Source: Solimonas sp. SE-A11
Lineage (GTDB): Bacteria; Pseudomonadota; Gammaproteobacteria; Nevskiales; Nevskiaceae
Direction: 5' to 3'
NCBI RefSeq assembly: GCF_030345715.1
Contig: NZ_JAUASX010000026.1
Coordinates: 1 to 63,835 of the forward strand
DNA length: 63,835 nt
In this document: positions 1 through 63,835 of the stretch, piece after piece
How the letters are laid out: each line of letters opens with the position of its first letter
Numbering within the stretch: position 1 is the stretch's first letter
Notes under the pieces: generated by a model
The model's database searches: none
The model's input: the letters and a program-made list of their open reading frames with translations, nothing else
Told to the model about the DNA's origin: nothing
Program-made: the position numbers and the translations under genes

Positions 1-121
1 GGAGAACAGATCCAAAGCACGAAAGACCAACTTACCCACAGATTTGAACTAGACTCTCAACCCTTACAGGTGGGTCACTTTTCGCTGCGCACCCTGGGTC
101 AACTTTCGCTGCGCGCCAACA
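1..121. mobile_element. Terminal segment of an IS21-family-like insertion sequence
   Basis: The stretch holds two 20-bp near-identical direct repeats (71-90 and 95-114, both ending TTTCGCTGCGC) and stops in a terminal CA at 120-121. Multiple internal repeats near a TG...CA end are typical of IS21-family elements. A short open frame ends with TAG at 50-52 and could be the last codons of an IstB helper ATPase, but too little is present to prove it. The body of the element would lie left of the window. The assignment is by resemblance. Confidence 0.5.
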
Positions 122-200
122 GTGATGAACGTAGCTGTGCGCATCTGGGCACCCCTGCAACATGAAAAGACGGACGTTTAATGTGTTGCAGGCTAGCATC

Positions 201-224
201 AATTGCGTGACAAGTCACGTAATT
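201..224. promoter_or_regulatory. 24-bp near-perfect palindrome within a core promoter
   Basis: AATT-R-CGTGAC-AA-GTCACG-Y-AATT reads the same on both strands apart from one mismatched pair and the AA centre. It lies between a possible -35 (TTGCGT, 203-208) and a possible -10 (TGCTAT, 227-232; 18-bp spacer). That promoter would start transcription almost at the ATG at 241, giving a leaderless message. The position is that of a repressor operator, and autoregulation by the downstream basic protein is an inference. Confidence 0.55.
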
Positions 225-240
225 CGTGCTATCGTGGGCT

Positions 241-618
241 ATGGAAAATGGTTCCTCCACCGACAAGCCCTCCAAGCGCGGCCCTAAGCCGAAAGGCGCG
301 CGCGTAATGACGGCTGCTGAGCGGCAGGCCCGTCGTCGGGAGAAGAAGCGGGAACATGGCGGTAAGCCGTTCATGTTCTGGGTAGAGGGCGCGCATCTGG
401 AATACGTTGAAGCTCTTGCTGCGAGACAGGACATTCCTATGTCGGTCGCGCTGAAGAACATTCTTGAGCCGGCGCTGGACCGCTTTGTCGGGGTGATGCG
501 TCGTTGCGAAGAGTTGGCCGCTGCTGGCGCCACTGATCAGGCGGTCACCAAATTTGTTGAAGACCACCTCTTTCCTGCCCTGCCGCCCATGTCCGGCAAA
601 GGGGGAGCTAAGAAATAG
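241..618 (+). CDS. Small basic protein, ribbon-helix-helix-like, of the mobile island
   Basis: A 125-aa protein with a very basic N-terminal third (KRGPKPKG, then a MTAAERQARRREKK-type stretch) followed by a short segment resembling a ribbon-helix-helix or coiled regulator (FWVEGAHLEYVEALAARQ, then IPMSVALKNILEPAL). Island and plasmid copy-control or repressor proteins often look like this. A GTG at 226 is an in-frame alternative start, but the ATG at 241 sits where a leaderless transcript from the palindromic promoter would begin, and there is no Shine-Dalgarno. The specific function is unknown; an island regulator is most likely. Confidence 0.6.
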   Translation: MENGSSTDKPSKRGPKPKGARVMTAAERQARRREKKREHGGKPFMFWVEGAHLEYVEALAARQDIPMSVALKNILEPALDRFVGVMRRCEELAAAGATDQAVTKFVEDHLFPALPPMSGKGGAKK

Positions 619-897
619 AGGCAGTTGTGACCTTCGCGCTTTATCGGCATCCAAACGTTCGGGCGCGAGGGAGCGGCATCTAAGAATGTCGCACGAGGGA
701 AGAAGGCATCTGGCGAACCCTCAACGGTGGAGTAGGCCCAAAAAGGTCGCTGCAGGCCGTGCCAGTGAGCATGAGCGCAAGAACCGGAATGAGTTCTTGG
801 GCTAATTCGACGAGCGCCGGACCTCACCTAGTCGAACATGCAACACATAACTGCGGCTGTGGTTGAGGATTTTCGGAACCTAGACCCCGGGCCTTTC

Positions 898-1017
898 CCT
901 GGGGTAGGTGGCGCGCCGACCCAACCCCTTCATCGGGGTTGGGGGAGTATTGCGTCTCACCTACCCCAGGCCACCAGACAACAGCCTTCAGTTTCAGCCC
1001 TTCGGGCTGCAACTGAA
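898..1017 (+). other. Structured leader: nested inverted repeats ahead of the HTH gene
   Basis: The gene-free stretch 619-1045 shows no convincing coding frame. Its right part is highly structured. A perfect 13-bp inverted repeat (898-910 with 958-970, CCTGGGGTAGGTG) encloses an 8-bp one (921-928 with 935-942, CCAACCCC). A separate hairpin with 14-nt arms and one mismatch (987-1000 with 1004-1017, loop TTC) ends 28 nt before the next ATG. No U-tract follows on either strand, so it is not a standard terminator. It could be a regulatory 5'-UTR or a recombination site. Confidence 0.5.
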
Positions 1018-1045
1018 AAATGCCCCCACTACGCCCGAAGTAACG

Positions 1046-1624
1046 ATGAGCAAAAAAGTAGCGCTGCCAGATGAGATCGCCAAAGCCCTTGCGATGAGGG
1101 AGGCGGGATATACGGTGTTGTCGATCAGTCAGAAGCTCGGCATCAGCGTGCGCTCGCTCCAGCGTCATTTTGCCGAGCATGGCGCGCGGAAAGGGGTGCT
1201 GAAGCAGGAGCTATTGGAAGCTGCTCGGACTGACCTGCTGAACCGAGTCACGTCGGACGAGGCAATTCGCGAGGAAGCGGCAAGGCTCATCAATGATGAT
1301 CTGGCGCACGCTCGCCACCTCCGGGCACTCCTGATTGAGGCTACGGATCAGCTAAAGGCGAAATCTCTGCAAGACGCTGTCCTCGTCATGCGAGCGGGGG
1401 CCGCCTACTCGACTGCAATCAAGAACACCTCGGACATGCTCAGGCAGAGCCTTCAGGTGCAGCGCGTGCTGGACCGGGGCGATGATGCTGGCCTGCCCGA
1501 ACTCGTCATCAGTGAACTGACCCGCGAAGAGATTGAAGCCCTTCAGTCGAGCCATGATCCAGACGGGAGCCCGGATGCTGCCCCCGAGGACGAAGCCGAG
1601 GATGGCGCGATCCTGGCGGCCTGA
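1046..1624 (+). CDS. HTH protein resembling a phage terminase small subunit
   Basis: This 192-aa protein has an N-terminal helix-turn-helix (about residues 5-40: IAKALAMREAGYTVLSISQK then LGISVRSLQRHF). A helical middle and an acidic tail follow, with a late LPELVISELTREEIEAL segment of the kind seen in terminase small subunits. The ATG at 1046 is preferred because GAAG lies 6 nt upstream; the same frame is open back to 908. It stands alone, without a large subunit, at the end of an island, so a packaging role is doubtful and a DNA-binding accessory role is equally possible. Confidence 0.6.
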   Translation: MSKKVALPDEIAKALAMREAGYTVLSISQKLGISVRSLQRHFAEHGARKGVLKQELLEAARTDLLNRVTSDEAIREEAARLINDDLAHARHLRALLIEATDQLKAKSLQDAVLVMRAGAAYSTAIKNTSDMLRQSLQVQRVLDRGDDAGLPELVISELTREEIEALQSSHDPDGSPDAAPEDEAEDGAILAA

Positions 1625-1651
1625 TGGCAGGTGGGTACCCTTAGAAAAATG

Positions 1652-1684
1652 AGGACCTCCTGTAGGGGGTCCTTTAGTTTTTTA
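1652..1684 (+). terminator. Rho-independent terminator after the HTH gene
   Basis: Arms AGGACCTCC (1652-1660) and GGGGGTCCT (1665-1673), loop TGTA, followed by a T-rich tract to 1684. It begins 27 nt after the stop codon of the HTH gene. Confidence 0.75.
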
Positions 1685-1853
1685 GGGGGAAGATTTGAAA
1701 ATCCAGGCGGCTGGCTATGCCCCGACTGTCCCGGCGCAGAGTGCTGTTACAATCCGTGAGGTCCCTGCGGAAAGCGGGCCAGCTATCAACACCCCCTGAA
1801 AGCCTTGTCCTAGAAGGGTTTTAAGGGCGCAAAGAAGGGAAGTGGGGGAGACT

Positions 1854-1871
1854 CCCTCCCTCTCCGCCATA
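1854..1871 (+). other. tRNA-Ser 3'-end-like fragment, probable island attachment site
   Basis: The last 17 bases (TCCCTCCCTCTCCGCCA) match the usual 3' end of bacterial tRNA-Ser including CCA, but nothing upstream can form the rest of a tRNA. A terminator follows 10 bases later, as after a real tRNA gene. This is the pattern left where an integrative element has used a tRNA 3' end as its att site. The crossover length is inferred from where the match stops. Confidence 0.45.
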
Positions 1872-1880
1872 AAATGGAAA

Positions 1881-1911
1881 AGCCGACTCAATGTCGGCTT
1901 TTTTGTTTTTC
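1881..1911 (+). terminator. Strong intrinsic terminator next to the tRNA-like fragment
   Basis: AGCCGAC (1881-1887), loop TCAAT, GTCGGCT (1893-1899), then a long T-rich run. The AAAA before the stem makes it partly bidirectional, so it could also serve the leftward kinase gene ending at 1965. Confidence 0.8.
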
Positions 1912-1921
1912 AAAGTTTAAA

Positions 1922-1942
1922 AATGAGGGAGGGATTCGAACC
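1922..1942 (-). other. Second tRNA T-arm-like fragment, inverted
   Basis: On the minus strand this reads GGGGGTTCGAATCCCTCCCTC, the T-arm and start of the acceptor 3' strand of a tRNA-Ser. No tRNA body fits, because a coding frame ends at 1965. Together with 1854-1871 it forms an inverted pair around the terminator. Confidence 0.4.
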
Positions 1943-1964
1943 CCCGGTACAGGGATCGGCCCGA

Positions 1965-2861
1965 TCATCGCCGCCCGGCGGTGGTGTCGCGAGCTGCCCA
2001 GGTTTCCAGATGGCGCAGCGCCCCGGGCAACTGCTCGGGATCGTCCGCGAAGCCGCCCAGTTCCGACAGCCAGAAGACACCGGTCAGCAAGTGGATGCGA
2101 GCGCGATCCAGGCGCCGCTGCGATATCTGCTCGTAGGCGTCGGCGATATGCGCCGTCAGGTCCAGCGAGATGAAGCTGGTGTAGATGAATTCCTGGTGCA
2201 GGGCGCCGAAGCCGGAGTCGGCGAAGTCGTAGATGCCGTTGAGCCGCTGCCGCGGGTGGTCGAAGGCCATGTTCCAGCCGTGGCCGTCGAAGAAGCCGTA
2301 GGTCAGGCCCAGCGGGTCTGGGGGCAGTGCGGCCCACTCGGCCAATGTGCGTTCCGCGAGCGGACGCAGGGTGGTGGGCAGCACCGGCCAGGCTTCGCGC
2401 AGGATGGCGTCCGGCGGCAGCCAGGGGCCTACCGGCAAGGCGCCGGCTTGCCGCATCAGGTCATGGTCCAGCGTATGCAACTCGGCATAGAAGCGCGCCA
2501 TGTCCTCGGCCAGCGCGGCGCGTGCCCGGTCCGGCAGATGCGCATAGTCCGCGGCCAGCAGGTGCTCGCCCGGCAGCTTGGCGTGCTGCGAGAACAGCAC
2601 CGGTTCCTCGTACAGTGTCAGCTCGGGGATCGGCATGCTCAGATGCGGGCGCAGTGCAGCCAGCAGGCCGGCTTCGCGGCGCAGGGCCTGCGCGGCTTCT
2701 TCGCTGCGCGGGAACTTGAAGATCAGGTGGTCGTCGACGTCGACGGCGATGGAGTGGAAACCGCGGGTACGCAGGCGGAACTGCGCGCTGGCCAGCGCCG
2801 GGAAGTGGCGCAGGATGGTGGCCCGGAGTTCCGCGGGGTCTGACAGGAACATGGCAGGCAT
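1965..2861 (-). CDS. Aminoglycoside phosphotransferase (APH)-family kinase
   Basis: A 298-aa protein of the APH/choline-kinase fold, which transfers phosphate from ATP to a small hydroxylated substrate. The catalytic loop is FFDGHGWN (about residues 190-200), keeping Asp-x4-Asn but with FF in place of the usual His-Gly. The metal-binding motif follows as IYDFADSGFG. The N-lobe contains HLIFKFPRSEEAAQALRRE, consistent with the ATP-anchoring Lys and Glu. The real substrate is unknown; most chromosomal members are not resistance genes. It is divergent from the kinase at 2989, with a TATACT -10-like box (2920s) between them. Confidence 0.85.
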   Translation of the reverse strand: MPAMFLSDPAELRATILRHFPALASAQFRLRTRGFHSIAVDVDDHLIFKFPRSEEAAQALRREAGLLAALRPHLSMPIPELTLYEEPVLFSQHAKLPGEHLLAADYAHLPDRARAALAEDMARFYAELHTLDHDLMRQAGALPVGPWLPPDAILREAWPVLPTTLRPLAERTLAEWAALPPDPLGLTYGFFDGHGWNMAFDHPRQRLNGIYDFADSGFGALHQEFIYTSFISLDLTAHIADAYEQISQRRLDRARIHLLTGVFWLSELGGFADDPEQLPGALRHLETWAARDTTAGRR

Positions 2862-2988
2862 TCTGCCAGGACCCCAGCACGAGGGCGCAACGGCCTGACG
2901 CGTCCTCGCGGGCTGTGCCTATACTGCCGGAAAGGCCCGGCTCATGCCGGGCGGAAGCCACTGCATCTCGGCGAGGCTCAAGACGGAC

Positions 2989-5871
2989 ATGGATGCCAGT
3001 CCCCCGGCGCCCGGCGGCTCGAAGAAGCGTCGGCGTGCCCCCAAGGCCGGAGAAGGCTCGCCTGCGCAGCCGCAGGCGGTACGGCTGCGCGCGGCGCTCG
3101 ATTCCTTGTCGGTTTTCAGGGCGCTCCTCGATGCGGGCGGCGGGCTGCTGTGCGTGGAGCCGGCCTTGCCCGGTGCGTCCACCCCCGAGGAGGGCCTGGG
3201 GCAGGCCTTGTGGGACCTGCCGTGCTGGCAGCTTACCGGGATGCAGCGGCAGGATCTCAGGACGGCGGTGGAGTGCGCCGTGCAGGGCGAGACCCTGCGG
3301 CGTGAATTGCTGCTGCGGCGTGAGGGTGGCCGACCGCGGCAGGTCGAACTGATCCTGTGCCCGCTAAGGGACGAGACGGACGCCGTCGTGAATGTCGCTG
3401 CCGAAGTGCGTGACCTGCCTGCGGGCCGTTCGCCGGCGCAGTCGCTACAGCGCGGACGCGAGGACGCGCTGGAAGGCGAGTTGGCAGCGGTGCAGCGCCT
3501 GCACGCGATCGGGCGCCGCATCAACGAGGGTGGCAGCCTGCAGGATCTTCTGGAGGAAATCCTGGCGACCACCATGGCGGTGCAGGGCGCCGAATTCGGC
3601 GCCCTGCAGCTCTGGGATGCGGCCAGCAGCAGCCTGAGGGTGGTTGCGCAGCAGGGCTTCGACACTGAATTCCAGCGGCGCTATGCGGTGGTGCGAGCCG
3701 ATACGGCCTGTGCCTGCGGCATGGCGGTGGCGCGCCGCGAGCGGGTGATCGTGGAGGACGTGGAGACGGAGCCGGCCTATGCGCCGAGCCTGGAGGAAGC
3801 ACGCCGGGCGGGCTACCGCGCGGTGCAGGCCACGCCGCTGATCTCCCGCGAGGGGCGCCTGGTGGGCGTGCTCTCGACCCACTTCCGGCGGCCGCACCGG
3901 CCCTCGGAGCACGAACTGAAGCTGACCGACCTGTTCGCAGCCCAGGCGGCCCTGGCGGTCGAGCGGCTGACGGCCGGCGAGGCCCTGCGCGTGGCGGAAA
4001 CGCGGCTGCGTGCGTCGATGACGGCGGGGCGCATGGCCTCCTGGTACTGGGATGCCGCCAGCGGCCAGACCAGCGCGTCCGAGACGCTGGCGGAGCTGTT
4101 CGGCCTGCCGCGCGGCGAGCGCTGGCGCGGGGACGACCAGATCCTGCGGCTATTGCACCCCGAGGACGCGGAGCGGCACCTGGAGACCCTGCGCGCTGCC
4201 GCCGGCGGTGGCTGGCACAGCGAGTTCCGCGTCATCCGCCCGGTCGACGGCGAGATCGCCTGGCTGGAGGAGTGGGCCGATGCCACGACCGACCCGCAGA
4301 CCGGCAAGCTCGGCATCGCGGGCCTGGTCTGGGATGTCAGCGACCGCAAGAACGCGGAGCTGCGCGTGCAGGAGGGCGACGTGCGCTTCCGCTCGCTGGT
4401 GCAGAGCGTGCGCGACTACGCGATCCTGATGCTGGACCCCAGCGGCTACGTGATCGAGTGGACCGAGGGCGCCGAGCGCGTCAAGGGCTACCAGGCCGTG
4501 GATGTGCTGGGCAAGCACTTCGCGTTGTTCTTTACGCCGGAGGACGTTGCCGACGATGCGCCGGCACGCGAACTGGCGGAAGCCGCCGCCAACGGCCGCG
4601 CCGAGCGTTACTCCTGGCGCGTGCGCAAGGACGGCAGCCGCTTCTGGGGCCATGAGATCGCCACGGCGGTGCGCGGGCCGGACGGCGAACTGCTGGGCTT
4701 CACCAAGATCAGCCGCGATCTCACCGAGAGCAAGCGCGCCGAGGAGGCGCTGCGCGAGGCGGACCGGCGCAAGGACGAGTTCCTGGCGACGCTGGCGCAT
4801 GAACTGCGTAACCCGCTGGCGCCGATCCGCAACGGCCTGCAGATCCTGCGGTTGGTGAGGCAGGGTGATTCACGGCTGCTGAACACGGTGGACATGATGG
4901 ACCGCCAGCTGACGCACCTGGTGCGGCTGGTGGACGACCTGCTCGATGTGGGGCGCATCAGTTCCGGCAAGCTGCAGCTGCGGCGGCAGGCGCTGGAGCT
5001 GTCCGAGGTGCTGGCCGGCAGCGTGGAAGCGGCCCGCGCGCTGATCGATGCGCACCGGCATGAGCTGAAGATGGACATCGCGGCGCCGGACATCCGGCTG
5101 GACGGCGATCTCGATCGCTTGACCCAGGTGTTCTCCAACCTGCTGTCGAACGCGGCCAAGTACACCGAGCCCGGCGGGCATATCCGCCTGGCGGTGTGGC
5201 GCGAGGCGGACACCGCCGTGATCAGCATCACCGACGACGGTATCGGCATTCCGTCTGCCGACCTGGAGCATGTCTTCGATCTTTTCTCCCAGGTGCGTGC
5301 GCACCAGGGGCGCGCCGAGGGCGGGCTGGGGATCGGCCTGTCGCTGGTGCGCAACCTGGTGCTGCTGCATGGTGGCAGCGTCAGCGCTGAAAGCGCCGGC
5401 TCGGGCCAGGGTAGCTGTTTCACCGTGCGCCTGCCTTTGCTGGCGGATGTCGCTCCGCTGGAGCTGCCGCCGGCGCTGCCGGACGAGGCGGCCGCGCTGC
5501 TGCGTGTGCTGGTGGTGGACGACAACGCCGATGCGGCGAACTCGTTGGCGGCGTTGCTGGAGCTGCAGGGGCATGCCACGGCGGTGGCGCACGACGGCGC
5601 GGAGGGCCTGTTGCTGGCACAGAGTTTCCGGCCCGACGTGGCGATCCTCGACATCGGCATGCCACGCATGGATGGCGTGGAAGCCGCCCGTCGCCTGCGG
5701 TCCCTGCCGGGCGGCGACCGCGTGCTGCTGCTGGCACTCACGGGGCTGGGCCAGGCCACGGACCGCGAGCGTACCCGCGAGGCGGGATTCGACCACCACC
5801 TGGTGAAGCCGCTCAACCTGGCCTTGCTGGCCGGCCTGCTGGCGGAGCGGGCGGAGGCGGCGAAGGCCTGA
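2989..5871 (+). CDS. Soluble hybrid histidine kinase (GAF-PAS-PAS-HisKA-HATPase-REC)
   Basis: A 960-aa protein with no membrane segment, so it should sense a cytoplasmic or diffusible cue. From the N-terminus it has a Pro/Arg-rich start, a GAF domain (about 170-330), two PAS domains (about 335-590) and HisKA with the phospho-His in AHELRNPLAP. The ATPase domain follows (N-box NLLSNAAKY, G1 DDGIGIP, G2 GGLGIGLSL), then a C-terminal receiver (VLVVDDNADAA, phospho-Asp in AILDIGMPRMDG). Phosphate would pass from His to the attached Asp. In-frame ATG 2944 is an alternative start. It converges with the M23 gene, with 3 nt between stops. Confidence 0.9.
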   Translation: MDASPPAPGGSKKRRRAPKAGEGSPAQPQAVRLRAALDSLSVFRALLDAGGGLLCVEPALPGASTPEEGLGQALWDLPCWQLTGMQRQDLRTAVECAVQGETLRRELLLRREGGRPRQVELILCPLRDETDAVVNVAAEVRDLPAGRSPAQSLQRGREDALEGELAAVQRLHAIGRRINEGGSLQDLLEEILATTMAVQGAEFGALQLWDAASSSLRVVAQQGFDTEFQRRYAVVRADTACACGMAVARRERVIVEDVETEPAYAPSLEEARRAGYRAVQATPLISREGRLVGVLSTHFRRPHRPSEHELKLTDLFAAQAALAVERLTAGEALRVAETRLRASMTAGRMASWYWDAASGQTSASETLAELFGLPRGERWRGDDQILRLLHPEDAERHLETLRAAAGGGWHSEFRVIRPVDGEIAWLEEWADATTDPQTGKLGIAGLVWDVSDRKNAELRVQEGDVRFRSLVQSVRDYAILMLDPSGYVIEWTEGAERVKGYQAVDVLGKHFALFFTPEDVADDAPARELAEAAANGRAERYSWRVRKDGSRFWGHEIATAVRGPDGELLGFTKISRDLTESKRAEEALREADRRKDEFLATLAHELRNPLAPIRNGLQILRLVRQGDSRLLNTVDMMDRQLTHLVRLVDDLLDVGRISSGKLQLRRQALELSEVLAGSVEAARALIDAHRHELKMDIAAPDIRLDGDLDRLTQVFSNLLSNAAKYTEPGGHIRLAVWREADTAVISITDDGIGIPSADLEHVFDLFSQVRAHQGRAEGGLGIGLSLVRNLVLLHGGSVSAESAGSGQGSCFTVRLPLLADVAPLELPPALPDEAAALLRVLVVDDNADAANSLAALLELQGHATAVAHDGAEGLLLAQSFRPDVAILDIGMPRMDGVEAARRLRSLPGGDRVLLLALTGLGQATDRERTREAGFDHHLVKPLNLALLAGLLAERAEAAKA

Positions 5872-5874
5872 GGC

Positions 5875-6540
5875 TCAGGGCCGTGGGCCGCGCGAGACCA
5901 GCAGCGGGTAGGGGTTGACCGCCGTACCCTGCCACCAGTGCTTCTCCGGGCCCAGCATGAAGATGGCGAAGTGCAGGTGCGGTGCCGCGGGATCGGCGTT
6001 GCCGGAGGAGCCAACGTAGCCGATCACCTCGCCGCGCTTCACCTCCTGGCCCTCCAACAGTCCGTCGGCGTAGCGCTGGAGGTGGGCGTAGTAGTAGGCC
6101 AGGGTTTCGCCCGGGTCGAACTGGTAGATCGTCAGCCCACCCGGCACGCTGGTGAAGAGCTTGACGATGCGTCCGTCGGCAGTGGCGAGCACCGGCGTAC
6201 CGGCCGGGGCCATGATGTCGATCGCTTCATGCACGCGCGAGCCGCCGCGTCCGTCGGCGAAGCTGTCGTTGAGTTGATCCGCGGCGACGCCGGAGACCGG
6301 AACCAGCAGGGCTGCCGGAGCAGGCGTGTGCTCGCCGACCAGGGAGCGTTCCGCGTCGATCGGAGTGTCGGGCGCTTCCGGTTGGCGGGGTGTCTCGGCC
6401 GGAGGCAGTGCGGCGACCGGGGTGGCGGCCACGACGACAGGTGTATCCGCCGTGGCCGCCTCGATCGGAATGCTGGCCGACCACAGCGCCACGACGCCGC
6501 CCACCATGAGCCCGGCGAGCAAGGTCCAGAAGATGCGCAT
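5875..6540 (-). CDS. M23-family metallopeptidase, membrane-anchored
   Basis: A 221-aa LytM/M23 endopeptidase that should cut peptide cross-links of peptidoglycan in the periplasm. Residues 1-27 form a signal or anchor segment (RIFWTLLAGLMVGGVVALW), followed by a Pro/Ala-rich linker. The zinc site is present: HEAID (His about 104, Asp about 108) and HLHF (about 188). The start at 6540 is the methionine in front of the hydrophobic segment. It lies 17 nt downstream of the L,D-transpeptidase, so the two form a cell-wall remodelling operon. Confidence 0.85.
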   Translation of the reverse strand: MRIFWTLLAGLMVGGVVALWSASIPIEAATADTPVVVAATPVAALPPAETPRQPEAPDTPIDAERSLVGEHTPAPAALLVPVSGVAADQLNDSFADGRGGSRVHEAIDIMAPAGTPVLATADGRIVKLFTSVPGGLTIYQFDPGETLAYYYAHLQRYADGLLEGQEVKRGEVIGYVGSSGNADPAAPHLHFAIFMLGPEKHWWQGTAVNPYPLLVSRGPRP

Positions 6541-6557
6541 AGCGGCGGCCTCCTGTC

Positions 6558-7538
6558 TCAGCGCTGCAGCAGGGCCGGGGTGCCGGGCTTGACGGCATCG
6601 GCCAGCGCGGCGGCGTCCCAGTTGCTCAGGCGGATGCAGCCATGCGACTGCGTCTTGCCGATGGTGCGGGGCTCGGGTGTGCCGTGGATGCCGTAGTGCG
6701 GCTTGGACAGGTCGATCCACACCACGCCCACAGGGTTGTTGGGGCCCGGCGGGATTTTGGCCTTGCTGTGGCCTTCCTCGGCATCCCAGAACAGCTTGGG
6801 GTTGTAGTGGAAGGGCGGATCGCGCGAGACACCGTTGATCTTCCACTTGCCCAGCGGCAGGGGATCGTGGCGGCTGCCGATGGTGGCGGGGAAGCGCGCG
6901 GCGACCTGGCCCTGCTCGTCGATCAGCGAAACCGACAGGTCGGAGCGATCCACCACCACTTTGGAGGCGGCGGGCAAGGCGCTGCGCGACACGCCGGGCA
7001 CCACGATCTCCTCGCCGGCGCGGTTCAAGTCCTTATCCTTGTTGAGCAGGCGCAGCAGCTCGGGGCTGACGTGGAAGCGCTCGGCCAGGGCTTCTTCTGC
7101 CGATGCGTAGCCCAGCGACGTCAGCTTGGCTTTCTCCATCATGTCTTCCGGGATCGCCTGGAAGGGGCCAGCAACGTCGGCTTCCGTGATGCGGTGACTG
7201 ACCAGCACCGGAGCGGTGTCGCGAGTCAGGGCCTCCCAGCTTTTCTCGTCGAGACGGCCGGTGGCCTTCAGCGAGTGGCGCCGCTGCCAGGCGGCCACGG
7301 CACGTTGCATGTTGGAGCCATACTGGGCGTCGATCTCGCCGCTGGGGAAGTGGGCGCGGTCGAGCAGCACCTGTGCCCGCAGGACCGCCAAGCCCTTGGC
7401 GCCGGCCGCCAGCGGCGGCGTGCTGTCGAGGCTGTCTTCAGGAGGGGCTGCCTGTTGCTGCTGCGCCAGCGACGTGCCGCTGGCCAGGAGGAGTGCGCAG
7501 AGCGCCGCAAGAATGCGTCCTTGTTTTTGTGTGGCCAT
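6558..7538 (-). CDS. L,D-transpeptidase (YkuD) with peptidoglycan-binding domain
   Basis: A 326-aa exported enzyme that forms 3-3 cross-links or attaches proteins to peptidoglycan. It has a signal peptide (about 1-25, cleaved after SLAQ), a peptidoglycan-binding domain (about 40-105), a LysM-like stretch, and the YkuD domain (about 180-326). The catalytic signature is HGTPEP followed by SHGCIRLSNWD, where the Cys is the nucleophile. The start at 7538 has AAGGAAGGG upstream. It is the first gene of an operon with the M23 peptidase. Confidence 0.9.
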   Translation of the reverse strand: MATQKQGRILAALCALLLASGTSLAQQQQAAPPEDSLDSTPPLAAGAKGLAVLRAQVLLDRAHFPSGEIDAQYGSNMQRAVAAWQRRHSLKATGRLDEKSWEALTRDTAPVLVSHRITEADVAGPFQAIPEDMMEKAKLTSLGYASAEEALAERFHVSPELLRLLNKDKDLNRAGEEIVVPGVSRSALPAASKVVVDRSDLSVSLIDEQGQVAARFPATIGSRHDPLPLGKWKINGVSRDPPFHYNPKLFWDAEEGHSKAKIPPGPNNPVGVVWIDLSKPHYGIHGTPEPRTIGKTQSHGCIRLSNWDAAALADAVKPGTPALLQR

Positions 7539-7646
7539 GTTCCCTTCCTTGGGAGCCGTTTGGTTTTTCGACCCGCGGCCATTCCGCGGGTTCAGGCAAG
7601 GATGCCTGGGCCGGCTGTCTGGCAGATGAATGTGCCGGGCCCCCAA

Positions 7647-7672
7647 ACGAAAAGGCCCGCTTGCGCGGGCCT
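7647..7672 (-). terminator. Intrinsic terminator of the beta-helix lipoprotein gene
   Basis: Stem AGGCCCGC (7653-7660) and GCGGGCCT (7665-7672), loop TTGC. On the minus strand it is followed by TTTTCGTTT, 20 nt past the stop at 7693. Confidence 0.85.
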
Positions 7673-7692
7673 ATTCGTTACAGCCTTGCTGC

Positions 7693-10600
7693 CTACTTCT
7701 CGCCGCAGCTCGAGGAGCCGGGGTACTTGGTCTCGTCGACCGTGATCACGTCGCGAATCCACTGGTTGACCAGGGCGTAGCCCTCTTCGTCGACCACGCT
7801 GCGCGCCAGGGGCGGCATGCGTGCGGCCGGGGTCGTCGCGGTGGGGCCGATGCGGAACGGCAGGATCGAGTCGTCCAGGTTGCCCGGGTTGATGTCGTGG
7901 AAGCGACGGCCCTCGTCGGTGCCTTCGCGGCCGGTGGCGGTCGGGCGCTTGCAGATGCCGTAGGTGCTGTCGACCTTGCGGATCGAATCCAGGTACATGC
8001 CGGTGCTGGCGGCGAAGCCGCGCACGTTGTGGCAGTGCTGGCAGTTCACTTCCAGCCAGGCGCGGGCGCGGGATTCGATGTCCTCGTTGGAGCCGGCGGG
8101 GAAGCCGGCGTCCCCAGGCTTGTTGAAGGCCGGGACGCGCTCCAGCTTGGTGGCGATCTGCGTGGCCGGATCGACCCCGAGGTCCGTCGGGCAGCCGGCG
8201 AGCAGGCCGTTGCTGCACCACCAGGCGATCTGGTTGTGGCCGGTGACGGCGTGCGGGGCCGACTTCACGAAGTTGGATTCCGGACGGTAGGGCTTGTTCA
8301 GGAAGCGCGTCTTCAGGCCGATCGGCGCGGAACCGGGTTCGCCGTCCTCGCGCGAGTGGCAGCTGAGGCACTGGTTGCCATGCGGGATCAGGTACTCAGG
8401 CGTGGAGCCGGTGTGGGTCACGCCGGAGTCGACGTCGGTGGTCTTCCAGTGCACGGCGGCGGTGCCGCCGCCCAGCGCCAGCTTGGCGACGCGCTTGCCG
8501 TCCACGGTCTCCCAGACGTAGGGCAGGCCCATCCAGCGGACATTGCCCTTGGAGTTGACGCGCTTGATCAGCAGGCGCGTTTCCACCGGCACTTCGGTGC
8601 CCGCCGCTTCGTCGGCGAAGGTGAAGGTCTTGGCGATGATGGTGCCGACCGGGAAGTCGAAGGTCATGTTGGCACCGGTCACGGCGCCGCCTTCCTTGGC
8701 GTCATGGTAGGTGGCGGTCTTGCCGTTAGGGATGAAGACCTGGCGGTACTTCACCGAGTAGTCGGAGAACAGCTTGCTGTTCAGCGAGAACGGCGTGCCG
8801 CGGCCGTTGGGCGCGCTGCGCGGGTCTTGCGCGTCGGCGAACAGCTGGTACTGGTCCAGCGTCGGGCAGTTCACGCCGGCGGCGGCGAAGTTCACGGTGC
8901 CAGGCTTGCCGGCGCCGCAAAGCTTGGCAGTCTCGGCCTCGGTCGGCGCCGGGTCGAACTGGCCGGTGCGCTTGAACTCGGCGATGACCACGGGCGGCAG
9001 CTTTTCCAGGTTCTTCCCGTAGGCGGTGACGCACTGGTGCGGCTTGATGTCGTAGCTGGAGGCCAACTGCGTCAGGTCGGTGGCGGTCAGGTTGGTCAGC
9101 ACGTTGCCGATCAGGCCGCCGGGGTTGCCGGGATCGACGGTGGCGGCGGCGATCACCAGCTCCAGGCCCTTGAGGCCGTGGAAATTGGCGAAGCGGGCGC
9201 CGCGGCCCTCGAAGACGTTGTCGTCATCGATGCAGGAGGCCCACCAGTCCGGAACGATGCGCTTCTTGTCGGCCGGGTTGAACTTGTACTGGTTGTAGTG
9301 GCACTCGGGGTTCGGGTGCTCGCTGCCGAGCAGCGGCTTGCCGCGGTTGTCGGCCGGCACCTTGTTGCCGTTGGCATCCAGCGGGTAGGGGCAGTCGGAC
9401 CAGGTATCGAGCAGGCCGTCCCACATGATGTGGGCGCCGCGGTAGCCGAGCGCGCCGGAACCCAGGCAATGCTCGAAGTTCAGCGGGTTGAGGCAGGCGG
9501 CGGTGTTCTTCAGGCCGATCAGCACCGGCAGCAGGCGTGCGACGTCGCCGTTGATCAGGTCAGCGACTCCAGGCACGGGCAGCTTGTTGCCGTTCTCGCG
9601 GAAGGTATTGCCCCAGATGTGCATGCCTTCGGTGTACCAGTCGATGCGATTCTCCACCGGGCGGCCCAGGCCTTCCGGGAAGAGTTCGTAGCTGGCGTGG
9701 ATGATGCCGGCGGTGTTGTTGTTCTCGAAGGTGTTGTTGAAGACGTCGATGCGGTCGTAGGACAGCGTGATCATGCCGCTGCCCGCAGGCACGTTGCCGA
9801 CGAAGCCACCCGAGGTGAAGTTGTAGGTGTTGTTCATGCGCGAGGTGTTGCCGTGCATGCGCGAGCTGTCGCCGTACTGGCGCAGGCCGTCGAGGTCGTA
9901 GATCAGGAAGCCACCGGTGTTGCACTCGGCGAGGTTGGTGTCGTACTCGCCGCCGCGCACGTTCTCGATCTCGAAGCCGAAGACGTTGAAGGCGGCGCGG
10001 CTGTTGCGGATGATCGCGTTGTTGGTCTGGCCGACGTAGATGCCGGCGTCGGAGGCGCCGATCGATTCGGAGTCCTCGACCAGGATGTTCTCGGAAGAGA
10101 CCGGGTAGATGCCGTAGCGGCCGGACTTGGGGCTGACGGTGTAGTCCGGCGAGGTGCTGCCGCCCAACGGGCTGCCAGGGGGGTTCGTGGCCGGACTGGT
10201 GCAGGGCACGTTGAGCAGGCGCGCGTTGTTCTCGAAGACGTTGGCGGCGGTGATCGGCGTGGGGCTTTCGCGGCCGCCGTTGGACGACCAGATGGCGCGC
10301 ACGCGGCGCAGCGAGGCGTGATCCACGCCGCGCAGCTCGATGCCATTGCCGCCGGTGTCGAGCACGGTGAGGTCCTGGATGAACAGGCCGTGGACGTTGA
10401 CGCCGAGGATGCCTTCCGGCGCGTTGTTGTGCTTGAACGACAGGACCGTCTTGTCCTTGCCGCAACCCTTGACCATGACGTCTTCGGTGTCGGTCAGGTT
10501 CAGCGAGGAGGTCAGCTCGAAGTAGCCGCAGTCGAACTGGATGGTGTCGCCCGGGGCGGCCTGGACCATGGCGGCGACCATGTCGCGCGTGGCGTTGGCG

Positions 10601-10764
10601 CCCGGCTTGATCAGGAAGGTGCGGCCGTCACGGGTGCCGGTATCGTCCTTGGAGCCGCCGCTGCCGCCGCCAGCGGAGTCGCTGCGGCTGCCGCAACCGG
10701 CGAGCAAGGCGAGGGAGAGGGTTGCGGCCAAGGCCGCGCGTACCTGGGGGGCTTTGAAAAGCAT
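7693..10764 (-). CDS. Lipoprotein fusing a parallel beta-helix domain to a dihaem c-type domain
   Basis: A 1,023-aa protein with a lipoprotein signal (lipobox LLAGC, residues about 20-24) and a Ser/Gly linker. The first half (about 45-430) is a right-handed beta-helix with repeated GNTF, NNTF and VEDS-type turns, matching the family known as TIGR03805. The second half (about 550-1,020) matches the companion family TIGR03806 and carries two haem-binding CxxCH motifs, CLSCH and CQHCH. I know these as neighbouring genes in Shewanella; here they are one chain. The location should be the outer-membrane periplasmic face or cell surface. The substrate is unknown. AGGGAAT precedes the start. Confidence 0.85.
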   Translation of the reverse strand: MLFKAPQVRAALAATLSLALLAGCGSRSDSAGGGSGGSKDDTGTRDGRTFLIKPGANATRDMVAAMVQAAPGDTIQFDCGYFELTSSLNLTDTEDVMVKGCGKDKTVLSFKHNNAPEGILGVNVHGLFIQDLTVLDTGGNGIELRGVDHASLRRVRAIWSSNGGRESPTPITAANVFENNARLLNVPCTSPATNPPGSPLGGSTSPDYTVSPKSGRYGIYPVSSENILVEDSESIGASDAGIYVGQTNNAIIRNSRAAFNVFGFEIENVRGGEYDTNLAECNTGGFLIYDLDGLRQYGDSSRMHGNTSRMNNTYNFTSGGFVGNVPAGSGMITLSYDRIDVFNNTFENNNTAGIIHASYELFPEGLGRPVENRIDWYTEGMHIWGNTFRENGNKLPVPGVADLINGDVARLLPVLIGLKNTAACLNPLNFEHCLGSGALGYRGAHIMWDGLLDTWSDCPYPLDANGNKVPADNRGKPLLGSEHPNPECHYNQYKFNPADKKRIVPDWWASCIDDDNVFEGRGARFANFHGLKGLELVIAAATVDPGNPGGLIGNVLTNLTATDLTQLASSYDIKPHQCVTAYGKNLEKLPPVVIAEFKRTGQFDPAPTEAETAKLCGAGKPGTVNFAAAGVNCPTLDQYQLFADAQDPRSAPNGRGTPFSLNSKLFSDYSVKYRQVFIPNGKTATYHDAKEGGAVTGANMTFDFPVGTIIAKTFTFADEAAGTEVPVETRLLIKRVNSKGNVRWMGLPYVWETVDGKRVAKLALGGGTAAVHWKTTDVDSGVTHTGSTPEYLIPHGNQCLSCHSREDGEPGSAPIGLKTRFLNKPYRPESNFVKSAPHAVTGHNQIAWWCSNGLLAGCPTDLGVDPATQIATKLERVPAFNKPGDAGFPAGSNEDIESRARAWLEVNCQHCHNVRGFAASTGMYLDSIRKVDSTYGICKRPTATGREGTDEGRRFHDINPGNLDDSILPFRIGPTATTPAARMPPLARSVVDEEGYALVNQWIRDVITVDETKYPGSSSCGEK

Positions 10765-11189
10765 TGTCGATTCCCTGGGTTACGGAGCGAAAGGCGCTCC
10801 GTGAATATGGTTATACGCACACATTCTAGGCCTACCCTGGGGAGCCCAACCAGGGCGCCGATGGTAAATGTGACTTACGCATGACAGCGGGGGGATGACG
10901 GCCAGGCCGGGAGCTCGCCGTGCAGCCCCCGCCCGCCCCCGGCCATCGGTTGCGGGCGGCGGGGGGTACCCTCCCTGCTAGTGTCGTCGGTGCAGGGGCG
11001 GGGCTTGATTCGGGGTTCTGGCAGCATGGTTCCGATGGGCGATTTGCAAGGCTGGCGCGGTGTGCGCCGGCGCGAGGACAAGCTGGTTCGCTTCCTGCAT
11101 GTTCCAGGCGTGTGTTCCGCGAGGGGCGGGACGATGGGGGCTGTCATGAATCAGATGCGGGGGGCCGTGCGCCGCACGGCAGTACGGCC
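10765..11189. other. Gene-poor divergent region
   Basis: This stretch of 425 nt must carry the promoters of the leftward beta-helix gene and the rightward hypothetical gene. It is GC-rich with C/G-runs around 10925-10975. I see no convincing operator, RNA or terminator. A short frame at 11146-11193 is discussed as a possible lost signal-peptide start for the next gene. Confidence 0.4.
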
Positions 11190-11903
11190 GTGAGTGCGGG
11201 CGTATCGGGGGCCGTTGCCCTGATGCTGGCAACGGTGTTGGAGGCGGCCATGCCCGCGGTCGTGGAGATCGCCGCCGCCGGGCCGGACCAGTACTCCCTG
11301 CGCGAGTCGGCCGATGGCCGCAGCCTGGTGCTGAACTGGAACGGTACCGATACCGTCATCGGCCATTGCGGCGAACGCCTGCTGCAATGGGTGGACCTGC
11401 GCCGCGATGGCCTCAGCGCCTCGGTGATCGAGCGCAACTGCGGCGCCACCGTGGACTATGCGACCCAGGTGGTGGTGGACGGCCCGCAGGGGCGCCGCAC
11501 CGTGGCGGTATTCCAGGGGCGTGCCCGCCTGGGCATCGCCTGGGACGGCCGGCGCCTGCAGGTGAACCGGCCCTGGCTGCCGCCCGATAAGGTGTTCCGG
11601 GAACAGGGCAGCGTTGCCGGCTTCGGCGTCGACTACGCCGTGCTGGGACTTTCCGCGCTGCCGACCGCGCAGCACACGCTGGACGATTCCAACCGCGGCT
11701 GGGGTGCGCACGGCCGTTCGGTGGGGCTGCCGGAAGAGGTGCTGCTGCGCTGGGCCGGCTGGGCCCAGCAGGCTTCGGGCCTGTATCGCGCGGAGTGGGG
11801 GCGGTGGGACCGGCAGGCGCCTTACGGTGACGACCAGCAGGGCAGCGAGCGCATCCGCGAGGGCATGCGCGACTACGCCAGCAACGGTGATTCGCCGGGC
11901 TGA
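11190..11903 (+). CDS. Hypothetical exported protein, possibly frameshifted at its start
   Basis: A 237-aa protein not recognised. After a hydrophobic stretch (VSGAVALMLATVLEAAMPA) come beta-rich segments such as LVLNWNGTDTVIGHCGERLL, and a Trp-rich C-terminus. The GTG at 11190 yields a hydrophobic segment without the positive charges of a signal peptide. An ATG at 11146 in another frame encodes MNQMRGAVRR and would join this frame if the G6 run at 11157-11162 had one more G. The gene ends 5 nt before the convergent kinase stop. Confidence 0.6.
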   Translation: MSAGVSGAVALMLATVLEAAMPAVVEIAAAGPDQYSLRESADGRSLVLNWNGTDTVIGHCGERLLQWVDLRRDGLSASVIERNCGATVDYATQVVVDGPQGRRTVAVFQGRARLGIAWDGRRLQVNRPWLPPDKVFREQGSVAGFGVDYAVLGLSALPTAQHTLDDSNRGWGAHGRSVGLPEEVLLRWAGWAQQASGLYRAEWGRWDRQAPYGDDQQGSERIREGMRDYASNGDSPG

Positions 11904-11908
11904 GGGCT

Positions 11909-13852
11909 TCAGGCGGCGGGCAGCAGGCTGGCCGCCAGCTGCATCAGGGTGTCGTATTTCACCGGCTTGACCAGATGGGAGTCGAAGCCCGCTTCGGCCG
12001 ATTGGGCGCGGTCCTGCTCCTGCCCCCAGCCGGTCAGCGCGATGATCACGGGCCGGCGCCCCTGGATTTGACTGCGGATGCGGCGGCAGGCCTCGTAGCC
12101 GTTGAGCTGCGGCAGGCCGATGTCCATCAGGATCAGCTCCGGCTGGAACTCGGCAGCGGCGTCCACGCCAGCCTGGCCGTCGTGCGCAAGGCGGATTTCA
12201 TTGCCCAGCAGTTCCAGCAACTGCCCCAGGGTCTGGGCGGCATCGACGTTGTCGTCCACCACTAGGACGCGGCGGCCACTGACCGTGGCCGGCGTGGAGG
12301 TGGCGGTGACGGCTTCCTCGGGCAGGGCGGCCATGGGCAGCCACACCCGGAACTCGCTGCCCTGGCCCAGGCCCTCGCTGTGCCCTTCGACACGGCCGCC
12401 GTGCAGCTCCACCAGGGTCTTGACCAGCGCCAGGCCGATGCCCAGGCCGCTGCGGGGGCGCTCCAGCGAGCGGTCCACCTGGGTGAACATGTCGAAGATG
12501 CCGGGGAGGGCGGCAGGGGCGATGCCGATGCCCTGGTCGCGCACGGCGATCCGCAGCTCGCGGCCTTCCTGCCTTGCCTCGAGCAGGATGCGGGCCCCGG
12601 GTTTGCTGTACTTGGAGGCATTGTTGAGCAGGTTGCTGAAGACCTGCGTCAGCCGTACGGTGTCGGCCTGCAGCGGCAGGAAGCCCGAGGGTAGCTGCAG
12701 GGACAACTCCTGCGACGCGGCCTCGATCATCGGACGCGCGGATTCCATGGCCTGCCCGAGTACGCTGGCCAGATCGGTGGGCTCCAGTTGCAGGCCGATA
12801 CGCCCGTGGCTGATGCGGCTGACGTCCATCAGGTCGTCGACCAGGCGCACCATCTGGCCGATCTGGCGTTGCAGGATGTCCGCGGCCTCCAGCACGCCAG
12901 GTGCGTGGGCCGGGTTGCGGCGGATGATCTCGGCGGCGTTGCGCATGGGCGCCAGCGGGTTGCGCAGCTCGTGCGCGAGCATGGCCAGGAACTCGGTCTT
13001 GCGCCGGTCGGCCTCCGCCAGCTCGTCGGCGAGGCGCTGCAGCTTCTGCTCGGATTCCTGCGCCTCGGTGACGTCGCGCGTGGTGCCGGCGACGGCCTCG
13101 ACCTCGCCCTGGGCGTTGAAGACCGGGACGAAGATGTAGTCGTACATGCGCCGGCCGAAGCTGCCGTTGAAGGGCACCACGCCGCGTACCGGCTGGCGCG
13201 TGGCGACGACCTGCTCGATCTCGCGGTCGTGCATCTCGGCATGCCAGGGCTCGTAGCCGAGTTCCAGGCAGGTCTTGCCGATGGCTTCGTCCCAGGTCTT
13301 GCTCCACATCTTCAGCAACACTTCGTTGGCATAGATGAAGCGGTGCTGCCGGTCGAAGACGTAGGCGAGGTCGGGCGTGTTGGTGAGGATGGCTTCGTAG
13401 AGGCGGCGTTCACGGCCGGCCTGCTGCATCTGCGCCTCGGCCTGGCGCTCCTCGGTGACGTCGCGGTAGTAGACCGCGATGCCCTCGGGGGCGGGGTAGG
13501 TGCGCATCTCGTACCAGCGTGCGTCGGGGGAATACCAGGCGTCGGCGGTGCCGCGCTGGCGCTGGTCCATGGCGCGCCGCATGGCGGCGCCGAAGGCGCT
13601 GGCGCCCACGTCGGGAAAGATGTCCCAGATCCGCTGGCCCAGAAGATCCTGGCCGGAGCGCTGCATCTGTCGCTCCGCCTGGGCGTTGAGGTAGCGGAAG
13701 CGCCAGTCACGGTCGAGCGCGAAGAAGGCGTCGGTGATGCTTTCCAGGATGGCGGCAGCCGCTTCCTGCGGGCGCATGCCAGCGGGGCGGGGTGTAGCGG
13801 CAGTGGCATCCATGCCACCCGGTCCTGCTTCCGGCAGATCGTGCATCGGCAC
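11909..13852 (-). CDS. Soluble hybrid histidine kinase (PAS-PAS-HisKA-HATPase-REC)
   Basis: A 647-aa cytoplasmic kinase. It has two PAS domains (about 30-150 and 155-275; HRFIYANEVLLKMW is the second start), HisKA with AHELRNPLAP (about 290-305), and an ATPase domain (NLLNNASKY, RDQGIGIAP, SGLGIGLALV). A receiver follows (VLVVDDNVDAAQT, phospho-Asp in LILMDIGLPQLNG) and ends at the stop. It starts with GTG at 13852 or ATG at 13846. It resembles the kinases at 2989 and 37836 in its catalytic core and receiver order. No dedicated response regulator is adjacent, so the output is unknown. Confidence 0.9.
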   Translation of the reverse strand: MPMHDLPEAGPGGMDATAATPRPAGMRPQEAAAAILESITDAFFALDRDWRFRYLNAQAERQMQRSGQDLLGQRIWDIFPDVGASAFGAAMRRAMDQRQRGTADAWYSPDARWYEMRTYPAPEGIAVYYRDVTEERQAEAQMQQAGRERRLYEAILTNTPDLAYVFDRQHRFIYANEVLLKMWSKTWDEAIGKTCLELGYEPWHAEMHDREIEQVVATRQPVRGVVPFNGSFGRRMYDYIFVPVFNAQGEVEAVAGTTRDVTEAQESEQKLQRLADELAEADRRKTEFLAMLAHELRNPLAPMRNAAEIIRRNPAHAPGVLEAADILQRQIGQMVRLVDDLMDVSRISHGRIGLQLEPTDLASVLGQAMESARPMIEAASQELSLQLPSGFLPLQADTVRLTQVFSNLLNNASKYSKPGARILLEARQEGRELRIAVRDQGIGIAPAALPGIFDMFTQVDRSLERPRSGLGIGLALVKTLVELHGGRVEGHSEGLGQGSEFRVWLPMAALPEEAVTATSTPATVSGRRVLVVDDNVDAAQTLGQLLELLGNEIRLAHDGQAGVDAAAEFQPELILMDIGLPQLNGYEACRRIRSQIQGRRPVIIALTGWGQEQDRAQSAEAGFDSHLVKPVKYDTLMQLAASLLPAA

Positions 13853-13942
13853 CTCGGGCCTGGAGTACGGGGCCCTCCTGGGCGCCCGGCAATCGCGATG
13901 TGATCATAAAGGACAGGACGCGCGAATTCCTGCCTGCTCCCT

Positions 13943-13965
13943 TATAATTGATAATCATTATCAAT
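13943..13965 (+). promoter_or_regulatory. Fur box overlapping a sigma-70 -10 element
   Basis: A perfect 17-bp palindrome TTGATAATCATTATCAA (13948-13964) is a near-consensus Fur site. The promoter -10 TATAAT (13943-13948) abuts it. Fe2+-Fur bound here would block transcription of the TonB-receptor operon starting at 13979. The kinase gene on the other strand starts about 95 nt away and may be less affected. Confidence 0.9.
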
Positions 13966-13978
13966 AAAGGGTGGATTC

Positions 13979-16258
13979 ATGGGGGCGCAAAGCATGCTGC
14001 GGGGGGCCGCATTGCTGGCGACCGTGCTGGGGACAACCGCTGCACTGGCCCAGGACGATGCGACGACGGAGACGGTGACGACGATCCCGCTGGCGCAGGA
14101 ACCGGCACCGGTGCCGGCAACCCCGGAGCCGCCGCCCGCGGCGGTGGTGTTGCCCGCCATCGTGGTCACTGGCGAACTGCTGACCCGTGAAGCGGAGCGC
14201 ACCACGGCCAGCGTTGCGGTGAAGACCGGCGCGGAGATCGAGCGCAGCGCGGTGCGCGATGTCTACGACGTGATCCGTGCCACGCCCAACACCGGCTGGA
14301 ACGACAGCGAGCTGGGGCTCAGCACGATCAGCATGCGCGGTATCGGCAGCTACGGTGCCAGCCTGGTCGGCGCCGGCACGATCTACGGCACCGCCACCAC
14401 CATCGTGGTCGACGGCGTCGGCCTGCCGCGTGGGGCGATGGGATTCGCCGATCTCTCGGCCTTCGACCTTGCCCAGGTCGAGATTTTCCGCGGGCCGCAG
14501 TCCACCAGCCTGGGCCGCAACGCCATGGCCGGCGCCGTGGTCATCAACACCGTGGAGCCGCAGGTGGAGGGCAGCTTCATCCCCGAGTTCCGCGGGCGCC
14601 TCGGCCTCGGCAACGATGGCGCGCAGCAGGGCGCCGCGGCCTTCGGTACCACCCTGCTGCCGGACCTGCTGGCGATCCGCCTGGTCACCGACTACCGCAG
14701 CAGCGACGGCGAGATCTACAACCAGACCCGCGACGATGACGACTGGGCGCGGGACCGCAGCCATGGAACGCGCCTGCGCGCCAAGCTGACGCCATTCGGC
14801 GCCGAGGGCCCCTACGAGGTGGTGCTGGGCGTCGCCTACAGCCGCCGCAAGATCGGCAACCGCTACGTACTGCAGACACGCGAGCAGGAACGCGTGGCCA
14901 CCGCCAACGAGCCCAGCGAGATCGACAGCGAAGCCAAGCTCTACTCGGTGGACCAGCGCCTGCGGTTCGGCGAGGACTGGACCCTGCGCTCGGTCAGTTC
15001 CTGGGCCCGTTCGCACACCCTGCTGCACCTGGACGTGGACTACACCGAGCGGGAAGACGGCTACATCGCGCAGGTCGCCGACTCGCGCTCCTTCTCGCAG
15101 GAGCTGCGCGCCAGCTTCAACGGGGATGCCTGGCGCGGCACCCTGGGCCTGTACTACTTCGACGGCAAGGATGGCGAGTACTCCACCGGCCTGACCGCGC
15201 TGACGGCGCTGCTGGATGCGGTGGGCTTCTGCCCGGTCGGCCTGATCTGCTCACTGCCGCTGGGTGGCGTGACGGTGGTGTCCGACAGCCCGGCGAGCAT
15301 CGAGAACCGGGCCGTGTTCGGCGAGCTCGACTGGCAGGCCAGCGACCGCCTGACGCTGACGGCCGGCCTGCGCGTGGACCACGAGCGCAACGGCAGACAC
15401 TCGGTCAACGACCTGGGCGGCGACAACCCCCTGGCCGAGGCTGCCGTGCTGCTGCTGCAGGGCGCGAGGGTCCTGGGGCCGGACGGCGAGACCGATGTCA
15501 GCCGCAGCTTCTCGGCGGTGCTGCCGAAGCTTGCGGCCAGCTACCAGTTGTTCGACAACAGCTTCGTCGGTGCGTCCTACACCGAGGGTTATCGTCCCGG
15601 TGGTGACGGCTATCATCTGGCTTGCGGGCAGCGCTACAGCTTCGACGAGGAGCGCACGCGCAACTACGAGCTGTCGCTCAAGGGGCGCCTGGGCGGCTGG
15701 CGCACGCACTACGCCGTGAACCTGTTCCATACCGATTGGGAGGACATGCAGGTGCCGGTGGGCCCGCTGACCTGCCAGATCATCGAGAACGCTGGCCGCT
15801 CGCGCATCCGTGGCGGTGAACTGGAGCTGGGAGCCTCGCCCTTCGAGAGCCTGCGCCTGGTCGGTAGCCTGGGCATCGTCGATGGCAAGATCATCGAGTT
15901 CGTCAGTTCGGCGGGCGACTACAGCGGCAATCCGATTCCCAAGTCGCCGGAGTACTCCATGACCGTGGCCCTGGAGTGGACGCCGATCCGCAACCTGCTG
16001 ATCCGCCCCGAGGTGCAGCGCGTGGGTTCGACCTCGGCGCAGATCGACAATGGCGCCAATCACCAGATCGACGCCTACACCCTGCTCAACCTGTCGGTGC
16101 GCTGGCAGTACCGAGCGCTCGGTCTGTTCTTCAACGGCAGCAACCTGGCCGACCGCGACTACCGCCTGGACGCCGCCACCACGGCGCTGCGCCGTGATCC
16201 CGTGGCGGCGTTGGGTTACGGCCGCCGCCTGATGGGCGGCCTCGCGTTCCAGTTCTGA
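13979..16258 (+). CDS. TonB-dependent outer-membrane receptor
   Basis: A 759-aa receptor for ferric siderophore or another iron chelate, energised by TonB. It has a signal peptide (about 1-25, cut near ALAQ), a TonB-box-like segment (AIVVTGE, about 60), and a plug domain (SVAVKTGAEIERS through FRGPQSTSLGRNAMAGAV). The beta-barrel runs to a terminal Phe (GGLAFQF), the sorting signal for the BAM machinery. AAAGGG precedes the ATG. It lies directly downstream of the Fur box, so iron repression is well supported. The ligand cannot be told from sequence alone. Confidence 0.93.
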   Translation: MGAQSMLRGAALLATVLGTTAALAQDDATTETVTTIPLAQEPAPVPATPEPPPAAVVLPAIVVTGELLTREAERTTASVAVKTGAEIERSAVRDVYDVIRATPNTGWNDSELGLSTISMRGIGSYGASLVGAGTIYGTATTIVVDGVGLPRGAMGFADLSAFDLAQVEIFRGPQSTSLGRNAMAGAVVINTVEPQVEGSFIPEFRGRLGLGNDGAQQGAAAFGTTLLPDLLAIRLVTDYRSSDGEIYNQTRDDDDWARDRSHGTRLRAKLTPFGAEGPYEVVLGVAYSRRKIGNRYVLQTREQERVATANEPSEIDSEAKLYSVDQRLRFGEDWTLRSVSSWARSHTLLHLDVDYTEREDGYIAQVADSRSFSQELRASFNGDAWRGTLGLYYFDGKDGEYSTGLTALTALLDAVGFCPVGLICSLPLGGVTVVSDSPASIENRAVFGELDWQASDRLTLTAGLRVDHERNGRHSVNDLGGDNPLAEAAVLLLQGARVLGPDGETDVSRSFSAVLPKLAASYQLFDNSFVGASYTEGYRPGGDGYHLACGQRYSFDEERTRNYELSLKGRLGGWRTHYAVNLFHTDWEDMQVPVGPLTCQIIENAGRSRIRGGELELGASPFESLRLVGSLGIVDGKIIEFVSSAGDYSGNPIPKSPEYSMTVALEWTPIRNLLIRPEVQRVGSTSAQIDNGANHQIDAYTLLNLSVRWQYRALGLFFNGSNLADRDYRLDAATTALRRDPVAALGYGRRLMGGLAFQF

Positions 16259-16268
16259 GCCTGTGCCC

Positions 16269-17918
16269 ATGGAATCGCTGACGCCTGCCGACCTGGCCCT
16301 GTTTGCCGCCATTGCCGTGTTCGTGGCTGCCTGGTGGTGGCGCGCACTGCCGGGACGACGTGCGCTGCTGTGGCTGTCGGCCTTGGCCACCGTTGCGGCG
16401 GGCATCCAGGGTGTCTGTGATGACCGCTGGCAGGCTGGGGCGGGCGCCGTGGCCGGTATGCTGTTCCTGCTGGGCTCGCTGGTGGCAGGCCGCCGCCTTG
16501 TGTTGCTCGGCTGCCTGCTGAGCCTGGCCGGCGCGGTGGGCATCGCGTTGCCCTGGCTGTTCCCCGCCACGCCGCTGCCGAAGGCCTCGGGGCCGTATCA
16601 GGTCGGGCTGCGCAGCTTCGAGTTGGCCGATGCGTCGCGGCCGGGCATTTTCGGTGCCGCTCCGGGCGAGCCGCGGCGCCTGCTGGTGCGTGCCTGGTAC
16701 CCGGCCTCGCCGGCACCGGGCGCGGAACCGCGCCGCTATTTCAGCGAAGCGGAGACGAAAAGCACGGCGCGGGGATTCGGCGAACTGCTCGGCTTCCCAC
16801 CGCTGCTGGGCTATCTCAAGCACGTCCGCACGAATTCATACGAGGATGCGCCGCTGATGAATGGCAGCGGCCGCCTGCCGACACTGTTCTACAGCCACGG
16901 CTACACCGGATACGCCCAGCTCAATGCTGCGTTGATGGAAGAACTGGCCAGCCATGGCTACGTGATCTACTCGGTGCAGCACACCGGCGATGCCTCGCCC
17001 ACGGTGTTCCCCGACGGCAGCGTGGTGCCGATGGACCCGGGCCTGATCCGGCACATGCAGGAGTCCTTCGAGAAAGGCATCCCGCCCGACCTGATCCGCG
17101 CCTATACCACCACCGACTTCAACGAGCGTATCGACGCGCAGTTGGCAACGGCGGAGCATATGGCGACGGAGCGCAACCGGGCCGCGGTGGAAAGCCCCTG
17201 GGTGTGGTTAGCGGATCGCCTGTTCGTGCACGACCGACTGCAGGCGGGCCAGGTGCCGGAGAACGTGGCGGAGCTGGTGGCGGCCAGTGATTTCTCGCGC
17301 ACCGGCGAGATGGGCATCTCCTTCGGCGGTACCACGTCGGCCGCGCTCTGCCTGGTGGATCGCCGCTGCGCGGCAGCGGTGAATCTCGACGGCGGTGACT
17401 TCCACTTCAACACCTTCGCCGTGGATCTGCCGGTGCCGCTGCTGATGTTCCATGCCGAGTTCGCGGGCTTCTACCGGATGCTGGGCCTGGAGCCAAAGGG
17501 CGAGCTGCACAGTTTCAACGACTTCTCCTACGAGGCCTTCGACCAAGCCGGGCAGCGTGCCGACATCCACCGCATGGTGCTGCGCGGGGCGGTGCACTCC
17601 GGGCTGACCGACACCGGCCTGTTCCTGCGCCGGCCGCTGCGCGACGGCATGTTCGGCACCGCGCCGGACGAGATCCTGGTGGGCGCGCCGAATGCCTTCG
17701 TGCTGGGCTTCTTCGACCACTACCTGCGTGGCATGGACAATGGCTTTCCGGCCGCGCAGGTCCGCCGCTACGACGGCTGGGTGCAGCGTTACGACAACTC
17801 GGCGGTCCGGCAGTGGTGGTCGGGCCTGCCGCCGGAGCAGCAGGAGAGCATCACGGCGCGTATCGCGCGCCTGAAGGCGCAACTGCCGCCGGCCGCCACT
17901 GGAGTCCGCCATGACTGA
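16269..17918 (+). CDS. Membrane-anchored PAF-acetylhydrolase-like alpha/beta hydrolase
   Basis: A 549-aa protein with about four hydrophobic segments in the first 100 residues and a serine-esterase domain after them. The oxyanion region is FYSHGYTGY, the nucleophile elbow GISFGG, and the His sits in GAVHSGLTD, the layout of plasma/type-II PAF acetylhydrolases. It follows the TonB receptor by 10 nt. In this context I infer it could hydrolyse ester siderophores or a lipidic ligand to release iron, but a lipase role is also possible. A GTG at 16263 is an alternative start. Confidence 0.85.
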   Translation: MESLTPADLALFAAIAVFVAAWWWRALPGRRALLWLSALATVAAGIQGVCDDRWQAGAGAVAGMLFLLGSLVAGRRLVLLGCLLSLAGAVGIALPWLFPATPLPKASGPYQVGLRSFELADASRPGIFGAAPGEPRRLLVRAWYPASPAPGAEPRRYFSEAETKSTARGFGELLGFPPLLGYLKHVRTNSYEDAPLMNGSGRLPTLFYSHGYTGYAQLNAALMEELASHGYVIYSVQHTGDASPTVFPDGSVVPMDPGLIRHMQESFEKGIPPDLIRAYTTTDFNERIDAQLATAEHMATERNRAAVESPWVWLADRLFVHDRLQAGQVPENVAELVAASDFSRTGEMGISFGGTTSAALCLVDRRCAAAVNLDGGDFHFNTFAVDLPVPLLMFHAEFAGFYRMLGLEPKGELHSFNDFSYEAFDQAGQRADIHRMVLRGAVHSGLTDTGLFLRRPLRDGMFGTAPDEILVGAPNAFVLGFFDHYLRGMDNGFPAAQVRRYDGWVQRYDNSAVRQWWSGLPPEQQESITARIARLKAQLPPAATGVRHD

Positions 17919-18918
17919 GCGTATCGAGACCTTGCCTGCGCTGGAAGCCGTGGTCGGCAAGGTGCCGGGGCCGCGCGACCTGAAGGTGATCGACTTCCTC
18001 GACGCGGCCTCGCTGCGCTGGCTGCAGACCTCGCCACTGCTGTTCGCCGCCTTTGGCGATGGACGCGGCATCGCCATCACCGTCGGCGGCGGCGAGCCGG
18101 GCTTCGTGCAGGCGCCGGACGCGCGCCGCCTGCGCATTTCGCTGGCGCTGCTGGATCACCCGGACCAGGCGCAACCGGGCCTGGGCTTTGGCGGCCTGTT
18201 CCTGTCGCCAAGCCTGTGCGAGACGCTGCGCGTCAATGGCCGCGTCGTGTCAGTGGCGGAAGGCGTGGTGGAGATCGAGGTGCGCGAGTGCTACCTGCAC
18301 TGCGCCAAGGCCCTGATCCGCTCGGAGTTCTGGAAGGGCGAGCCGGGCGGGGAGATTCCGGATACCGCGACGGCCTTTGTCGATGCCAGCCGCTTCATGG
18401 CGTTGGCGACGATCAACGAGCAGGGCCAGGCCGATGTCAGTCCCAAGGGTGATCCGCGCGGCGCGATGCTGCAGATGCGCAGCGGCGATGCCTGGTTCGC
18501 CGACCGCCCGGGCAACCGCCGCGTCGACAGCTTCCGCAATATCCTGGCGCAGCCGCGGGTGGCCGCGGCGGTGCTGGTGCCGGGGTCGTCGCGCATGGTG
18601 CTGCTGTCGGGCACCGCGTGCCTCACCACCGATGCGGCGATGCGTGCGCTGTTCACCGTCGCCGAGCGCCTGCCCAAGCTCGCCACCTGCATCGAGCAGC
18701 CGCTGCTGCAGGCCTACGACAGTGCCGCGCTGGCGCGTGCGCAACCCTGGCCGGCGCTGCCTGCCGCCGCCGACATCGACCCGGCGGCGATCTTCAAGGC
18801 GCATGTGATGCACAGCAAATCGGGCGGCATCATGGCCGGCATCGCGCGCACGGCGCTGGCGGTGCCCGGCTTCATGGACAAGACCCTGCAGAACGACTAC
18901 AAGAAGAACCTCTACTGA
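17911..18918 (+). CDS. Pyridoxamine-5'-phosphate-oxidase (PPOX)-fold flavoprotein
   Basis: A 335-aa protein whose C-terminal half (FMALATINEQGQADVSPKGD, then NRRVDSFRNILAQPRVAAAV) is the FMN-binding split barrel of the MSMEG_1061-type PPOX group. The first half looks like a divergent second barrel. It overlaps the hydrolase stop by 8 nt and the next gene by one base, so translation is coupled. As an FMN or F420 enzyme it may reduce or oxidise the imported compound or its iron; this is inference from context. Confidence 0.85.
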   Translation: MTERIETLPALEAVVGKVPGPRDLKVIDFLDAASLRWLQTSPLLFAAFGDGRGIAITVGGGEPGFVQAPDARRLRISLALLDHPDQAQPGLGFGGLFLSPSLCETLRVNGRVVSVAEGVVEIEVRECYLHCAKALIRSEFWKGEPGGEIPDTATAFVDASRFMALATINEQGQADVSPKGDPRGAMLQMRSGDAWFADRPGNRRVDSFRNILAQPRVAAAVLVPGSSRMVLLSGTACLTTDAAMRALFTVAERLPKLATCIEQPLLQAYDSAALARAQPWPALPAAADIDPAAIFKAHVMHSKSGGIMAGIARTALAVPGFMDKTLQNDYKKNLY

Positions 18919-20072
18919 TGAGCAACCAAGCCAATGCGCCAGGTCGCTGGTTCCGCTTCCATCTCTGGTTGCACCGCTGGACCAGCCTGATCGCGACGAT
19001 CCCCTTCTTGGTCCTGTGCATCACCGGCACGATCCTGATCTTCCACGAGGAGATCGAAGAGGCCCTGGGCGAGGTGCCGGTGTCGCAGCATGCCGCCGAG
19101 ACGCCGCAGCGCCCGGCGTCGGAGTCCATCGCCAACGTGCTCGCGGCCTACCCGGACGAGCGCGTGCTCAGCACCGGCCTGGACCCGGAGCATCACCCTG
19201 GCGTGATGCTGGTGGTCACCGGTCCCAAGGAGGCCAGGAGCTTCGAGGGCGCCAAGCTGCGCTTCACCGACCTGGTCACCGCGCAGCCGGTGGGCGATCC
19301 CGATCCCGGCATGACCTTCACCGGCTTCCTGCTGGAGTTGCATGCGGAGTGGTTCCTCGGCCCGATCGGCGAGCTCATCGGCGCGCTGATCGCATTGTTG
19401 GTGTTCCTGTCGCTGGTGTCGGGCATCGTGGTCTACGCGCCTTACGTGCGACGCATCGCCTTCGGCATGCTGCGCCGGGGCAAGGGCTCGCGGTTGCTGC
19501 AGCTGGACCTGCACAACTTCATCGGTGCCGTGGTGCTGGGCTGGGCGCTGGTGGTGACGGTGACGGGCTTCCTGCTGGGCTTCAACTCGGTGGCGATCGG
19601 TGTCTGGCAGATGACCGAGCTGGGCCACCTGCGCGAGGAGGCCAACCGCATGGAGCCGGTGGACGCGCGCCATCCGCCGGTGGACGTGGACCGTGCCTAT
19701 GCCATCGCGCAGGAAGCGGCGCCCGCGGGCTGGACGGTGAGCACCATGGTCTACCCGCTGACGGAGTTCTCCACGCCGCGCCACTACACCGCGCTGCTGG
19801 TGGGCAACCAGGGCGTGGACGAGCGCCTGTTCCGCGTGGTGATCGTGGACGCCAAGACCGGCGAGGTGCCGATCGTTCCGGAGGTGCCGGCCTACATCAA
19901 GGCGATCTCGCTGTCGCAGCCGCTGCACTTCGGTGACTACGGCGGCCTGCCGCTGAAGCTGCTGTGGACCGCCTGCACCTGGCTGACGCTGTTCATCACC
20001 GTCAACGGTGCCTGGCTGTGGTGGGACCGCCGCCGCAAGCGCCAGGCGGTTCCGGCAGGAGTGCCGGCATGA
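18918..20072 (+). CDS. PepSY-associated inner-membrane protein (PiuB-like)
   Basis: A 384-aa protein with four transmembrane helices. The first is LIATIPFLVLCITGTILIF; two lie around residues 140-220 (LIGALIALLVFLSLVSGIVV, FIGAVVLGWALVVTVTG); and one is near the end. Two PepSY-like periplasmic modules are included. Relatives (PiuB, FsrB-like) are iron-regulated and are thought to pass electrons to ferric siderophores. The His residues near helix 1 (HLWLHRW) and in LDLHNF fit haem ligation. It is the fourth gene of the Fur operon; its ATG overlaps the previous TGA. Confidence 0.9.
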   Translation: MSNQANAPGRWFRFHLWLHRWTSLIATIPFLVLCITGTILIFHEEIEEALGEVPVSQHAAETPQRPASESIANVLAAYPDERVLSTGLDPEHHPGVMLVVTGPKEARSFEGAKLRFTDLVTAQPVGDPDPGMTFTGFLLELHAEWFLGPIGELIGALIALLVFLSLVSGIVVYAPYVRRIAFGMLRRGKGSRLLQLDLHNFIGAVVLGWALVVTVTGFLLGFNSVAIGVWQMTELGHLREEANRMEPVDARHPPVDVDRAYAIAQEAAPAGWTVSTMVYPLTEFSTPRHYTALLVGNQGVDERLFRVVIVDAKTGEVPIVPEVPAYIKAISLSQPLHFGDYGGLPLKLLWTACTWLTLFITVNGAWLWWDRRRKRQAVPAGVPA

Positions 20073-20305
20073 CAAATTCGTCTGGAACGAATTTGGACAG
20101 CCGCAAGGCTGGCCCCGCAGGGGCGAACTCCAAGGACGGAGCTCGCAGCCAGGTTCTCAAGCGGGTCCTGGTGATGGCGCTGCTCAGCGTCGCCGGCATC
20201 ATCGGCATGCTGCTGGTGGATTCGGCGCTGGACTGGGTGTTCTTCGCACTGACGGCGCTGCCGCTGGTGGTGGGAGGCTGGCGCTATCTGGCGGAGCGGA
20301 GTTGA
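20069..20305 (+). CDS. Small two-helix membrane protein, last gene of the Fur operon
   Basis: A 78-aa protein with a polar N-terminus and two hydrophobic helices (VLVMALLSVAGIIGMLLV and DWVFFALTALPLVVGGW). The ATG overlaps the PepSY stop (ATGA), so it is translationally coupled. It may be a subunit or stabiliser of the PepSY reductase. No family is recognised. Confidence 0.75.
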   Translation: MTNSSGTNLDSRKAGPAGANSKDGARSQVLKRVLVMALLSVAGIIGMLLVDSALDWVFFALTALPLVVGGWRYLAERS

Positions 20306-20327
20306 TTCACGCCGATCTCTCTGTGAA

Positions 20328-20475
20328 CCGTTCGCACTGAGCCTGTCGAAGTGTGAGCGGTTCGGCTTCCGGGGGGCCATCCATGGCGAGACTTCTGCTC
20401 GCCCATTTCACCCCGGCCCGGCCATCCATGGCCGGGCGTTCGCCGGCCTGGAGTGCCATTCAAGGCACTCCAGGA
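20328..20475. repeat. REP-like palindromic repeats between convergent genes
   Basis: Three imperfect palindromes are stacked here. One is a REP-type unit (20328-20360, CCGTTCGCACTGAGCCTGTC... ending GAGCGG). The second is a GGCCATCCATGGCC-centred unit (around 20426-20440). The third is a perfect 11-bp stem-loop (20450-20460 with 20465-20475), whose loop supplies the stop codon of the leftward CinA-like gene. The first unit recurs at 56209, 58412, 62524 and 62581. They may help end transcription from both sides. Confidence 0.75.
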
Positions 20476-20990
20476 CCATCCCGGCTCACCCAGCGCGGTG
20501 CCGTCTTGAGTGCCTCCACCAGCAGTGCCAGCGCCGCCTCGGTGAACGCCCACATGTTCTCCACGCGGTCGCTGCTGCCGGTGCGCAGCGTGCGCACGAG
20601 CCGCACCGTGCCGTGGACCGCCAGACAGGTATGGCCGGCGGGATCGCCGTAGGGATTGCCCTGCGGCCCGGAGGCGCCGGTCTCCGCCAGGCCCCAGGCG
20701 ATGCGGCCGTGCTTGGCGCGCACCGCTTCCGCCAGCCACTGTGCATAGGGCTCCGAGCTGGAGCGGATGCCGCGCTCGCGCATCTCGTCGGTGGAGATGC
20801 CGACCAGGCCGCGGATGGAGCGCGCGGAATAGGTGATGGCGCCGCCGGCGAAATAGGCGGAGGCGCCGGGCTGCGCCAGCAGGCAGGCAGCGATCAGGCC
20901 GCCGGCGGAGGTCTCGGCCACGGCGATCTTCTCGCCGCGTTCCTTCAGCAGCTGGCCGGCCTCGTGGCCCAGGAACAGGATGTCGCGCAT
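20460..20990 (-). CDS. CinA-family nicotinamide-nucleotide amidohydrolase-like protein
   Basis: A 176-aa protein matching the CinA C-terminal domain (PncC), which deamidates NMN in pyridine-nucleotide salvage. Motifs seen: AVAETSAGGLIAACLL (about 25-40), the GAITYSARSIRGLVGI segment, and GLAETGASGPQGNPYGDPAG (about 100-120). The length is close to stand-alone PncC (about 160 aa). The last residues are encoded within a repeat hairpin, so the C-terminus may have been changed by repeat insertion. Confidence 0.85.
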   Translation of the reverse strand: MRDILFLGHEAGQLLKERGEKIAVAETSAGGLIAACLLAQPGASAYFAGGAITYSARSIRGLVGISTDEMRERGIRSSSEPYAQWLAEAVRAKHGRIAWGLAETGASGPQGNPYGDPAGHTCLAVHGTVRLVRTLRTGSSDRVENMWAFTEAALALLVEALKTAPRWVSRDGPGVP

Positions 20991-21006
20991 GCAGGGGTTC
21001 TCGTGG

Positions 21007-21813
21007 TCAGTCCAGGGACAGGATACGCGGTGCGCGCGCGCCGGCCAGCACGCTGGCCGGGGACACGCCGAACATGGCCTTGAAGGCGTGGCTGAAATGG
21101 GTGGAGCTGGCGAAGCCGGCGTCGAAGGCCGCGGTGGTCAGCGAGGCACCGGCGGCGATGCGCTCCAGCGCATGGCGGAAGCGGATCCAGATGCGGAAGC
21201 GGCGCAGCGGCACGCCGGTCTGGTCCTGGAACAGGTGCTGCAGGCGGCTCGGCGAGAGCGCGGCGGCCTCGGCCAGCGCCGACAGGGGCAGGTTCTCGCC
21301 CAGGTCGGCCTGCATCAGGCCGATGGTGCCGGCCACGCGCGGGTCCAGCGTCGGCAGTGTCGGGTAGCGCCCCAGGGCCGTATTAAGGCAGGGCTCCAGA
21401 AGGGATGGAGCGTCCGGTGCTTGGTGGAAGCGGCGCAGGGCATCGCCGAGCGATGCGAGCGGCGGCGGGTCGAAGGACGGCTCGGCGCAGTCGCGTGCCG
21501 ACATCGCCGGGTGGTAGGGGCGATGCGGATCGTTGTAGTAGACCGCGGTGATGCCGCCGCGCAGGTCCAGCGCGTGCATGCAGCCGGCCGGCACCAGCGC
21601 GGTCTGCGCCTGGCGCCAGCGGCGCTCGGCGGAAAGACGCACGCGCACCTCGCCCTGCAGCGCCACCAGCAGCACGGTGGCGGCATGGCGGTGCGGCGCC
21701 ACCTCGCCCAGCGGGCCGATGAACAGCAGGCGCTGCGGCCACAGGCAGATCAGCGGGGCGGCAGCCGGTTTGGGCAAGTGTCGGGGCATGGCGGCGGGTA
21801 GATTGCGCGGCAT
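21007..21813 (-). CDS. AraC-family transcriptional regulator
   Basis: A 268-aa protein with an N-terminal cupin-like sensor (PHRHAATVLLVALQGEVRVR) and two C-terminal HTH motifs (LPLSALAEAAALSPSRLQHL; TTAAFDAGFASSTHFSHAF). The start at 21813 is nearest the divergent nitrilase gene and leaves a 27-bp intergenic gap; the Met at 21789 is an alternative. The frame stays open far upstream by chance. It probably controls the divergent carbon-nitrogen hydrolase, as AraC regulators often do. Confidence 0.85.
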   Translation of the reverse strand: MPRNLPAAMPRHLPKPAAAPLICLWPQRLLFIGPLGEVAPHRHAATVLLVALQGEVRVRLSAERRWRQAQTALVPAGCMHALDLRGGITAVYYNDPHRPYHPAMSARDCAEPSFDPPPLASLGDALRRFHQAPDAPSLLEPCLNTALGRYPTLPTLDPRVAGTIGLMQADLGENLPLSALAEAAALSPSRLQHLFQDQTGVPLRRFRIWIRFRHALERIAAGASLTTAAFDAGFASSTHFSHAFKAMFGVSPASVLAGARAPRILSLD

Positions 21814-21840
21814 CCTTTCCCAAGTCGAGCCCCGTCCGCC

Positions 21841-22800
21841 ATGAACTCCAACGAGCCCGTTCCGGTTGCCGCCGTGCAATTGCAGGGCCGCCCCGGCGAC
21901 ATCGCCGGCAACCTGCGCGATGCGCGCGGCTATGCCGAGCAAGCCTTTGCCGCCGGTGCGCGGATCGTCGCGCTGCCGGAGTTCTTCCCTTCGCCGGTGT
22001 ACTACGACGAGCCCTTCGACGGGCAGGCGTTGGACGAGCGCGACAACCCGGCGCTGGCGATGATGCTGGAGCTGGCGCAGCGGCACCGGGGCTACATCGG
22101 CGGTTCGATGGTGCTGCGCCGCGGCACGGGCGTGTACAACACCTATTTCTTCGTTCAGCCCGACGGTCGCTGGTTCACCCACGACAAGGACCTGCCGACC
22201 ATGTGGGAGAACTGCTTCTACGAGCCGGGCAGCGACGATGGCTACATGGACACCGAACTTGGTGGTGTCGGTGCGGCGGTGTGCTGGGAGCTGATCCGCA
22301 CGCAGACGGTGAAGCGGCTGCGTGGGCGCATCGGCCTGGCGATGACCGGCAACCACTGGTGGACCATTCCGTCGAACTGGCCGCTGCTGACGCCGCTGTT
22401 GCGCCCGCTGCACCGGATCAACCGCGGCTTCTCCGAGCAGGCGCCGGTGGAGTTCGCCAGGCTTTTGGGCGTGCCGGTGCTGCATGCTTCCCATTGCGGC
22501 CGTTTCCGGAGCCGCTTCCTGCTGCTGCCGGGTACGCGGCTCAGCGTGCCGCACGAGTCCGAGTTCGTCGGCGCCACCCAGATCGTGGATGCGGCAGGGC
22601 AGGTGCTGGCTCGTCGCAATACCGCCGAGGGGCCGGGGGTCGTCAGCGCCGAGATCCGCCTGGGGGCGCAGGCACCGGCGGCGCCGCTGGACGAGGCGCG
22701 CTTCTGGATTCCGCCGCTGACGCTGCTGCATCGGGCCTACTGGCACCAGCAGAACGCCTGCGGCAAGAGCTTTTACCGCTCGCGGCGCCAGGCCGCCTGA
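21841..22800 (+). CDS. Carbon-nitrogen hydrolase (nitrilase superfamily)
   Basis: A 319-aa enzyme that cleaves a C-N bond of a nitrile, amide or N-carbamoyl compound. The Glu-Lys-Cys triad is visible: Glu in IVALPEFFPSP (about 45), Lys in HDKDLPTMWE (about 117), Cys in AAVCWELIRT (about 150). The C-terminus is 20-30 residues longer than minimal members. It is divergent from the AraC gene. The exact substrate is unknown. Confidence 0.88.
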   Translation: MNSNEPVPVAAVQLQGRPGDIAGNLRDARGYAEQAFAAGARIVALPEFFPSPVYYDEPFDGQALDERDNPALAMMLELAQRHRGYIGGSMVLRRGTGVYNTYFFVQPDGRWFTHDKDLPTMWENCFYEPGSDDGYMDTELGGVGAAVCWELIRTQTVKRLRGRIGLAMTGNHWWTIPSNWPLLTPLLRPLHRINRGFSEQAPVEFARLLGVPVLHASHCGRFRSRFLLLPGTRLSVPHESEFVGATQIVDAAGQVLARRNTAEGPGVVSAEIRLGAQAPAAPLDEARFWIPPLTLLHRAYWHQQNACGKSFYRSRRQAA

Positions 22801-22842
22801 GCGTATAACGATCAACCATAACGACACGAAGGGACCGTAGAC

Positions 22843-23295
22843 ATGCTCACCGCCGTACAGATCGCCCAGCTCGGCTGCGGCCTGTTCTTCATCACGGGAC
22901 TGCTCACCGGCATCTGGAAATATCGCAGCATGATGAACAGCCCGGACGCGCAGGCGCCGGTCTATGTCGACATCTGCCACCGCACTGCGCTGATGTACGC
23001 CTTCGCCTGCCTGGTGCTGGCGGAGTTCGCCAAGCTCAGTGCCTGGCCGGAGGTGGTGAATGCCTGGGCGGTGGCGGTGCCGATTGTGTTCTTCGTGTCC
23101 GCGGTGATGATGTATGCGCTGCACGGCATCCTGCGCGACACCGACAACCAGCTGCGGCGCCCGCACCGGCTCGGCAGCGGCACGGTGCCGGGCGCGCTGA
23201 TCACGCTCTACATGGTGGCGCTGATCGTGGGTGAGGTCGGTGGCTTCCTGGTGCTGTTCGCGGGCTTCCTGAAGCCGCTGCTGGCCGCGGCTTGA
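22843..23295 (+). CDS. Four-helix integral membrane protein of unknown function
   Basis: A 150-aa protein with four hydrophobic helices (IAQLGCGLFFITGLLTGIW; TALMYAFACLVLAEF; AVPIVFFVSAVMMYAL; ALITLYMVALIVGEVGGFLV) and His/Asp residues between them. ACGAAGGGAC stands before the ATG. It follows the nitrilase by 42 nt and may share its message. I do not recognise the family with certainty. Confidence 0.75.
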   Translation: MLTAVQIAQLGCGLFFITGLLTGIWKYRSMMNSPDAQAPVYVDICHRTALMYAFACLVLAEFAKLSAWPEVVNAWAVAVPIVFFVSAVMMYALHGILRDTDNQLRRPHRLGSGTVPGALITLYMVALIVGEVGGFLVLFAGFLKPLLAAA

Positions 23296-23363
23296 TAAAT
23301 ATCAAGGCGCCGCGCTAGCGCGGCGCCTAGGCTGGTGCAATCTCCACTGCACGAGCCTGGATC

Positions 23364-23975
23364 ATGGACGTATTGCTGCGGGCGCAGATGCCCGATACAC
23401 GGGTGGTTGCCGAGGCGGGCGCGCTGGCGCGCGCCGCCTTCGACGACCGGCTCTTCCATCACACGCTGCGCACGCATTTCCTGGCGCTGCGCTACGCCGA
23501 GCGCTTCGGCGTGCACTGCGACCGCGAGCAACTGGCGCTGGCCTGCCTGTTCCATGACCTGGGGCTGGTAGCGCCGCGCTACCGCGCGGACCGTGCCTTC
23601 ACCTACAGCAGCTCGGCGGCGATGAGGGACTTCCTGCTGCAGCGGGGCTGGGCGGGGGAGCGGGTGCGGCCGGCGATGGAGGCCATCGATTTCCACATGC
23701 AGCTGCTGCCGCGCTGGGAGCTGGGCGAGACGGCCGGGCTGCTGCAGGTGGGCGCCTGGATGGATGTGACCGGGCTGCGCAGCTGGCGCTTGCCGGGTGC
23801 GGTGAAGCAGGCCCGCGCGCAGTTCCGGCGCGGCAGCTTCTTCTGGCAGTTCAGTGTCTGCCTGACGGGTCAGTTGATTTCGCCGAAACGTGCGCTGGGC
23901 TTGTCGGCGCCGCGCGGGCGCGAGCCTGAGGGGCACTACTGCTGCGAGGCCCACGCGCCGCGCATCGCGGCGTGA
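23364..23975 (+). CDS. HD-domain protein (cyanamide-hydratase/phosphohydrolase-like)
   Basis: A 203-aa metal-dependent HD protein. Visible motifs are HHTLRTHFLALRYAE (first His), CLFHDLGLV (the HD pair, about residue 68) and AIDFHMQ (later His). The size and the RTHF motif recall the small HD proteins related to cyanamide hydratase and secreted-metabolite HD enzymes rather than HD-GYP. The substrate is unknown. Its GCCTGGATC leader lacks a strong Shine-Dalgarno. Confidence 0.8.
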   Translation: MDVLLRAQMPDTRVVAEAGALARAAFDDRLFHHTLRTHFLALRYAERFGVHCDREQLALACLFHDLGLVAPRYRADRAFTYSSSAAMRDFLLQRGWAGERVRPAMEAIDFHMQLLPRWELGETAGLLQVGAWMDVTGLRSWRLPGAVKQARAQFRRGSFFWQFSVCLTGQLISPKRALGLSAPRGREPEGHYCCEAHAPRIAA

Positions 23976-23994
23976 GGAGCGGGCAGCGTGTTCG

Positions 23995-24180
23995 TCAGCG
24001 CGCCAGGACCGGCGCGGCGGTGGTGCCCGCGGCGACCGGCTCCTGCGAATGGAAGGTGGCCGCCAGCAGCAGTGCGGCGACACCGGCCACCACGGCGAGC
24101 TCCAGGGCGCGCGAGCGACGCGGCCGGCTCATCAGGGTGAGCGGCAACGGGATGTTGTGCTGCTGTGCGGTGGTTTTCAT
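23995..24180 (-). CDS. Small single-helix membrane protein
   Basis: A 61-aa protein with a polar N-terminus, Arg-rich patch (MSRPRRSRALE) and one transmembrane helix (LAVVAGVAALLLAATF), then a short Ala/Pro tail. GAAGGGATCC stands just before the ATG. A -24/-12 type promoter lies 35-49 nt upstream, linking it to sigma-54. No family is recognised. Confidence 0.65.
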   Translation of the reverse strand: MKTTAQQHNIPLPLTLMSRPRRSRALELAVVAGVAALLLAATFHSQEPVAAGTTAAPVLAR

Positions 24181-24214
24181 GAGGATCCCTTCGGCGTCGT
24201 GGCAGGGCATGAGG

Positions 24215-24229
24215 GCAATGTCCATGCCG
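24215..24229 (-). promoter_or_regulatory. Candidate sigma-54 promoter of the 61-aa gene
   Basis: On the minus strand: CGGCATGGACATTGC, with GG and GC spaced as in TGGCAC-N5-TTGC. The predicted start is about 23 nt before the ATG at 24180. Two of the conserved bases differ from consensus. Confidence 0.45.
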
Positions 24230-24594
24230 AGACCCATTGTGCGGCCAAGCCCTTGATGTTTCTGTGCGCGACATCCCGAAAGCGAAAAATGGGCGATGCA
24301 GTTTGCATGAAGCACGTCACAGTGCCCTGCAGATTCCGGCGATGGTCGCGGGCACTGCGCAGACGCTTGCCGCCAGTATGGCTGCGGCCTGGCGCCCGGC
24401 ATGCTCAGTGCCGCGGTAGTGGAGATGATCACCCGCATCCGGGACGATCCCTGCTCACCTCCACAGGCGGCCGGCAGCCCCTGCATGCACTTTCTGACGG
24501 AGGCAGGCGCGGACATTTGCAAAACGCACGGCCCCGCCGACGAGTGATTTTCGCAGTGCCCTGATTTTTCGGATTTTTCGTTCCGGCATTTCCC
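24230..24594. other. Gene-free stretch between divergent small genes
   Basis: About 365 nt with slightly lower GC than the surroundings. No open frame with a ribosome-binding site, no RNA gene and no obvious repeat was found. It is bounded by two candidate sigma-54 promoters pointing outward, so upstream activator sites could lie here. Confidence 0.4.
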
Positions 24595-24609
24595 TGGCCC
24601 GGCGCTTGC
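24595..24609 (+). promoter_or_regulatory. Candidate sigma-54 promoter of the 188-aa exported protein gene
   Basis: TGGCCCGGCGCTTGC matches TGGCACG-N4-TTGC with one change and exact GG/GC spacing. T-rich DNA lies just upstream (CTGATTTTTCGGATTTTTCG), which could help bending or IHF binding. The predicted start is about 20 nt before the ATG at 24640. Confidence 0.6.
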
Positions 24610-24639
24610 GATGGCGAACGCATCACACGGGGAATCCCA

Positions 24640-25206
24640 ATGAACCAGTTCATCGCTTCCATTGCCGTCGCACTGTCAGGGGTGGCCAGCTGCAGCGCCG
24701 CCGACCAGTTGGTGTTCGACCGCTCCAAGCCGGACATCGCCTGGGGCAGCGCGGGCCCCGGCAGCGAGGTGGTGCAGCGCTTGGTATCGGCATCGCCCGA
24801 GCTGCGCGGTGGTCCGGACTCCAGCTTCAGGATCATGGTACGCGCCGAGGACGACGTGGCGGTGGCGAGCCTGCGCCTGAGCGTACAGGGCACCTTCCGC
24901 TGCGCTACGGCCGCTGGCGACTGGATCGCTCCGTTCGACGTGGTGCGCGAGATCCCGATTCCCGAAGGTGAGCGCTCCGACGATTCGCGCATGGTCTATG
25001 CCGGAACGCGCCTGCAGTTGCTGGGCACATCCTGCGGGCGCTTCCAGGTGCCGGTGGGCGGGCGCGAGGAAGAGCTCTACGCCGTGGGCGGCAGCTTCAC
25101 CCTGCGCGCCATCGCCACGGACACGGCCGGCAAGTCCAGCGAGTCCACCATGATCATCCACACCACGCCGGTCACCGCGCCGATGCCGTCGCTGGCGGCC
25201 ATCTAA
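24640..25206 (+). CDS. Exported beta-rich protein of unknown function
   Basis: A 188-aa protein with a signal peptide (about 1-21, cut near SCSAA). The mature part has alternating strands (FRIMVRAEDDVAVASLRLSV, GSFTLRAIATDTAGKSSES), like an immunoglobulin or cadherin-type module, and a Cys pair. It lies downstream of a sigma-54-type promoter and is followed after 18 nt by the 25225 gene. No family is recognised. Confidence 0.75.
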   Translation: MNQFIASIAVALSGVASCSAADQLVFDRSKPDIAWGSAGPGSEVVQRLVSASPELRGGPDSSFRIMVRAEDDVAVASLRLSVQGTFRCATAAGDWIAPFDVVREIPIPEGERSDDSRMVYAGTRLQLLGTSCGRFQVPVGGREEELYAVGGSFTLRAIATDTAGKSSESTMIIHTTPVTAPMPSLAAI

Positions 25207-25224
25207 AGATCAACGGAGATTGCC

Positions 25225-25593
25225 ATGCTGGCCGATGAAGCAACGGAGCTGTGCGAGGAGCTGGACCGCATCCTGGATGATGCTCCCGGCAGCGGCGATG
25301 CGGCGCTGGAGCGCATCCGCGAGATCACCCATCGCTTCGAAAGCCCCTCGGCGATCTGGCTGCTGGTGGAGAAGGCGCGCAAGGCCGCGGCGGTGATGGA
25401 GCCCTGGACGATACCGGACGGATGGAAGCTCTACGGACCCACGCCCGAACTGCTGCGCCGCTTTGCCCGGCATTACGTGCGCGAGCTGTTGCTGGCGGCG
25501 CAGATCAGTTGCGGGCAGTTCTCGCGCCCTGCGTCGCGGTCGCGCCGCAGGGCGCCCCGGGCTCGTGTGCTCCGACTGGGGAGCCCGGCATGA
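25225..25593 (+). CDS. Unknown protein, paralogue of the 27229 gene
   Basis: A 122-aa acidic helical protein. It shares a pattern with the 100-aa protein at 27229: PG-GDAA-ER near residue 20, an IxHRFx motif, and W-PDGWK-G-P-LLR later. The common module covers about residues 5-95, and this copy has an extra Arg/Pro-rich tail (SRSRRRAPRARVLRL) rich in CGC codons. It is translated with the preceding exported-protein gene, and its stop overlaps the next ATG. The function is unknown. Confidence 0.75.
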   Translation: MLADEATELCEELDRILDDAPGSGDAALERIREITHRFESPSAIWLLVEKARKAAAVMEPWTIPDGWKLYGPTPELLRRFARHYVRELLLAAQISCGQFSRPASRSRRRAPRARVLRLGSPA

Positions 25594-25799
25594 TCGCCCA
25601 GGAGAGAGCGCTGCGCGAAGCTCATGGGGACAGAGGGCTGCGCCAGTGGCGCGAGGCGGGGATGCGCTCTGCGTCCTACTATCGCCGTGACCGGCCCGGT
25701 CGTGAGGGTGGCCCGGTCATCTGCGAACACCCCGCCGAAGCGGCGGAGCCGGATGAAGGCGCTCCGTGCTACTCGGCGCGCCGGAGTACTTGCCAGTAA
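25590..25799 (+). CDS. Short hypothetical protein
   Basis: A 69-aa frame whose ATG overlaps the previous stop (ATGA) and which contains LREAHGDRGLRQWREAG. Its 3' end overlaps the convergent small gene by 31 nt. Apart from the coupled start there is little support, and it may be a chance frame. Confidence 0.35.
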   Translation: MIAQERALREAHGDRGLRQWREAGMRSASYYRRDRPGREGGPVICEHPAEAAEPDEGAPCYSARRSTCQ

Positions 25800-25984
25800 C
25801 GTGGTTCCTCGTTGCCTTGCCTCTCCAGGGTGTATTCGCGCCGGCGCAGGAACTGCGTCGGCTGTAGCTGCGAGATATCGTCCACGTTATGGACTTCGTG
25901 ATAGCCCTGGGCGCTGAGACGCTGCGCCGTGGCTTCTACCGCGGCCTCGTCGAGGCCGCTGCTGTATCCGGATTTCTGGCTCAT
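25769..25984 (-). CDS. Small acidic hypothetical protein
   Basis: A 71-aa soluble protein (LDEAAVEATAQRLSAQGYHE, then VDDISQLQPTQFLRRREYTL). AGGAG stands 8 nt before the ATG, which supports translation. No signal or membrane segment. The family is unknown. The 26-161 nt upstream (25985-26161) carries no other gene. Confidence 0.65.
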   Translation of the reverse strand: MSQKSGYSSGLDEAAVEATAQRLSAQGYHEVHNVDDISQLQPTQFLRRREYTLERQGNEEPRYWQVLRRAE

Positions 25985-26161
25985 GTCGCTACTCCTGTCT
26001 AGCGGCGAAGGGTCAGAGGGCGGAGTTCCAAGGAAGCCGGGAACACGGTCGGCAAGACAGATTCTGGTATTTGAAATGCCAAATTAAATCCCCCGGCAGC
26101 GCTTACGCGGGCAGGGCGCGCTGGGGTCGCCAGCAGGGGAGACTTCTGCGAATGATCGCCC

Positions 26162-26944
26162 TTAGTGACGGGCGAGGTTCAGCTTGGGGCGGCGCATGCG
26201 CCGCCGCGCCGCCAGCCGTGGCGGCCGGGTGGCAGCAGGCTGGCCCAGGTGCTGGCCGAGGATGCGCATGACCTCGCCATTGGCGACCAGGCCGATATGG
26301 CTGCCCCGCACCTCGATGCGGGCGCCGCAGTGCCCGCGGCGCGGCACGCAGAATTCCCAGGGTACGATGCCGTCGCCCTTGCTGAAGATCGACAGGCAGG
26401 GCACCTCGTAGGGCACCGGGAACTGCAGTTCGCTCCAGGCCAGTTGCGGCATGTGCTTGCGGTTGAGCCAAAGGAAGGCGTTCCACACCGCGGTGGACTG
26501 CGGCGTGCCGTGCAGCGGCGAGCCCAGGGTGATGATCTCGCGGATCAGGTCGGGGCGGATGCAGGCCAGCTCGCGGGCGTAGAAGCCACCCAGGCTCCAG
26601 CCGATGATCGTCACGGGCTGGCCGCAACGCTCACTCAGCTCATGCACGCGGTGCAGCAGGCGGGTGCGGACGCCGGGCTTGGGGCCCCAGTTGACGCCCT
26701 GTTTCCAGGCGAAGCTGCGGTAGCCGACCTTGCGCAGGAAGCGGCGCAGGGCCCAGGTCGACAGATCGCTGCAGAGGAAGCCGGGAATGACGAGGATGGG
26801 GCGGCCGTCGCCATGCGGGGCATCGGCCACCAGCCGACGCTCGGACAGCGCGAGATAGCGGCTCAGTTCGGCGACGCAGCGGGCTTCGCCCAGCGTGGCC
26901 AGCAGGGTAGGGCGCGCGATGGCAGCCGCCAGTGCCTTCTTCAT
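26162..26944 (-). CDS. Alpha/beta hydrolase (lipase-like)
   Basis: A 260-aa hydrolase. The oxyanion strand is ILVIPGFLCSD (about 50-60), the nucleophile elbow GWSLGG (about 117), the acid GDGIVPW (about 190) and the His GSHIGLV (about 215). The layout resembles triacylglycerol-lipase or PGAP1-like esterases. AAAGGAGG sits 8 nt before the start. The C-terminal 30 residues are Arg-rich. The substrate is unknown. Confidence 0.85.
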   Translation of the reverse strand: MKKALAAAIARPTLLATLGEARCVAELSRYLALSERRLVADAPHGDGRPILVIPGFLCSDLSTWALRRFLRKVGYRSFAWKQGVNWGPKPGVRTRLLHRVHELSERCGQPVTIIGWSLGGFYARELACIRPDLIREIITLGSPLHGTPQSTAVWNAFLWLNRKHMPQLAWSELQFPVPYEVPCLSIFSKGDGIVPWEFCVPRRGHCGARIEVRGSHIGLVANGEVMRILGQHLGQPAATRPPRLAARRRMRRPKLNLARH

Positions 26945-27058
26945 GTTCCCAACCTCCTTTCCTGGGCGCCGGATGGGGCGCGGTCACCGATCGGGCTGGA
27001 GTCAGGGTAGGCGAAATGCAGTGAATTCCAAATGAACCGGATTTCGCCCTGCATCCTG

Positions 27059-27089
27059 ATCGATTCAATGCGAAAGACATTGAATCGAT
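27059..27089. repeat. Perfect 12-bp inverted repeat in a divergent intergenic region
   Basis: ATCGATTCAATG (27059-27070) and CATTGAATCGAT (27078-27089) flank a 7-nt spacer. The site lies in the 284-bp gap between the leftward hydrolase and the rightward 27229 gene. With no U-tract it is more likely an operator or mRNA hairpin than a terminator. The surrounding DNA is AT-richer than average. Confidence 0.7.
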
Positions 27090-27228
27090 GAGCTTTATGG
27101 AATTGAAGGAAAACGATTTCCGAGCGAAAGCCGGCTGGCTCGGCGGAGGATGCGTGTAGGAAATCGTCCCTTGTCAGCCCTGCCGTCCGGGGGGCATATT
27201 TTGGCCGGCACCAACAGGGGAGCCCTCC

Positions 27229-27531
27229 ATGGACGAGCAGGAAGCTGCATCCTTGTGCGACTGGTTGTACCGTATGGCCAAGGCCGAGCCTGGAGCCGGC
27301 GATGCCGCCATGGAGCGGGCCGTGGCGATCGCTCACCGCTTCGACGAGGCCTATCCCGATCATCGCCAGTTGTCCGAGCGGCTGCGTCGCATGCAGTCGC
27401 TGATGCAGGACTGGGTCACGCCGGATGGATGGAAGACCCATGGCCACGGCCCTGCGGTGCTGCGCGGGGAGTTGATCGAGCACATCGTCGCCATCACCGA
27501 TGAGGTCTGCGCCCGACCGGCGCTGGCCTGA
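27229..27531 (+). CDS. Unknown protein, paralogue of the 25225 gene
   Basis: A 100-aa acidic protein (LCDWLYRMAKAEPGAGDAAM, then VAIAHRFDEA; WVTPDGWKTHGHGPAVLR). It aligns along nearly its whole length with the protein at 25225. AGGGGAGC precedes the ATG. The two copies lie 2 kb apart and are probably a tandem duplication separated by other genes. The function is unknown. Confidence 0.75.
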   Translation: MDEQEAASLCDWLYRMAKAEPGAGDAAMERAVAIAHRFDEAYPDHRQLSERLRRMQSLMQDWVTPDGWKTHGHGPAVLRGELIEHIVAITDEVCARPALA

Positions 27532-27554
27532 AGGCCAGGGCCGGCGCTGCACGC

Positions 27555-29147
27555 TCAGTGCCGGTGCGGCCGGGCGTCGCCGCGCTCTTCCAGCGGCGGT
27601 CGATCGCAGCGCGGTCCCTCCAGCACGTTGGCCAATCCGCTCGCGGCAGGTCCGTTGATGACGTGGCCGTCGCACTTGTCGAAGCGCGAGCCATGGCAGG
27701 GGCAGTCCCAGGTTTTCTCCGTGCCGTTCCACTCCACCACGCAGCCCAGGTGGGTGCACAGCGCGGAGTGCTCATGCAGCAGGCCCTCGTCGTCGCGGTA
27801 GGCGGCGATCTGCTGCAGGCCGCGCCGCAGGATCGCGCCCTGGCCCGGTTGCAGTTCCTCCGAGCCGCTGAGCTCCGCGCTGGCGAAAAGATCGGCGTAT
27901 TGCGCCGCCACGTTGAGGTTCTCCCGCGCGAACTCGGCGGCGGCCCGTAGCGGTACGCGCCCGGGATCGTAGAGGCGCGCCCAGGGATTGTCGCGGCCCT
28001 GGATCAGGTCGGTGATCAGCAGGCCGGCGATAGTGCCGTGGGTCAGGCCGTTGCCGGAATCGCCCGTGGCCACGTAGCCGTGTTCGTCGTGCGGGTTGCG
28101 GCCGATGTAGGCGAGCCCATCCACGGGCTCCACCACCTGGCCGGACCAGGCGGCCACCAGTTCCGAGGCCATGGGAAAGCGTTCGCGCGCCCAGCGCTCC
28201 AGACGCTGGAACGGTGCGTCGCCCTGGCCGCCGGATTGCCCGGTCTTGTGGTCCTCGCCGCCGACGATCAGCAGGTCCCACTCGGGATTCTCGCTGCGCG
28301 CCTTGCGCAGGTAGTGGTAAGGATCGGGCGTGTCCCAGGCGAGCAGGTCCGGCAGCCAGCCGGCGGGGATACGCAGCACGATGACGTAGCTGCGGTAGGC
28401 CGCCTGCTTGGTATGCGGCGTGAACAGGTTGTTGACCGGACTGTTGGTGGCCACCACGACGTCGGCCGCGGTTACGGTATAGCCGCCGGCAACGCTGATC
28501 TGCACCGGCTCCCCGTCCTCGATGCGCTCCACGAAGCTGCCGGTGTGGATGCGGCCGCCGCGTTCGATCACGAGGGCGGCGAGGCCGTTGAGGTAGCGCA
28601 GGGCGTGGAAGCGGGCCTGCCGCGGAAAGCGCAGCGCCGGGCCGAAGTCGTAGGAGTCCACCGGCATGCGCGTAACCAGTTCCACGTCGCTGAGGCCGGC
28701 ACGCTGGGCGGCCTCCATTTCTCGGAACAGTTCCCGGTCGGATTCCCCCGGGGGCACGAAGAGGTAGCCGTCGACGCGGCGGAAGTCGCAGTCGATGTTT
28801 TCGCTGCGGCAGATTTGCTCGATGCGATCGATCGCATGGGCATGGCTCTCGGCCGCCAGCCGGGCACCGCTCTCGCCGTGGTATTTCTCCAGGCGGTGGT
28901 AGCGGTCGTCCAAGCCGGTGGCGAGATGGCCGGTGGTGCGAGAAGTCTCGCCGCCGCCGATGTTGCCGTCGTCCAGTACCACCACGGACTTGCCCTCGCA
29001 GGCCAGCAGGTAGGCGGTCGTCAGGCCGGAGATGCCGGCGCCGACAACGCATACGCCGGTGTGCAGGTCCTCCTGCAGCGTGTCGCCCCGGGGCATTCGC
29101 GCGCTCTGCATCCACAGGGATTCGGTCGAGCCGGAATCGGTCTTCAT
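27555..29147 (-). CDS. FAD-dependent oxidoreductase with C-terminal Rieske domain
   Basis: A 530-aa protein. The N-terminal glycine-oxidase/DAO-type FAD domain has the dinucleotide motif [16 protein letters not shown] (about 30-45) and [12 protein letters not shown] near 360. The last 100 residues form a Rieske [2Fe-2S] domain with CTHLGC and CPCHGS, both Cys-His pairs intact. Such fusions are common in stress-inducible clusters, but the substrate is not known. GGGAGG precedes the ATG at 29147, which lies 23 nt after the lipase gene stop, so the two are probably one operon. Confidence 0.88.
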
Positions 29148-29170
29148 GGTGGGCCTCCCGGTCTGGAGCA

Positions 29171-30256
29171 TCAGTGGAAGCGCGAATCGCGCAGGTCGGC
29201 GTTGAGCCGCTGCGCGGCGTAGGCCTGGGCCTCGGCGGCCTTCCTGATGACGACTGCGGCGCCGAAGAATTCATGGGCCACGCCCTTGTAGACGCGGCGT
29301 TCCACCGGCACGCCAGCCTCCCGAAGGGCCTGCTCCATCATGGCGCCGTCATCCAGCAGCGGATCGATCTCGGCGTTGATCAGGGTCACCGGCGGCAGGC
29401 CCTGCAGGTCGGCGTGTGCCAGGTCCAGGCGCCAGTCGCGGGTGTCGGTGGGCGAGCTGATGTAGTGGCCGACGAACCATTGCATCATCGGCCGGTTCAG
29501 CGGCTTGGCGTCGGCATATTTGTCGTAGGAATGCGTGTGGATGTCCGGCTGCGTGACCGGATATACCGCCAGCACGTGCCGTGGCACCGACAGGCCGACC
29601 TTGGCGGCGGCCAGCGCGGTGGCCAGCGCCAGGTTGCCGCCGGCACTCTCGCCGGCCAGCGCGATGCGCCGCGGATCGCCGCCTAAGGCGGCGCCATGGG
29701 TGGCCGCCCATTCGTAGACCGCCCAGGCGTCGTCGTGCGCCGCGGGGAACTTATGCTCCGGCGCCTGGCGGTAATCGGCGGAGATCACCACGGCGCGGGC
29801 CTGGCTGGCCAGGCCCCGCGCGCCGCCGTCGTAGACCTTGCGGTCGGCGATCACGAAGCCGCCACCGTGGTAGTAGACGATCAGCGGGAACGGACCCTGG
29901 CCTTCTGGTGTGTACACAGTGGCCGGCAGGCTGCTGGTGGCGCAATCGACCACGATGTCACGCGCGCTGACGCCGGGCACCCGCTTTTCGGGCGAGGTCT
30001 CGCGGCCCTTGCCTTCGAGGTACTTGATCATGGCATCGGTGACGGTGGGTTCCTGGCGGGCCTCCGCCGGGGTGAGCTTCTCGATCGCCTGCGGCTTGAG
30101 GCTCAGCAGCGTATTCAGGACATGGCGCATGTCGCTGCCGGCGCGCACAGTCATCTTGGTCAGGCTCACGGCCTCGGCTACCGGCGAACGCTGCCGGGAT
30201 GCCTTCTTGTCCGTGGAGGATTCCGGGGGATGCATCGAAGGAATCTTGCTGGTCAT
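29171..30256 (-). CDS. HSL-family (family IV) esterase/lipase
   Basis: A 361-aa alpha/beta hydrolase. HGGGFVIAD marks the family-IV oxyanion hole (about 150), GESAGG the nucleophile (about 220), EIDPLLDDG the Asp and GVAHEFFG the His. The first 40 residues are Lys/Ser-rich ([10 protein letters not shown]) with no signal peptide. AAGGAG precedes the ATG at 30256. It is the first gene of an operon with the Rieske flavoprotein. It should hydrolyse short-chain esters in the cytoplasm. Confidence 0.88.
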
Positions 30257-30499
30257 GTTCAGCTCCTTGTCTGAAAGTGGCCTGAGCTTGACGGCAAGCC
30301 TCATGCCTGCCGCGGGTAGGCCGGCCTGACGGAATGTCCGGGCGGGAATGCGCAATGCCGCACACGCGGGGGCATGCGTAACGCATGGCGGCAGTGGCAA
30401 TGCGGCGGGACCGTCCCGCCCGCAAAGATCCGCATTACTCCGAGAAAAATCGGGCACCTGCGCGCTGAACTGAAAGCGGTGGCCGGACGTGGAGGCGGC
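30257..30499. other. Divergent intergenic region
   Basis: With the promoter at 30500 and its leader, the gap between genes is 296 nt. It has one palindrome (GCGGGACCGTCCCGC, about 30408-30422) and no coding frame of its own. Confidence 0.4.
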
Positions 30500-30514
30500 T
30501 GGCACGGGTCTGGC
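30500..30514 (+). promoter_or_regulatory. Candidate sigma-54 promoter of the 52-aa gene
   Basis: TGGCACGGGTCTGGC has a perfect -24 block (TGGCACG) and correct spacing to the -12 GC, with TGGC in place of TTGC. The predicted start is about 27 nt before the ATG at 30553. Confidence 0.6.
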
Positions 30515-30552
30515 GATATGCAGCGCAGGCCGGACCGGCGCGGGAGCTTGCA

Positions 30553-30711
30553 ATGGAGTCGATGATTCGGGGCTTGATGACACTGACGCTGGCCGTATTG
30601 CCGGCGCTGTTCGCCAGTTGCGGCCGGGTGCATGCGGCGGATGTGGCTGCGCAGCAAGCCGAAGGCGTCATCGTGGAGGGCGCTCATGGCACGGCACCTG
30701 ATGCGCATTGA
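30553..30711 (+). CDS. Small exported protein overlapping the iron-permease start
   Basis: A 52-aa protein: signal sequence (MIRGLMTLTLAVLPALFASC) and a 20-30 residue mature part (AADVAAQQAEGVIVEGAHG). Either signal-peptidase I cleavage after VHA or lipoprotein processing at the Cys is possible. GGGAGC lies 7 nt upstream. Its last 26 nt overlap the next gene in another frame, which suggests coupled translation. The family is unknown. Confidence 0.6.
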   Translation: MESMIRGLMTLTLAVLPALFASCGRVHAADVAAQQAEGVIVEGAHGTAPDAH

Positions 30712-31168
30712 TCTCTTCGACCGCTTTGCCGATGGCGCCAACCGCATCTTCGGCGGATCGGTGGCCTTCGTGGCGGCGGCGGGTGCCGTGCTGCTGTGGG
30801 CGGCCATGGGGCCGGTGTTCGGCTTCGGCGAGAAGTGGCAGCTCACCATCAATACCGGCACCACCATCGTGACCTTCCTGATGGTGTTCCTGATCCAGCA
30901 TTCCCAGAACAAGCAGACCGAAGCCCTGCACCTGAAGCTCAACGAGTTGCTGGCTTCGCATCGCGAAGCCAGCAATCACCTGATCAGTGTGGAAGACCTG
31001 GGCGAGGAGGAGCTGCAGACGCTGCACCGCTTCTACCAGCGCCTGGGCCAGCTGGCCGACAAGAGCGGCCCCCTGAAGCAGACCCATTCCCTGGACGAGG
31101 CCGGCGAGAAGGCTCGCCGAAAGGCCCGCCCCTCTCCAGGACCCCAGCACCAGGGCGCGCGTCACTGA
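30686..31168 (+). CDS. Low-affinity iron permease family protein
   Basis: A 160-aa membrane protein of the PF04120 type: FDRFADGANRIFGGSVAF at the start, two transmembrane helices (about 20-75), then TIVTFLMVFLIQHSQNKQT and LHLKLNELLASHREASNHL, the family signature. Whether these bacterial proteins move iron is uncertain. GGAG lies 9 nt before the ATG. It is probably co-transcribed with the 52-aa gene and DUF4142 downstream. Confidence 0.85.
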   Translation: MARHLMRIDLFDRFADGANRIFGGSVAFVAAAGAVLLWAAMGPVFGFGEKWQLTINTGTTIVTFLMVFLIQHSQNKQTEALHLKLNELLASHREASNHLISVEDLGEEELQTLHRFYQRLGQLADKSGPLKQTHSLDEAGEKARRKARPSPGPQHQGARH

Positions 31169-31230
31169 AGCGGCGCGGCGTCCCGGCACCCCGAACGGAC
31201 ATCCGTCCGCGTTTCATACCAGGAGAAACC

Positions 31231-31752
31231 ATGAAAAGGAATTCACGTTACGCGATGCTCGCTGCAGCTTTGCTGCTCCCCTTTGCTGCCGTGGCCGAAC
31301 AGAAGCTGACCAAGGCACCGGACCAGGAGTTCTTTGACAAAGCCGCCGTGGCGGGCCTGTTCGAGGTGCAGTCCAGCGAGGTCGCGGTGAAGCGCGCGAC
31401 GGACCCGGAGATCAAGAAGTTTGCCCAGACCATGGTGACGGACCACAGCGCCGCCAACGCCAAGCTCAAGGCCCTGGCCCTGGCCAAGGGCGTGATGCTG
31501 CCGGCCGAGCTGGACAAGGATCATCGCAAGGAGCTGGAGAAGCTGAAGGCCGCCAAGTCCGGCAAGGACTTCGACGAGGCCTACGCCGACGCGATGGAAG
31601 ACGGCCATGACAAGGCCGTGAAGCTGTTTGCCAAGGCCGCTGACGAGGCCAAGGATCCGGACGTGCGCAAGTTCGCCGCGGAGACGCTGCCGACGCTGCG
31701 CACGCACAGCGAGCATGCCGAGAAGCTGGACGCCAAGGACAAGGCGCCGTAA
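31231..31752 (+). CDS. DUF4142 periplasmic protein
   Basis: A 173-aa exported helical protein. It has a signal peptide (about 1-21, cut at AVA), then a ferritin-like four-helix DUF4142 core (FFDKAAVAGLFEVQSSEVAV; KFAQTMVTDHSAANAKLKAL; HSEHAEKLD at the end). AGGAG stands 8 nt before the ATG. Members are often stress-induced. A strong terminator follows. Confidence 0.88.
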   Translation: MKRNSRYAMLAAALLLPFAAVAEQKLTKAPDQEFFDKAAVAGLFEVQSSEVAVKRATDPEIKKFAQTMVTDHSAANAKLKALALAKGVMLPAELDKDHRKELEKLKAAKSGKDFDEAYADAMEDGHDKAVKLFAKAADEAKDPDVRKFAAETLPTLRTHSEHAEKLDAKDKAP

Positions 31753-31777
31753 GCCGGCCTTGCTTTGGTCAGAAAAA

Positions 31778-31802
31778 GGGCGCCCTCAGGCGCCCTTTTT
31801 TT
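31778..31802. terminator. Bidirectional intrinsic terminator
   Basis: GGGCGCC (31778-31784), loop CTCA, GGCGCCC (31789-31795), T7 after and A5 before. It ends DUF4142 rightward and the PRC-barrel gene leftward. Confidence 0.9.
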
Positions 31803-31805
31803 CAC

Positions 31806-32210
31806 TCAATGCCAGTACGGCGGGGTGTCGTAATACTCGTAGATGGTGCTGGCCCAGCGCGGATCGGCCATCGACGGCCAATGGTCCTTGTCGAAGCCGG
31901 GTGCGTTCTTCAGCTTCTCCTTGTCGACGTTGAGCACGAAGCAGTGGTTATCCGCGTCCAGAATCAGCGCGGCCCAGGGAATCGCAAACAGCTTGTCACC
32001 GATGCCGGCCAGGCCGCCGACGGACAGCACGGCGTAAGCCACGCGTCCGCTGGGCACGTCGATCATGATGTCGCGAATCTTGCCCAGGGTCTCGCCGGCG
32101 GCGTTGACCACGCGATCGCCCTCCAGCGTGTCCGCGGCCATGACTTCCGGACCAGGGCCCTTGCCGGGGCGTCCGCCGACGACCGGGGTGGTGGTGTTGA
32201 GGTTTGCCAT
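31806..32210 (-). CDS. PRC-barrel domain protein
   Basis: A 134-aa soluble protein with a PRC-barrel (VMAADTLEGDRVVNAAGETL, then GKIRDIMIDVPSGRVAYAVL). Such proteins adhere to other macromolecules or ions in stress responses. The C-terminus (HWPSMADPRWASTIYEYYD) is a typical extension of this group. AGGAG stands 9 nt before the start. Confidence 0.88.
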   Translation of the reverse strand: MANLNTTTPVVGGRPGKGPGPEVMAADTLEGDRVVNAAGETLGKIRDIMIDVPSGRVAYAVLSVGGLAGIGDKLFAIPWAALILDADNHCFVLNVDKEKLKNAPGFDKDHWPSMADPRWASTIYEYYDTPPYWH

Positions 32211-32493
32211 TGGAATGTCTCCTGTGGTGAGCCTGAAAAGGCTAGTGGCGGGCGCTGGGGCCCTTGCGATTGCCGCGGTCGCCGTCGGTCTCGGTGGAGC
32301 CCAGGTTCTGCCGGGTCTCGCCGCGGCTCACGCGAAATAAAAGGTAGCAAGCGGGGTGCCCGCCGGTAGCGGTCGTGGGTGAAGCGTCCTGGAGCGTGCA
32401 AAGGGATGGGCCACAGGGCGAAGCCCTTGCAGCCTGCTTGCAGGATCGGGAGGGCATCGCGCGTGCCCGGGGTGCGGTACGGCGCCAGGCGGG

Positions 32494-32508
32494 TGGCACA
32501 TGCATTGC
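32494..32508 (+). promoter_or_regulatory. Consensus sigma-54 promoter in front of rpoN
   Basis: TGGCACATGCATTGC is a full match to TGGCAC-N5-TTGC with correct spacing. The predicted start is near 32520, about 26 nt before the rpoN ATG. The rest of the 335-nt gap (32211-32545) holds the PRC-barrel leader and no other visible gene. Confidence 0.75.
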
Positions 32509-32545
32509 GTCGGAGTTGATCCTGCAATGCACAAGGATGTGCGCG

Positions 32546-33877
32546 ATGACCACAAGCATGACCCTGGTGGCGCGACAGCACCTGACGCCGTCGCCACGCC
32601 TGCAGCAGGCCATGAACCTGCTGCAGTTGTCCTCTCTGGAATTCGAGCAGGCCCTACGGGAGGCGGCCGCCAGCAATCCCTTCCTCGATCAGGAGGAGGA
32701 GCGCGAGGCGCCGACGCCGTCCTTGCAGGGTTATGCCTTCGAGCGATCGCCGTCCTCCGCCACCGCGCAGGACGTGATGGAACGCCTGCCGGAGGAGCCT
32801 GGGCTGCGCGAGCAGTTGCGTCGCCAGCTTTGCGGCAGCCGTTGCTCGGAGCGGGAGCACCTGGCGGCGGAACTGGTGATCGACACGCTGGACGACGATG
32901 GATACCTGCGCGAGGACGTACCGGTCGCCGTGGTGCAGCCGGGCCTGACGCAGCAGGACATCGGGCAGGCGATCGCGCTGGTGCGCAGCTTCGAACCCGC
33001 CGGGGTCGCGGCCGGGTCGCTGACGGAGTGCCTGCTGCTGCAACTGGAGGCCGAGCCGCAGCCCACCGCCGCGCATGCCCTGGCGCGGCGCATCCTGCGG
33101 CAGCAGATGGAGTTGCTGTCGCGCCGTGACTTCCGGGGGTTGCAGCAGCGCCTGGATTGCAGCGAGGCCTCGTTGCGCGCGGCGCTGCGCCTGATCCGCC
33201 AGCTGGACCCCAGCCCCGCCCGCAGCGGGTTGCCCTCGGCTGGGGACTACGTGACCCCGGACGTCCTGGTGCAGGAACAGGATGGCCGCTTCGAGGTGGT
33301 GCCCAACCCGGCACTGCGTCCGGGCGCCTGCCTCAACCAGGACTACGTGCAGATGTTCCGCCAGGGCCGCCGGCGCGGCGAGTATCCCGGCATGGCGGGG
33401 CAGCTGCGCGAGGCGCGCTGGCTGCTGCGCAACCTGCAGCAGCGGCAGGACACCATCCTGCGCGTGGCTCGTTGCATCGTCGCGCGGCAGCAGGGGTTCT
33501 TTTCCGCGGGCGAGATTGGCCTGCAGCCCTTGCTGGCCCGCGAGGTGGCGCGCGAGCTGGACTGCCACGAGTCCACCGTCTCGCGCGCCTGCAGCAACAA
33601 GTACATGGCGACGCCGCTGGGCTGCTTCGAGTTCCGCCATTTTTTCACGCGGGAGCTGTCGAGCCCGCGTGCGCGCTGCAGTGCTGGCGCGGTGCGCGAG
33701 ATGATCCGCGAACTGATCGGGGCAGAAGCAGCCGATGCGCCCCTGTCCGATGTCGACCTTGCCGCACGGCTGCAGGAGATGGGCGTGCCCATCGCCCGGC
33801 GAACGGTTACCAAGTACCGCCAGATGCTGAAGCTGCCGCCCGTGGAGTTCCGACGCAGCGCGCAGCCGCTGCCCTGA
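32546..33877 (+). CDS. rpoN: RNA polymerase sigma-54 factor (orphan copy)
   Basis: A 443-aa sigma-54. Region I is LQQAMNLLQLSSLEFEQAL with an acidic region II. The core-binding part follows (ELVIDTLDDDGYL, LDPSPARSG). The DNA-binding HTH is HESTVSRACSNKYMATPLG and the RpoN box is ARRTVTKYRQML near the end. AAGGA lies about 9 nt upstream; the ATG at 32537 is also possible. It lacks the usual lptB/hpf/ptsN neighbours, so it is probably a second, specialised copy. Its own promoter is of sigma-54 type, implying positive autoregulation. No NtrC-type activator lies in the window. Confidence 0.92.
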   Translation: MTTSMTLVARQHLTPSPRLQQAMNLLQLSSLEFEQALREAAASNPFLDQEEEREAPTPSLQGYAFERSPSSATAQDVMERLPEEPGLREQLRRQLCGSRCSEREHLAAELVIDTLDDDGYLREDVPVAVVQPGLTQQDIGQAIALVRSFEPAGVAAGSLTECLLLQLEAEPQPTAAHALARRILRQQMELLSRRDFRGLQQRLDCSEASLRAALRLIRQLDPSPARSGLPSAGDYVTPDVLVQEQDGRFEVVPNPALRPGACLNQDYVQMFRQGRRRGEYPGMAGQLREARWLLRNLQQRQDTILRVARCIVARQQGFFSAGEIGLQPLLAREVARELDCHESTVSRACSNKYMATPLGCFEFRHFFTRELSSPRARCSAGAVREMIRELIGAEAADAPLSDVDLAARLQEMGVPIARRTVTKYRQMLKLPPVEFRRSAQPLP

Positions 33878-33881
33878 GCGT

Positions 33882-34058
33882 TCAAGGCCTGGGCGGAGGC
33901 GGCTTCCTGGCAGGGCCAGGGGGCATCAGGACCGAGGCGAGCCGGGCCACGCCATGCAGGGACGCGATGGCGACGAACAGCAGGCACATCCATACGAAGC
34001 GTGGGCTGTCCGGCGTTTCGTCGGCGGTGGGTTCATGAGCGGTGATCGGAGTGGGCAT
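33882..34058 (-). CDS. Small single-helix membrane protein
   Basis: A 58-aa protein with a polar N-terminus (ITAHEPTADETPDSPRF), one helix (VWMCLLFVAIASLHGVARL) and a Pro-rich end. GGGAG lies 8 nt before the ATG. A -24/-12-like site sits 32-46 nt upstream. It converges with rpoN, with a 4-nt gap. No family is recognised. Confidence 0.6.
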   Translation of the reverse strand: MPTPITAHEPTADETPDSPRFVWMCLLFVAIASLHGVARLASVLMPPGPARKPPPPRP

Positions 34059-34089
34059 GGTGGCTCCCGGCAGGTCTGCCTGGTGGACG

Positions 34090-34104
34090 GCAAACCGCAT
34101 GCCC
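34090..34104 (-). promoter_or_regulatory. Candidate sigma-54 promoter of the 58-aa gene
   Basis: On the minus strand: GGGCATGCGGTTTGC, with GG/GC spaced as required but two consensus mismatches. The predicted start is about 20 nt before the ATG at 34058. Confidence 0.4.
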
Positions 34105-34117
34105 AGGGTCGGCGCGC

Positions 34118-34615
34118 CTAGGACAGGAGCTGGGGATTGAGCGACCAGATCGCGGCATTGAGCGCGGCGGCGAAGGCGACCCAGGCGAGATAGGGCAGCA
34201 GCAGGGCGCCGGCCAGCGGACGCTGGCGCCAGAACGCCAGCAGCGTAGCCACCAGCAGGATGCAGAGCAACAGGATGTCGGCCAGGGCGAACGCTCCGCG
34301 ATGCCAGGCGAAGAACAGCCAGCTCCATAGCGCATTGACGGCCAGTTGTGCGCTGAACAGGCCCAGCGCCCGCCGCCGACCCGGGCGCGGCCCGACACGC
34401 CAGGCCAGCCAGGCGGCGATCCCCATGAGCAGGTACAGCAGCGTCCAGACCGGGCCGAAGACCGAGGCGGGTGGGGCCCACGATGGTTGGCTCAATTGCG
34501 CATAGAAGCTCGCGGCGTTGGCCGAGGCGACGGCCCCCAGGGCGGCGGCGAGGCCGGTAAGCAGCAGGCAGGCGACCAGGGCGAGGGCCTGGTGCTGGCG
34601 GGAGTAGGGCGACAT
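34118..34615 (-). CDS. tspO: TspO/MBR (translocator-protein) homologue
   Basis: A 165-aa five-helix membrane protein that binds porphyrins and cholesterol-like ligands. Family motifs are WAPPASVFGPVWTLLYLLMG and ALWSWLFFAWHRGAFALADI. GAGGAC stands 5 nt before the ATG at 34615; a longer frame from 34642 is less likely. The length is usual for the family. Confidence 0.92.
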   Translation of the reverse strand: MSPYSRQHQALALVACLLLTGLAAALGAVASANAASFYAQLSQPSWAPPASVFGPVWTLLYLLMGIAAWLAWRVGPRPGRRRALGLFSAQLAVNALWSWLFFAWHRGAFALADILLLCILLVATLLAFWRQRPLAGALLLPYLAWVAFAAALNAAIWSLNPQLLS

Positions 34616-34728
34616 GGCAGTCCTCTGAGGTCGGGTCTTCATGGACCGCGCGGGGCGCCGAAAAATTCTAAGCTCGCTGCAAGGCTGCGGCTTACACTCG
34701 GGCGGGACATCCGGGAGACGATGGACGC

Positions 34729-35553
34729 ATGAGCATGCTGCTGGGCGTGGTGGCGGGCCTGGTGCTGGGGCTGACGGGTGCCGGCGGCTCGATCTTCGCC
34801 GTGCCGCTGCTGGTACTGGGCCTGGGCTGGAGCCTGGCCGACGCGGTGCCGGTGGCCCTGCTGGCGGTTTGCGCCGCGGCTGCTTTCGGCACGGCGGTGG
34901 CCTGGAACGTGGCCTATGTGCGCTACCGCGCCGCGATCCTGATGGCGCTGGCCGGCGCCTGCACCGCGCCGCTGGGTCTGTGGGCTGCGCCACGCCTGCT
35001 GGCTCCTTTCCTTTCGCTGCTGTTCGCCGCCGTGCTGGTGCTGGTGGCGCTGCGCATGCTGCTGCAGGCGCGGCGTGCGCCGGCGGAGGCGCGCATCGTG
35101 CGTGCCACGGTGGCCGGCGACGGTGCCGAGGCCGGCGGGCCGCTGTGCGGCCTGCATGCGCAGACCGGCCGGCTGATGTGGACGCTGCCCTGTGCGGCCC
35201 TGATTGGCGGTATCGGTGCCGTCACCGGCCTGCTGTCCGGCCTGCTCGGCGTGGGCGGCGGTTTCGTCATCGTGCCGGCCCTGCGCGCCGCCACGCCGCT
35301 GTCGATGCACTCGGCCATCGCCACCTCGCTGCTGGCCATTGCGCTGACCAGCGCCGCGGCGGTGATGGGCGCACTGGCGCTGGGCCACGCGTTGCCGTGG
35401 GCGGCGGCGCTGCCCTTCGTCGGCGGTGCGCTGCTCGGCATGCTGGGCGGGCGGCTGCTGGCGCCGCGCATCGCCGGCCCGGCGCTGCAGGGCGGCTTCG
35501 CCGTGGCGATGCTGGCGGTGGGCGTGGTGATGATCCGGCGGGCCGTGGCATGA
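34729..35553 (+). CDS. TauE/SafE-family sulfite exporter
   Basis: A 274-aa permease of eight helices in two repeats, each beginning with a Gly-rich loop (LTGAGGSIFAVPLLVLGLGW and LLSGLLGVGGGFVIVPALRA). It is thought to export sulfite or sulfoacetate. The stop overlaps the next ATG (ATGA), so it is coupled to a persulfide dioxygenase-like enzyme that produces sulfite. Confidence 0.9.
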   Translation: MSMLLGVVAGLVLGLTGAGGSIFAVPLLVLGLGWSLADAVPVALLAVCAAAAFGTAVAWNVAYVRYRAAILMALAGACTAPLGLWAAPRLLAPFLSLLFAAVLVLVALRMLLQARRAPAEARIVRATVAGDGAEAGGPLCGLHAQTGRLMWTLPCAALIGGIGAVTGLLSGLLGVGGGFVIVPALRAATPLSMHSAIATSLLAIALTSAAAVMGALALGHALPWAAALPFVGGALLGMLGGRLLAPRIAGPALQGGFAVAMLAVGVVMIRRAVA

Positions 35554-35567
35554 GCAGGGAGGAGCGC

Positions 35568-36266
35568 ATGTTGTTCAGGCAGTTCTTCGAACCCGAATCC
35601 AGCACCTATACCTATCTGTTTGCCTCGGGCATCGGCCGCGAGGCATTGATCATCGATCCGGTGAAGGAGCAGGCGGAGCAGTACCTGCAGGCGATCCGCG
35701 AGCTGGACCTGCGACTGCTGCGCGCCATCGATACCCATACCCACGCCGATCACATCACCGCGCTGGGCGACCTGCGCGACGCCACCGGCTGCGTCACCAT
35801 CATGGGCGACCGCAGCCGCGCCGAATGCGTCACGCAGAGCGTGCGCGACGGCGACATCCTGGAGCTGGAAGGCCTGCGCCTGCAGGCGCGCTACACTCCG
35901 GGCCACACCGACGAGAGCTTCAGCTTCGTGCTGCGCCCGGAGCGCCCGCAGGCGGTGTTCACCGGCGACGTGCTGCTGATCCGCGGCAGCGGCCGTACCG
36001 ATTTCCAGAACGGCAATCCCGAGGACTCCTGGCATTCCATCATCGAGGTGCTGTTCCGCCTGCCCGACGAGACGCAGGTCTACCCCGCGCACGACTACAA
36101 GGGCTGGACGAGCTCGTCCATCGGCGAGGAGAAGCGCCACAACCCGCGCCTGGCCGGCAAGACACGCGAGCAGTACGTGGAGCTGATGCGCGCGCTGAAC
36201 CTGCCGGACCCGAAGATGATGGACATCGCGGTGCCGGCGAACCTGCACTGCGGACGCACCGCCTAG
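35568..36266 (+). CDS. Persulfide dioxygenase (ETHE1/Blh-like metallo-beta-lactamase fold)
   Basis: A 232-aa enzyme that oxidises glutathione persulfide to sulfite. Motifs are the metal-binding THTHADH (about 55), GHTDESFSF (about 115), TGDVLLIRGSGRTDFQ (about 135) and YPAHDYKG (about 170), as in the ETHE1 group. GGGAGG precedes ATG 35568; the upstream coupled ATG (35550) is an alternative. With TauE next to it, the pair should detoxify sulfide: oxidise, then export sulfite. Confidence 0.9.
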   Translation: MLFRQFFEPESSTYTYLFASGIGREALIIDPVKEQAEQYLQAIRELDLRLLRAIDTHTHADHITALGDLRDATGCVTIMGDRSRAECVTQSVRDGDILELEGLRLQARYTPGHTDESFSFVLRPERPQAVFTGDVLLIRGSGRTDFQNGNPEDSWHSIIEVLFRLPDETQVYPAHDYKGWTSSSIGEEKRHNPRLAGKTREQYVELMRALNLPDPKMMDIAVPANLHCGRTA

Positions 36267-36325
36267 GGCCTGTCAACGCTGCCGCAGTCGCTGCGATGCT
36301 GCCGGATTTTCGGCCAGGCTAGGCC

Positions 36326-37093
36326 CTACTCCACGAAGGGATTTGCCCAGCCGGTGACGTTGCGCCGGATCCAGGCGGCGCGGGCGCGTTCCTCGGCGCT
36401 CACCGGGTCGGCCGTGCTCCAGGCCTGGAACTGCTGCAGCTCGGCGTCGCTGAACCGGAGGCCGAAGCGCTGCGAGTAGTACAGCGAGATGCGGGCGATG
36501 TCGCCCTTGATGTCCTCCGGCGGTTCCACGCGTGCACGGCGATGCCCAGGCTCGCGCCATTCCTGCAACTCGAAGTCGCAGCGGCCGTAGGCGCGTGCCT
36601 CGCCGGGAATCTCGGCATAGGGGTGGTTGCTGCGCCGCGCGTTGAGCGCGCCCAGTGCCGGCAACAGGTTGTAGGGATCGTTTTCTGCCAGGCGGAAAGG
36701 CTCCAGCGCGCGGCAGGCTGCCCGGCTGCCGCAGCCCAGCGTCTCCACCATACGCGAGGCCGGCACCACGTGCTCCCATTCGATGCGGTGGCCGCGCGAG
36801 GTGTCGTCGCCCCAGGGGCGATCCGGCTCGAAGCCGCAGGCGGCCGGGTCCACGGCCTTGGTGCCGGGGTCGAAAGCGCAGCCGCAGTAGACCTCCAGCG
36901 GCGCGATCTGCTTATACAGCGGCAGCAGGTAGCGGTTGGCGATCTGGTTGTAGGAGAGCGTCGCCAGGTCGGGCAGGGCGGTGTTGCCGGGTGGCTCCGC
37001 GGCAGGTGCTGGTGCGGGCGGGTGCAGGCTGGCGCAGGCGGTGCAGAACAGCGCCAGCAGCAGGCTGACCGCGGGAATCGGTCGAGCGGACAT
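36326..37093 (-). CDS. Endonuclease I-family lipoprotein
   Basis: A 255-aa protein with a lipoprotein signal (lipobox LFCTAC, about 15-20) and a nuclease domain of the EndA/Vvn type. The beta-beta-alpha-metal signature is HRIEWEHVVPASR (about 125-137). Later come DPYNLLPALGALNARRSN and several Cys for disulfides. It should cut DNA at the cell surface or periplasm for nutrition or against incoming DNA. The Met at 37132 is an alternative start. Confidence 0.88.
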   Translation of the reverse strand: MSARPIPAVSLLLALFCTACASLHPPAPAPAAEPPGNTALPDLATLSYNQIANRYLLPLYKQIAPLEVYCGCAFDPGTKAVDPAACGFEPDRPWGDDTSRGHRIEWEHVVPASRMVETLGCGSRAACRALEPFRLAENDPYNLLPALGALNARRSNHPYAEIPGEARAYGRCDFELQEWREPGHRRARVEPPEDIKGDIARISLYYSQRFGLRFSDAELQQFQAWSTADPVSAEERARAAWIRRNVTGWANPFVE

Positions 37094-37251
37094 CGTCCGG
37101 CGGGAGGTCAAAAGAGCCACGAATCCCAGCATGTCCTTACCGCGCTGTCCAGCCGGCCACCCCTCCTGCGGCATCTGACCGTAGGATCGTTCACCTGACC
37201 TGACGACTGAGTCAGGCATACTGACACTCCCCCCTTAGATCATTCCCAGCC

Positions 37252-37695
37252 ATGCCCAACGTCGCTGCCCTGCTGAAGACCGAGATCGTCCGCCTGTCCC
37301 GCAAGACCCTGCGCCAGAGCCTGGCTCCGCTGCAGGCGGCAAGCCTTTCACACCGCCAGCAGCTGGCATCCCTGAAGAAGCAGGTACAGGCGCTGGAGCG
37401 CGAGCTGGCGGCCCTGCGCAAGCAGGCCGGCAAGGCCGCGGCCGCCGCGCCCGTGGCGGATGAGGGTGGGGAGAAGCACCGGTATTCGGCCAAGGGCCTG
37501 CGCTCCCTGCGCACGCGCCTGGACCTCAGCGCCGAGGAACTGGGCAAGCTGATCGGTGTGACGGCCCAATCGGTCTACAACTGGGAGGCCGAGAAGACGC
37601 TGCCGCGGCAGTCCCAGGTGGCGGCCATCGCCGGCTTGCGCGGTATCGGCAAGAAGGAAGCCCGGGCGCGACTCGAGCAGACCGGCGCCGACTGA
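37252..37695 (+). CDS. Coiled-coil protein with XRE-type helix-turn-helix
   Basis: A 147-aa basic protein. The N-terminal half is a coiled coil (SLKKQVQALERELAALRKQA). The C-terminal half is a HTH (LSAEELGKLIGVTAQSVYNW, then EAEKTLPRQSQVAAIAGL). The pattern recalls phage-repressor-like regulators that became chromosomal. Target unknown. Confidence 0.8.
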   Translation: MPNVAALLKTEIVRLSRKTLRQSLAPLQAASLSHRQQLASLKKQVQALERELAALRKQAGKAAAAAPVADEGGEKHRYSAKGLRSLRTRLDLSAEELGKLIGVTAQSVYNWEAEKTLPRQSQVAAIAGLRGIGKKEARARLEQTGAD

Positions 37696-37835
37696 GGTCT
37701 CACCGCTCCGATCCTGTGCCCGTCCGGCTGCCGGCCGCCGGGAACGCGGGGCTGTGGAAGAATGCAGCCTCAAACATCAGACCGACCGGACGGTGGCAGC
37801 TAGCCGCTGGATCCGATAGAGCATCAGGAGAGGCA

Positions 37836-40800
37836 ATGGGCAGGGCCACGCCGGGAAAAGCAGCTCGTGGCAGTTCGTCGGTCCGCAGCCGCCTTCAGCA
37901 GCTGACGGCGGCTCTGATGATCCCCGCCGTGGCCGGTGGGACCTACCTGGTGATGCAGGGCTATCGCCAGGAGCGCAGCCGCGCCGAGCAGCAACTGGCG
38001 GACACCGCGCGAGCCCTGTCCATCGCGCAGGACCAGCAACTGGGCCAGGCCGGCGTCCTGCTGCAGGCCCTGGCCACCTCGCCCCTGCTGGCGACGGGCG
38101 ACTACCCCGGTTTCGAGCGGCAGGCCCGCGAGGCGCTGACCCGTGATGGCGTCTGGCTGGTGCTTTCGAACGAACAGGGCCAACAACTAATCAACACCAG
38201 CGCGGTGCCGGGCACGATCCTGCCCCGGGAGCCGCTGGCCCGTCCCACCACCGCGACCTTCGACGGCGGGCCCAGCCTGCAACTGTGGAATGTCATGCCC
38301 GGCGCGCTCAATCAGGCGCCGGTGGTGGCCATGTCGCTTCCGGTGCAGGGCGGCGGCCATACGCTGCGCCTGGCGGTCAAGATGACCGCGCAGTCGCAGG
38401 CACGCCTGTTCGACGGGCTCAACCTGCGGGACGGCTGGATCGCCACGATCCTCGACGCCGACGGCCATATCGTAGCGCGCAACCGGAATCATGAACGCTT
38501 CGTCACGCGCTCGGCATCGCCCGATCTGCTGGCGGCGCTGAGAAGCAAGCCCGAGGCCGTGATCGAGAGCCGCACGCTGGAGGGCGACGCCAGCGTCGCC
38601 GCCTACCGGCGCTCCGGTATCACCCGCTGGACCGTGCTGGTGGCCGTGCCCACGGAACAGCTCGACCAGGGCCTGCGCCGCTCGGCGATGGCGGCCGTCC
38701 TGGCCGGTGCGTTGCTGCTGGGCATCGGGCTGATCCTGGCAGCCGGCGTGGCCCGCTCGATCCAGCGGCCCATCGAGCGCCTGGCGGAAGCGGCGCGCGG
38801 CATGGGGCGCAACCGCGCCTTGTCGGTGCTGCCTTCCGGCGGCGGCCTGACGGAGGTGGACGCCGTGGTGCAGGCGCTGGCTGGAGCGGATGCGCGGCTG
38901 ACGAGCGACGCCCGCGCGCAAGCGCTGCTGCTGGAGCTGAACGATGCCACGCGCGACCTGGAAGACCCGCAGGCGGTGCTGCAGGAATTCGCGGCGCGCG
39001 TGGCGCGCCACTTCGGCGTGAGCCGTTGCGGCTTCGGCGAGGTGGAGGACAATGGCACCGAGCTGATCATCAGCCGCGACTACTGCGACGCGGACCTGGC
39101 CAGCGCCGCCGGCCGCTATCACCTGCATCACTTCGGGCCTGCACTGATCGACGACCTGGCGCAGGGCAAGCCGGTGGCGGTGGTGGACGTGCAGGCCGAC
39201 GAGCGCTGCGCCTCGGAGATCACGCGCGCCACCTATGCCGCGCTGCATACGCGCGCGGCGCTGTGCGTGCCGCTGGTCAAGGCTGGCCGTTTCGTCGCCC
39301 TGCTGGCGCTGCACCATCGCGAGCCGCGCGGCTGGAGCATGGAGGAAGCCACGCTGCTGGAGCAGATCGCGCAGCGCACCTGGTTCGCGCTGGAGAGCGC
39401 AAGGGCGCAAGCCGCGCTGCAGCAGAGCCGTGACGTGCTGTCGCTGGCGATGCGCGGCGGGCGCATGGGGGCCTGGTCGCGCGACCTGTTCAGCGGCAAG
39501 GTCTGGTGGAGCCGCGAGATGGAAGAAATCTTCGGCTTGCCGGCGGGCGGATTCCAGGGGCGCGAGGAGGACTTCTTCGCGCAGGTGCATCCGGAGGACC
39601 GCGAGCGCGTGGCGCAGGCGGTGGGTGGCGCCATCGAGCGGCGCGGTGACTACGCGGTGGAATTCCGCTTCCTGCCGGCCGGTGGCGACTGGCGCTGGAT
39701 GGAGGGCCGGGGCCGCGTGGACTGCGACGAGACCGGCCAGCCGAACATGGTCTACGGGCTGGGGATCGATATCACCGAGCGCGAGCAGTCGGAGAGCGAG
39801 CTGCGCCGCCTCAACGAGGAGCTGCACGCTGCCGGCCGCCGCAAGGATGAATTCCTCGCAACGCTGGCGCACGAGCTGCGCAATCCCCTGTCGCCGATCC
39901 GCAGCGGCATCGAGATCCTGCGCTCGCCGCGCGCCACCCCGGCGCAGACCGAGTGGGCGCGCGACCTGATACTGCGGCAGACCGAGCAGATGACGCGGCT
40001 GGTGGACGACCTGCTGGAAGCCTCGCGCATCACCCGCGGCACGGTGGAACTGCGTCGCGAGGTGACCGACCTGCTGGCAGCGGTGCGCCTGGCACTGGAC
40101 GCGGCGGCGCCGCAGATCGATCAGGCGCGGCACCGGATGGAGCTGTCGCTGGGCGCCGGGCCGTTCTGGGTGAATGCCGACCCCACGCGACTGGTGCAGA
40201 TACTGGTCAACCTGCTCAACAACGCCGCGCGCTACACGCCGCCGGGCGGCGTGATCACGCTGGAGGTGTCGGGCGAGGGCGCGCAGGCACGGATCGTGGT
40301 GCGCGACAACGGCATCGGCATCGAGCCGCAACATCAGGGCAGCATCTTCGAGATGTTCTCCCAGGTATCGCCCTCGCTGGAGCGCAGCAGCGGCGGCCTG
40401 GGTATCGGCCTGGCGCTGGCCCGGGCGCTGGTGCAGATGCACGGCGGCAGCATCGCAGTGGAGAGCGAGGGGCTCGGGCGAGGAACCAGCTTCATCGTCA
40501 CCCTGCCGCTGCTGCCGCTGGACTCTCTGCCGGCCACCGCGATGCGGCCGGCGGTGCCGGAGCAGAGCGACGGCCGCCGCGTTCTGCTGGCCGACGACAA
40601 CCGCGACGCCGCCGCAGCCATGTCCGCGCTGCTGGAGATGCAGGGCTACGACGTGCGCATGGCGCATGACGGCGAAGAGGCCCTGGAGCTGGCCGCGCGC
40701 TTCCGGCCCGAGGTGATTTTGCTGGACATCGGCATGCCGCGGTTCAACGGCTACGAGGTGGCGCAGCGCCTGCGCGGCGAGCCCTGGGCGGCGCAGCGGC

Positions 40801-40934
40801 TGATCGTGGCGATCTCCGGTTGGGGTCAAGAGGCTGACAAGGCACGCTCCCGAGAGGCGGGCTTTGATCACCACCTGACCAAGCCAGTGAATCCCAACGA
40901 CCTGCTGAGGCTGCTGAAGGACAGGCTCGGCTGA
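37836..40934 (+). CDS. Membrane hybrid histidine kinase (sensor-HAMP-GAF-PAS-HisKA-HATPase-REC)
   Basis: A 1,032-aa kinase. Helix 1 is at about 25-42, then a periplasmic sensor of the dCache type (about 45-280) and helix 2 (MAAVLAGALLLGIGLILAAG). A HAMP region, GAF (about 365-520), and PAS with GRMGAWSRDLFSGKVWWSRE (about 535-655) follow. HisKA is AHELRNPLSP, the ATPase domain NLLNNAARY, RDNGIGIEP and GGLGIGLALA, and the receiver VLLADDNRDAAAA with LLDIGMPRFNG. AGGAGAGG precedes the ATG. Unlike the kinases at 2989 and 11909 it sees the periplasm. The ligand is unknown. Confidence 0.9.
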   Translation: MGRATPGKAARGSSSVRSRLQQLTAALMIPAVAGGTYLVMQGYRQERSRAEQQLADTARALSIAQDQQLGQAGVLLQALATSPLLATGDYPGFERQAREALTRDGVWLVLSNEQGQQLINTSAVPGTILPREPLARPTTATFDGGPSLQLWNVMPGALNQAPVVAMSLPVQGGGHTLRLAVKMTAQSQARLFDGLNLRDGWIATILDADGHIVARNRNHERFVTRSASPDLLAALRSKPEAVIESRTLEGDASVAAYRRSGITRWTVLVAVPTEQLDQGLRRSAMAAVLAGALLLGIGLILAAGVARSIQRPIERLAEAARGMGRNRALSVLPSGGGLTEVDAVVQALAGADARLTSDARAQALLLELNDATRDLEDPQAVLQEFAARVARHFGVSRCGFGEVEDNGTELIISRDYCDADLASAAGRYHLHHFGPALIDDLAQGKPVAVVDVQADERCASEITRATYAALHTRAALCVPLVKAGRFVALLALHHREPRGWSMEEATLLEQIAQRTWFALESARAQAALQQSRDVLSLAMRGGRMGAWSRDLFSGKVWWSREMEEIFGLPAGGFQGREEDFFAQVHPEDRERVAQAVGGAIERRGDYAVEFRFLPAGGDWRWMEGRGRVDCDETGQPNMVYGLGIDITEREQSESELRRLNEELHAAGRRKDEFLATLAHELRNPLSPIRSGIEILRSPRATPAQTEWARDLILRQTEQMTRLVDDLLEASRITRGTVELRREVTDLLAAVRLALDAAAPQIDQARHRMELSLGAGPFWVNADPTRLVQILVNLLNNAARYTPPGGVITLEVSGEGAQARIVVRDNGIGIEPQHQGSIFEMFSQVSPSLERSSGGLGIGLALARALVQMHGGSIAVESEGLGRGTSFIVTLPLLPLDSLPATAMRPAVPEQSDGRRVLLADDNRDAAAAMSALLEMQGYDVRMAHDGEEALELAARFRPEVILLDIGMPRFNGYEVAQRLRGEPWAAQRLIVAISGWGQEADKARSREAGFDHHLTKPVNPNDLLRLLKDRLG

Positions 40935-41075
40935 CGCGCGCCTCGAAGCACGGACGTTCGAGCAGCCGTCAGCGCCGCGCACGAGGCCAACGGCAGTCGT
41001 GATGGCGCGATGTGCGGCGGCAACCCGCCGTCTCGTTGCTGCGCTGATCCCGGTTCCGGTGCCGCCTTCCGGCAC

Positions 41076-42254
41076 TCAGGCCGGCTCGGGCTCCATGATC
41101 GTCGCGGTGGTCTCCACGCGATTGCGGCCGTGGTGCTTGGCCTGGTACAGCGCGCGGTCGGCGCGCGACACCGCATCATCGATCATCTCTCCACCCAGGA
41201 ACTGCGCCACGCCAATGCTGACGGTGGTGCCGATCACCGCGTCGTCGGCTCGTATGCGGACGGTGGCGAAGCGCTCGCGCAGGCGCTCGCCGACGGCAGC
41301 TGCCTCGTCCAGGCCGGTCTCCGGCAGCAGCACGCAGAACTCCTCGCCGCCGTAGCGGGCCAGCAGGTCGCCGGGGCGGATCATTTCGCCCACCGTGGCG
41401 GCGAAGGCGCAGAGCAGCCGGTCACCGGCCTCGTGGCCGTGGTTGTCATTGATCCTCTTGAAGTGATCCAGGTCCAGCAGCAGCACCGATACCGGCTTGC
41501 GGTCGCGGCGGCAACGCTGCACCTGGCGCACCGCCAGGGCGCGGAAGCCCATGCGATTCAGCGCCCGAGTCAGGCCGTCGCTATGCGCCAGCCCGGTCAG
41601 GCGGTTGGCCAGGCGTTCGCTGGCCATCATCAGGATCGACAGGTTCCACACGGTCACGATCAGCAGCGCCACCAGGGCCGAGTAGGTATGCACCGGATGC
41701 ATCACGGTGTGCTCCGCCGCGCGCGAGGCGTGCTGCAGCATGAACAGCGCGCGGTCCGCCATGAACACGCAGGTCACCAGGAACACCGTCATCACCAGCC
41801 GACGCATCACCAGCGGCTCCAGCCGTTGGGCGCGCCAAGCATCCGCGAAGTTGGCGCCGCTGAACAGCAGCATGAACAGCGCCAGCGCGCAGGTGCGGGC
41901 AGGCGCGTTGCCAGCCACGGGAGCAAAGCCCCAAAACAGCCAGGTCACAAGCAGCGGCGCGGACCAGACCAGCCACCAGTGGACGGGTTGCCCGGAGAAG
42001 CGCCGCAGGCCCGCCCACATCAGAGAATGCGCCAGCACCAGCAGGCCGTTGGCCAGGGCGATGGAGGCGAAGTCCGGAATCATGCCGCGCAACAGCAGCA
42101 ACGAGCCGCCGAGGGCTCCGGCGAGATTGGAGAAGCCCCACAGCAACTGGCCCTCGCGCTCGCGTCGCAACTGCCTCATGGCGATCTGGAACAGGCCGAA
42201 GACCAGGTAGGCCAGTACGGTGACGATCAGCAAGGTGGGCAGGTGCAGGCTCAT
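41076..42254 (-). CDS. Membrane-bound diguanylate cyclase (GGDEF)
   Basis: A 392-aa enzyme making c-di-GMP. The first 215 residues contain six or seven hydrophobic helices (LLIVTVLAYLVFGLF, ALALFMLLFSGANF, LVALLIVTVWNLSIL). The GGDEF domain follows, with active-site motif RYGGEEF (about 320), LLDLDHFKRINDNHGH at the metal and nucleotide site, and TVSIGVAQF. An RxxD I-site is not evident ahead of GGEEF. Start 42254 lacks a good Shine-Dalgarno. Confidence 0.88.
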   Translation of the reverse strand: MSLHLPTLLIVTVLAYLVFGLFQIAMRQLRREREGQLLWGFSNLAGALGGSLLLLRGMIPDFASIALANGLLVLAHSLMWAGLRRFSGQPVHWWLVWSAPLLVTWLFWGFAPVAGNAPARTCALALFMLLFSGANFADAWRAQRLEPLVMRRLVMTVFLVTCVFMADRALFMLQHASRAAEHTVMHPVHTYSALVALLIVTVWNLSILMMASERLANRLTGLAHSDGLTRALNRMGFRALAVRQVQRCRRDRKPVSVLLLDLDHFKRINDNHGHEAGDRLLCAFAATVGEMIRPGDLLARYGGEEFCVLLPETGLDEAAAVGERLRERFATVRIRADDAVIGTTVSIGVAQFLGGEMIDDAVSRADRALYQAKHHGRNRVETTATIMEPEPA

Positions 42255-42561
42255 CGTTGAGCACGCGGACGTGATGCGGCGATTGGCGTCAGGGCTCTGG
42301 GGTCCGAAGGGCTGAGGGTACTCATGGATACCGCGCCATCCTGCCACGGAAGACCGGGCCAGGAAACGGGACCCGGCCCCGCTCCGGACGTCGTCTGGAG
42401 GGGTCATACCAATCCTGGTGATGCCGGCCTACCCCCCAAACGGGCGGCATCCGTGGCTGACTGCGGGCCGCGATTCGTAGGATCACTGGAGCCCGGTCAT
42501 CAGGCCGTGGCGGACCGGAGGGGGGCAAGCCCGCCATCCTGGCCCGCGCGGGCCGAAGCCC

Positions 42562-42786
42562 CTGGGGCTGGCCGAGCGCCTGCGCCGTGCCGTGGAAGAC
42601 GCCGCAGTGAACATCGGCAGCGAAACCATCCGCGTCACCGTCAGCATCGGCCCGTCCTCCATCCACGTACAGGACTAGGTGCGCGACCTGCGCGAGGTCC
42701 TGGCCGATGCCGATGCGGCGATGGATGCCGCCAAGGCCGGCGGCCGCAATCGGATTGCCGTGGTCGGAGTTCCGGCCGCGGCCTGA
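42562..42786 (+). pseudogene. Nonsense-broken remnant of a GGDEF domain
   Basis: The frame reads GLAERLRRAVEDAAV, TIRVTVSIGPSS, then TAG at 42676-42678, then on in the same frame DLREVLADADAAMDAAKAGG with RNRIAVVG and a TGA at 42784. This is the C-terminal third of a diguanylate cyclase, including SIG and the A(M/L)YxAKxxGRN signature in altered form. The GGDEF active-site segment is missing. It lies directly at the edge of the prophage-like region. Confidence 0.7.
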
Positions 42787-42793
42787 ACGCCTC

Positions 42794-43090
42794 CTAGACC
42801 GGGGCTCGGGCGTAGCGGATCACCGCTTCCCGCACGATCCGCCCGATCTCCCGGTCCACCGCTTCGCTGTCGCCCAGCACGGCCGTGCGCACATGGCTGG
42901 CGATGCTGCGCAGCGTGGCGTTGGCGGCGTCGCAGTCGGTCAGGGCCTCGGCCACCAGCGCGCGGCCGTCGCAGAGCGAGCCGGTGCGCAGGTCCAGTGC
43001 CGCGGCGATGCGGCGGCGTTCGCGGTCCTCCGCCTGGCCCGGAGGGGCCGGCATCAAGGCACCGTCGTCCATCCTCAGCGCGGCACCCAT
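42794..43090 (-). CDS. Small phage-type protein of the leftward early operon
   Basis: A 98-aa acidic helical protein (RIAAALDLRTGSLCDGRALV; IASHVRTAVLGDSEAVDREI). Its ATG at 43090 shares a base with the stop of the 54-aa gene upstream, so they are coupled. It lies where lambda has its N operon, but no similarity to N is seen. The function is unknown. Confidence 0.6.
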   Translation of the reverse strand: MGAALRMDDGALMPAPPGQAEDRERRRIAAALDLRTGSLCDGRALVAEALTDCDAANATLRSIASHVRTAVLGDSEAVDREIGRIVREAVIRYARAPV

Positions 43091-43254
43091 CACTGAGCCT
43101 CCAGGCTGGACAGTGGCAGGCAGATCTCGCCCGCGGCGGTAATCACGGTGGCGTGGCGGCCATCCACCTTCAGCACTTCCGCCAGGCGATGCCGGAGGCG
43201 GCCGTGGCGGATGCGGGCGGTATCGCCAGGGTGCAGGGCAGGGGTTTCGGGCAT
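43090..43254 (-). CDS. Small phage-type protein with SH3-like pattern
   Basis: A 54-aa basic protein, beta-rich (LHPGDTARIRHGRLRHRLAE, then HATVITAAGEICLPL), reminiscent of KOW/SH3-like small barrels. It is the first gene behind the left operator cluster, preceded by a TACAAT -10 on the minus strand. No Shine-Dalgarno is clear. It may be an early regulator. Confidence 0.5.
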   Translation of the reverse strand: MPETPALHPGDTARIRHGRLRHRLAEVLKVDGRHATVITAAGEICLPLSSLEAQ

Positions 43255-43261
43255 GGCGGGA

Positions 43262-43324
43262 TTCCGTAGTCGGGTACGGAAGTATTGTACGGCATGCCGT
43301 ACAAATGAGATGACGGAATTCCGT
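43262..43324. promoter_or_regulatory. Left operator cluster (OL-like) and leftward promoter
   Basis: ACGGAATTCCGT (43313-43324), ACGGCATGCCGT (43289-43300, centre of an 18-bp perfect palindrome) and a half-site ACGGA at 43276-43280. Centres are 24 and 13 bp apart, the same spacing as in the right cluster. On the minus strand TACAAT (43289-43284) is a -10. The repressor encoded at 43427 is the likely ligand. Confidence 0.75.
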
Positions 43325-43426
43325 AATCTTTGCGCGAGATCCGGGGGCGAGGCATGCGTACCGGAGCGCTACCCCGTCGGAACCGCATCAGGGCCTCATC
43401 TACCCTGTGCCGGCCCCCCCCGGGGC

Positions 43427-44089
43427 TCAGCCGCCGCGCCAGGCCACGCGGCCGATGATGCTGATGGCGTCGATCTCCTGGCCGCGGTAGGTCTCGGCCT
43501 TGTCCGGCTCCGCGGCGCTGATCACGCGCAGGGCGCCGTCGGCACGGAAGGCCAGTTGCTTGACCCGCAGGTCGTCGCCGAAGGCCAGGCCGTAGAACTC
43601 GCCGTCCACCACCTTGCGGTCGTCCAGGTCGAGCATTACCACGTCGCCGTGGCGAATGTAGGGGGCGTTGCTGTCGCCGGCCACCTCATAGATGCGGCAG
43701 CGGTCGGCGCGAAGGCCCTTTTCCTGCAGCCACTGGCGGCGGAAGGCGAAGTGACGGTCCACCTCCTCGAACTCCCAGGACACCTTGCCAGGGCCGCCCG
43801 AAAGCATCGCGCCGCGGACCACGGTCACGCGGTCGTACTTGTCGTCGAAGCTGGCGTCGAGCAGGTCGCCCTGCTCGGGACGCATGGGGCCCTGGCCGGT
43901 CTCCAGCCAGCGTGCGCGCACGCCCAGGAACTCGGCGATGGCGTGCAGCTTGGTGGTGCTTTCCTGCTCGCCGCGCTCCAGGTCGTAGAGCGTGCTGACG
44001 GCCAGGCCGACGGCGTCGGCCAGCTGCTTGACCCCGATCATGGGGGCCTGCGCCTTGCGCGCGGATTTAATTCGTTCTCCGACAGTCAT
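43427..44089 (-). CDS. S24-family phage repressor (CI-like)
   Basis: A 220-aa repressor. The N-terminal XRE HTH is about residues 5-60 (GVKQLADAVGLAVSTLYDLE). The C-terminal LexA/S24 peptidase-like domain has VAGDSNAPYIRHGDVVMLD, where the Ser is the expected nucleophile, and KQLAFRADGALRV, with the Lys. DNA damage and RecA could therefore trigger self-cleavage. The start at 44089 follows TATATT as a -10; no Shine-Dalgarno. It lies between two operator clusters with matching sites. Confidence 0.92.
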   Translation of the reverse strand: MTVGERIKSARKAQAPMIGVKQLADAVGLAVSTLYDLERGEQESTTKLHAIAEFLGVRARWLETGQGPMRPEQGDLLDASFDDKYDRVTVVRGAMLSGGPGKVSWEFEEVDRHFAFRRQWLQEKGLRADRCRIYEVAGDSNAPYIRHGDVVMLDLDDRKVVDGEFYGLAFGDDLRVKQLAFRADGALRVISAAEPDKAETYRGQEIDAISIIGRVAWRGG

Positions 44090-44100
44090 GTAGCAAATAT

Positions 44101-44154
44101 ACGGAATTCCGTTACGGAAATCCATTGTCCGAGACATACGGAAAACCGTAAAAT
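44101..44154. promoter_or_regulatory. Right operator cluster (OR-like) with divergent promoters
   Basis: Three 12-bp sites: ACGGAATTCCGT (44101-44112), ACGGAAATCCAT (44114-44125) and ACGGAAAACCGT (44138-44149). The rightward promoter has -35 TTGTCC (44125-44130), 18-bp spacer and -10 TAAAAT (44149-44154), overlapping the third site; transcription should begin at about 44161. The leftward repressor promoter overlaps the first site. Confidence 0.8.
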
Positions 44155-44160
44155 ATGCAC

Positions 44161-44364
44161 ATGGACAGCGACTGGAAAGAGCGGGTCTTGTGGTGCGAGC
44201 GGGCGGGGCTGAGCCGGTCGGATATCGCCGATCTCTGTGGCCTTTCCTATTCCTCTTTGGGCGACCTGATGCGGGGAGCGACGCGGGAGCCGCGGGGCAT
44301 GGCGGCGGTGAAGCTGTGGCAGTTGTCGGAGCAGATGGCGGCGGCGCTGGAGCCTGCCGCGTGA
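44161..44364 (+). CDS. Cro-like HTH protein
   Basis: A 67-aa protein with a HTH (LSRSDIADLCGLSYSSLGDL). The ATG at 44161 coincides with the predicted transcription start, so the message is probably leaderless; ATG 44155 is alternative. Its position, size and divergence from the repressor match Cro of lambda-like phages. It should bind the same operators and oppose the repressor. Confidence 0.75.
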   Translation: MDSDWKERVLWCERAGLSRSDIADLCGLSYSSLGDLMRGATREPRGMAAVKLWQLSEQMAAALEPAA

Positions 44365-44435
44365 GGATCGGGGTGAAGGGGCAGGGCAGTGCCGCCGGCG
44401 GCGGCAGATGGATCCAGGCGGCAGGAGCGACGGCA

Positions 44436-44897
44436 ATGAAAACCTACGACAGCGGACTGACGACGGAAGTGATCGCGCGGGCGCAGCGCGACGAGTGGCT
44501 GGACCGGATGCTGGACAACTGGCGCCGCTGGGCCGCAGGCGACATCGGTGGGCCGCAGGCCTTCACCGCTTGCGCGTCGGCGGAGCGGCACTATGCGATC
44601 CCGGTCTGGGATGGCGAGGACCATGCCGCGCTTGACGCACCGGACGAGCTGGCGGGCGAAAGCATGGACATGGCCTGGAGCCGCCTGCCCGCCTTGCAAC
44701 GCCAGGTGTTGCGGGCCGTGCACCTGCAATGGCCGCTGGAGCGGGTCCGCACGCAACGTGGCTGCGCCACCCAGGCGGCGGATGCGGATCGCTTCCGTGC
44801 CCGCGAACTGCGGATACCCCTGGCGCTGATGCTGGAGACCTATGCGCAAGCCCGTCCGGCTGTCGCCCGGATGCTGCGCCAGGGCGTGATGAGCTAA
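44436..44897 (+). CDS. Q-like late antiterminator candidate
   Basis: A 153-aa protein. WLDRMLDNWRRWAAG near residue 22 and MDMAWSRLPALQRQVLRAVH near residue 77, followed by a basic helical end, resemble phage antitermination Q proteins of the 82/P27 type, which have a sigma-region-4-like core. AGGAG stands 9 nt before the ATG. Its place after cro fits Q. The downstream late cassettes at 52.9 and 61.4 kb have promoter-proximal terminators that such a protein could overcome. Family assignment is by pattern only. Confidence 0.5.
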   Translation: MKTYDSGLTTEVIARAQRDEWLDRMLDNWRRWAAGDIGGPQAFTACASAERHYAIPVWDGEDHAALDAPDELAGESMDMAWSRLPALQRQVLRAVHLQWPLERVRTQRGCATQAADADRFRARELRIPLALMLETYAQARPAVARMLRQGVMS

Positions 44898-44904
44898 AGA
44901 CCGG

Positions 44905-44936
44905 GGCTGCATTGCCGATGTAATGGCAATGCAGCC
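44905..44936 (+). other. 12-bp perfect stem-loop containing a start codon
   Basis: GGCTGCATTGCC (44905-44916), loop GATGTAAT, GGCAATGCAGCC (44925-44936). The ATG at 44923 and the alternative ATG at 44929 of the GGDEF-EAL gene fall in the loop end and the 3' arm. There is no U-tract. The hairpin could end the Q-like transcript or hide the start of translation. Confidence 0.7.
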
Positions 44937-47900
44937 CTCATTCCTCCAGCGGTGTGGTAAAGCCGTCGCGGCCCTCGCCGGTTCGCGCGACGGGAATGCG
45001 TCGCTGGCCTCCGCGGCCGGCTGGACTGCCCGGCGCATCGCGTTGGCCTATCTGGTGCTGTCGGCGGCCTGGGTCTACTTCGGGGATCGCTGGGTGCAGT
45101 CACTGCCGGACGCGCAGCTGGCGGCGCAGATCAACGTGATCAAGGGCCTGCTGTTCGTGCTGGTGACGGCGGCGCTGCTGTACACCGGCTTCCGCCGCCG
45201 GGCGGAAGCCGAGGACCTCTCGCTGGCGCAGGAGCGCCACGCGCTGGAGGATTCCGAGGAGCGCTTCCGCCAGGCCTTCGAGAACGCCAGCATCGGCATG
45301 ATGCTGTCCACGCCGGATGGGCGCCTGCTGCGCGTCAACGCGATGATGTGCCGGCTGACCGGCTACAGCGCCGGGGAATTGATCGAGAAGGGCTTCGTCG
45401 GCATCACGCACCCGGATGACCTGGAGGAGACACGCCGCAACCGGGATGCGGTGGCCGCCGGCCTTCAGGTGGGCACCTACGAGAAGCGCTACCTGCGCAA
45501 GGACGGCAGCGAACTCTGGGTGGCGGTGAATCCCAGCCTGGTGCGCGATGCCCAGGGCCGGCCGTTGTACCTGTTCGGTGCGATCCGCGACGTGACCGAG
45601 CGGCGCCGGGCGGAAGAAGCGCATCGCCAGAGCGAGGAGCGCTTCGAACTGGCCATGCGCGGCGCGCAGCACGGCGTCTGGGACTGGAACCTAGACGATG
45701 GCCGCGCCTACTACTCCAGCGGCTGGAAAGCGATGCTGGGCTATGGTGACGAGGAGTTGGAGGGCAGCATCGCGACCTACGAGCGCCTGCTGCATCCCGA
45801 GGACCTGATACGCCTGCGCCAGGCCGTGCAGCGCGTGCGCGACGGTAGTGCCCACAGCCTGGAGCTGGACTGCCGCATGCGGCACAAGCACGGGGCCTAC
45901 GTGCATATCCAGAGCCAGGGGTTCCCGGTCTATGGTGCCGGCGGCAAGCTGCTGCGCCTGGTTGGCACCCACGTCAACATCAGCGAGCGCAAGGCGATCG
46001 AACAGGCGCTGCGCGAACGGCTGACGCTACAGCAATACATCGGCCGCGTGGCGGGGACGCTGCCGGGCGCGCTGTTCGCATTCTGCCGCCTGGACGACGG
46101 CAGCTACCGCATGCCCTATGCCTCACCACCCTTCGAGGCACTGTTCGGCGTGACGGCCGAGCAGGTGGCCCACGACATGGCTCCGGTCTTCGCGCGGGTC
46201 CACCCGGACGATCTGCGGGGGCTGATCGATTCCATCGAGCAGTCCTGCCATGACGTCACGCCCTGGCACCGCGAGATGCGCATCCACGCGCAGGACGGCG
46301 AGGTGCGCTGGCTGGAAGGGCGCTCCATGCCGGGAACGGATCCGGACGGCAGCGTCACCTGGCATGGATTCCTGCATGACGTCACCGAGCGCAAGGACCA
46401 GGAGCTCAAGCTGCGCCAGGCCGCGACAGTCTTCACCGCCACGCACGAGGGCGTGGTGATCACTGACCCGGGAGGCCAGATCCTGGCGGTGAACCCGGCG
46501 TTCTGCCAGATCACCGGCTACCCGGAGGCCGAGCTGATCGGCCAGAACATGCGCCTGCTCAAGTCCGGCCGGCAGGACGCGGCGTTCTACGACCAGGTCT
46601 GGGACGCCATCCGCAGCCAGGGCTTCTGGCAGGGCGAGATGTGGAATCGCCGCAAGAACGGCGAGATCTTTCCCGAGTGGCAGACCATCAGCGCCGTGCA
46701 CGATGACTCCGGCAAGCTCGTCAACTATGTCGGCAGCTTCTCCGACATCAGCCGCATCAAGCAGTCCGAGGCGCAGCTCGAACACCTGGCCCATCACGAT
46801 CTGCTCACCGGCCTGCCCAATCGCCTGGTGCTGCGCAGCAAGCTCGACGAGGCGCTGGTGCGCGGCCGCCGCAACGGCCAGCCCGGCGCACTGCTGATGA
46901 TGGACTTGGACCGCTTCAAGAACGTCAACGACAGCCTGGGCCATACGGCAGGCGACGAGCTGCTGTCCATCGTCGCCAAGCGCTTGCGCGCCGCGCTGCG
47001 CGAGTCGGACCTGCTGGTGCGCCAGGGTGGCGATGAGTTCGTGGTGGTGCTGGAGGGCCTGGGCCAGGCCGACGCCGCGCGCGTGGCGCGGTCGCTGATC
47101 GAGTGCGTCAGCCAGCCCTTCCTGCTGGCCGGCGGGCACCAGGCCTACGTGGGCCTGAGCATCGGCATCAGCCTGTTCCCGGCCGACGGCGACAGCGCCG
47201 GCGACATCATCAAGCACGCCGACTCAGCCCTGTACGAGGCCAAGGCCGCCGGGCGCGGTACCTACCGCTTCTACAACGCCGCGCTCACCCAGGTTGCGGC
47301 GTCACGCCTGGACCTGGAGGCACGCCTGCGCCGTGCCCTGGAACGCGAGGAGTTCACCTTGCACTACCAGCCGCTGGTCAACCTCGCCACCGGCCGCCTG
47401 CGTGGCGTCGAGGCGCTGGTGCGCTGGCACGACGCCGAGGGGCGCACCATGCCGCCGGCGGAGTTCATCCCGCTGGCCGAAGACACCGGCCTGATCGTGC
47501 CGCTGGGCGAGTGGGTGCTGCGGCATGCCTGCGAGCAGGTGGCGCGCTGGCGCGCGGAAGGCTTCGAGCTGGGCACGCTGGCGGTCAACCTGTCGCCGCG
47601 CCAGCTGAGCCTGCCCGACATCGACAGCCGCGTGAGCACGATCCTGGGGGAGACCGGCCTGCCGCCGCAGGTTCTGGAACTGGAGATCACCGAAGGGGCC
47701 CTGGCCGGCGATACCGCCGACGTGCAGGACAAGATCAGCCGCCTGAAGGCGCTGGGCCTGCGCATCGCCATCGACGACTTCGGCACTGGCTACTCCTCGC
47801 TGGTCTATCTAAAGCGTTTTCCGGTGGACAAGCTCAAGATCGACCGAGCCTTCGTGCGCGACGTGCCGGAGGATTCGACGGACGCCGAGATCATCTCCGC

Positions 47901-48084
47901 CATCATCGCACTCGGCACCATCCTGCGGCTGGAGGTGCTGGCGGAGGGCGTGGAGAAGCCGGCGCAGTTGCAGTTCCTGCTGCAGCACGGCTGCAACAGC
48001 GGCCAGGGCTTCCTGTTCAGTCGCCCGGTGCCGCCCGAGCAGATCCGCGTGATGGACCTGGAGCCGCTGCCGAAGGCCGCCTGA
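44923..48084 (+). CDS. Multi-PAS GGDEF-EAL c-di-GMP enzyme
   Basis: A 1,053-aa protein. Two transmembrane helices lie at about 32-90 (RRIALAYLVLSAAWVYFGD; INVIKGLLFVLVTAALLYT). Four PAS domains (about 105-620) follow, each with a PAC end (DVTERR, NISERK, DVTERK, DISRIK). The GGDEF domain (VRQGGDEF, about 705) and EAL domain (GVEALVRW, about 827; DDFGTGYSSLVYLKRF) both keep active-site residues, so synthesis and hydrolysis are both possible. No Shine-Dalgarno is visible and the start lies in a hairpin. It is flanked by phage genes but looks chromosomal. Confidence 0.88.
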   Translation: MAMQPSFLQRCGKAVAALAGSRDGNASLASAAGWTARRIALAYLVLSAAWVYFGDRWVQSLPDAQLAAQINVIKGLLFVLVTAALLYTGFRRRAEAEDLSLAQERHALEDSEERFRQAFENASIGMMLSTPDGRLLRVNAMMCRLTGYSAGELIEKGFVGITHPDDLEETRRNRDAVAAGLQVGTYEKRYLRKDGSELWVAVNPSLVRDAQGRPLYLFGAIRDVTERRRAEEAHRQSEERFELAMRGAQHGVWDWNLDDGRAYYSSGWKAMLGYGDEELEGSIATYERLLHPEDLIRLRQAVQRVRDGSAHSLELDCRMRHKHGAYVHIQSQGFPVYGAGGKLLRLVGTHVNISERKAIEQALRERLTLQQYIGRVAGTLPGALFAFCRLDDGSYRMPYASPPFEALFGVTAEQVAHDMAPVFARVHPDDLRGLIDSIEQSCHDVTPWHREMRIHAQDGEVRWLEGRSMPGTDPDGSVTWHGFLHDVTERKDQELKLRQAATVFTATHEGVVITDPGGQILAVNPAFCQITGYPEAELIGQNMRLLKSGRQDAAFYDQVWDAIRSQGFWQGEMWNRRKNGEIFPEWQTISAVHDDSGKLVNYVGSFSDISRIKQSEAQLEHLAHHDLLTGLPNRLVLRSKLDEALVRGRRNGQPGALLMMDLDRFKNVNDSLGHTAGDELLSIVAKRLRAALRESDLLVRQGGDEFVVVLEGLGQADAARVARSLIECVSQPFLLAGGHQAYVGLSIGISLFPADGDSAGDIIKHADSALYEAKAAGRGTYRFYNAALTQVAASRLDLEARLRRALEREEFTLHYQPLVNLATGRLRGVEALVRWHDAEGRTMPPAEFIPLAEDTGLIVPLGEWVLRHACEQVARWRAEGFELGTLAVNLSPRQLSLPDIDSRVSTILGETGLPPQVLELEITEGALAGDTADVQDKISRLKALGLRIAIDDFGTGYSSLVYLKRFPVDKLKIDRAFVRDVPEDSTDAEIISAIIALGTILRLEVLAEGVEKPAQLQFLLQHGCNSGQGFLFSRPVPPEQIRVMDLEPLPKAA

Positions 48085-48092
48085 ATGCGTCC

Positions 48093-48983
48093 TCAGGCAT
48101 CGGGCGGAACGGCCCGGCGGCTGAAGATGCCGATCATGGACGTGCCGTGGGCGCGCATGGCCGGCTCGATGCGCCGGTGCAGGGCGTGGTAGCGGTAGAA
48201 CGGCACGCGCGGAAACAGATGGTGCACCGAGTGCAGGTTCTGGCCTAGCCAGAACCATTCCAGCGGCTTCATCCAGCGGGGCATGATCAGGCTGTTGGTG
48301 TTGCGGTAGCGCGCCGGCTCCTCGTAGGGCAGGTGCGGGCGATAGGCGAACCAGTAGGCGGTGAAGAACGCGCCGCCCAGGTAGCCGGCCACCAGCAGCA
48401 GCACGGTGTGCTCGCGGGTCACCGCCAGCGCAAAGGCCAGGCGCCAGCCGAGTGCGAAGCTCACCTCCGCCACGTAGGTGGCGCGCTCGCGCAGCGGCGC
48501 GGTGGCCCAGTAGTCGCGGAACAGGAAGGTGTTCTGCACCCACAGGAAGCGCAGGCCGTGGAGGATGAAGGCCAGGAAGCCATGGCGCATGCCGCTGACG
48601 ACGTGGTCCGGGTCCTTGTCCGGCTGGTTGGTGTAGCGGTGATGCGTGAAGTGCTCCACCCGGTGCGTGGAGAAGGGCACCATGATCAGCGGTGCCACCA
48701 GGTAGCCGCAGAGATCGTTGAGCCACTGCAGCCGGTCGTGGCCGCCGTGGATGTTGCCGTGCGCCGCCTCGTGCAGTGGCGTGTAGGACATGTAGGTCAG
48801 CACGGCATAGGCCAGGATCGCCGCCCATAGCGGCATCAGCCCCGCCGCGAACAGCCACAGGTTGGCGATGAAGGCCGCGATCACGCCTAGCGCCAGTGCC
48901 ACTGTCGGCCACGCCAGCTCGCCTGTATATTCCCGGGCCGTGGCAATGGCCTGCCTGTTCAACGAAACCAGATCCTGCTGCAT
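48093..48983 (-). CDS. Membrane fatty-acid desaturase-family protein
   Basis: A 296-aa di-iron membrane enzyme. Histidine boxes: HEAAHGNIH (about 68), HRVEHFTHHRYTN (about 105) and HSVHHLFPR (about 255), with helices between. It inserts double bonds or hydroxyls into acyl or carotenoid chains; which is not clear. GGAG lies 7 nt before the ATG at 48983. It is divergent from an AraC regulator that may control it. Confidence 0.88.
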   Translation of the reverse strand: MQQDLVSLNRQAIATAREYTGELAWPTVALALGVIAAFIANLWLFAAGLMPLWAAILAYAVLTYMSYTPLHEAAHGNIHGGHDRLQWLNDLCGYLVAPLIMVPFSTHRVEHFTHHRYTNQPDKDPDHVVSGMRHGFLAFILHGLRFLWVQNTFLFRDYWATAPLRERATYVAEVSFALGWRLAFALAVTREHTVLLLVAGYLGGAFFTAYWFAYRPHLPYEEPARYRNTNSLIMPRWMKPLEWFWLGQNLHSVHHLFPRVPFYRYHALHRRIEPAMRAHGTSMIGIFSRRAVPPDA

Positions 48984-49106
48984 GGCTGACTCCAGCGCGA
49001 GCACTAACAGGTCGCACAGTACCGCCGGGGCAGGACGCCCGGCAGGGCATTGCCGGCCTGCCGCCGTGCATTTCCGGCCAGTAGCCTGAGCAGGACCCCA
49101 GCCGCC

Positions 49107-50123
49107 ATGTCCGCAGAGGCCAGTTTCCAGCATCCCGTCGCCATCGCCCAGGTGATGGTCAACTTCGGCGCGCGTCATGGCGTCGATACCGCCACCTGCC
49201 TGCTCGGCACCGGCATCACCGAGGCCCAGCTGCGCGACGCCGATGCCCTGATCGCGCGTGAGCAGGAGATGCGCCTGGTGGAGAACCTGATCCTGGCGCT
49301 GCCCCAGGTACAGGCGCCGGGCTTCGAGCTGGGCCTGCAGTACAACGTGGCCACCTTCGGCATCTGGGGCTTCGTGATGCGCATCAGCCGCAACCTGCGC
49401 GAGGCTACGCAGAGCGCCCTGCGCTACCTGCCGCTGAGCACCGCCTACTGCCAGCTGGCGCTGTTCTCCGACGAGCGCGAGTTCGGCGTCAGTGCCGACC
49501 CGTCCGGCATACCGCAGCACCTGCGCCAGTTCCTGCTGGAGCGCGACATGGCCACCGCCGTGAACCTGCTGCACGAACTGGGCCTGCGGGGCCTGCACGT
49601 GCAGCGCCTGGAGTTCCAGGGCCGCGCGCCGGCCCATGCCGGGCGCATCCAAGAGCTCTGCGGCATCGCTCCCCGGTATGGCTGTGCGCGCAACGCCCTG
49701 GTGTTGCGGCGCGAGGACGCCGAGACCCTGCTGCCGATGTACGACGCCCACCTGGTGCGCCTGCTCGAGGACCAGTGCCGCGCGCAACTTGAGCGGCGCC
49801 AGGTGGCGGGCGTGACGGGGCAGGTGCGCCGCCTGCTGCTCGGGCCGCTGGGCCTGGTGGCCTCGCTGGAGGATGTGGCGCAGCAGCTGGCCATGGCGCC
49901 ACGCAGCCTGCGCCGCCGCCTGGAGGAGGAGGGCACCAGCTTCCGCGACCTGGTGGAGGCCGAGCGCAAGCAGGTCGCCGTGCAGCTGCTGGAGGGCACC
50001 GAGATGAAGATCGAGGAGATGGCCCTGCAGCTCGGCTATGGTGATACCGCCAGCTTCACGCGAGCCTTCCGCCGCTGGTTCGGCCGCGCACCCGGCGAGT
50101 ACCGCAAGGCGCAGGGGCGCTAG
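49107..50123 (+). CDS. AraC-family regulator (OruR/ArgR-like)
   Basis: A 338-aa regulator with the arabinose-binding-like N-terminal domain of the PF12625 group (FGLQYNVATFGIWGFVMR-type core, about 75-95) and a C-terminal double HTH (SLEDVAQQLAMAPRSLRRRL; IEEMALQLGYGDTASFTRAF; FRRWFGRAPGEYR). Relatives often answer to fatty acids or amino acids, which fits the divergent desaturase 123 nt away. Confidence 0.88.
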   Translation: MSAEASFQHPVAIAQVMVNFGARHGVDTATCLLGTGITEAQLRDADALIAREQEMRLVENLILALPQVQAPGFELGLQYNVATFGIWGFVMRISRNLREATQSALRYLPLSTAYCQLALFSDEREFGVSADPSGIPQHLRQFLLERDMATAVNLLHELGLRGLHVQRLEFQGRAPAHAGRIQELCGIAPRYGCARNALVLRREDAETLLPMYDAHLVRLLEDQCRAQLERRQVAGVTGQVRRLLLGPLGLVASLEDVAQQLAMAPRSLRRRLEEEGTSFRDLVEAERKQVAVQLLEGTEMKIEEMALQLGYGDTASFTRAFRRWFGRAPGEYRKAQGR

Positions 50124-50194
50124 CGGGGTACGCTCCCGGGATTCAGGTACTTGTACGGATGGAGCCCCGGGTCGGGCGGCCCAGACTGCGCCCC

Positions 50195-50809
50195 ATGGAA
50201 GAAAGGCTGTCATACACCCCCCATGGTCCCGTCGAGGACCTGCAGGCCCTGCTATGCGGCACGGCCCTGGTTGCGCTCGGCGTAACGCTCTATGCGGAGA
50301 TCGGCCTGCTGACGGGCGGTACCGCCGGCGCGGCCCTGCTGCTCGACCATGTCACCGGCTGGGGATTCGGGCCGATCTTCTTCGTGTTCAACCTGCCGTT
50401 CCTGGCCCTGGCCAGGGCGCGCATGGGCCGCGGCTTCCTGCTGCGAAGCTTCGCCGCCGTCGCCCTGGTGTCGCTGCTGTCGGCATTCACGCCGCGGGTC
50501 CTGCAGCTATCGTTCATCCAGCCGGCGTATGGCGCCGTCATTGGCGGCGCGCTGATCGGCACCGGCATGCTGATGCTGTTCCGCCACAAGGCCAGCCTCG
50601 GCGGCATCAACCTGCTGGTGCTGTACCTGCAGGAGCGCCATGGCATCCGTGCCGGCAAGGTGCAGATGGCGGTGGACTGCCTCATCGTGCTGCTGGCGGC
50701 ATTCCAGCTTCCGCCGGATCGGGTCGCGCTCTCCATCCTCGGCGCCGTGACCACCAGCTTCATCCTGGTCACCAACCACAAGCAGGGGCGCTACCTCGGC
50801 GTCAGCTGA
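50195..50809 (+). CDS. YitT-family membrane protein
   Basis: A 204-aa protein with six hydrophobic helices and the Gly-rich repeats of YitT (GLLTGGTAGAALLLDHVTGW; GGALIGTGMLMLFRHKASLG; GGINLLVLYLQERHGIRAG). The ATG at 50195 is chosen near the first helix; 50159 is possible. The function of the family is not established. Confidence 0.85.
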   Translation: MEERLSYTPHGPVEDLQALLCGTALVALGVTLYAEIGLLTGGTAGAALLLDHVTGWGFGPIFFVFNLPFLALARARMGRGFLLRSFAAVALVSLLSAFTPRVLQLSFIQPAYGAVIGGALIGTGMLMLFRHKASLGGINLLVLYLQERHGIRAGKVQMAVDCLIVLLAAFQLPPDRVALSILGAVTTSFILVTNHKQGRYLGVS

Positions 50810-50819
50810 GCGTCGCGCC

Positions 50820-51350
50820 TCACTCCTCCCAGACGGGTTCCGGCGGCAGCCCGCGCTCGGCGCGGGCTGCGTCCATCAGCTCCTGGATCAGCGCGGTCTT
50901 GCCGCGCGTGTATGCCTCGCGGTCGAGCCCGAGCCCGGCGAGCTGCAGCTTCAAGGCAGCGTAGCGTGCTGCCGCGTCGGCGTACTGGCGCAGGTGAGCG
51001 GCGAACATCCGCTCCTTCAGCATTGGCCATTGGTCGAAGGGGAACACAGGCAGATGATGCGTCCGCTTGCCGTCGGCACGCTTGCGGACGTAGAACAGAC
51101 GCTGCGCCGCGCCGTAGTCCTCGGGCTCGTAGACGATCTCCTGCAAGCGCACTTGCATGGCCGCGAAACCGGCCAGGTCCCGCGTAGCTGCGCAGATGTC
51201 GATCACCGGCTTGGCCGCAAGGCCGGGGACCGAGGTGCTGCCGGTGTGCTCGATGGCAACGATCCGCTCGCCCATCGCCCGCAGCAGCGCGGTGCTCGCT
51301 CGCGCGTAAGCATCGGGCCAGGCAGGGTCATAGGCGGTGATCCAGATCAT
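50820..51350 (-). CDS. GrpB/UPF0157 family protein
   Basis: A 176-aa protein of the nucleotidyltransferase-like GrpB fold. Visible: YDPAWPDAYARA at the start, IEHTGSTSVPGLAAKPVIDI (the GSTS and D-x-D region), and HHLPVFP. The biochemical role is not settled. The start at 51350 aligns with the usual family N-terminus. Confidence 0.9.
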   Translation of the reverse strand: MIWITAYDPAWPDAYARASTALLRAMGERIVAIEHTGSTSVPGLAAKPVIDICAATRDLAGFAAMQVRLQEIVYEPEDYGAAQRLFYVRKRADGKRTHHLPVFPFDQWPMLKERMFAAHLRQYADAAARYAALKLQLAGLGLDREAYTRGKTALIQELMDAARAERGLPPEPVWEE

Positions 51351-51487
51351 GTAGCGATTCCAGGGCCGATCCGCTGGCGGGCCCAGTCGCATTGACAAGC
51401 CTCGAGCCCAGGCGCAGGATGCGCGCCCTTGAATCAGGTACACCCGTGATCCTTCGCGCCTACAACTCTCGAGGCAACACTCCGGCC

Positions 51488-51618
51488 ATGCGTTCGCATG
51501 TGCTGGGTTTTGCCGTTATTGCGCGCGCTGCTCCGGGTTGTTCGCCCTGACCTTCCAGATCACGGATCTGTAGTCCGAACCAACCCCGGAGCGCGCAAGC
51601 CTCCGGGGTTTTGTCTTT
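51488..51618 (+). promoter_or_regulatory. Candidate attenuator/riboswitch leader of the MFS gene
   Basis: The gap 51351-51646 holds three alternative structures. A hairpin CATGCG-TT-CGCATG is at 51488-51501. A long imperfect stem pairs 51519-51544 with 51576-51598 and encloses CAGATC-ACG-GATCTG (51556-51570). A terminator pairs AACCCCGGA (51582-51590) with TCCGGGGTT (51602-51610) and is followed by TTGTCTTT. The long stem and the terminator compete for 51582-51590, the logic of attenuation. No known riboswitch class is recognised. Confidence 0.5.
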
Positions 51619-51646
51619 GTGCGGTTGTTTTTCCAAGAGCAGTGTC

Positions 51647-52888
51647 ATGGTGACGAACGATGAACAGGAGTTGTTGAGGATACGCCTGCGGCGCAACGTC
51701 AGCTGCGTGGCCGGCCTGGGCTTTTTCCAGGTCTTCCTGGTGATCATCCCGGTGATCGTGCCCTTCCTGGGCGAGCGGGGCCTGAGCCTCAGCGAGGTCC
51801 TGCTGCTGCAGGCCGTGTTTGCGGGCTTCGTGCTGCTGATGGAAGTGCCGTCGGGCTACATCGCCGACGTCTTCGGCCGCGTGCGCTCGCTGCAGGTCGG
51901 CGCACTGTTCATGGCTGCGGGGCATGCCGGCTTCGTGTTCTCGCATGGCTTCCTGCAGCTCTCGATCTGCGAGCTGCTGCTGGCCGTGGGCGTCAGCCTG
52001 GTATCGGGAGCCGATCTCGCGCTGCTGTACGACACGGAGCAGGCCCTGGCCGGCGACAACAGCCATCCCGAGAAGGTCGTGACCCGCATGTTCGCGCTCC
52101 ACACCTCGGGCGAGGCCCTGGCCGGCATCGTCTGCAGCCTGGTGCTGCTGGCCTGGTCGCTGGATGCTGTCGCCTGGGTGCAGGCGCTGGTGGGCGCCCT
52201 GCCGCTGCTGTTCGCACTGGGCCTGCACGAGCCGCCTGGAGAGCGCCTGTCGCGCGATGATCACGCTGGCAACCTGCGCGAGATCGTCGTGCATCTGTGG
52301 GGCAGCAGTCGCGTGCTGCGCTACACCCTGCTGGCGTTGTGCATCTGGAGCCAGGGCTCGTTCTATGCCGTGTGGTTGCTGCAGCCGCATTGGCAGGCGC
52401 AGGGCATCGAGTTGTCGCTGTTCGGCTACCTCTGGGGCGGCCTGGCCCTGGTGGCGGCCCTTGCAGGCCGCGTGGCCCTGGGGCTGGAGCGCCGCTGGGG
52501 AGTTGCCGTGCTGATGACGGTCATCGGCCTGGCGCCGGTGCTGGGCTATCTCGGCCTGGCGGGCCTGGGACTGGCAGGCGGGCTGGCGGTGAGCCTGTTG
52601 TTCTTCATCGCTCGTGGCCTGGGCCTGGTGGTGTTGCGCGACGCCTTCAACCGTCGCGTGCCGGGCCGCTTCCGGGCCACGGCCAACTCGCTGGCGCACC
52701 TGGGCTTCCGCGCTACCTACCTGGCTACGGCTCCTCTGGTGGGCCTTGCGCTGGACGGCTGGGGTCTGCAGTCCACCTTCCTGCTGCTGGCGGGTGCGGG
52801 TCTTCTGCTGTTCGGCTTGCTGCTGGTACCGCTGATCCGGATGGTGCGGGCGGCACAGTTGCAGGTGGCCTCGGCCGCTTGCAACTGA
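51647..52888 (+). CDS. Major facilitator superfamily transporter
   Basis: A 413-aa protein with about 12 hydrophobic helices. The MFS loop motif is seen after helix 2 (GYIADVFGRVRSLQVGAL), with MEVPSGYIAD just before, typical of drug or metabolite efflux members. Gene start ATG 51647 follows AAGAG; a terminator-containing leader precedes it. Substrate unknown. It is the last host-type gene before the first phage late cassette, 23 nt away. Confidence 0.88.
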   Translation: MVTNDEQELLRIRLRRNVSCVAGLGFFQVFLVIIPVIVPFLGERGLSLSEVLLLQAVFAGFVLLMEVPSGYIADVFGRVRSLQVGALFMAAGHAGFVFSHGFLQLSICELLLAVGVSLVSGADLALLYDTEQALAGDNSHPEKVVTRMFALHTSGEALAGIVCSLVLLAWSLDAVAWVQALVGALPLLFALGLHEPPGERLSRDDHAGNLREIVVHLWGSSRVLRYTLLALCIWSQGSFYAVWLLQPHWQAQGIELSLFGYLWGGLALVAALAGRVALGLERRWGVAVLMTVIGLAPVLGYLGLAGLGLAGGLAVSLLFFIARGLGLVVLRDAFNRRVPGRFRATANSLAHLGFRATYLATAPLVGLALDGWGLQSTFLLLAGAGLLLFGLLLVPLIRMVRAAQLQVASAACN

Positions 52889-52911
52889 TGCCAGCCGGCT
52901 CATGAAAGAAA

Positions 52912-52959
52912 ACGGAACTCCGTTATGAGTGTGGCCTGCATCGTCGTAAAATAGTCCGC
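52912..52959 (+). promoter_or_regulatory. Late promoter cassette 1: repressor-type operator plus promoter
   Basis: ACGGAACTCCGT (52912-52923) has the same half-sites as the immunity operators. It abuts a weak -35 (TTATGA, 52923-52928) with 18 bp to the -10 TAAAAT (52947-52952). The predicted start is about 52959. Most of the cassette to 53015 is repeated at 61360-61465. Confidence 0.75.
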
Positions 52960-52986
52960 AGAGAGCTCGCGTCCAGAGTTCGACCA

Positions 52987-53066
52987 AGCCCGGCCCCGTG
53001 CCGGGCTTTTTTGTTCCCGACGTCCAGCGCTTTCTTCCAATGCCCGACCCTCGCGTCGGGCTTTTT
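52987..53066 (+). terminator. Tandem promoter-proximal terminators of late cassette 1
   Basis: First: AGCCCGG (52987-52993), CCGGGCT (53001-53007), T6. Second: GCCCGAC (53042-53048), GTCGGGC (53055-53061), T5. Both lie between the promoter and the holin-like gene at 53085, so late expression needs readthrough. Confidence 0.85.
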
Positions 53067-53084
53067 CGTTTCAGGAGATATCCG

Positions 53085-53264
53085 ATGACCGACATGCGTG
53101 GCGATGTGAGTGCGGCGGCGGCCAAATCCGGGCCACCGGTGCTGGCCTTCTTCAGTGGGGTAACCGTTCACGACCTGGTGGGCTGGCTGACGCTGGCCTA
53201 TCTCGGGCTGCAGGCCGTCCACTTGCTATGGAAATGGCGGCGCGAGCTGCGGAGCGGAGCATGA
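53085..53264 (+). CDS. Holin-like small membrane protein
   Basis: A 59-aa protein with one strong hydrophobic helix (LVGWLTLAYLGLQAVHLLW) and a basic end (KWRRELRSG). AGGAGAT precedes the ATG. It directly precedes, and overlaps by 4 nt, the endolysin gene, the standard place of a holin or pinholin. Confidence 0.65.
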   Translation: MTDMRGDVSAAAAKSGPPVLAFFSGVTVHDLVGWLTLAYLGLQAVHLLWKWRRELRSGA

Positions 53265-53710
53265 AGGCGCGGCTGGCGGTCGCGGGCCTGCTCGGCTGCT
53301 TCGTGCTGGTGGCAGGCTTCGAGGGCCTGCGCACGACGGCGTACCGTGATCCGGTGGGCATCCCCACGATCTGTTACGGCAGCACGGCGGGCGTACGCGT
53401 CGGCGATGTTGCCACGCGCGCGCAATGCGAGGCCTTGCTGTGGCATGAACTGCTGGCGGCGCACGACGCCATGATGGCCTGCGTGCGCGTGCCGCTCACG
53501 CCGGGGCAGCGCGGGGCCTTCACGTCCTTCACGTTCAACGTGGGAGCAGGGGCCTTCTGCCGCTCCACGCTCGCGCGTCGCCTCAATGCCCGCGACTACG
53601 CCGGCGCCTGCGCGGAGTTGAGCCGCTGGGTTCATGCGCGCGGCATTCGCCTGCCGGGCCTGGAGCGGCGCCGGGCCGCGGAGAGGGCGCTGTGCGAGCG
53701 CCCGTCATGA
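53261..53710 (+). CDS. SAR endolysin (T4-type lysozyme, GH24)
   Basis: A 149-aa muramidase with an N-terminal signal-anchor-release helix (MKARLAVAGLLGCFVLVAGF). The catalytic triad is present with classic spacing: Glu in GFEGLRT, Asp 9 residues on in YRDPVG, Thr 6 further in PTICYG. The protein is first tethered in the membrane and released to degrade peptidoglycan at lysis. Gene ends overlap on both sides (ATGA), as in lysis cassettes. Confidence 0.92.
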   Translation: MKARLAVAGLLGCFVLVAGFEGLRTTAYRDPVGIPTICYGSTAGVRVGDVATRAQCEALLWHELLAAHDAMMACVRVPLTPGQRGAFTSFTFNVGAGAFCRSTLARRLNARDYAGACAELSRWVHARGIRLPGLERRRAAERALCERPS

Positions 53711-54264
53711 GCCGCCTGTATCTCGGGCTGTGGCTGCTGGCGCTGCTGTTGGGTCTTCTGGCAGGCGTGTTCATCGGCTGGCATCTGCATCCGGCGCCAC
53801 GCGTCGTCGTCGAGGACCTGCGCCCTGTCGCTGCCCAGCGCCAATCCGACGGCAGTCTCATCGCCGCGCGGTCAGCCGCTCCGGCCACGCCCCTTGAACC
53901 GCCGCATGCGCTGCCCCGCGGCAGCCGCGAGGAGCGCCGCATCGCCGTCACCGTGCAGCCCCGGCGAGAGGATTGTCCGCCGATATCGCTGGACCTGTCG
54001 CTGCTGCAACTCGACGGCGGCCGGCGCGTGCTGGCCAGTTCTCCCGACGGCGAGGTGATCCAGGCGCTGGATTTGCCGCTGGAGGCGACCTTGGTGCCGC
54101 CGCCCAAGCGCGGCTGGGCCGCTGGGGCCAGCCTGGATCAATACGCCGGGCAACCCGGCCTGTGGCTGGAGCGTGATCTCGGCCGCTTCCGCGTGGGCGC
54201 CGATCTGGTCATGGACGAGGGCGGTGCGCTGCAGGGCCGCGCGCGCCTGGGCTGGACGTTCTGA
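53707..54264 (+). CDS. Membrane-anchored phage protein in spanin position
   Basis: A 185-aa protein with an N-terminal transmembrane helix (LYLGLWLLALLLGLLAGVFI) and a periplasmic part that ends in beta-like strands (DLGRFRVGADLVMDEGGALQ). It overlaps the endolysin stop. The location fits an Rz-type spanin, but no coiled coil is seen, so the role is uncertain. Confidence 0.7.
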   Translation: MSRLYLGLWLLALLLGLLAGVFIGWHLHPAPRVVVEDLRPVAAQRQSDGSLIAARSAAPATPLEPPHALPRGSREERRIAVTVQPRREDCPPISLDLSLLQLDGGRRVLASSPDGEVIQALDLPLEATLVPPPKRGWAAGASLDQYAGQPGLWLERDLGRFRVGADLVMDEGGALQGRARLGWTF

Positions 54265-54279
54265 ACAAGGAATCAAGAC

Positions 54280-54696
54280 ATGAAAAGCAAGAAAGCCTCG
54301 GCATGGGCCGCGCAGCACATGGGGCGCGACGAGGTGCTGGCGCACCTGGCGCGCGCCGCGCGCTTCGACGTGCGCCGCCTCTTCGACGCCGCCGGCAATC
54401 TCAAGCCGCCGCAGGACTGGGACGACGATACCGCCGCCGCCATCGCTGGCCTGGACTTCCAGGACCAGCGCGGCGTCAAGCGCAAGGACGAGCACGACGA
54501 AGGCGCTACCGAAACCAAGCAGGTGCGCAGCCTGCACACCATCGACCGCCTCAAGGCGTTGGAACTGCTGGGCAAGGCCCACGGCGTGTTCGACGCCTCC
54601 GAGGCCGAGGAGACGGCGGGCGAGGGCAGCCTGGCGCAGTTGCTGGCCCAGGCCTCGGAGCAGAACGGAGGCCTGAATGGACTCGTGCGCCGCTGA
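54280..54696 (+). CDS. Terminase small subunit
   Basis: A 138-aa protein matching small terminases of P22/HK97-like phages: AARFDVRRLFDAAGNLKPPQ and DDDTAAAIAGLDF, then TIDRLKALELLGKAHGVFDA. It recognises packaging sites. Its 3' end overlaps terL by 20 nt. Confidence 0.85.
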   Translation: MKSKKASAWAAQHMGRDEVLAHLARAARFDVRRLFDAAGNLKPPQDWDDDTAAAIAGLDFQDQRGVKRKDEHDEGATETKQVRSLHTIDRLKALELLGKAHGVFDASEAEETAGEGSLAQLLAQASEQNGGLNGLVRR

Positions 54697-56173
54697 GGGC
54701 TCGCCGCTGGCCGACCGCGCCTGGCGCTTGGGCAACCTGTACTGGATCAAGGACAAGGAGGGCCGGCGCATCCGCTTCACGCCCAACTGGGCGCAGCAGC
54801 GCGCCTATGACCGGCTGGCGCACAACAACATCGAGCTCAAGGTGCGCCAGCTCGGCATCACCACCGGCTACTGCATGCTGTGGCTCGACACCTGCCTGTT
54901 CAACCGAGACGTATCGGTGGGTGTGATCGCCCACACCAAGGAGGACGCCAAGGTCATCTTCCGCGACAAGATCAAGTTCGCCTACGACAACCTGCCGCCC
55001 GAGCTGCGCGCCGCCGTGCCCGCGGTCAAGGAGACCGAAAGCGAAATGATCTTCGCCAATGGCTCCAGCATCCGCGTGGGCCTGACCTTCCGCTCAGGCA
55101 CCGTGCAGGTGCTGCACGTCACCGAATACGGCTACATCTGCGCCCATTACCCGCGCCGCGCGCAGGAGATCCGCACCGGCGCCTTCGAGGCCGTGCCCAA
55201 GGGCGGCATCAAGGTGATCGAATCCACCGCCCGCGGTCGCGCCGGGCACTTCTACGAGCTCTGCCGCCAGGCCCAGCAGCGCCGCGCCGACGCGCCGCTG
55301 CTGCACGGAGAGTGGCGCTTCTCCTTCCTGCCCTGGTGGGAGCACCCGGAGTACAGCGTGGAGGAACCGGCCTTCGTCTTCACCGAGGCCGAACTGCGCT
55401 ACTTCCACGACACCGAGGCCCGCATCGGCCAGGCGCTCACGCGCGGCCAGCGCTGCTGGTACGCGCGCAAATGGCGCGACCAGGGCGACGACGTGCGCTC
55501 CGAGTATCCCTCCACGCCCGAGGAAGCCTTCCAGCAGAGCACGGAGGGCGCCTACTACGGCACGCCGCTGCTGGAGGCCTACCGCACCGGCCGCGTCGGC
55601 GAGGTGCCCTACGACCGCGGCCTGCAGGTGGAGACCTGGTGGGACCTGGGCGTGGACGACAGCACCGCCATCTGGTTCCTGCAGCGCCAGGGCCTGCAGT
55701 TGCGCGTGGTGGACTACTACGAGAACAGCGGCGAGGGCCTGGCGCACTACCGCGGCGTGCTGAAGCAGCGTGCCAAACAGCACGGCATCGTCTACAGCCG
55801 CCACGTGGGCCCGCACGATCTCAAGGTGCGCGAGCTCGGCAACGACGCCAAGAGCCGCCTGCAGGCCGCCGCCGAGCTGGGCATGCGCTTCGACGTGGCG
55901 CCGCAACTGAAGGTGGCTGACGGCATCGAGGCCGTGCGCCGCCTGCTGCCGCAGTGCTGGTTTGACGAAAGCCGCACCGCCGAGGGCCGCAAGGCCCTGG
56001 AGCACTACCGCAAGGAATGGGACGCCGTGCGCGGCTGCTGGAAGGACCAGCCCCTGCACGACTGGTCCTCCCACGCCGCGGATGCCCTCCGCACCGGCGC
56101 GGTGGCCGGCGATTCACGTGCCGATACGCGCAACACCAAGGCCCGTGAAGTCCAGCCCGCGCGCTGGCGCTGA
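54677..56173 (+). CDS. Terminase large subunit
   Basis: A 498-aa packaging motor. An adenine/Walker A-like region has VRQLGITTGYCM (about 55-65). Walker B ends as VLHVTEYGY (about 145-153). Coupling motif VIESTARGRAG follows. The C-terminal RNase H-like nuclease has WWDLGVDDSTAIW (about 320) and WSSHAADALR (about 465). All core motifs are kept, so it could be active. The 150-nt gap behind it holds a REP element. Confidence 0.92.
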   Translation: MDSCAAEGSPLADRAWRLGNLYWIKDKEGRRIRFTPNWAQQRAYDRLAHNNIELKVRQLGITTGYCMLWLDTCLFNRDVSVGVIAHTKEDAKVIFRDKIKFAYDNLPPELRAAVPAVKETESEMIFANGSSIRVGLTFRSGTVQVLHVTEYGYICAHYPRRAQEIRTGAFEAVPKGGIKVIESTARGRAGHFYELCRQAQQRRADAPLLHGEWRFSFLPWWEHPEYSVEEPAFVFTEAELRYFHDTEARIGQALTRGQRCWYARKWRDQGDDVRSEYPSTPEEAFQQSTEGAYYGTPLLEAYRTGRVGEVPYDRGLQVETWWDLGVDDSTAIWFLQRQGLQLRVVDYYENSGEGLAHYRGVLKQRAKQHGIVYSRHVGPHDLKVRELGNDAKSRLQAAAELGMRFDVAPQLKVADGIEAVRRLLPQCWFDESRTAEGRKALEHYRKEWDAVRGCWKDQPLHDWSSHAADALRTGAVAGDSRADTRNTKAREVQPARWR

Positions 56174-56208
56174 TTCTTGGACCCCCGCTTCCCCGCGGTC
56201 ACTACGAT

Positions 56209-56241
56209 CCGTTCGCCCTGAGCCTGTCGAAGGGTGAGCGG
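56209..56241. repeat. REP-like element between terL and portal
   Basis: CCGTTCGCCCTGAGCCTGTC then GAAGGGTGAGCGG, an imperfect palindrome of the same family as 20328-20360. Confidence 0.8.
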
Positions 56242-56323
56242 ATTACCCACCGTACCCCCAACGCTTCCGCCCACCCTTCGATCTGCAGGGCGAGCGGAGC
56301 GGTCACCAACTTCCGGAAACCCC

Positions 56324-58276
56324 ATGCCCAGCCTCGGCCTGCTTCACCTGCAAACCCCCGACCAACTCACCGGCAAGTCCCAGCCCCCGCCGCCGTCCGC
56401 GCCACGTGCGCCCTCGCAACTCGTCGGCCACATCCAGTCCGCCTGGCAGCGCAACAAGCGCGCCCGCGAGCAGATCGACCGCCGCCTGCTCAACTGCCTG
56501 CGCCGCCGCAAGGGCGTGTACGCCGAGAGCGACGTGCGCGAGTTCCAGGAACAGGGCTGCGCCACCAGCCTGTTCATGCCGCTGTCCGCCACCAAGTGCC
56601 GCGCCGCGGCCGCCTGGATCCGCGACATCCTCATGCCCGCCTCCGACCGCGCCTGGGCGCTGGAGCCCACCACGCTGCCGGATCTGCCGCAGCCGCAGCG
56701 CCTGCAGTTGCTGCTGCGCGCCGCGCGCCAGGCGCGGCAGCAGATGATCGCCGCCGGCCAGCCGCAGGACCCGCAGCAGTTCCGTGAGCAGGTGGCGCAG
56801 CAGGCGGGTGATCTGGAAACCCGCCTGCGCCAGGACCTGCGCAAGGAAGCGGAGCGCCGCGCCTCGCGCATGTCCGACCGTATCGCCGACCTGATGGACG
56901 AGGGCGGCTACGACGCCGCGCTGGACGAGTTCATCGAGGACTTCTCCACCTATCCCGCCGCCATCCTCAAGGGCCCCTACACCCGCCGCCAGCGTCGCCT
57001 GCAGTGGCTGGGCGGCGCCACGCCCGCCGTGAGCGAGGGCAGCGGCCTGGCCTGGAAGCGCATCAGCCCCTTCGACTGCTACCCCGCCCCGCATGCGCGC
57101 AGCCCGCAGGAGCGCGACTTCATCGAGCGCCTGCGCCTGACCGAATCCGAGCTCTACGCCATGATCGGCGTGCCCGGAAACTCCGAGTGGGACATCCGCC
57201 AGGTGCTGCAGGGCACGCGTGGTGGCAGCCTGCGCCACTGGCTCTGGACCGACGCCGAGCGCAACCGCCTGGAAGGCGACAGCAGCTATGACTGGCTGAC
57301 GCGCGAAGACCTGATCGACGGCCTGCACTACTGGGGCGCGGTGCCCGGCCGCTTGCTGCTGGAGTGGAGATACGAGGCCGCCGAGATCGACGACCCGGAC
57401 CGCCCCTACGAGATCGACGCCATCCTGGTCGGCAGCCACCTGATCCGCTGCGTCGTCAACGACGACCCGCTGGGCCAGCGGCCGTACCACAAGGCCTGCT
57501 ACGAGGCGATCCCCGGCGCCTTCTGGGGCCGCGCCATCCCCGAGATGTGCGAGCCGCACGAAGACCTCTGCAACGCCTCCGCCCGCGCCCTGGTCAGCAA
57601 CCTCGGCATCGCCAGCGGCCCGCAGGTCTACATGGAGGTGGACCGCCTCGCCGACGGCGAGGCCATCACCCAGATGCACCCCTGGAAGATCTGGCAGTTC
57701 AAGAGTGACCCCAACGCCGCGCAGCGCGCGCCCATCGGCTTCTTCCAGCCTGGCAGCAACGCGCAGGAGCTACTGGCCGTGTTCGAGAACTTCGAGCGCC
57801 GCGCCGATGACGCCACCGGCATCCCGCGCTATGCCTACGGCAACGACCGCGTCGGCGGCGCAGGGGAGACTGCTTCGGGCCTTTCAATGCTGCTCAACGC
57901 CGCCGCCAAGGGCCTGCGCCGCGGCATCGCCAACATCGACACCCAGGTGATCTCGCGCACCGTGCAGCAGGCCTTCACCTGGGTGATGCTCTACGTGGAC
58001 GAGCCCGCCCTCAAGGGCGACTGCGCCGTGGTGCCACGCGGCACCGCCGCCCTGCTGATCAAGGACCAGGCCCAGCAGCGCCGCCAGCAGGCCCTGGCCG
58101 CCACCGCCAACCCCGTGGACCTCGGCATCATCGGCCAACGCGGCCGCGCCGCCCTGCTGCGCCAGTACTTCGAGGGTCTGGAGTTGCGCGTGGACGACAT
58201 CATGCCGAGCGAGGAGGAGCTGGCGGCGCGGGAGCAGATGACAGAAAGCCCCTCTCCCCTCGTGGGAGAGGGGTGA
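56324..58276 (+). CDS. Phage portal protein
   Basis: A 650-aa portal ring protein. The order of features fits the portal of podovirus/P22-type phages: QSAWQRNKRAREQIDRRLLN, SDRIADLMDEGGYDAALDEF, WKRISPFDCYPAPHARSPQE, ARALVSNLGIASGPQVYMEV, ASGLSMLLNAAAKGLRRGI. The last residues (SPSPLVGEG) are encoded by a dispersed CTCTCCC hairpin repeat, so the native C-terminus was altered. The ATG at 56324 is chosen as nearest to the conserved part. Confidence 0.88.
   Translation: MPSLGLLHLQTPDQLTGKSQPPPPSAPRAPSQLVGHIQSAWQRNKRAREQIDRRLLNCLRRRKGVYAESDVREFQEQGCATSLFMPLSATKCRAAAAWIRDILMPASDRAWALEPTTLPDLPQPQRLQLLLRAARQARQQMIAAGQPQDPQQFREQVAQQAGDLETRLRQDLRKEAERRASRMSDRIADLMDEGGYDAALDEFIEDFSTYPAAILKGPYTRRQRRLQWLGGATPAVSEGSGLAWKRISPFDCYPAPHARSPQERDFIERLRLTESELYAMIGVPGNSEWDIRQVLQGTRGGSLRHWLWTDAERNRLEGDSSYDWLTREDLIDGLHYWGAVPGRLLLEWRYEAAEIDDPDRPYEIDAILVGSHLIRCVVNDDPLGQRPYHKACYEAIPGAFWGRAIPEMCEPHEDLCNASARALVSNLGIASGPQVYMEVDRLADGEAITQMHPWKIWQFKSDPNAAQRAPIGFFQPGSNAQELLAVFENFERRADDATGIPRYAYGNDRVGGAGETASGLSMLLNAAAKGLRRGIANIDTQVISRTVQQAFTWVMLYVDEPALKGDCAVVPRGTAALLIKDQAQQRRQQALAATANPVDLGIIGQRGRAALLRQYFEGLELRVDDIMPSEEELAAREQMTESPSPLVGEG
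58249..58273. repeat. CTCTCCC/GGGAGAG hairpin repeat inside the portal end
   Basis: CCCCTCTCCC (58249-58258) and GGGAGAGGGG (58264-58273) pair perfectly. A second copy is at 63638-63663. It encodes the portal's last codons and forms a hairpin before the following gap. Confidence 0.8.
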
Positions 58277-58411
58277 TTTGCCGCGCTTGGGCGATGCCCG
58301 AATGGCATCGCCTGCGGCAGATCACGGGCGGCCACGGATGGCCGCCCCGGAGGCCTATTCAAGTAGCTGCAGCCTCGCCATGGATGGCTCCCCCTGAACT
58401 CCCGACCTCTC

Positions 58412-58444
58412 CCGTTCGTGCTGAGCCTGTCGAAGCATGAACGG
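58412..58444. repeat. REP-like element after the portal gene
   Basis: CCGTTCGTGCTGAGCCTGTC then GAAGCATGAACGG. The 200-nt gap 58277-58477 also holds palindromes with GGCCACGGATGGCC and GCCATGGATGGC, like those at 20.4 kb. No gene is visible in it. Confidence 0.8.
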
Positions 58445-58477
58445 TCGTCAACCAAGCTCCTCCCTCCCAAAGACCCC

Positions 58478-58711
58478 ATGCAAACTCTGGATCCACGCCT
58501 CAGCTCCGCCCTGCTGCGCCTGCAGGCCAACCCCGACTACCAGCTCTACCGCGACTGGCTCACCGCCTCGCTCACCCAGGCCGACGAAGCCAACCGCCGC
58601 CTCGACGGCCCCGCGCTGCACCGCTCGCAGGGCCGCGCGCTGGCACTGGAAGAACTCATCAAGGCCCCGCAGACCGCGCAGCAGGCCCTGGCGCGCGCGC
58701 AGCGCGGCTAA
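58478..58711 (+). CDS. Small phage structural-operon protein
   Basis: A 77-aa helical protein (SSALLRLQANPDYQLYRDWL; EANRRLDGPALHRSQGRAL). Similar short proteins follow portal genes in P22-like phages. The function is unknown. Confidence 0.65.
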   Translation: MQTLDPRLSSALLRLQANPDYQLYRDWLTASLTQADEANRRLDGPALHRSQGRALALEELIKAPQTAQQALARAQRG

Positions 58712-58734
58712 CCCACTCATTCTTCGAGAACCCG

Positions 58735-59607
58735 ATGCCACTGAAACACCCTAACCCGGCGGAACTACCGCCAGGCTTCGTGCTGGACCCGCCACCCTTG
58801 TCGCCACCACACCGCAACGCTGCCCCGCAGCGGCGAGCGCTGATGGGACCAGACTATGGCCAGAATTTCCTGCGGCAGAGCCTCGGAGGATCGCTGCCCG
58901 AACAGTGGCGACAGGCCGAGGCTCCGAAGTTAGCGGATCGGATGCGTCAGGCGCGCTCGCTATGGAGTCAGCGGCTGGCAATCGAACGTGAACGCGACTT
59001 GGCCGAGATTGAGTCGGCATACATGAAGCCGGAAGAAGCGCCACTCAGCCTGCGACCGATTATTCCCAGGAGTTCCCGAACGCGAAATCGCAGGTTGGCA
59101 GATGTCAGGGAAAAACTGGATCAGCAGAGAGACTTGATTGCCAAGGAAGCGCTGAATCTGTCAATTTCGCCACAGAATGATTTTGAGCGAAAGTATTTTG
59201 CGGCATCTGGACTGCGTGAAAAGGCTACGGCGATCGCCGCTGATCCTGCAGGAGCCATTGGAGCTTTGTCGCCAAGCCTGATGGCGGCGACTCCGGAAAT
59301 GGCCCTGCAACTAACGCTAGCGCGCAGAGGGCGGAGCATCGACAAGGGCGTTGCGGCAGTTTCTGGTATCGGATTCGGCACCAAGTCGGCGTACGACCAG
59401 GAATATGCGGCTGAACTGATTCGTTCTTTGGCCCGCCAAGGGGTCGATGTTCGGAACAAGCATTCTCTGCAGAGAGCAATGAGCGATGCGGGGGTGATGG
59501 CGACTGCGCGCAGCGAAGCGCGCAGAAAGGCATCCATCGTGGCGGCGGGAGGAGGACTTAGCGGCGCACTGGGTACGCGAATAGGCCATAGAAAGTGTCA
59601 GCAATGA
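58735..59607 (+). CDS. Truncated phage ejection/internal-virion-type protein
   Basis: A 290-aa protein. A Pro-rich start (LPPGFVLDPPPLSPPH) is followed by an Arg-rich middle and a helical part (GALSPSLMAATPEMALQLTL; YDQEYAAELIRSLARQGVDV) that resembles large DNA-ejection or internal proteins of podoviruses, which are usually much longer. It ends in a short unrelated tail at the border of lower-GC DNA, so I regard it as a truncated copy. Confidence 0.6.
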   Translation: MPLKHPNPAELPPGFVLDPPPLSPPHRNAAPQRRALMGPDYGQNFLRQSLGGSLPEQWRQAEAPKLADRMRQARSLWSQRLAIERERDLAEIESAYMKPEEAPLSLRPIIPRSSRTRNRRLADVREKLDQQRDLIAKEALNLSISPQNDFERKYFAASGLREKATAIAADPAGAIGALSPSLMAATPEMALQLTLARRGRSIDKGVAAVSGIGFGTKSAYDQEYAAELIRSLARQGVDVRNKHSLQRAMSDAGVMATARSEARRKASIVAAGGGLSGALGTRIGHRKCQQ

Positions 59608-59794
59608 CACATCTCTGATCTTGGGAACGGACGGGTTCGGAAATACTTGGGCTGGAAAGATTCTTCCTGATGGAACACAGGTCTGGGTTCAGATGCGAGA
59701 TGGAAAGATAACCAACGCGGGGAGAAATATTGCGCCGCGAGAGTACAATCCAGTAACGGGATTGGCTGCCTCAGAAAGACCAGTGTGGAAATAA
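59585..59794 (+). pseudogene. C-terminal tail of a polymorphic toxin, out of frame with the ejection gene
   Basis: From 59585, in the +1 frame relative to the preceding gene: SVSNDTSLILGTDGFGNTWA, then LPDGTQVWVQMRDGKITNAG and APREYNPVTGL, stop TAA 59792-59794. I recall DGTQVWVQ-x-R-x-GKI-NGG and YNPxTGL patterns as a common end of secreted polymorphic-toxin domains (CdiA/Rhs-type CTs). It has no start of its own. The stop overlaps the ATG of the next gene, as toxin and immunity genes do. Confidence 0.6.
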
Positions 59795-60003
59795 TGAACG
59801 ATCAGGTAATGCTGTCTAGGAAGGAAGCCTACAAGGCGATGTTTCTGTTTCTGGAACGGGAGTATCAGTTAACGAAGTCGGACGATATCGGCTCCTTGTT
59901 GGGATCTATGCAGTTCTTAGGCGATGGGGTTCCCGCTGATCCGGCGGCTTGGGAGGATTGGGAAGAGTGTGTCGGACAGGTTCTGCGGGAAGGAGGTTCA
60001 TAG
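59794..60003 (+). CDS. Probable immunity protein
   Basis: A 69-aa acidic protein (LSRKEAYKAMFLFLEREYQL; TKSDDIGSLLGSMQF; DPAAWEDWEECV). The pattern EAYKAMFxFLExxY-TxSDDIGxLLG with DPAxWxDW is familiar from immunity proteins next to toxin tails. It starts in the last base of the toxin frame (TAATG). It would bind and block the matching nuclease-like toxin. The family name is not certain. Confidence 0.7.
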   Translation: MNDQVMLSRKEAYKAMFLFLEREYQLTKSDDIGSLLGSMQFLGDGVPADPAAWEDWEECVGQVLREGGS

Positions 60004-60029
60004 TCTGGTCAGACAACGGGTAAAGAGAA

Positions 60030-60389
60030 ATGGCCACCAGCGGCTTTCACTTTGGTGAAGGTGTTGTTTTTGTGAGGGACTGAGACATATCCCAGTTCAT
60101 CAGGGCAGTTGCCATCCATTGCGAGGAATACCTGAAGCGCGAAAGCACAGCCGGATGGCTTCTGGATACTTGCCTGGTGTGGATGGACGATTTTGATAGC
60201 TCCGCTCCAGGAGTGCGAGACATGGAGTTGGACGAAGCCTTGGCCGAAGTTCAGCGAAAAACCCTGTTCGCAGATTACTTGCGCTGGTTGAAGAAGCAGG
60301 ATGCGAGTGATGAATACGATCATCAATCCGTTCTGAAAACCATTGATAAGGTTCTGAGGATCATGGGAAATGCCGATTTATTGGAATAA
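60030..60389 (+). pseudogene. Second immunity-like gene with an in-frame stop
   Basis: An ATG at 60030 opens SGFHFGEGVVFVRD, then TGA (60081-60083), and the same frame goes on ISQFIRAVAIHCEEYLKRES, LVWMDDFDSSAPGVRDMELD and YLRWLKKQ to the stop at 60387. Composition is AT-richer than the phage genes. A short product from GTG 60177 (70 aa) remains possible. Confidence 0.6.
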
Positions 60390-60459
60390 ATTCCAGGGCG
60401 AGCTTTACCACGATTGGCATTCTCAACGCCCCTTCAATCGAGTGAGCTAGTGCTCAAAG

Positions 60460-60900
60460 GTGAAAATGAGCAGCATCGAGGCAGCAATCACCTTGGCTTG
60501 CAAAGCGCATAAAGGGCAGATTGACAAAGGTGGTAGTCCCTACATTCTTCATCCTCTGCGCCTGATGCTCCGCATGAGCAGTGCCGCAGAAATGATGGCG
60601 GCTGTTATGCATGACGTGGTGGAAGACGGAGATGTTTCATTGCAGGATCTTCGCGGCCTGGGTTTCCCAGAGTCGGTGGTTAGTGCAGTTGATTGCCTGA
60701 CTCGCCGCAAGTGCGAAGACTACGAGGGCTTCATAAAAAGACTTGCAGCCAATCCTTTAGCGAGGAGGGTGAAGGTGGAAGATCTCAAAGACAACATGGA
60801 TCTGACACGACTAAGCGATGTCACTGACAAAGATCTGAAGCGGCAGGAGAAGTACAAGAAGGCGTTGCAGATTCTCGCCGAGCTTGAGCAGACCGTGTAG
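60460..60900 (+). CDS. Small SpoT-like HD hydrolase (alarmone hydrolase-like)
   Basis: A 146-aa protein with the (p)ppGpp-hydrolase HD fold: AHKGQIDKGGSPYILHPLRL (about 15-35), VMHDVVEDG (the HD and ED pairs, about 50-58) and VEDLKDNMDLTRL (about 107-119). It lacks the synthetase, TGS and ACT domains. Starts: GTG 60460 or ATG 60466. Placed in an immunity-gene cluster, it might hydrolyse an alarmone made by a toxin; this is inference. Confidence 0.85.
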   Translation: MKMSSIEAAITLACKAHKGQIDKGGSPYILHPLRLMLRMSSAAEMMAAVMHDVVEDGDVSLQDLRGLGFPESVVSAVDCLTRRKCEDYEGFIKRLAANPLARRVKVEDLKDNMDLTRLSDVTDKDLKRQEKYKKALQILAELEQTV

Positions 60901-60913
60901 GGCAAGCGCATCA

Positions 60914-61309
60914 ATGTCACACCCCCTGATCATCCCCATGGCCGCCCACGTGGCACTGGCGGCGTTCCTGTACGCGCTCCTCACGGTGGCTCGGGCTCCG
61001 AAGATCTGGGGCATTGGCCAACGTGCCGATGGCAGCAATCCCTGGGCGGCAATGGAACCCCGCATCAGCGCCAACCTGTCCAACCAGTTCGAGTGGCCGC
61101 TGTTCTTCCATGCGGCCTGCCTGATCCTTCTGCGGTCGGAGCCGGCCGGCCTATCGCTGGCCCTGGCCTGGACTTTCATCGCCGGGCGGGTTCTGCACAG
61201 CCTGGTCCAGATACTCACCGGCAACGTCCGGCTGCGGGGCATCGTCTTCACGATCAACTTCCTGGCGGTGCTGGGTCTTTGGGCGATCATCGTCCTGGCG
61301 GCGTTGTAG
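60914..61309 (+). CDS. MAPEG-family membrane protein
   Basis: A 131-aa protein with four helices and MAPEG features: PKIWGIGQRADGSNPWAAME, PRISANLSNQFEWPLFFHAA (with the N-x2-E-x2-P element) and GRVLHSLVQILTGNVRLRG. Bacterial relatives of microsomal glutathione transferases act on hydrophobic electrophiles. It is a host-type gene between phage modules. Confidence 0.88.
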   Translation: MSHPLIIPMAAHVALAAFLYALLTVARAPKIWGIGQRADGSNPWAAMEPRISANLSNQFEWPLFFHAACLILLRSEPAGLSLALAWTFIAGRVLHSLVQILTGNVRLRGIVFTINFLAVLGLWAIIVLAAL

Positions 61310-61359
61310 AGCCCCGGCATCATGCAGGTGCTGCGCACAAGCGCAGCCCATGAAGAAAT

Positions 61360-61407
61360 ACGGAACTCCGTTAGGAGTTCCCAGGACACCCACGTAAAAT
61401 AGTCCCC
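61360..61407 (+). promoter_or_regulatory. Late promoter cassette 2: repressor-type operator plus promoter
   Basis: ACGGAACTCCGT (61360-61371) abuts TTAGGA (-35, 61371-61376) with 18 bp to TAAAAT (-10, 61395-61400); predicted start about 61407. The operator-to--10 distance (23 bp) is identical to cassette 1, and blocks such as CGTAAAATAGTCC and CAGAGAGCT are the same in both. Confidence 0.75.
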
Positions 61408-61437
61408 AGAGAGCTTGCGTCCGCAGCTCGCCCAACC

Positions 61438-61462
61438 AGCCCGGCAATCGCCGGGCTTTTTT
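61438..61462 (+). terminator. Promoter-proximal terminator of late cassette 2
   Basis: AGCCCGG (61438-61444), loop CAATCG, CCGGGCT (61451-61457), T6. It lies about 31-56 nt past the predicted start and 75 nt before the scaffold gene. Confidence 0.85.
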
Positions 61463-61536
61463 GTTTCCACCCACTAACGCCGCCAACGCCGACCCGTCCC
61501 GGGACCCGGCGCGTCGCGGCGTGGAGAAAACCCCAG

Positions 61537-62511
61537 ATGAGCCGACGTTACCCGAGAAATATCCAGAAGCAGATCGCCGCCGCCAGCGAGCTGGAGGCGC
61601 AACTGGCCCAGCCCGGTCCGGACCCCGCACCGGCACCCGCTCCCGACATGGAGCCGGTGCCAGCGGTGGAGCCCGCGGACGAGCCGGGCGCCGAGGCGGC
61701 ACTGCCGGATCCGGGCCCCGCGCCGGACTACTGGCGCGCGCGTTTCCAGACCACCGAGGGCCTGTTGCGCCGGGAGCGGGAGGATCGCGCGCGTGAGCAG
61801 CAGGGCCAAGTAGCCCAGCTGCAGCAGATGCAGCGGCAGCTGGCGGAACTCCAGGGCCAGCTCGACGCCGGACGCGATCCGGTGGCGGGCCTGGACCTGG
61901 CGCAACACTTCAGCGCCGAGCAGATCGAGCACTACGGCGAGGATCACCTGCGGGCGGTGCTGCGTGCCGCGCAGCGCACGCTGCAGCCGCAGTTGCAGAA
62001 CGCCATGGAGTCCTCGCTGGCGCCGCTGCGCCAGGAGCTGGAGGACACGCGCGAGCGCGTGGCGCAGACGCAGCGCAGCCAGGAGCAGAGGGCCTATGAC
62101 GGCTTCCTGTCGGAGCTGTCGCGGCAGGTGCCGGAATGGGAGCAGGTCAATGCCGACCCGCGCTTCCTGGGCTACCTGGCCGAGAGCGACGAGGCCACCG
62201 GCGAAGAACGCCAGGCCTTGCTCCACCGCTTCGAGCAGCGCCGCGATGCCGGCCGCGTGGCGCGCCTGTTCCGCGATTACCTGCGCCACCACGGCGCCCG
62301 CGCCGGCGTGCGTGATCCGAACAAGCGCCTGCTGCCGGACGGCTCGCCCGACGGTGACAACCCGCCGGACCCGCGCCCGGCCATCAGCCAGGCGCAGATC
62401 CGCCAGTTCCAGGCCGACGTCGCGCGGGGCCGCTACCGCGGCCGCGCGCAGGAGCAGGCGGCGATGCAGCGCCTGATCGACGAGGCCTATATCGGTGGCC
62501 GCATCGGCTGA
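61537..62511 (+). CDS. Phage scaffold-like protein
   Basis: A 324-aa protein with a Pro/Glu-rich low-complexity part (about 30-65), a long coiled coil (about 70-200: QQGQVAQLQQMQRQLAELQG), and a basic C-terminus (ISQAQIRQFQADVARGRYRG). The place directly before the coat gene and this build fit a P22-type scaffolding protein that guides capsid assembly. Confidence 0.8.
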   Translation: MSRRYPRNIQKQIAAASELEAQLAQPGPDPAPAPAPDMEPVPAVEPADEPGAEAALPDPGPAPDYWRARFQTTEGLLRREREDRAREQQGQVAQLQQMQRQLAELQGQLDAGRDPVAGLDLAQHFSAEQIEHYGEDHLRAVLRAAQRTLQPQLQNAMESSLAPLRQELEDTRERVAQTQRSQEQRAYDGFLSELSRQVPEWEQVNADPRFLGYLAESDEATGEERQALLHRFEQRRDAGRVARLFRDYLRHHGARAGVRDPNKRLLPDGSPDGDNPPDPRPAISQAQIRQFQADVARGRYRGRAQEQAAMQRLIDEAYIGGRIG

Positions 62512-62523
62512 TGACGCACCCAT

Positions 62524-62615
62524 CCGTTCGCCCTGAGATTGTCGAAGGCTGAGCGGATACCCGGCCGACCGCCGCAGCGGCCCGTTCGTGCTTCGACAGG
62601 TTCGGCACGAGCGGG
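62524..62615. repeat. Pair of REP-like elements between scaffold and coat genes
   Basis: CCGTTCGCCCTGAGATTGTC then GAAGGCTGAGCGG (62524-62556), and an element with the core in the other orientation, CCGTTCGTGCTTCGACAGGT then TCGGCACGAGCGG (62582-62614). Such inverted pairs are typical of REP or RAYT-mobilised units. Confidence 0.8.
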
Positions 62616-62675
62616 CGACAAGCGGCGGTTGGCCCATCGAGTTTCAAGACCCAACCCACACAAGGACCAACACAC

Positions 62676-63629
62676 ATGGCAAACATGCCGATCTCGGGTA
62701 CCTACCCGAATCTTTCCGCCAACGGCACGGGCACGTCGAAGTACATCCCGACGCTGTTCTCGCAGAAGGCCACCGTCAAGCACTACGACATGACCGTGTG
62801 CGGCGAGATCACCAGCAACGACTGGGAGGGTGAAGTCACCCGCCTGGGCGACAAGGTGATCATCCGCCGCACGCCGGATGTCTCGGTGGGCGACTACCAG
62901 AAGAACCTGGACATCGCCTACGAGACGCCGGAGGACAGCGCCACGGAGCTGGAACTCAACCGCGGCAAGTACTACGCCGTGGTGCTGGACGACGTGGACC
63001 GCATCCAGAGCGACATGGCCCTGATGGACATGTACGCCGAGGACGCCGCCGAGCAGGTGGTGCTCAAGCAGGACGCGGAGTTCCTCTCCGACATCATCCT
63101 GGACATCCACGCCGACAACCAGGGCGCCAACGCCGGCAAGAAGTCCGGCGCCATCGACCTGGGCGCCGTGGGCGCCCCGGTGGTGATCGACGCGGACAAC
63201 GCCATCCGCTTCCTGATGCGCATGAACCAGGCCCTGACCGAGCAGGGCGTCTCCAAGGTTGGCCGCTGGGTGGTGCTGCCGGCCTGGTTCTGCACCATCC
63301 TGAAGAACACCGACGTGAAGTCGGCGCTCATCACCGGCGACGCCGAGGGCACGCTGCGCAACGGCCGCCTGGGCACCATCGACGGCCTGATGCTGTACGA
63401 GTCCAACCAACTGGCCGATTACACCGACGCCGCGCTGAACGTGACCCCGATCGTCGCCGGCCACAAGGACGGCGTGACTTGGGCCAACCAGTTCATCAAC
63501 GCCGAGGTGATCCGCCTGCAGACCAAGTTCGCCTCCGCCATCCGCGGCCTGGCGGTCTATGGCTACAAGGTGGTGGAGCCGCGCTACCTGGCCCTGGGCC
63601 GCGTCACGCCGGACCTGTCGGCGCTGTAA
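62676..63629 (+). CDS. Major capsid protein (P22 coat-like)
   Basis: A 317-aa coat protein. Typical segments are VTRLGDKVIIRRTPDVSVGD, YYAVVLDDVDRIQSDMALMD, VGRWVVLPAWFCTILKNTDV and AIRGLAVYGYKVVEPRYLAL. It would form the HK97-fold shell. The frame is complete, with ACACAC and a weak Shine-Dalgarno upstream. Confidence 0.9.
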   Translation: MANMPISGTYPNLSANGTGTSKYIPTLFSQKATVKHYDMTVCGEITSNDWEGEVTRLGDKVIIRRTPDVSVGDYQKNLDIAYETPEDSATELELNRGKYYAVVLDDVDRIQSDMALMDMYAEDAAEQVVLKQDAEFLSDIILDIHADNQGANAGKKSGAIDLGAVGAPVVIDADNAIRFLMRMNQALTEQGVSKVGRWVVLPAWFCTILKNTDVKSALITGDAEGTLRNGRLGTIDGLMLYESNQLADYTDAALNVTPIVAGHKDGVTWANQFINAEVIRLQTKFASAIRGLAVYGYKVVEPRYLALGRVTPDLSAL

Positions 63630-63637
63630 CCAGGAAT

Positions 63638-63663
63638 CCCCTCTCCCACCAGTGGGAGAGGGG
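63638..63663. repeat. CTCTCCC/GGGAGAG hairpin repeat after the coat gene
   Basis: CCCCTCTCCCAC (63638-63649) pairs with GTGGGAGAGGGG (63652-63663). It is related to 58249-58273 and may act as a terminator-like hairpin. The last 170 nt (63664-63835) show no coding frame that I can support. Confidence 0.8.
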
Positions 63664-63835
63664 CAGGGGAGAGGGTGTCTTTAAATGTCTGATGGATCAC
63701 CAGACGCTCGTTGTACAGAAACCCTTATCTCTTGGTCTTTTCGTAATCTGGTGTCGAGAGCCCGGCGTGCGCGCCCGATAAACCCTTGATCGAGCGATCG
63801 TGGGAGAGCCTGGAGCCGCACGCCGGTTCTCACTA

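Follow-up and report, generated by a model that had tools for sequence, protein, structure and literature searches.

Promoters before the late genes of a phage element in Solimonas belong to a genus-wide family with an operator-like site and are followed by late-specific terminators

The window analyzed here, a stretch of 63,835 nucleotides from Solimonas sp. SE-A11 (contig NZ_JAUASX010000026.1), carries two repeated cassettes that combine an operator-like palindrome, a promoter, a conserved leader and an intrinsic terminator before late phage genes. Sequence comparison establishes this architecture, together with a fixed internal spacing, a genus-wide promoter family, terminators specific to late genes and conservation in four genomes. 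Our best explanation, which we put forward tentatively, is that the cassettes are the start points of late units of a domesticated element, where a regulator from the CI-cro locus acting at -41.5 would aid RNA polymerase and the terminator would be opened by a Q-like protein.

Results

Both repeats noticed in the first-pass annotation are present with all their parts. The 12-mer ACGGAACTCCGT is found at 52912-52923 and 61360-61371, TAAAAT follows exactly 23 bp on (52947-52952 and 61395-61400), and downstream of it a leader common to both cassettes, AGAGAGCTYGCGTCC, leads into an intrinsic terminator, with hairpins at 52986-53008 and 61438-61457 and T-runs reaching 53012 and 61462. With up to two mismatches, the 12-mer has 15 matches in the window against a chance mean of 3.37, and at least 15 occurred in 0/100 shuffles. 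As had been stated, each cassette stands before late genes (lysis, terminase and portal for cassette 1, scaffold-like and capsid for cassette 2), and the order of promoter, short leader, intrinsic terminator and then late genes is that of a Q-dependent late promoter. Directly upstream of both are host-like genes; in the cargo before cassette 1, the GGDEF/EAL and desaturase genes have orthologues in genomes G001 and G002, and the YitT and MFS genes in G002 only. The features are as follows.

44923 to 52888, strand unassigned: host-like cargo from the Q-like gene to cassette 1 (gene names by eye)
52912 to 52923, plus strand: operator-like palindrome of cassette 1, centre about -41.5 from the predicted start
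52923 to 52928, plus strand: TTATGA, -35-like, conserved and non-consensus (TTA[GT]G in 52/53 dispersed promoters, defined below)
52947 to 52952, plus strand: -10 element TAAAAT of cassette 1
52960 to 52985, plus strand: conserved leader of cassette 1, predicted hairpin 52963-52981
52986 to 53012, plus strand: intrinsic terminator of cassette 1
53042 to 53066, plus strand: second hairpin and T-run upstream of the holin gene (sequence read by eye, unfolded)
53085 to 54264, plus strand: holin-like gene, phage lysozyme gene and another small gene (Rz-like from its position alone)
54280 to 58276, plus strand: terminase small subunit, terminase large subunit and portal
60460 to 61309, plus strand: host-like cargo before cassette 2 (MAPEG; an HD domain match below its cut-off)
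61360 to 61371, plus strand: operator-like palindrome of cassette 2, centre about -41.5 from the predicted start
61395 to 61400, plus strand: -10 element TAAAAT of cassette 2
61408 to 61437, plus strand: conserved leader of cassette 2, predicted hairpin 61411-61429
61438 to 61462, plus strand: intrinsic terminator of cassette 2
61537 to 63629, plus strand: scaffold-like protein (assigned by position) and major capsid protein

The same window holds a lambda-like immunity region, in which divergent genes for a CI protein (HTH and S24) and a Cro-like protein have several shared operators between them.

43289 to 43300, minus strand: operator ACGGCATGCCGT, at -17.5 of the PL-like promoter
43313 to 43324, minus strand: operator ACGGAATTCCGT, at -41.5 of the PL-like promoter
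43427 to 44089, minus strand: CI-like repressor, HTH and S24 peptidase-like domain, start inferred by comparing four genomes
44101 to 44112, plus strand: operator ACGGAATTCCGT, at -54.5 of PR and -17.5 of PRM
44114 to 44125, plus strand: weak operator ACGGAAATCCAT, at -41.5 of PR, absent from G003
44138 to 44149, plus strand: operator ACGGAAAACCGT, at -17.5 of PR (the cro promoter)
44161 to 44364, plus strand: Cro-like HTH protein, mRNA predicted leaderless
44436 to 44897, plus strand: 153-aa protein, candidate Q-type antiterminator, starting 72 bp after cro

Both CI and Cro-like genes were found in 4/4 genus genomes; CI of the other three is 90, 95 and 98% identical to the window copy, with an almost invariant HTH region, and a perfect -17.5 operator occurs in the PL-like promoter, PR and PRM of 4/4 genomes each. 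The first-pass annotation had equated the cassette operator with these sites. This holds for the half-sites, since the ACGG/CCGT pair is common to both groups (imperfectly at one immunity site) and a CI-type half-site pair does lie within each late promoter, but the cassette 12-mer itself is absent from the immunity sites, from which its AACT centre differs.

The promoter of the cassettes belongs to a family of 59 copies in the four genus genomes, according to a spacing-free search whose pattern fixed TTAKG. In 53/59 copies, one of them the G003 PL promoter, a -10-like A-N3-T lies exactly 23 bp on; of the remaining six, five have the -10 one base further and one has none. The letters of the spacer between operator and -10 diverge among copies. 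A spaced pattern, which found no copy of the family in 113 other genomes, fixed the 23-bp spacing and the A of TTA and was hence not used to judge spacing constancy; conservation of TTA was drawn from searches of G000 fixing neither element, and that of the following [GT]G from a comparison of 53 dispersed promoters (57 sites minus four PL-like promoters). In these 53 the best -35 has three mismatches to TTGACA in 44, four in 6 and two in 3. Their sole site is the one at -41.5, none having an operator at -17.5. The centre of this site is AACT/AGTT in 51/53, a form seen in none of the immunity operators, whose AATT centre recurs in 2/53, and its asymmetric flanks are conserved, with an A-tract upstream and TTAKG downstream. 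A scan of genome contigs, made with a pattern one base too long and giving no measure of distribution, returned six matches, five of which look like chance (unrelated bacteria), while the sixth (L128), a 24-bp variant, comes from Solimonas sp. BWSM_106, which is G002 itself. The single match among viral contigs (L150) is not independent, because its letters are identical to those of the G003 scaffold cassette.

A duplicated late-gene device, as described before, is not supported: each genome has 12 to 21 copies of this operator-promoter, most of which do not precede phage genes. A private device of one prophage was rejected in view of the further copies elsewhere in the genome, and, judged by sequence, the control plan extends well past one prophage. 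Many copies drive two predicted structured-RNA families, for which Rfam gave no match above family cut-off when the units in the window and in 12 loci were scanned. Unit types were labelled by simple patterns (L109, L114 and L135 as A; L113, L118 and L120 as "other"), and several intergenic spots are occupied in another species by a unit of different type or orientation.

Altogether 47/58 distinct units are not before genes labelled phage. The early terminator that had been noted behind each late promoter is there, and it is specific to phage-gene units, being found in 9/11 of these vs 1/47 others (p = 5e-8). Units identical over their first 70 letters were merged for this count (one G003 late cassette and the G001 RNA unit L140), and the G003 PL-like promoter and L212, a site without a -10, were counted among the 47 others. 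The phage-gene units L093 and L124 fail the terminator test, showing by eye a hairpin with a poor T-run; L120, which has no terminator, precedes a gene matching a PHROG family of unknown function and, counted as phage, would give 9/12. On these counts the terminator is the late-specific part of the cassette.

The position of the 44436 protein just behind cro suits an antiterminator, a Q-like role that is unproven. The protein has no Pfam or NCBIfam family match; its family gave weak matches to PHROG Q-like families (E 0.097 for 2/4 members and 0.48 for 1/4) and one weak match among PDB sequences, 8tno (UNC_239), at E 0.18. The four-protein profile found no AlpA match among PDB sequences at E up to 1, AlpA structures being presumed, from the part of PMC9371919 cited here, to be included. 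Searches of viral contigs with CI and the Q-like protein found no relatives. In the related prophage L172, read by eye, a Q-position gene is accompanied by a TTGACG/CATGAT promoter whose short leader and terminator precede the late genes; the 44436 protein does not align with its Q-position protein.

When the cassette was sought in related elements, as had been proposed, the unit was found before lysis and before scaffold-capsid genes in 4/4 genomes, among the neighbourhoods listed, and the downstream flanks of the two late units match in all four. Phage structural genes are likewise present in 4/4 genus genomes, the lysozyme gene not being found in G003, and dN/dS for nine phage genes is 0.04-0.63 (purifying selection). 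In all four genomes the CI-cro-Q genes are about 2 kb or less from one common gene, and collinear stretches of the late cluster were found in three. The dS values of CI, cro and capsid (0.05-0.34) are mostly lower than those of two neighbouring host-like genes (0.25-0.62, without the G003 paralogue), which leaves room for exchange between species; vertical inheritance is proposed as probable. No tyrosine integrase (PF00589 only) was found on contigs C19 and C23 of G001 or C56 of G002, and in G003 such genes occur only at 268, 1428 and 4709 kb; the G000 late cluster runs off the contig end. Because the element is conserved in four genomes, under purifying selection and has no tyrosine integrase nearby, it would be an old, domesticated phage element of all four sampled Solimonas-group genomes, perhaps GTA-like.

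Discussion

The cassettes may be understood as late-unit start points, each joining a promoter of the genus-wide family to a short leader and to an intrinsic terminator specific to phage genes. The palindrome at -41.5 would most likely be the binding site of a regulator from the local CI-cro locus, and binding there would, by a slight preference on our part, compensate RNA polymerase for the poor -35 rather than silence the promoter. Without an antiterminator, polymerase would stop about 50 nt downstream; readthrough into the lysis-terminase-portal and scaffold-capsid genes would be made possible by a Q-like protein, perhaps the 44436 product. Activators also act at position -41.5. Lambda OR2 is at nearly equal distance from PRM, which is activated, and PR, which is repressed; the site-to-start distance of the cassettes appears to fall between these two, so that geometry alone leaves the sign of control unfixed. 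The class II position was rejected as proof of activation, lambda OR2 giving both signs near this distance. Were the lysogeny repressor an activator, the late promoters would be strongest when late genes are unwanted.

It was originally proposed that the repressor silences the late promoters directly and that readthrough needs an antiterminator. In this reading, CI at -41.5 would block the -35 region, and the terminator would form a second lock. This has the simplest physiological logic for a lysogen, the half-sites match the immunity operators, the operator-like site abuts the -35 region, and lambda CI at OR2 likewise represses PR from a similar distance. However, all dispersed promoters lack an operator at -17.5, where PR, PL and PRM have one, which leaves silencing unsupported as written, and the -35 region is far off consensus yet conserved in its non-consensus form; we regard silencing as possible but rather doubtful, and positive control as at least as likely. 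A different binder is also possible, because the AACT/AGTT centre of the dispersed sites was seen at no immunity operator. Some other regulator (a Cro-like or Q-like protein or a host factor) might then own the whole family, its site merely resembling a CI operator and CI being uninvolved at the cassettes, as the conserved asymmetric flanks and the many units away from phage genes would also suggest. Such an owner is unlikely, since the half-sites are common to both site groups, the PL-like promoters have a -41.5 site with the same spacing, and the promoters occur in the same four genomes as CI homologues of at least 89% identity, no CI relative found in the 113 others being more than 44% identical. 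The many copies with structured-RNA families, and the intergenic spots that change unit type or orientation between species, would fit mobile or recombining RNA-gene elements that spread with their own promoter, two of which happened to land upstream of late genes, where they would play no part in regulation; this is very improbable, given the matching downstream flanks of the late units in all four genomes and a terminator absent from 46/47 other units.

That the control plan is undescribed, as had been suggested, is not supported, since promoter-terminator pairs under one repressor-controlled antiterminator are published for AlpR/AlpA (PMC7969949) and the Caulobacter GTA (PMC11150451). In the part of PMC6266700 cited here, Q-dependent late control at lambda pR'-tR' has a short leader and an intrinsic terminator placed between the promoter and the late genes. 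The cassettes have this same layout, and the candidate regulator gene lies directly after cro; unlike pR'-tR', they have a poor -35, an operator-like -41.5 site, several late units and no demonstrable Q homology. In Pseudomonas aeruginosa, the repressor AlpR is paired with AlpA, an antiterminator without sequence homology to lambda Q that targets two operons, each with an intrinsic terminator predicted upstream of its first gene; the AlpA element is situated in the spacer of the -10 and -35, and the cited section mentions no repressor site in the target promoters (PMC7969949). Solimonas would share the repressor, the antiterminator unlike lambda Q and the terminators ahead of first genes, but no sequence match to AlpA was found for the 44436 family, and the Solimonas promoters number 12 to 21 per genome. 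The Caulobacter GTA is governed by RogA, GafY, IHF and GafZ, that is, by a repressor-controlled activator and antiterminator with about 18 accessory promoters, and the activator assists promoters whose -35 is degenerate; IHF is required by GafY, whose sites are far upstream, a single target is given for GafZ, and particle production was shown (PMC11150451, in the sections cited). The proposed Solimonas plan would resemble it in these regulator roles, in its number of promoters and in the poor -35, and differs in its site at -41.5 and its multiple terminator units. Widely scattered repressor-type sites also recall the mycobacteriophage stoperators, described in the cited part of PMC9283540 as asymmetric sites halting elongation across the phage genome, whereas the Solimonas sites are palindromic, are followed after 23 or 24 bp by a -10-like element in 58/59 and lie on the host chromosome.

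The presence of a -41.5 site without a -17.5 site poses a sharp question on the sign of control. More broadly, and with appreciable doubt, we suggest that a phage CI/Cro-type operator may have become the common switch for a genus-wide regulon on the chromosome, with 12 to 21 promoters per genome, joining a domesticated element that has no linked tyrosine integrase, perhaps a gammaproteobacterial GTA with terminator-locked late units, to two families of structured non-coding RNA. If the family is one regulon, it would be a gammaproteobacterial counterpart of the Caulobacter GTA switch that is open to testing, late phage genes at several loci would be tied to non-coding RNAs, and a phage immunity switch would have been turned into a chromosomal control network.

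The late-gene cassettes and the Q-like gene

The window is one entire contig of a 4.94-Mb genome (G000), and the following features bear on late-gene control:

43427..44089, minus strand: CI-like repressor gene
44161..44364, plus strand: Cro-like gene
44436..44897, plus strand: Q-like gene, encoding the 153-aa 44436 protein
52912-53015: cassette 1
61360-61465: cassette 2

Both cassettes are built as the first-pass annotation had described them, each with ACGGAACTCCGT, then 23 bp, TAAAAT, a leader that begins near AGAGAGCTYGCGTCC and a hairpin terminator followed by a T-run; compared with shuffles, the leader-terminator RNAs reach folding z-scores of -3.45 and -3.85. Their position ahead of late-gene blocks likewise stands, with holin, lysozyme, terminase and portal genes after cassette 1 and scaffold-like and major capsid genes after cassette 2. 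The proposed identity of the operator with the immunity-region sites holds for the half-sites, but the four central bases differ. Host-like genes lie immediately 5′ of cassette 1 (GGDEF/EAL, desaturase, YitT and MFS, named by eye) and of cassette 2 (HD, with a score under its cut-off, and MAPEG). Such cargo, at 44923-52888 and 60460-61309, varies among species in the units read, and the cargo stretches between late units may be insertion hot spots.

The Q-like gene begins 72 bp after cro, a position that makes its product a candidate antiterminator. The 44436 protein matched no Pfam or NCBIfam family; its family of four members matched Q-like PHROGs weakly (E 0.097, two of four members; E 0.48, one of four), and all four matched one PHROG family without assigned function (best E 5.9e-5).

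A genus-wide promoter family

Of 117 genomes, only the four from the genus matched the spaced promoter pattern, with 12, 13, 14 and 18 sites; the remaining 113 had no match. A spacing-free search, which gave no sites for the pattern read backwards, found 59 sites in the four genus genomes (12, 12, 14 and 21): A-N3-T stands exactly at the 23-bp place in 53, the -10 lies one base further in 5, and one has no -10. Subtracting four PL-like sites from the 57 spaced sites leaves 53 dispersed promoters, in which an upstream A-tract, the palindrome, TTA[GT]G and the -10 element are conserved. One genome, G003, has three near-identical cassettes in 3.5 kb (locus L123; 4003045, 4004289 and 4006527). A 22-kb IMG/VR contig called a virus (L150) carries the G003 scaffold cassette letter for letter.

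No phage-labelled gene lies downstream in 47 of the 58 distinct units (labels assigned by the analyst), and the non-phage units sit between host genes among the neighbourhoods listed. Several species carry a unit at some of the same places, occasionally with another type or orientation. Apart from the late units, a cassette with terminator precedes a primosome-type, DUF1376-like gene in G000, where nuo genes lie close by (by eye); G003 has such a cassette ahead of a gene with 37% identity to it. Many of the promoters drive two families of longer RNAs.

RNA families behind the common promoter (loci)
First family, structured, ~180 nt, 11 of 12 folded: L011, L012, L014, L078, L097, L107, L128, L136, L141, L204, L211, L213
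Second family, ~330 nt by eye: L009, L010, L095, L098, L100, L101, L108, L109, L133-L135, L137-L140, L142-L144

Folding the 11 sequences of the first family gave 52 predicted pairs, of which 9 are changed on both sides in one or more sequences, with a small covariation term (-1.67); the terminal hairpin is strong. The second family has partial sequence in common with the first, and a T-run follows its terminal hairpin. Units of the scanned loci had no Rfam match above a cut-off. A TwoAYGGAY RNA family match lies at 6117-6187 of L012, ~350 bp 5′ of a family-A unit.

The terminator as a proposed late lock

The early terminator ascribed to the late units is confirmed and is enriched there: scored within ~85 nt of the predicted start, an intrinsic terminator occurs in 9/11 phage-gene units versus 1/47 others (Fisher p = 5e-8), and it is the predicted lock of the late units. 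The two phage-gene units that fail this test (L093 and L124) have a hairpin whose T-run is broken (by eye). The 47 others include L120, which is followed by a gene matching a PHROG family without assigned function; recounting L120 as a phage unit gives 9/12 versus 1/46.

Operator position and the sign of control

A perfect ACGGNNNNCCGT is centred at -17.5 of PR and PRM in all four genomes, and is also found in 4/4 PL-like promoters. The same place has at least three mismatches of 8 in every one of the 53 dispersed promoters, where an operator-like site lies instead at -41.5, adjoining a conserved non-consensus -35 region. Direct silencing of the late promoters by the repressor, as first proposed, is the somewhat less likely reading; the empty -17.5 place and the -41.5 site beside a non-consensus -35 favour positive control. 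They do so narrowly, because at lambda OR2 the same regulator activates PRM and represses PR from almost this distance, and because, on physiological grounds, a repressor would be an unexpected activator of late promoters. AACT/AGTT forms the centre of 51/53 dispersed sites, unlike the immunity operators seen, so that a different protein may bind them. Whether CI undergoes SOS cleavage is uncertain, since Gly-Gly replaces the Ala-Gly self-cleavage pair usual in S24 repressors in 4/4 genomes (residues 97-101, SGGPG, alignment A3).

Known systems and conservation of the element

PMC7969949 describes AlpA of Pseudomonas aeruginosa as controlling two operons with intrinsic terminators ahead of the first gene; for the Caulobacter GTA, PMC11150451 describes activation at degenerate -35 promoters and antitermination, both under a repressor, and PMC6266700 describes the pR′ Q site. 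In the open-access literature searched, Solimonas together with prophage yielded only work on a mussel symbiont, and late promoters, GTA and repressor-activator topics yielded nothing on this genus; within that literature, no precedent was found for the chromosome-wide promoter family carrying an operator. A related prophage of another genus (L172, L173) has a Q-position gene, a TTGACG-17-CATGAT promoter, and a short leader and terminator ahead of late genes in which portal, scaffold and capsid are consecutive (by eye), and for this reason the ancestral plan was probably an ordinary pR′-tR′.

Tyrosine integrases were searched for and none lay near the CI-cro-Q module or the late cluster. The lysozyme gene was not found in G003 in the four-genome comparison, and ~72 kb separate module and late cluster there; the module lies ~2 kb or less from one common gene in 4/4 genomes. 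The dS values of CI, cro and capsid mostly fall below those of two host-like genes nearby, which counts against strictly vertical descent. The CI, cro, Q-like, terminase, portal, scaffold-like and capsid genes occur in 4/4 genomes at 60-98% identity, with dN/dS of 0.04-0.63 over nine phage genes; by these comparisons, the element is retained throughout the genus.
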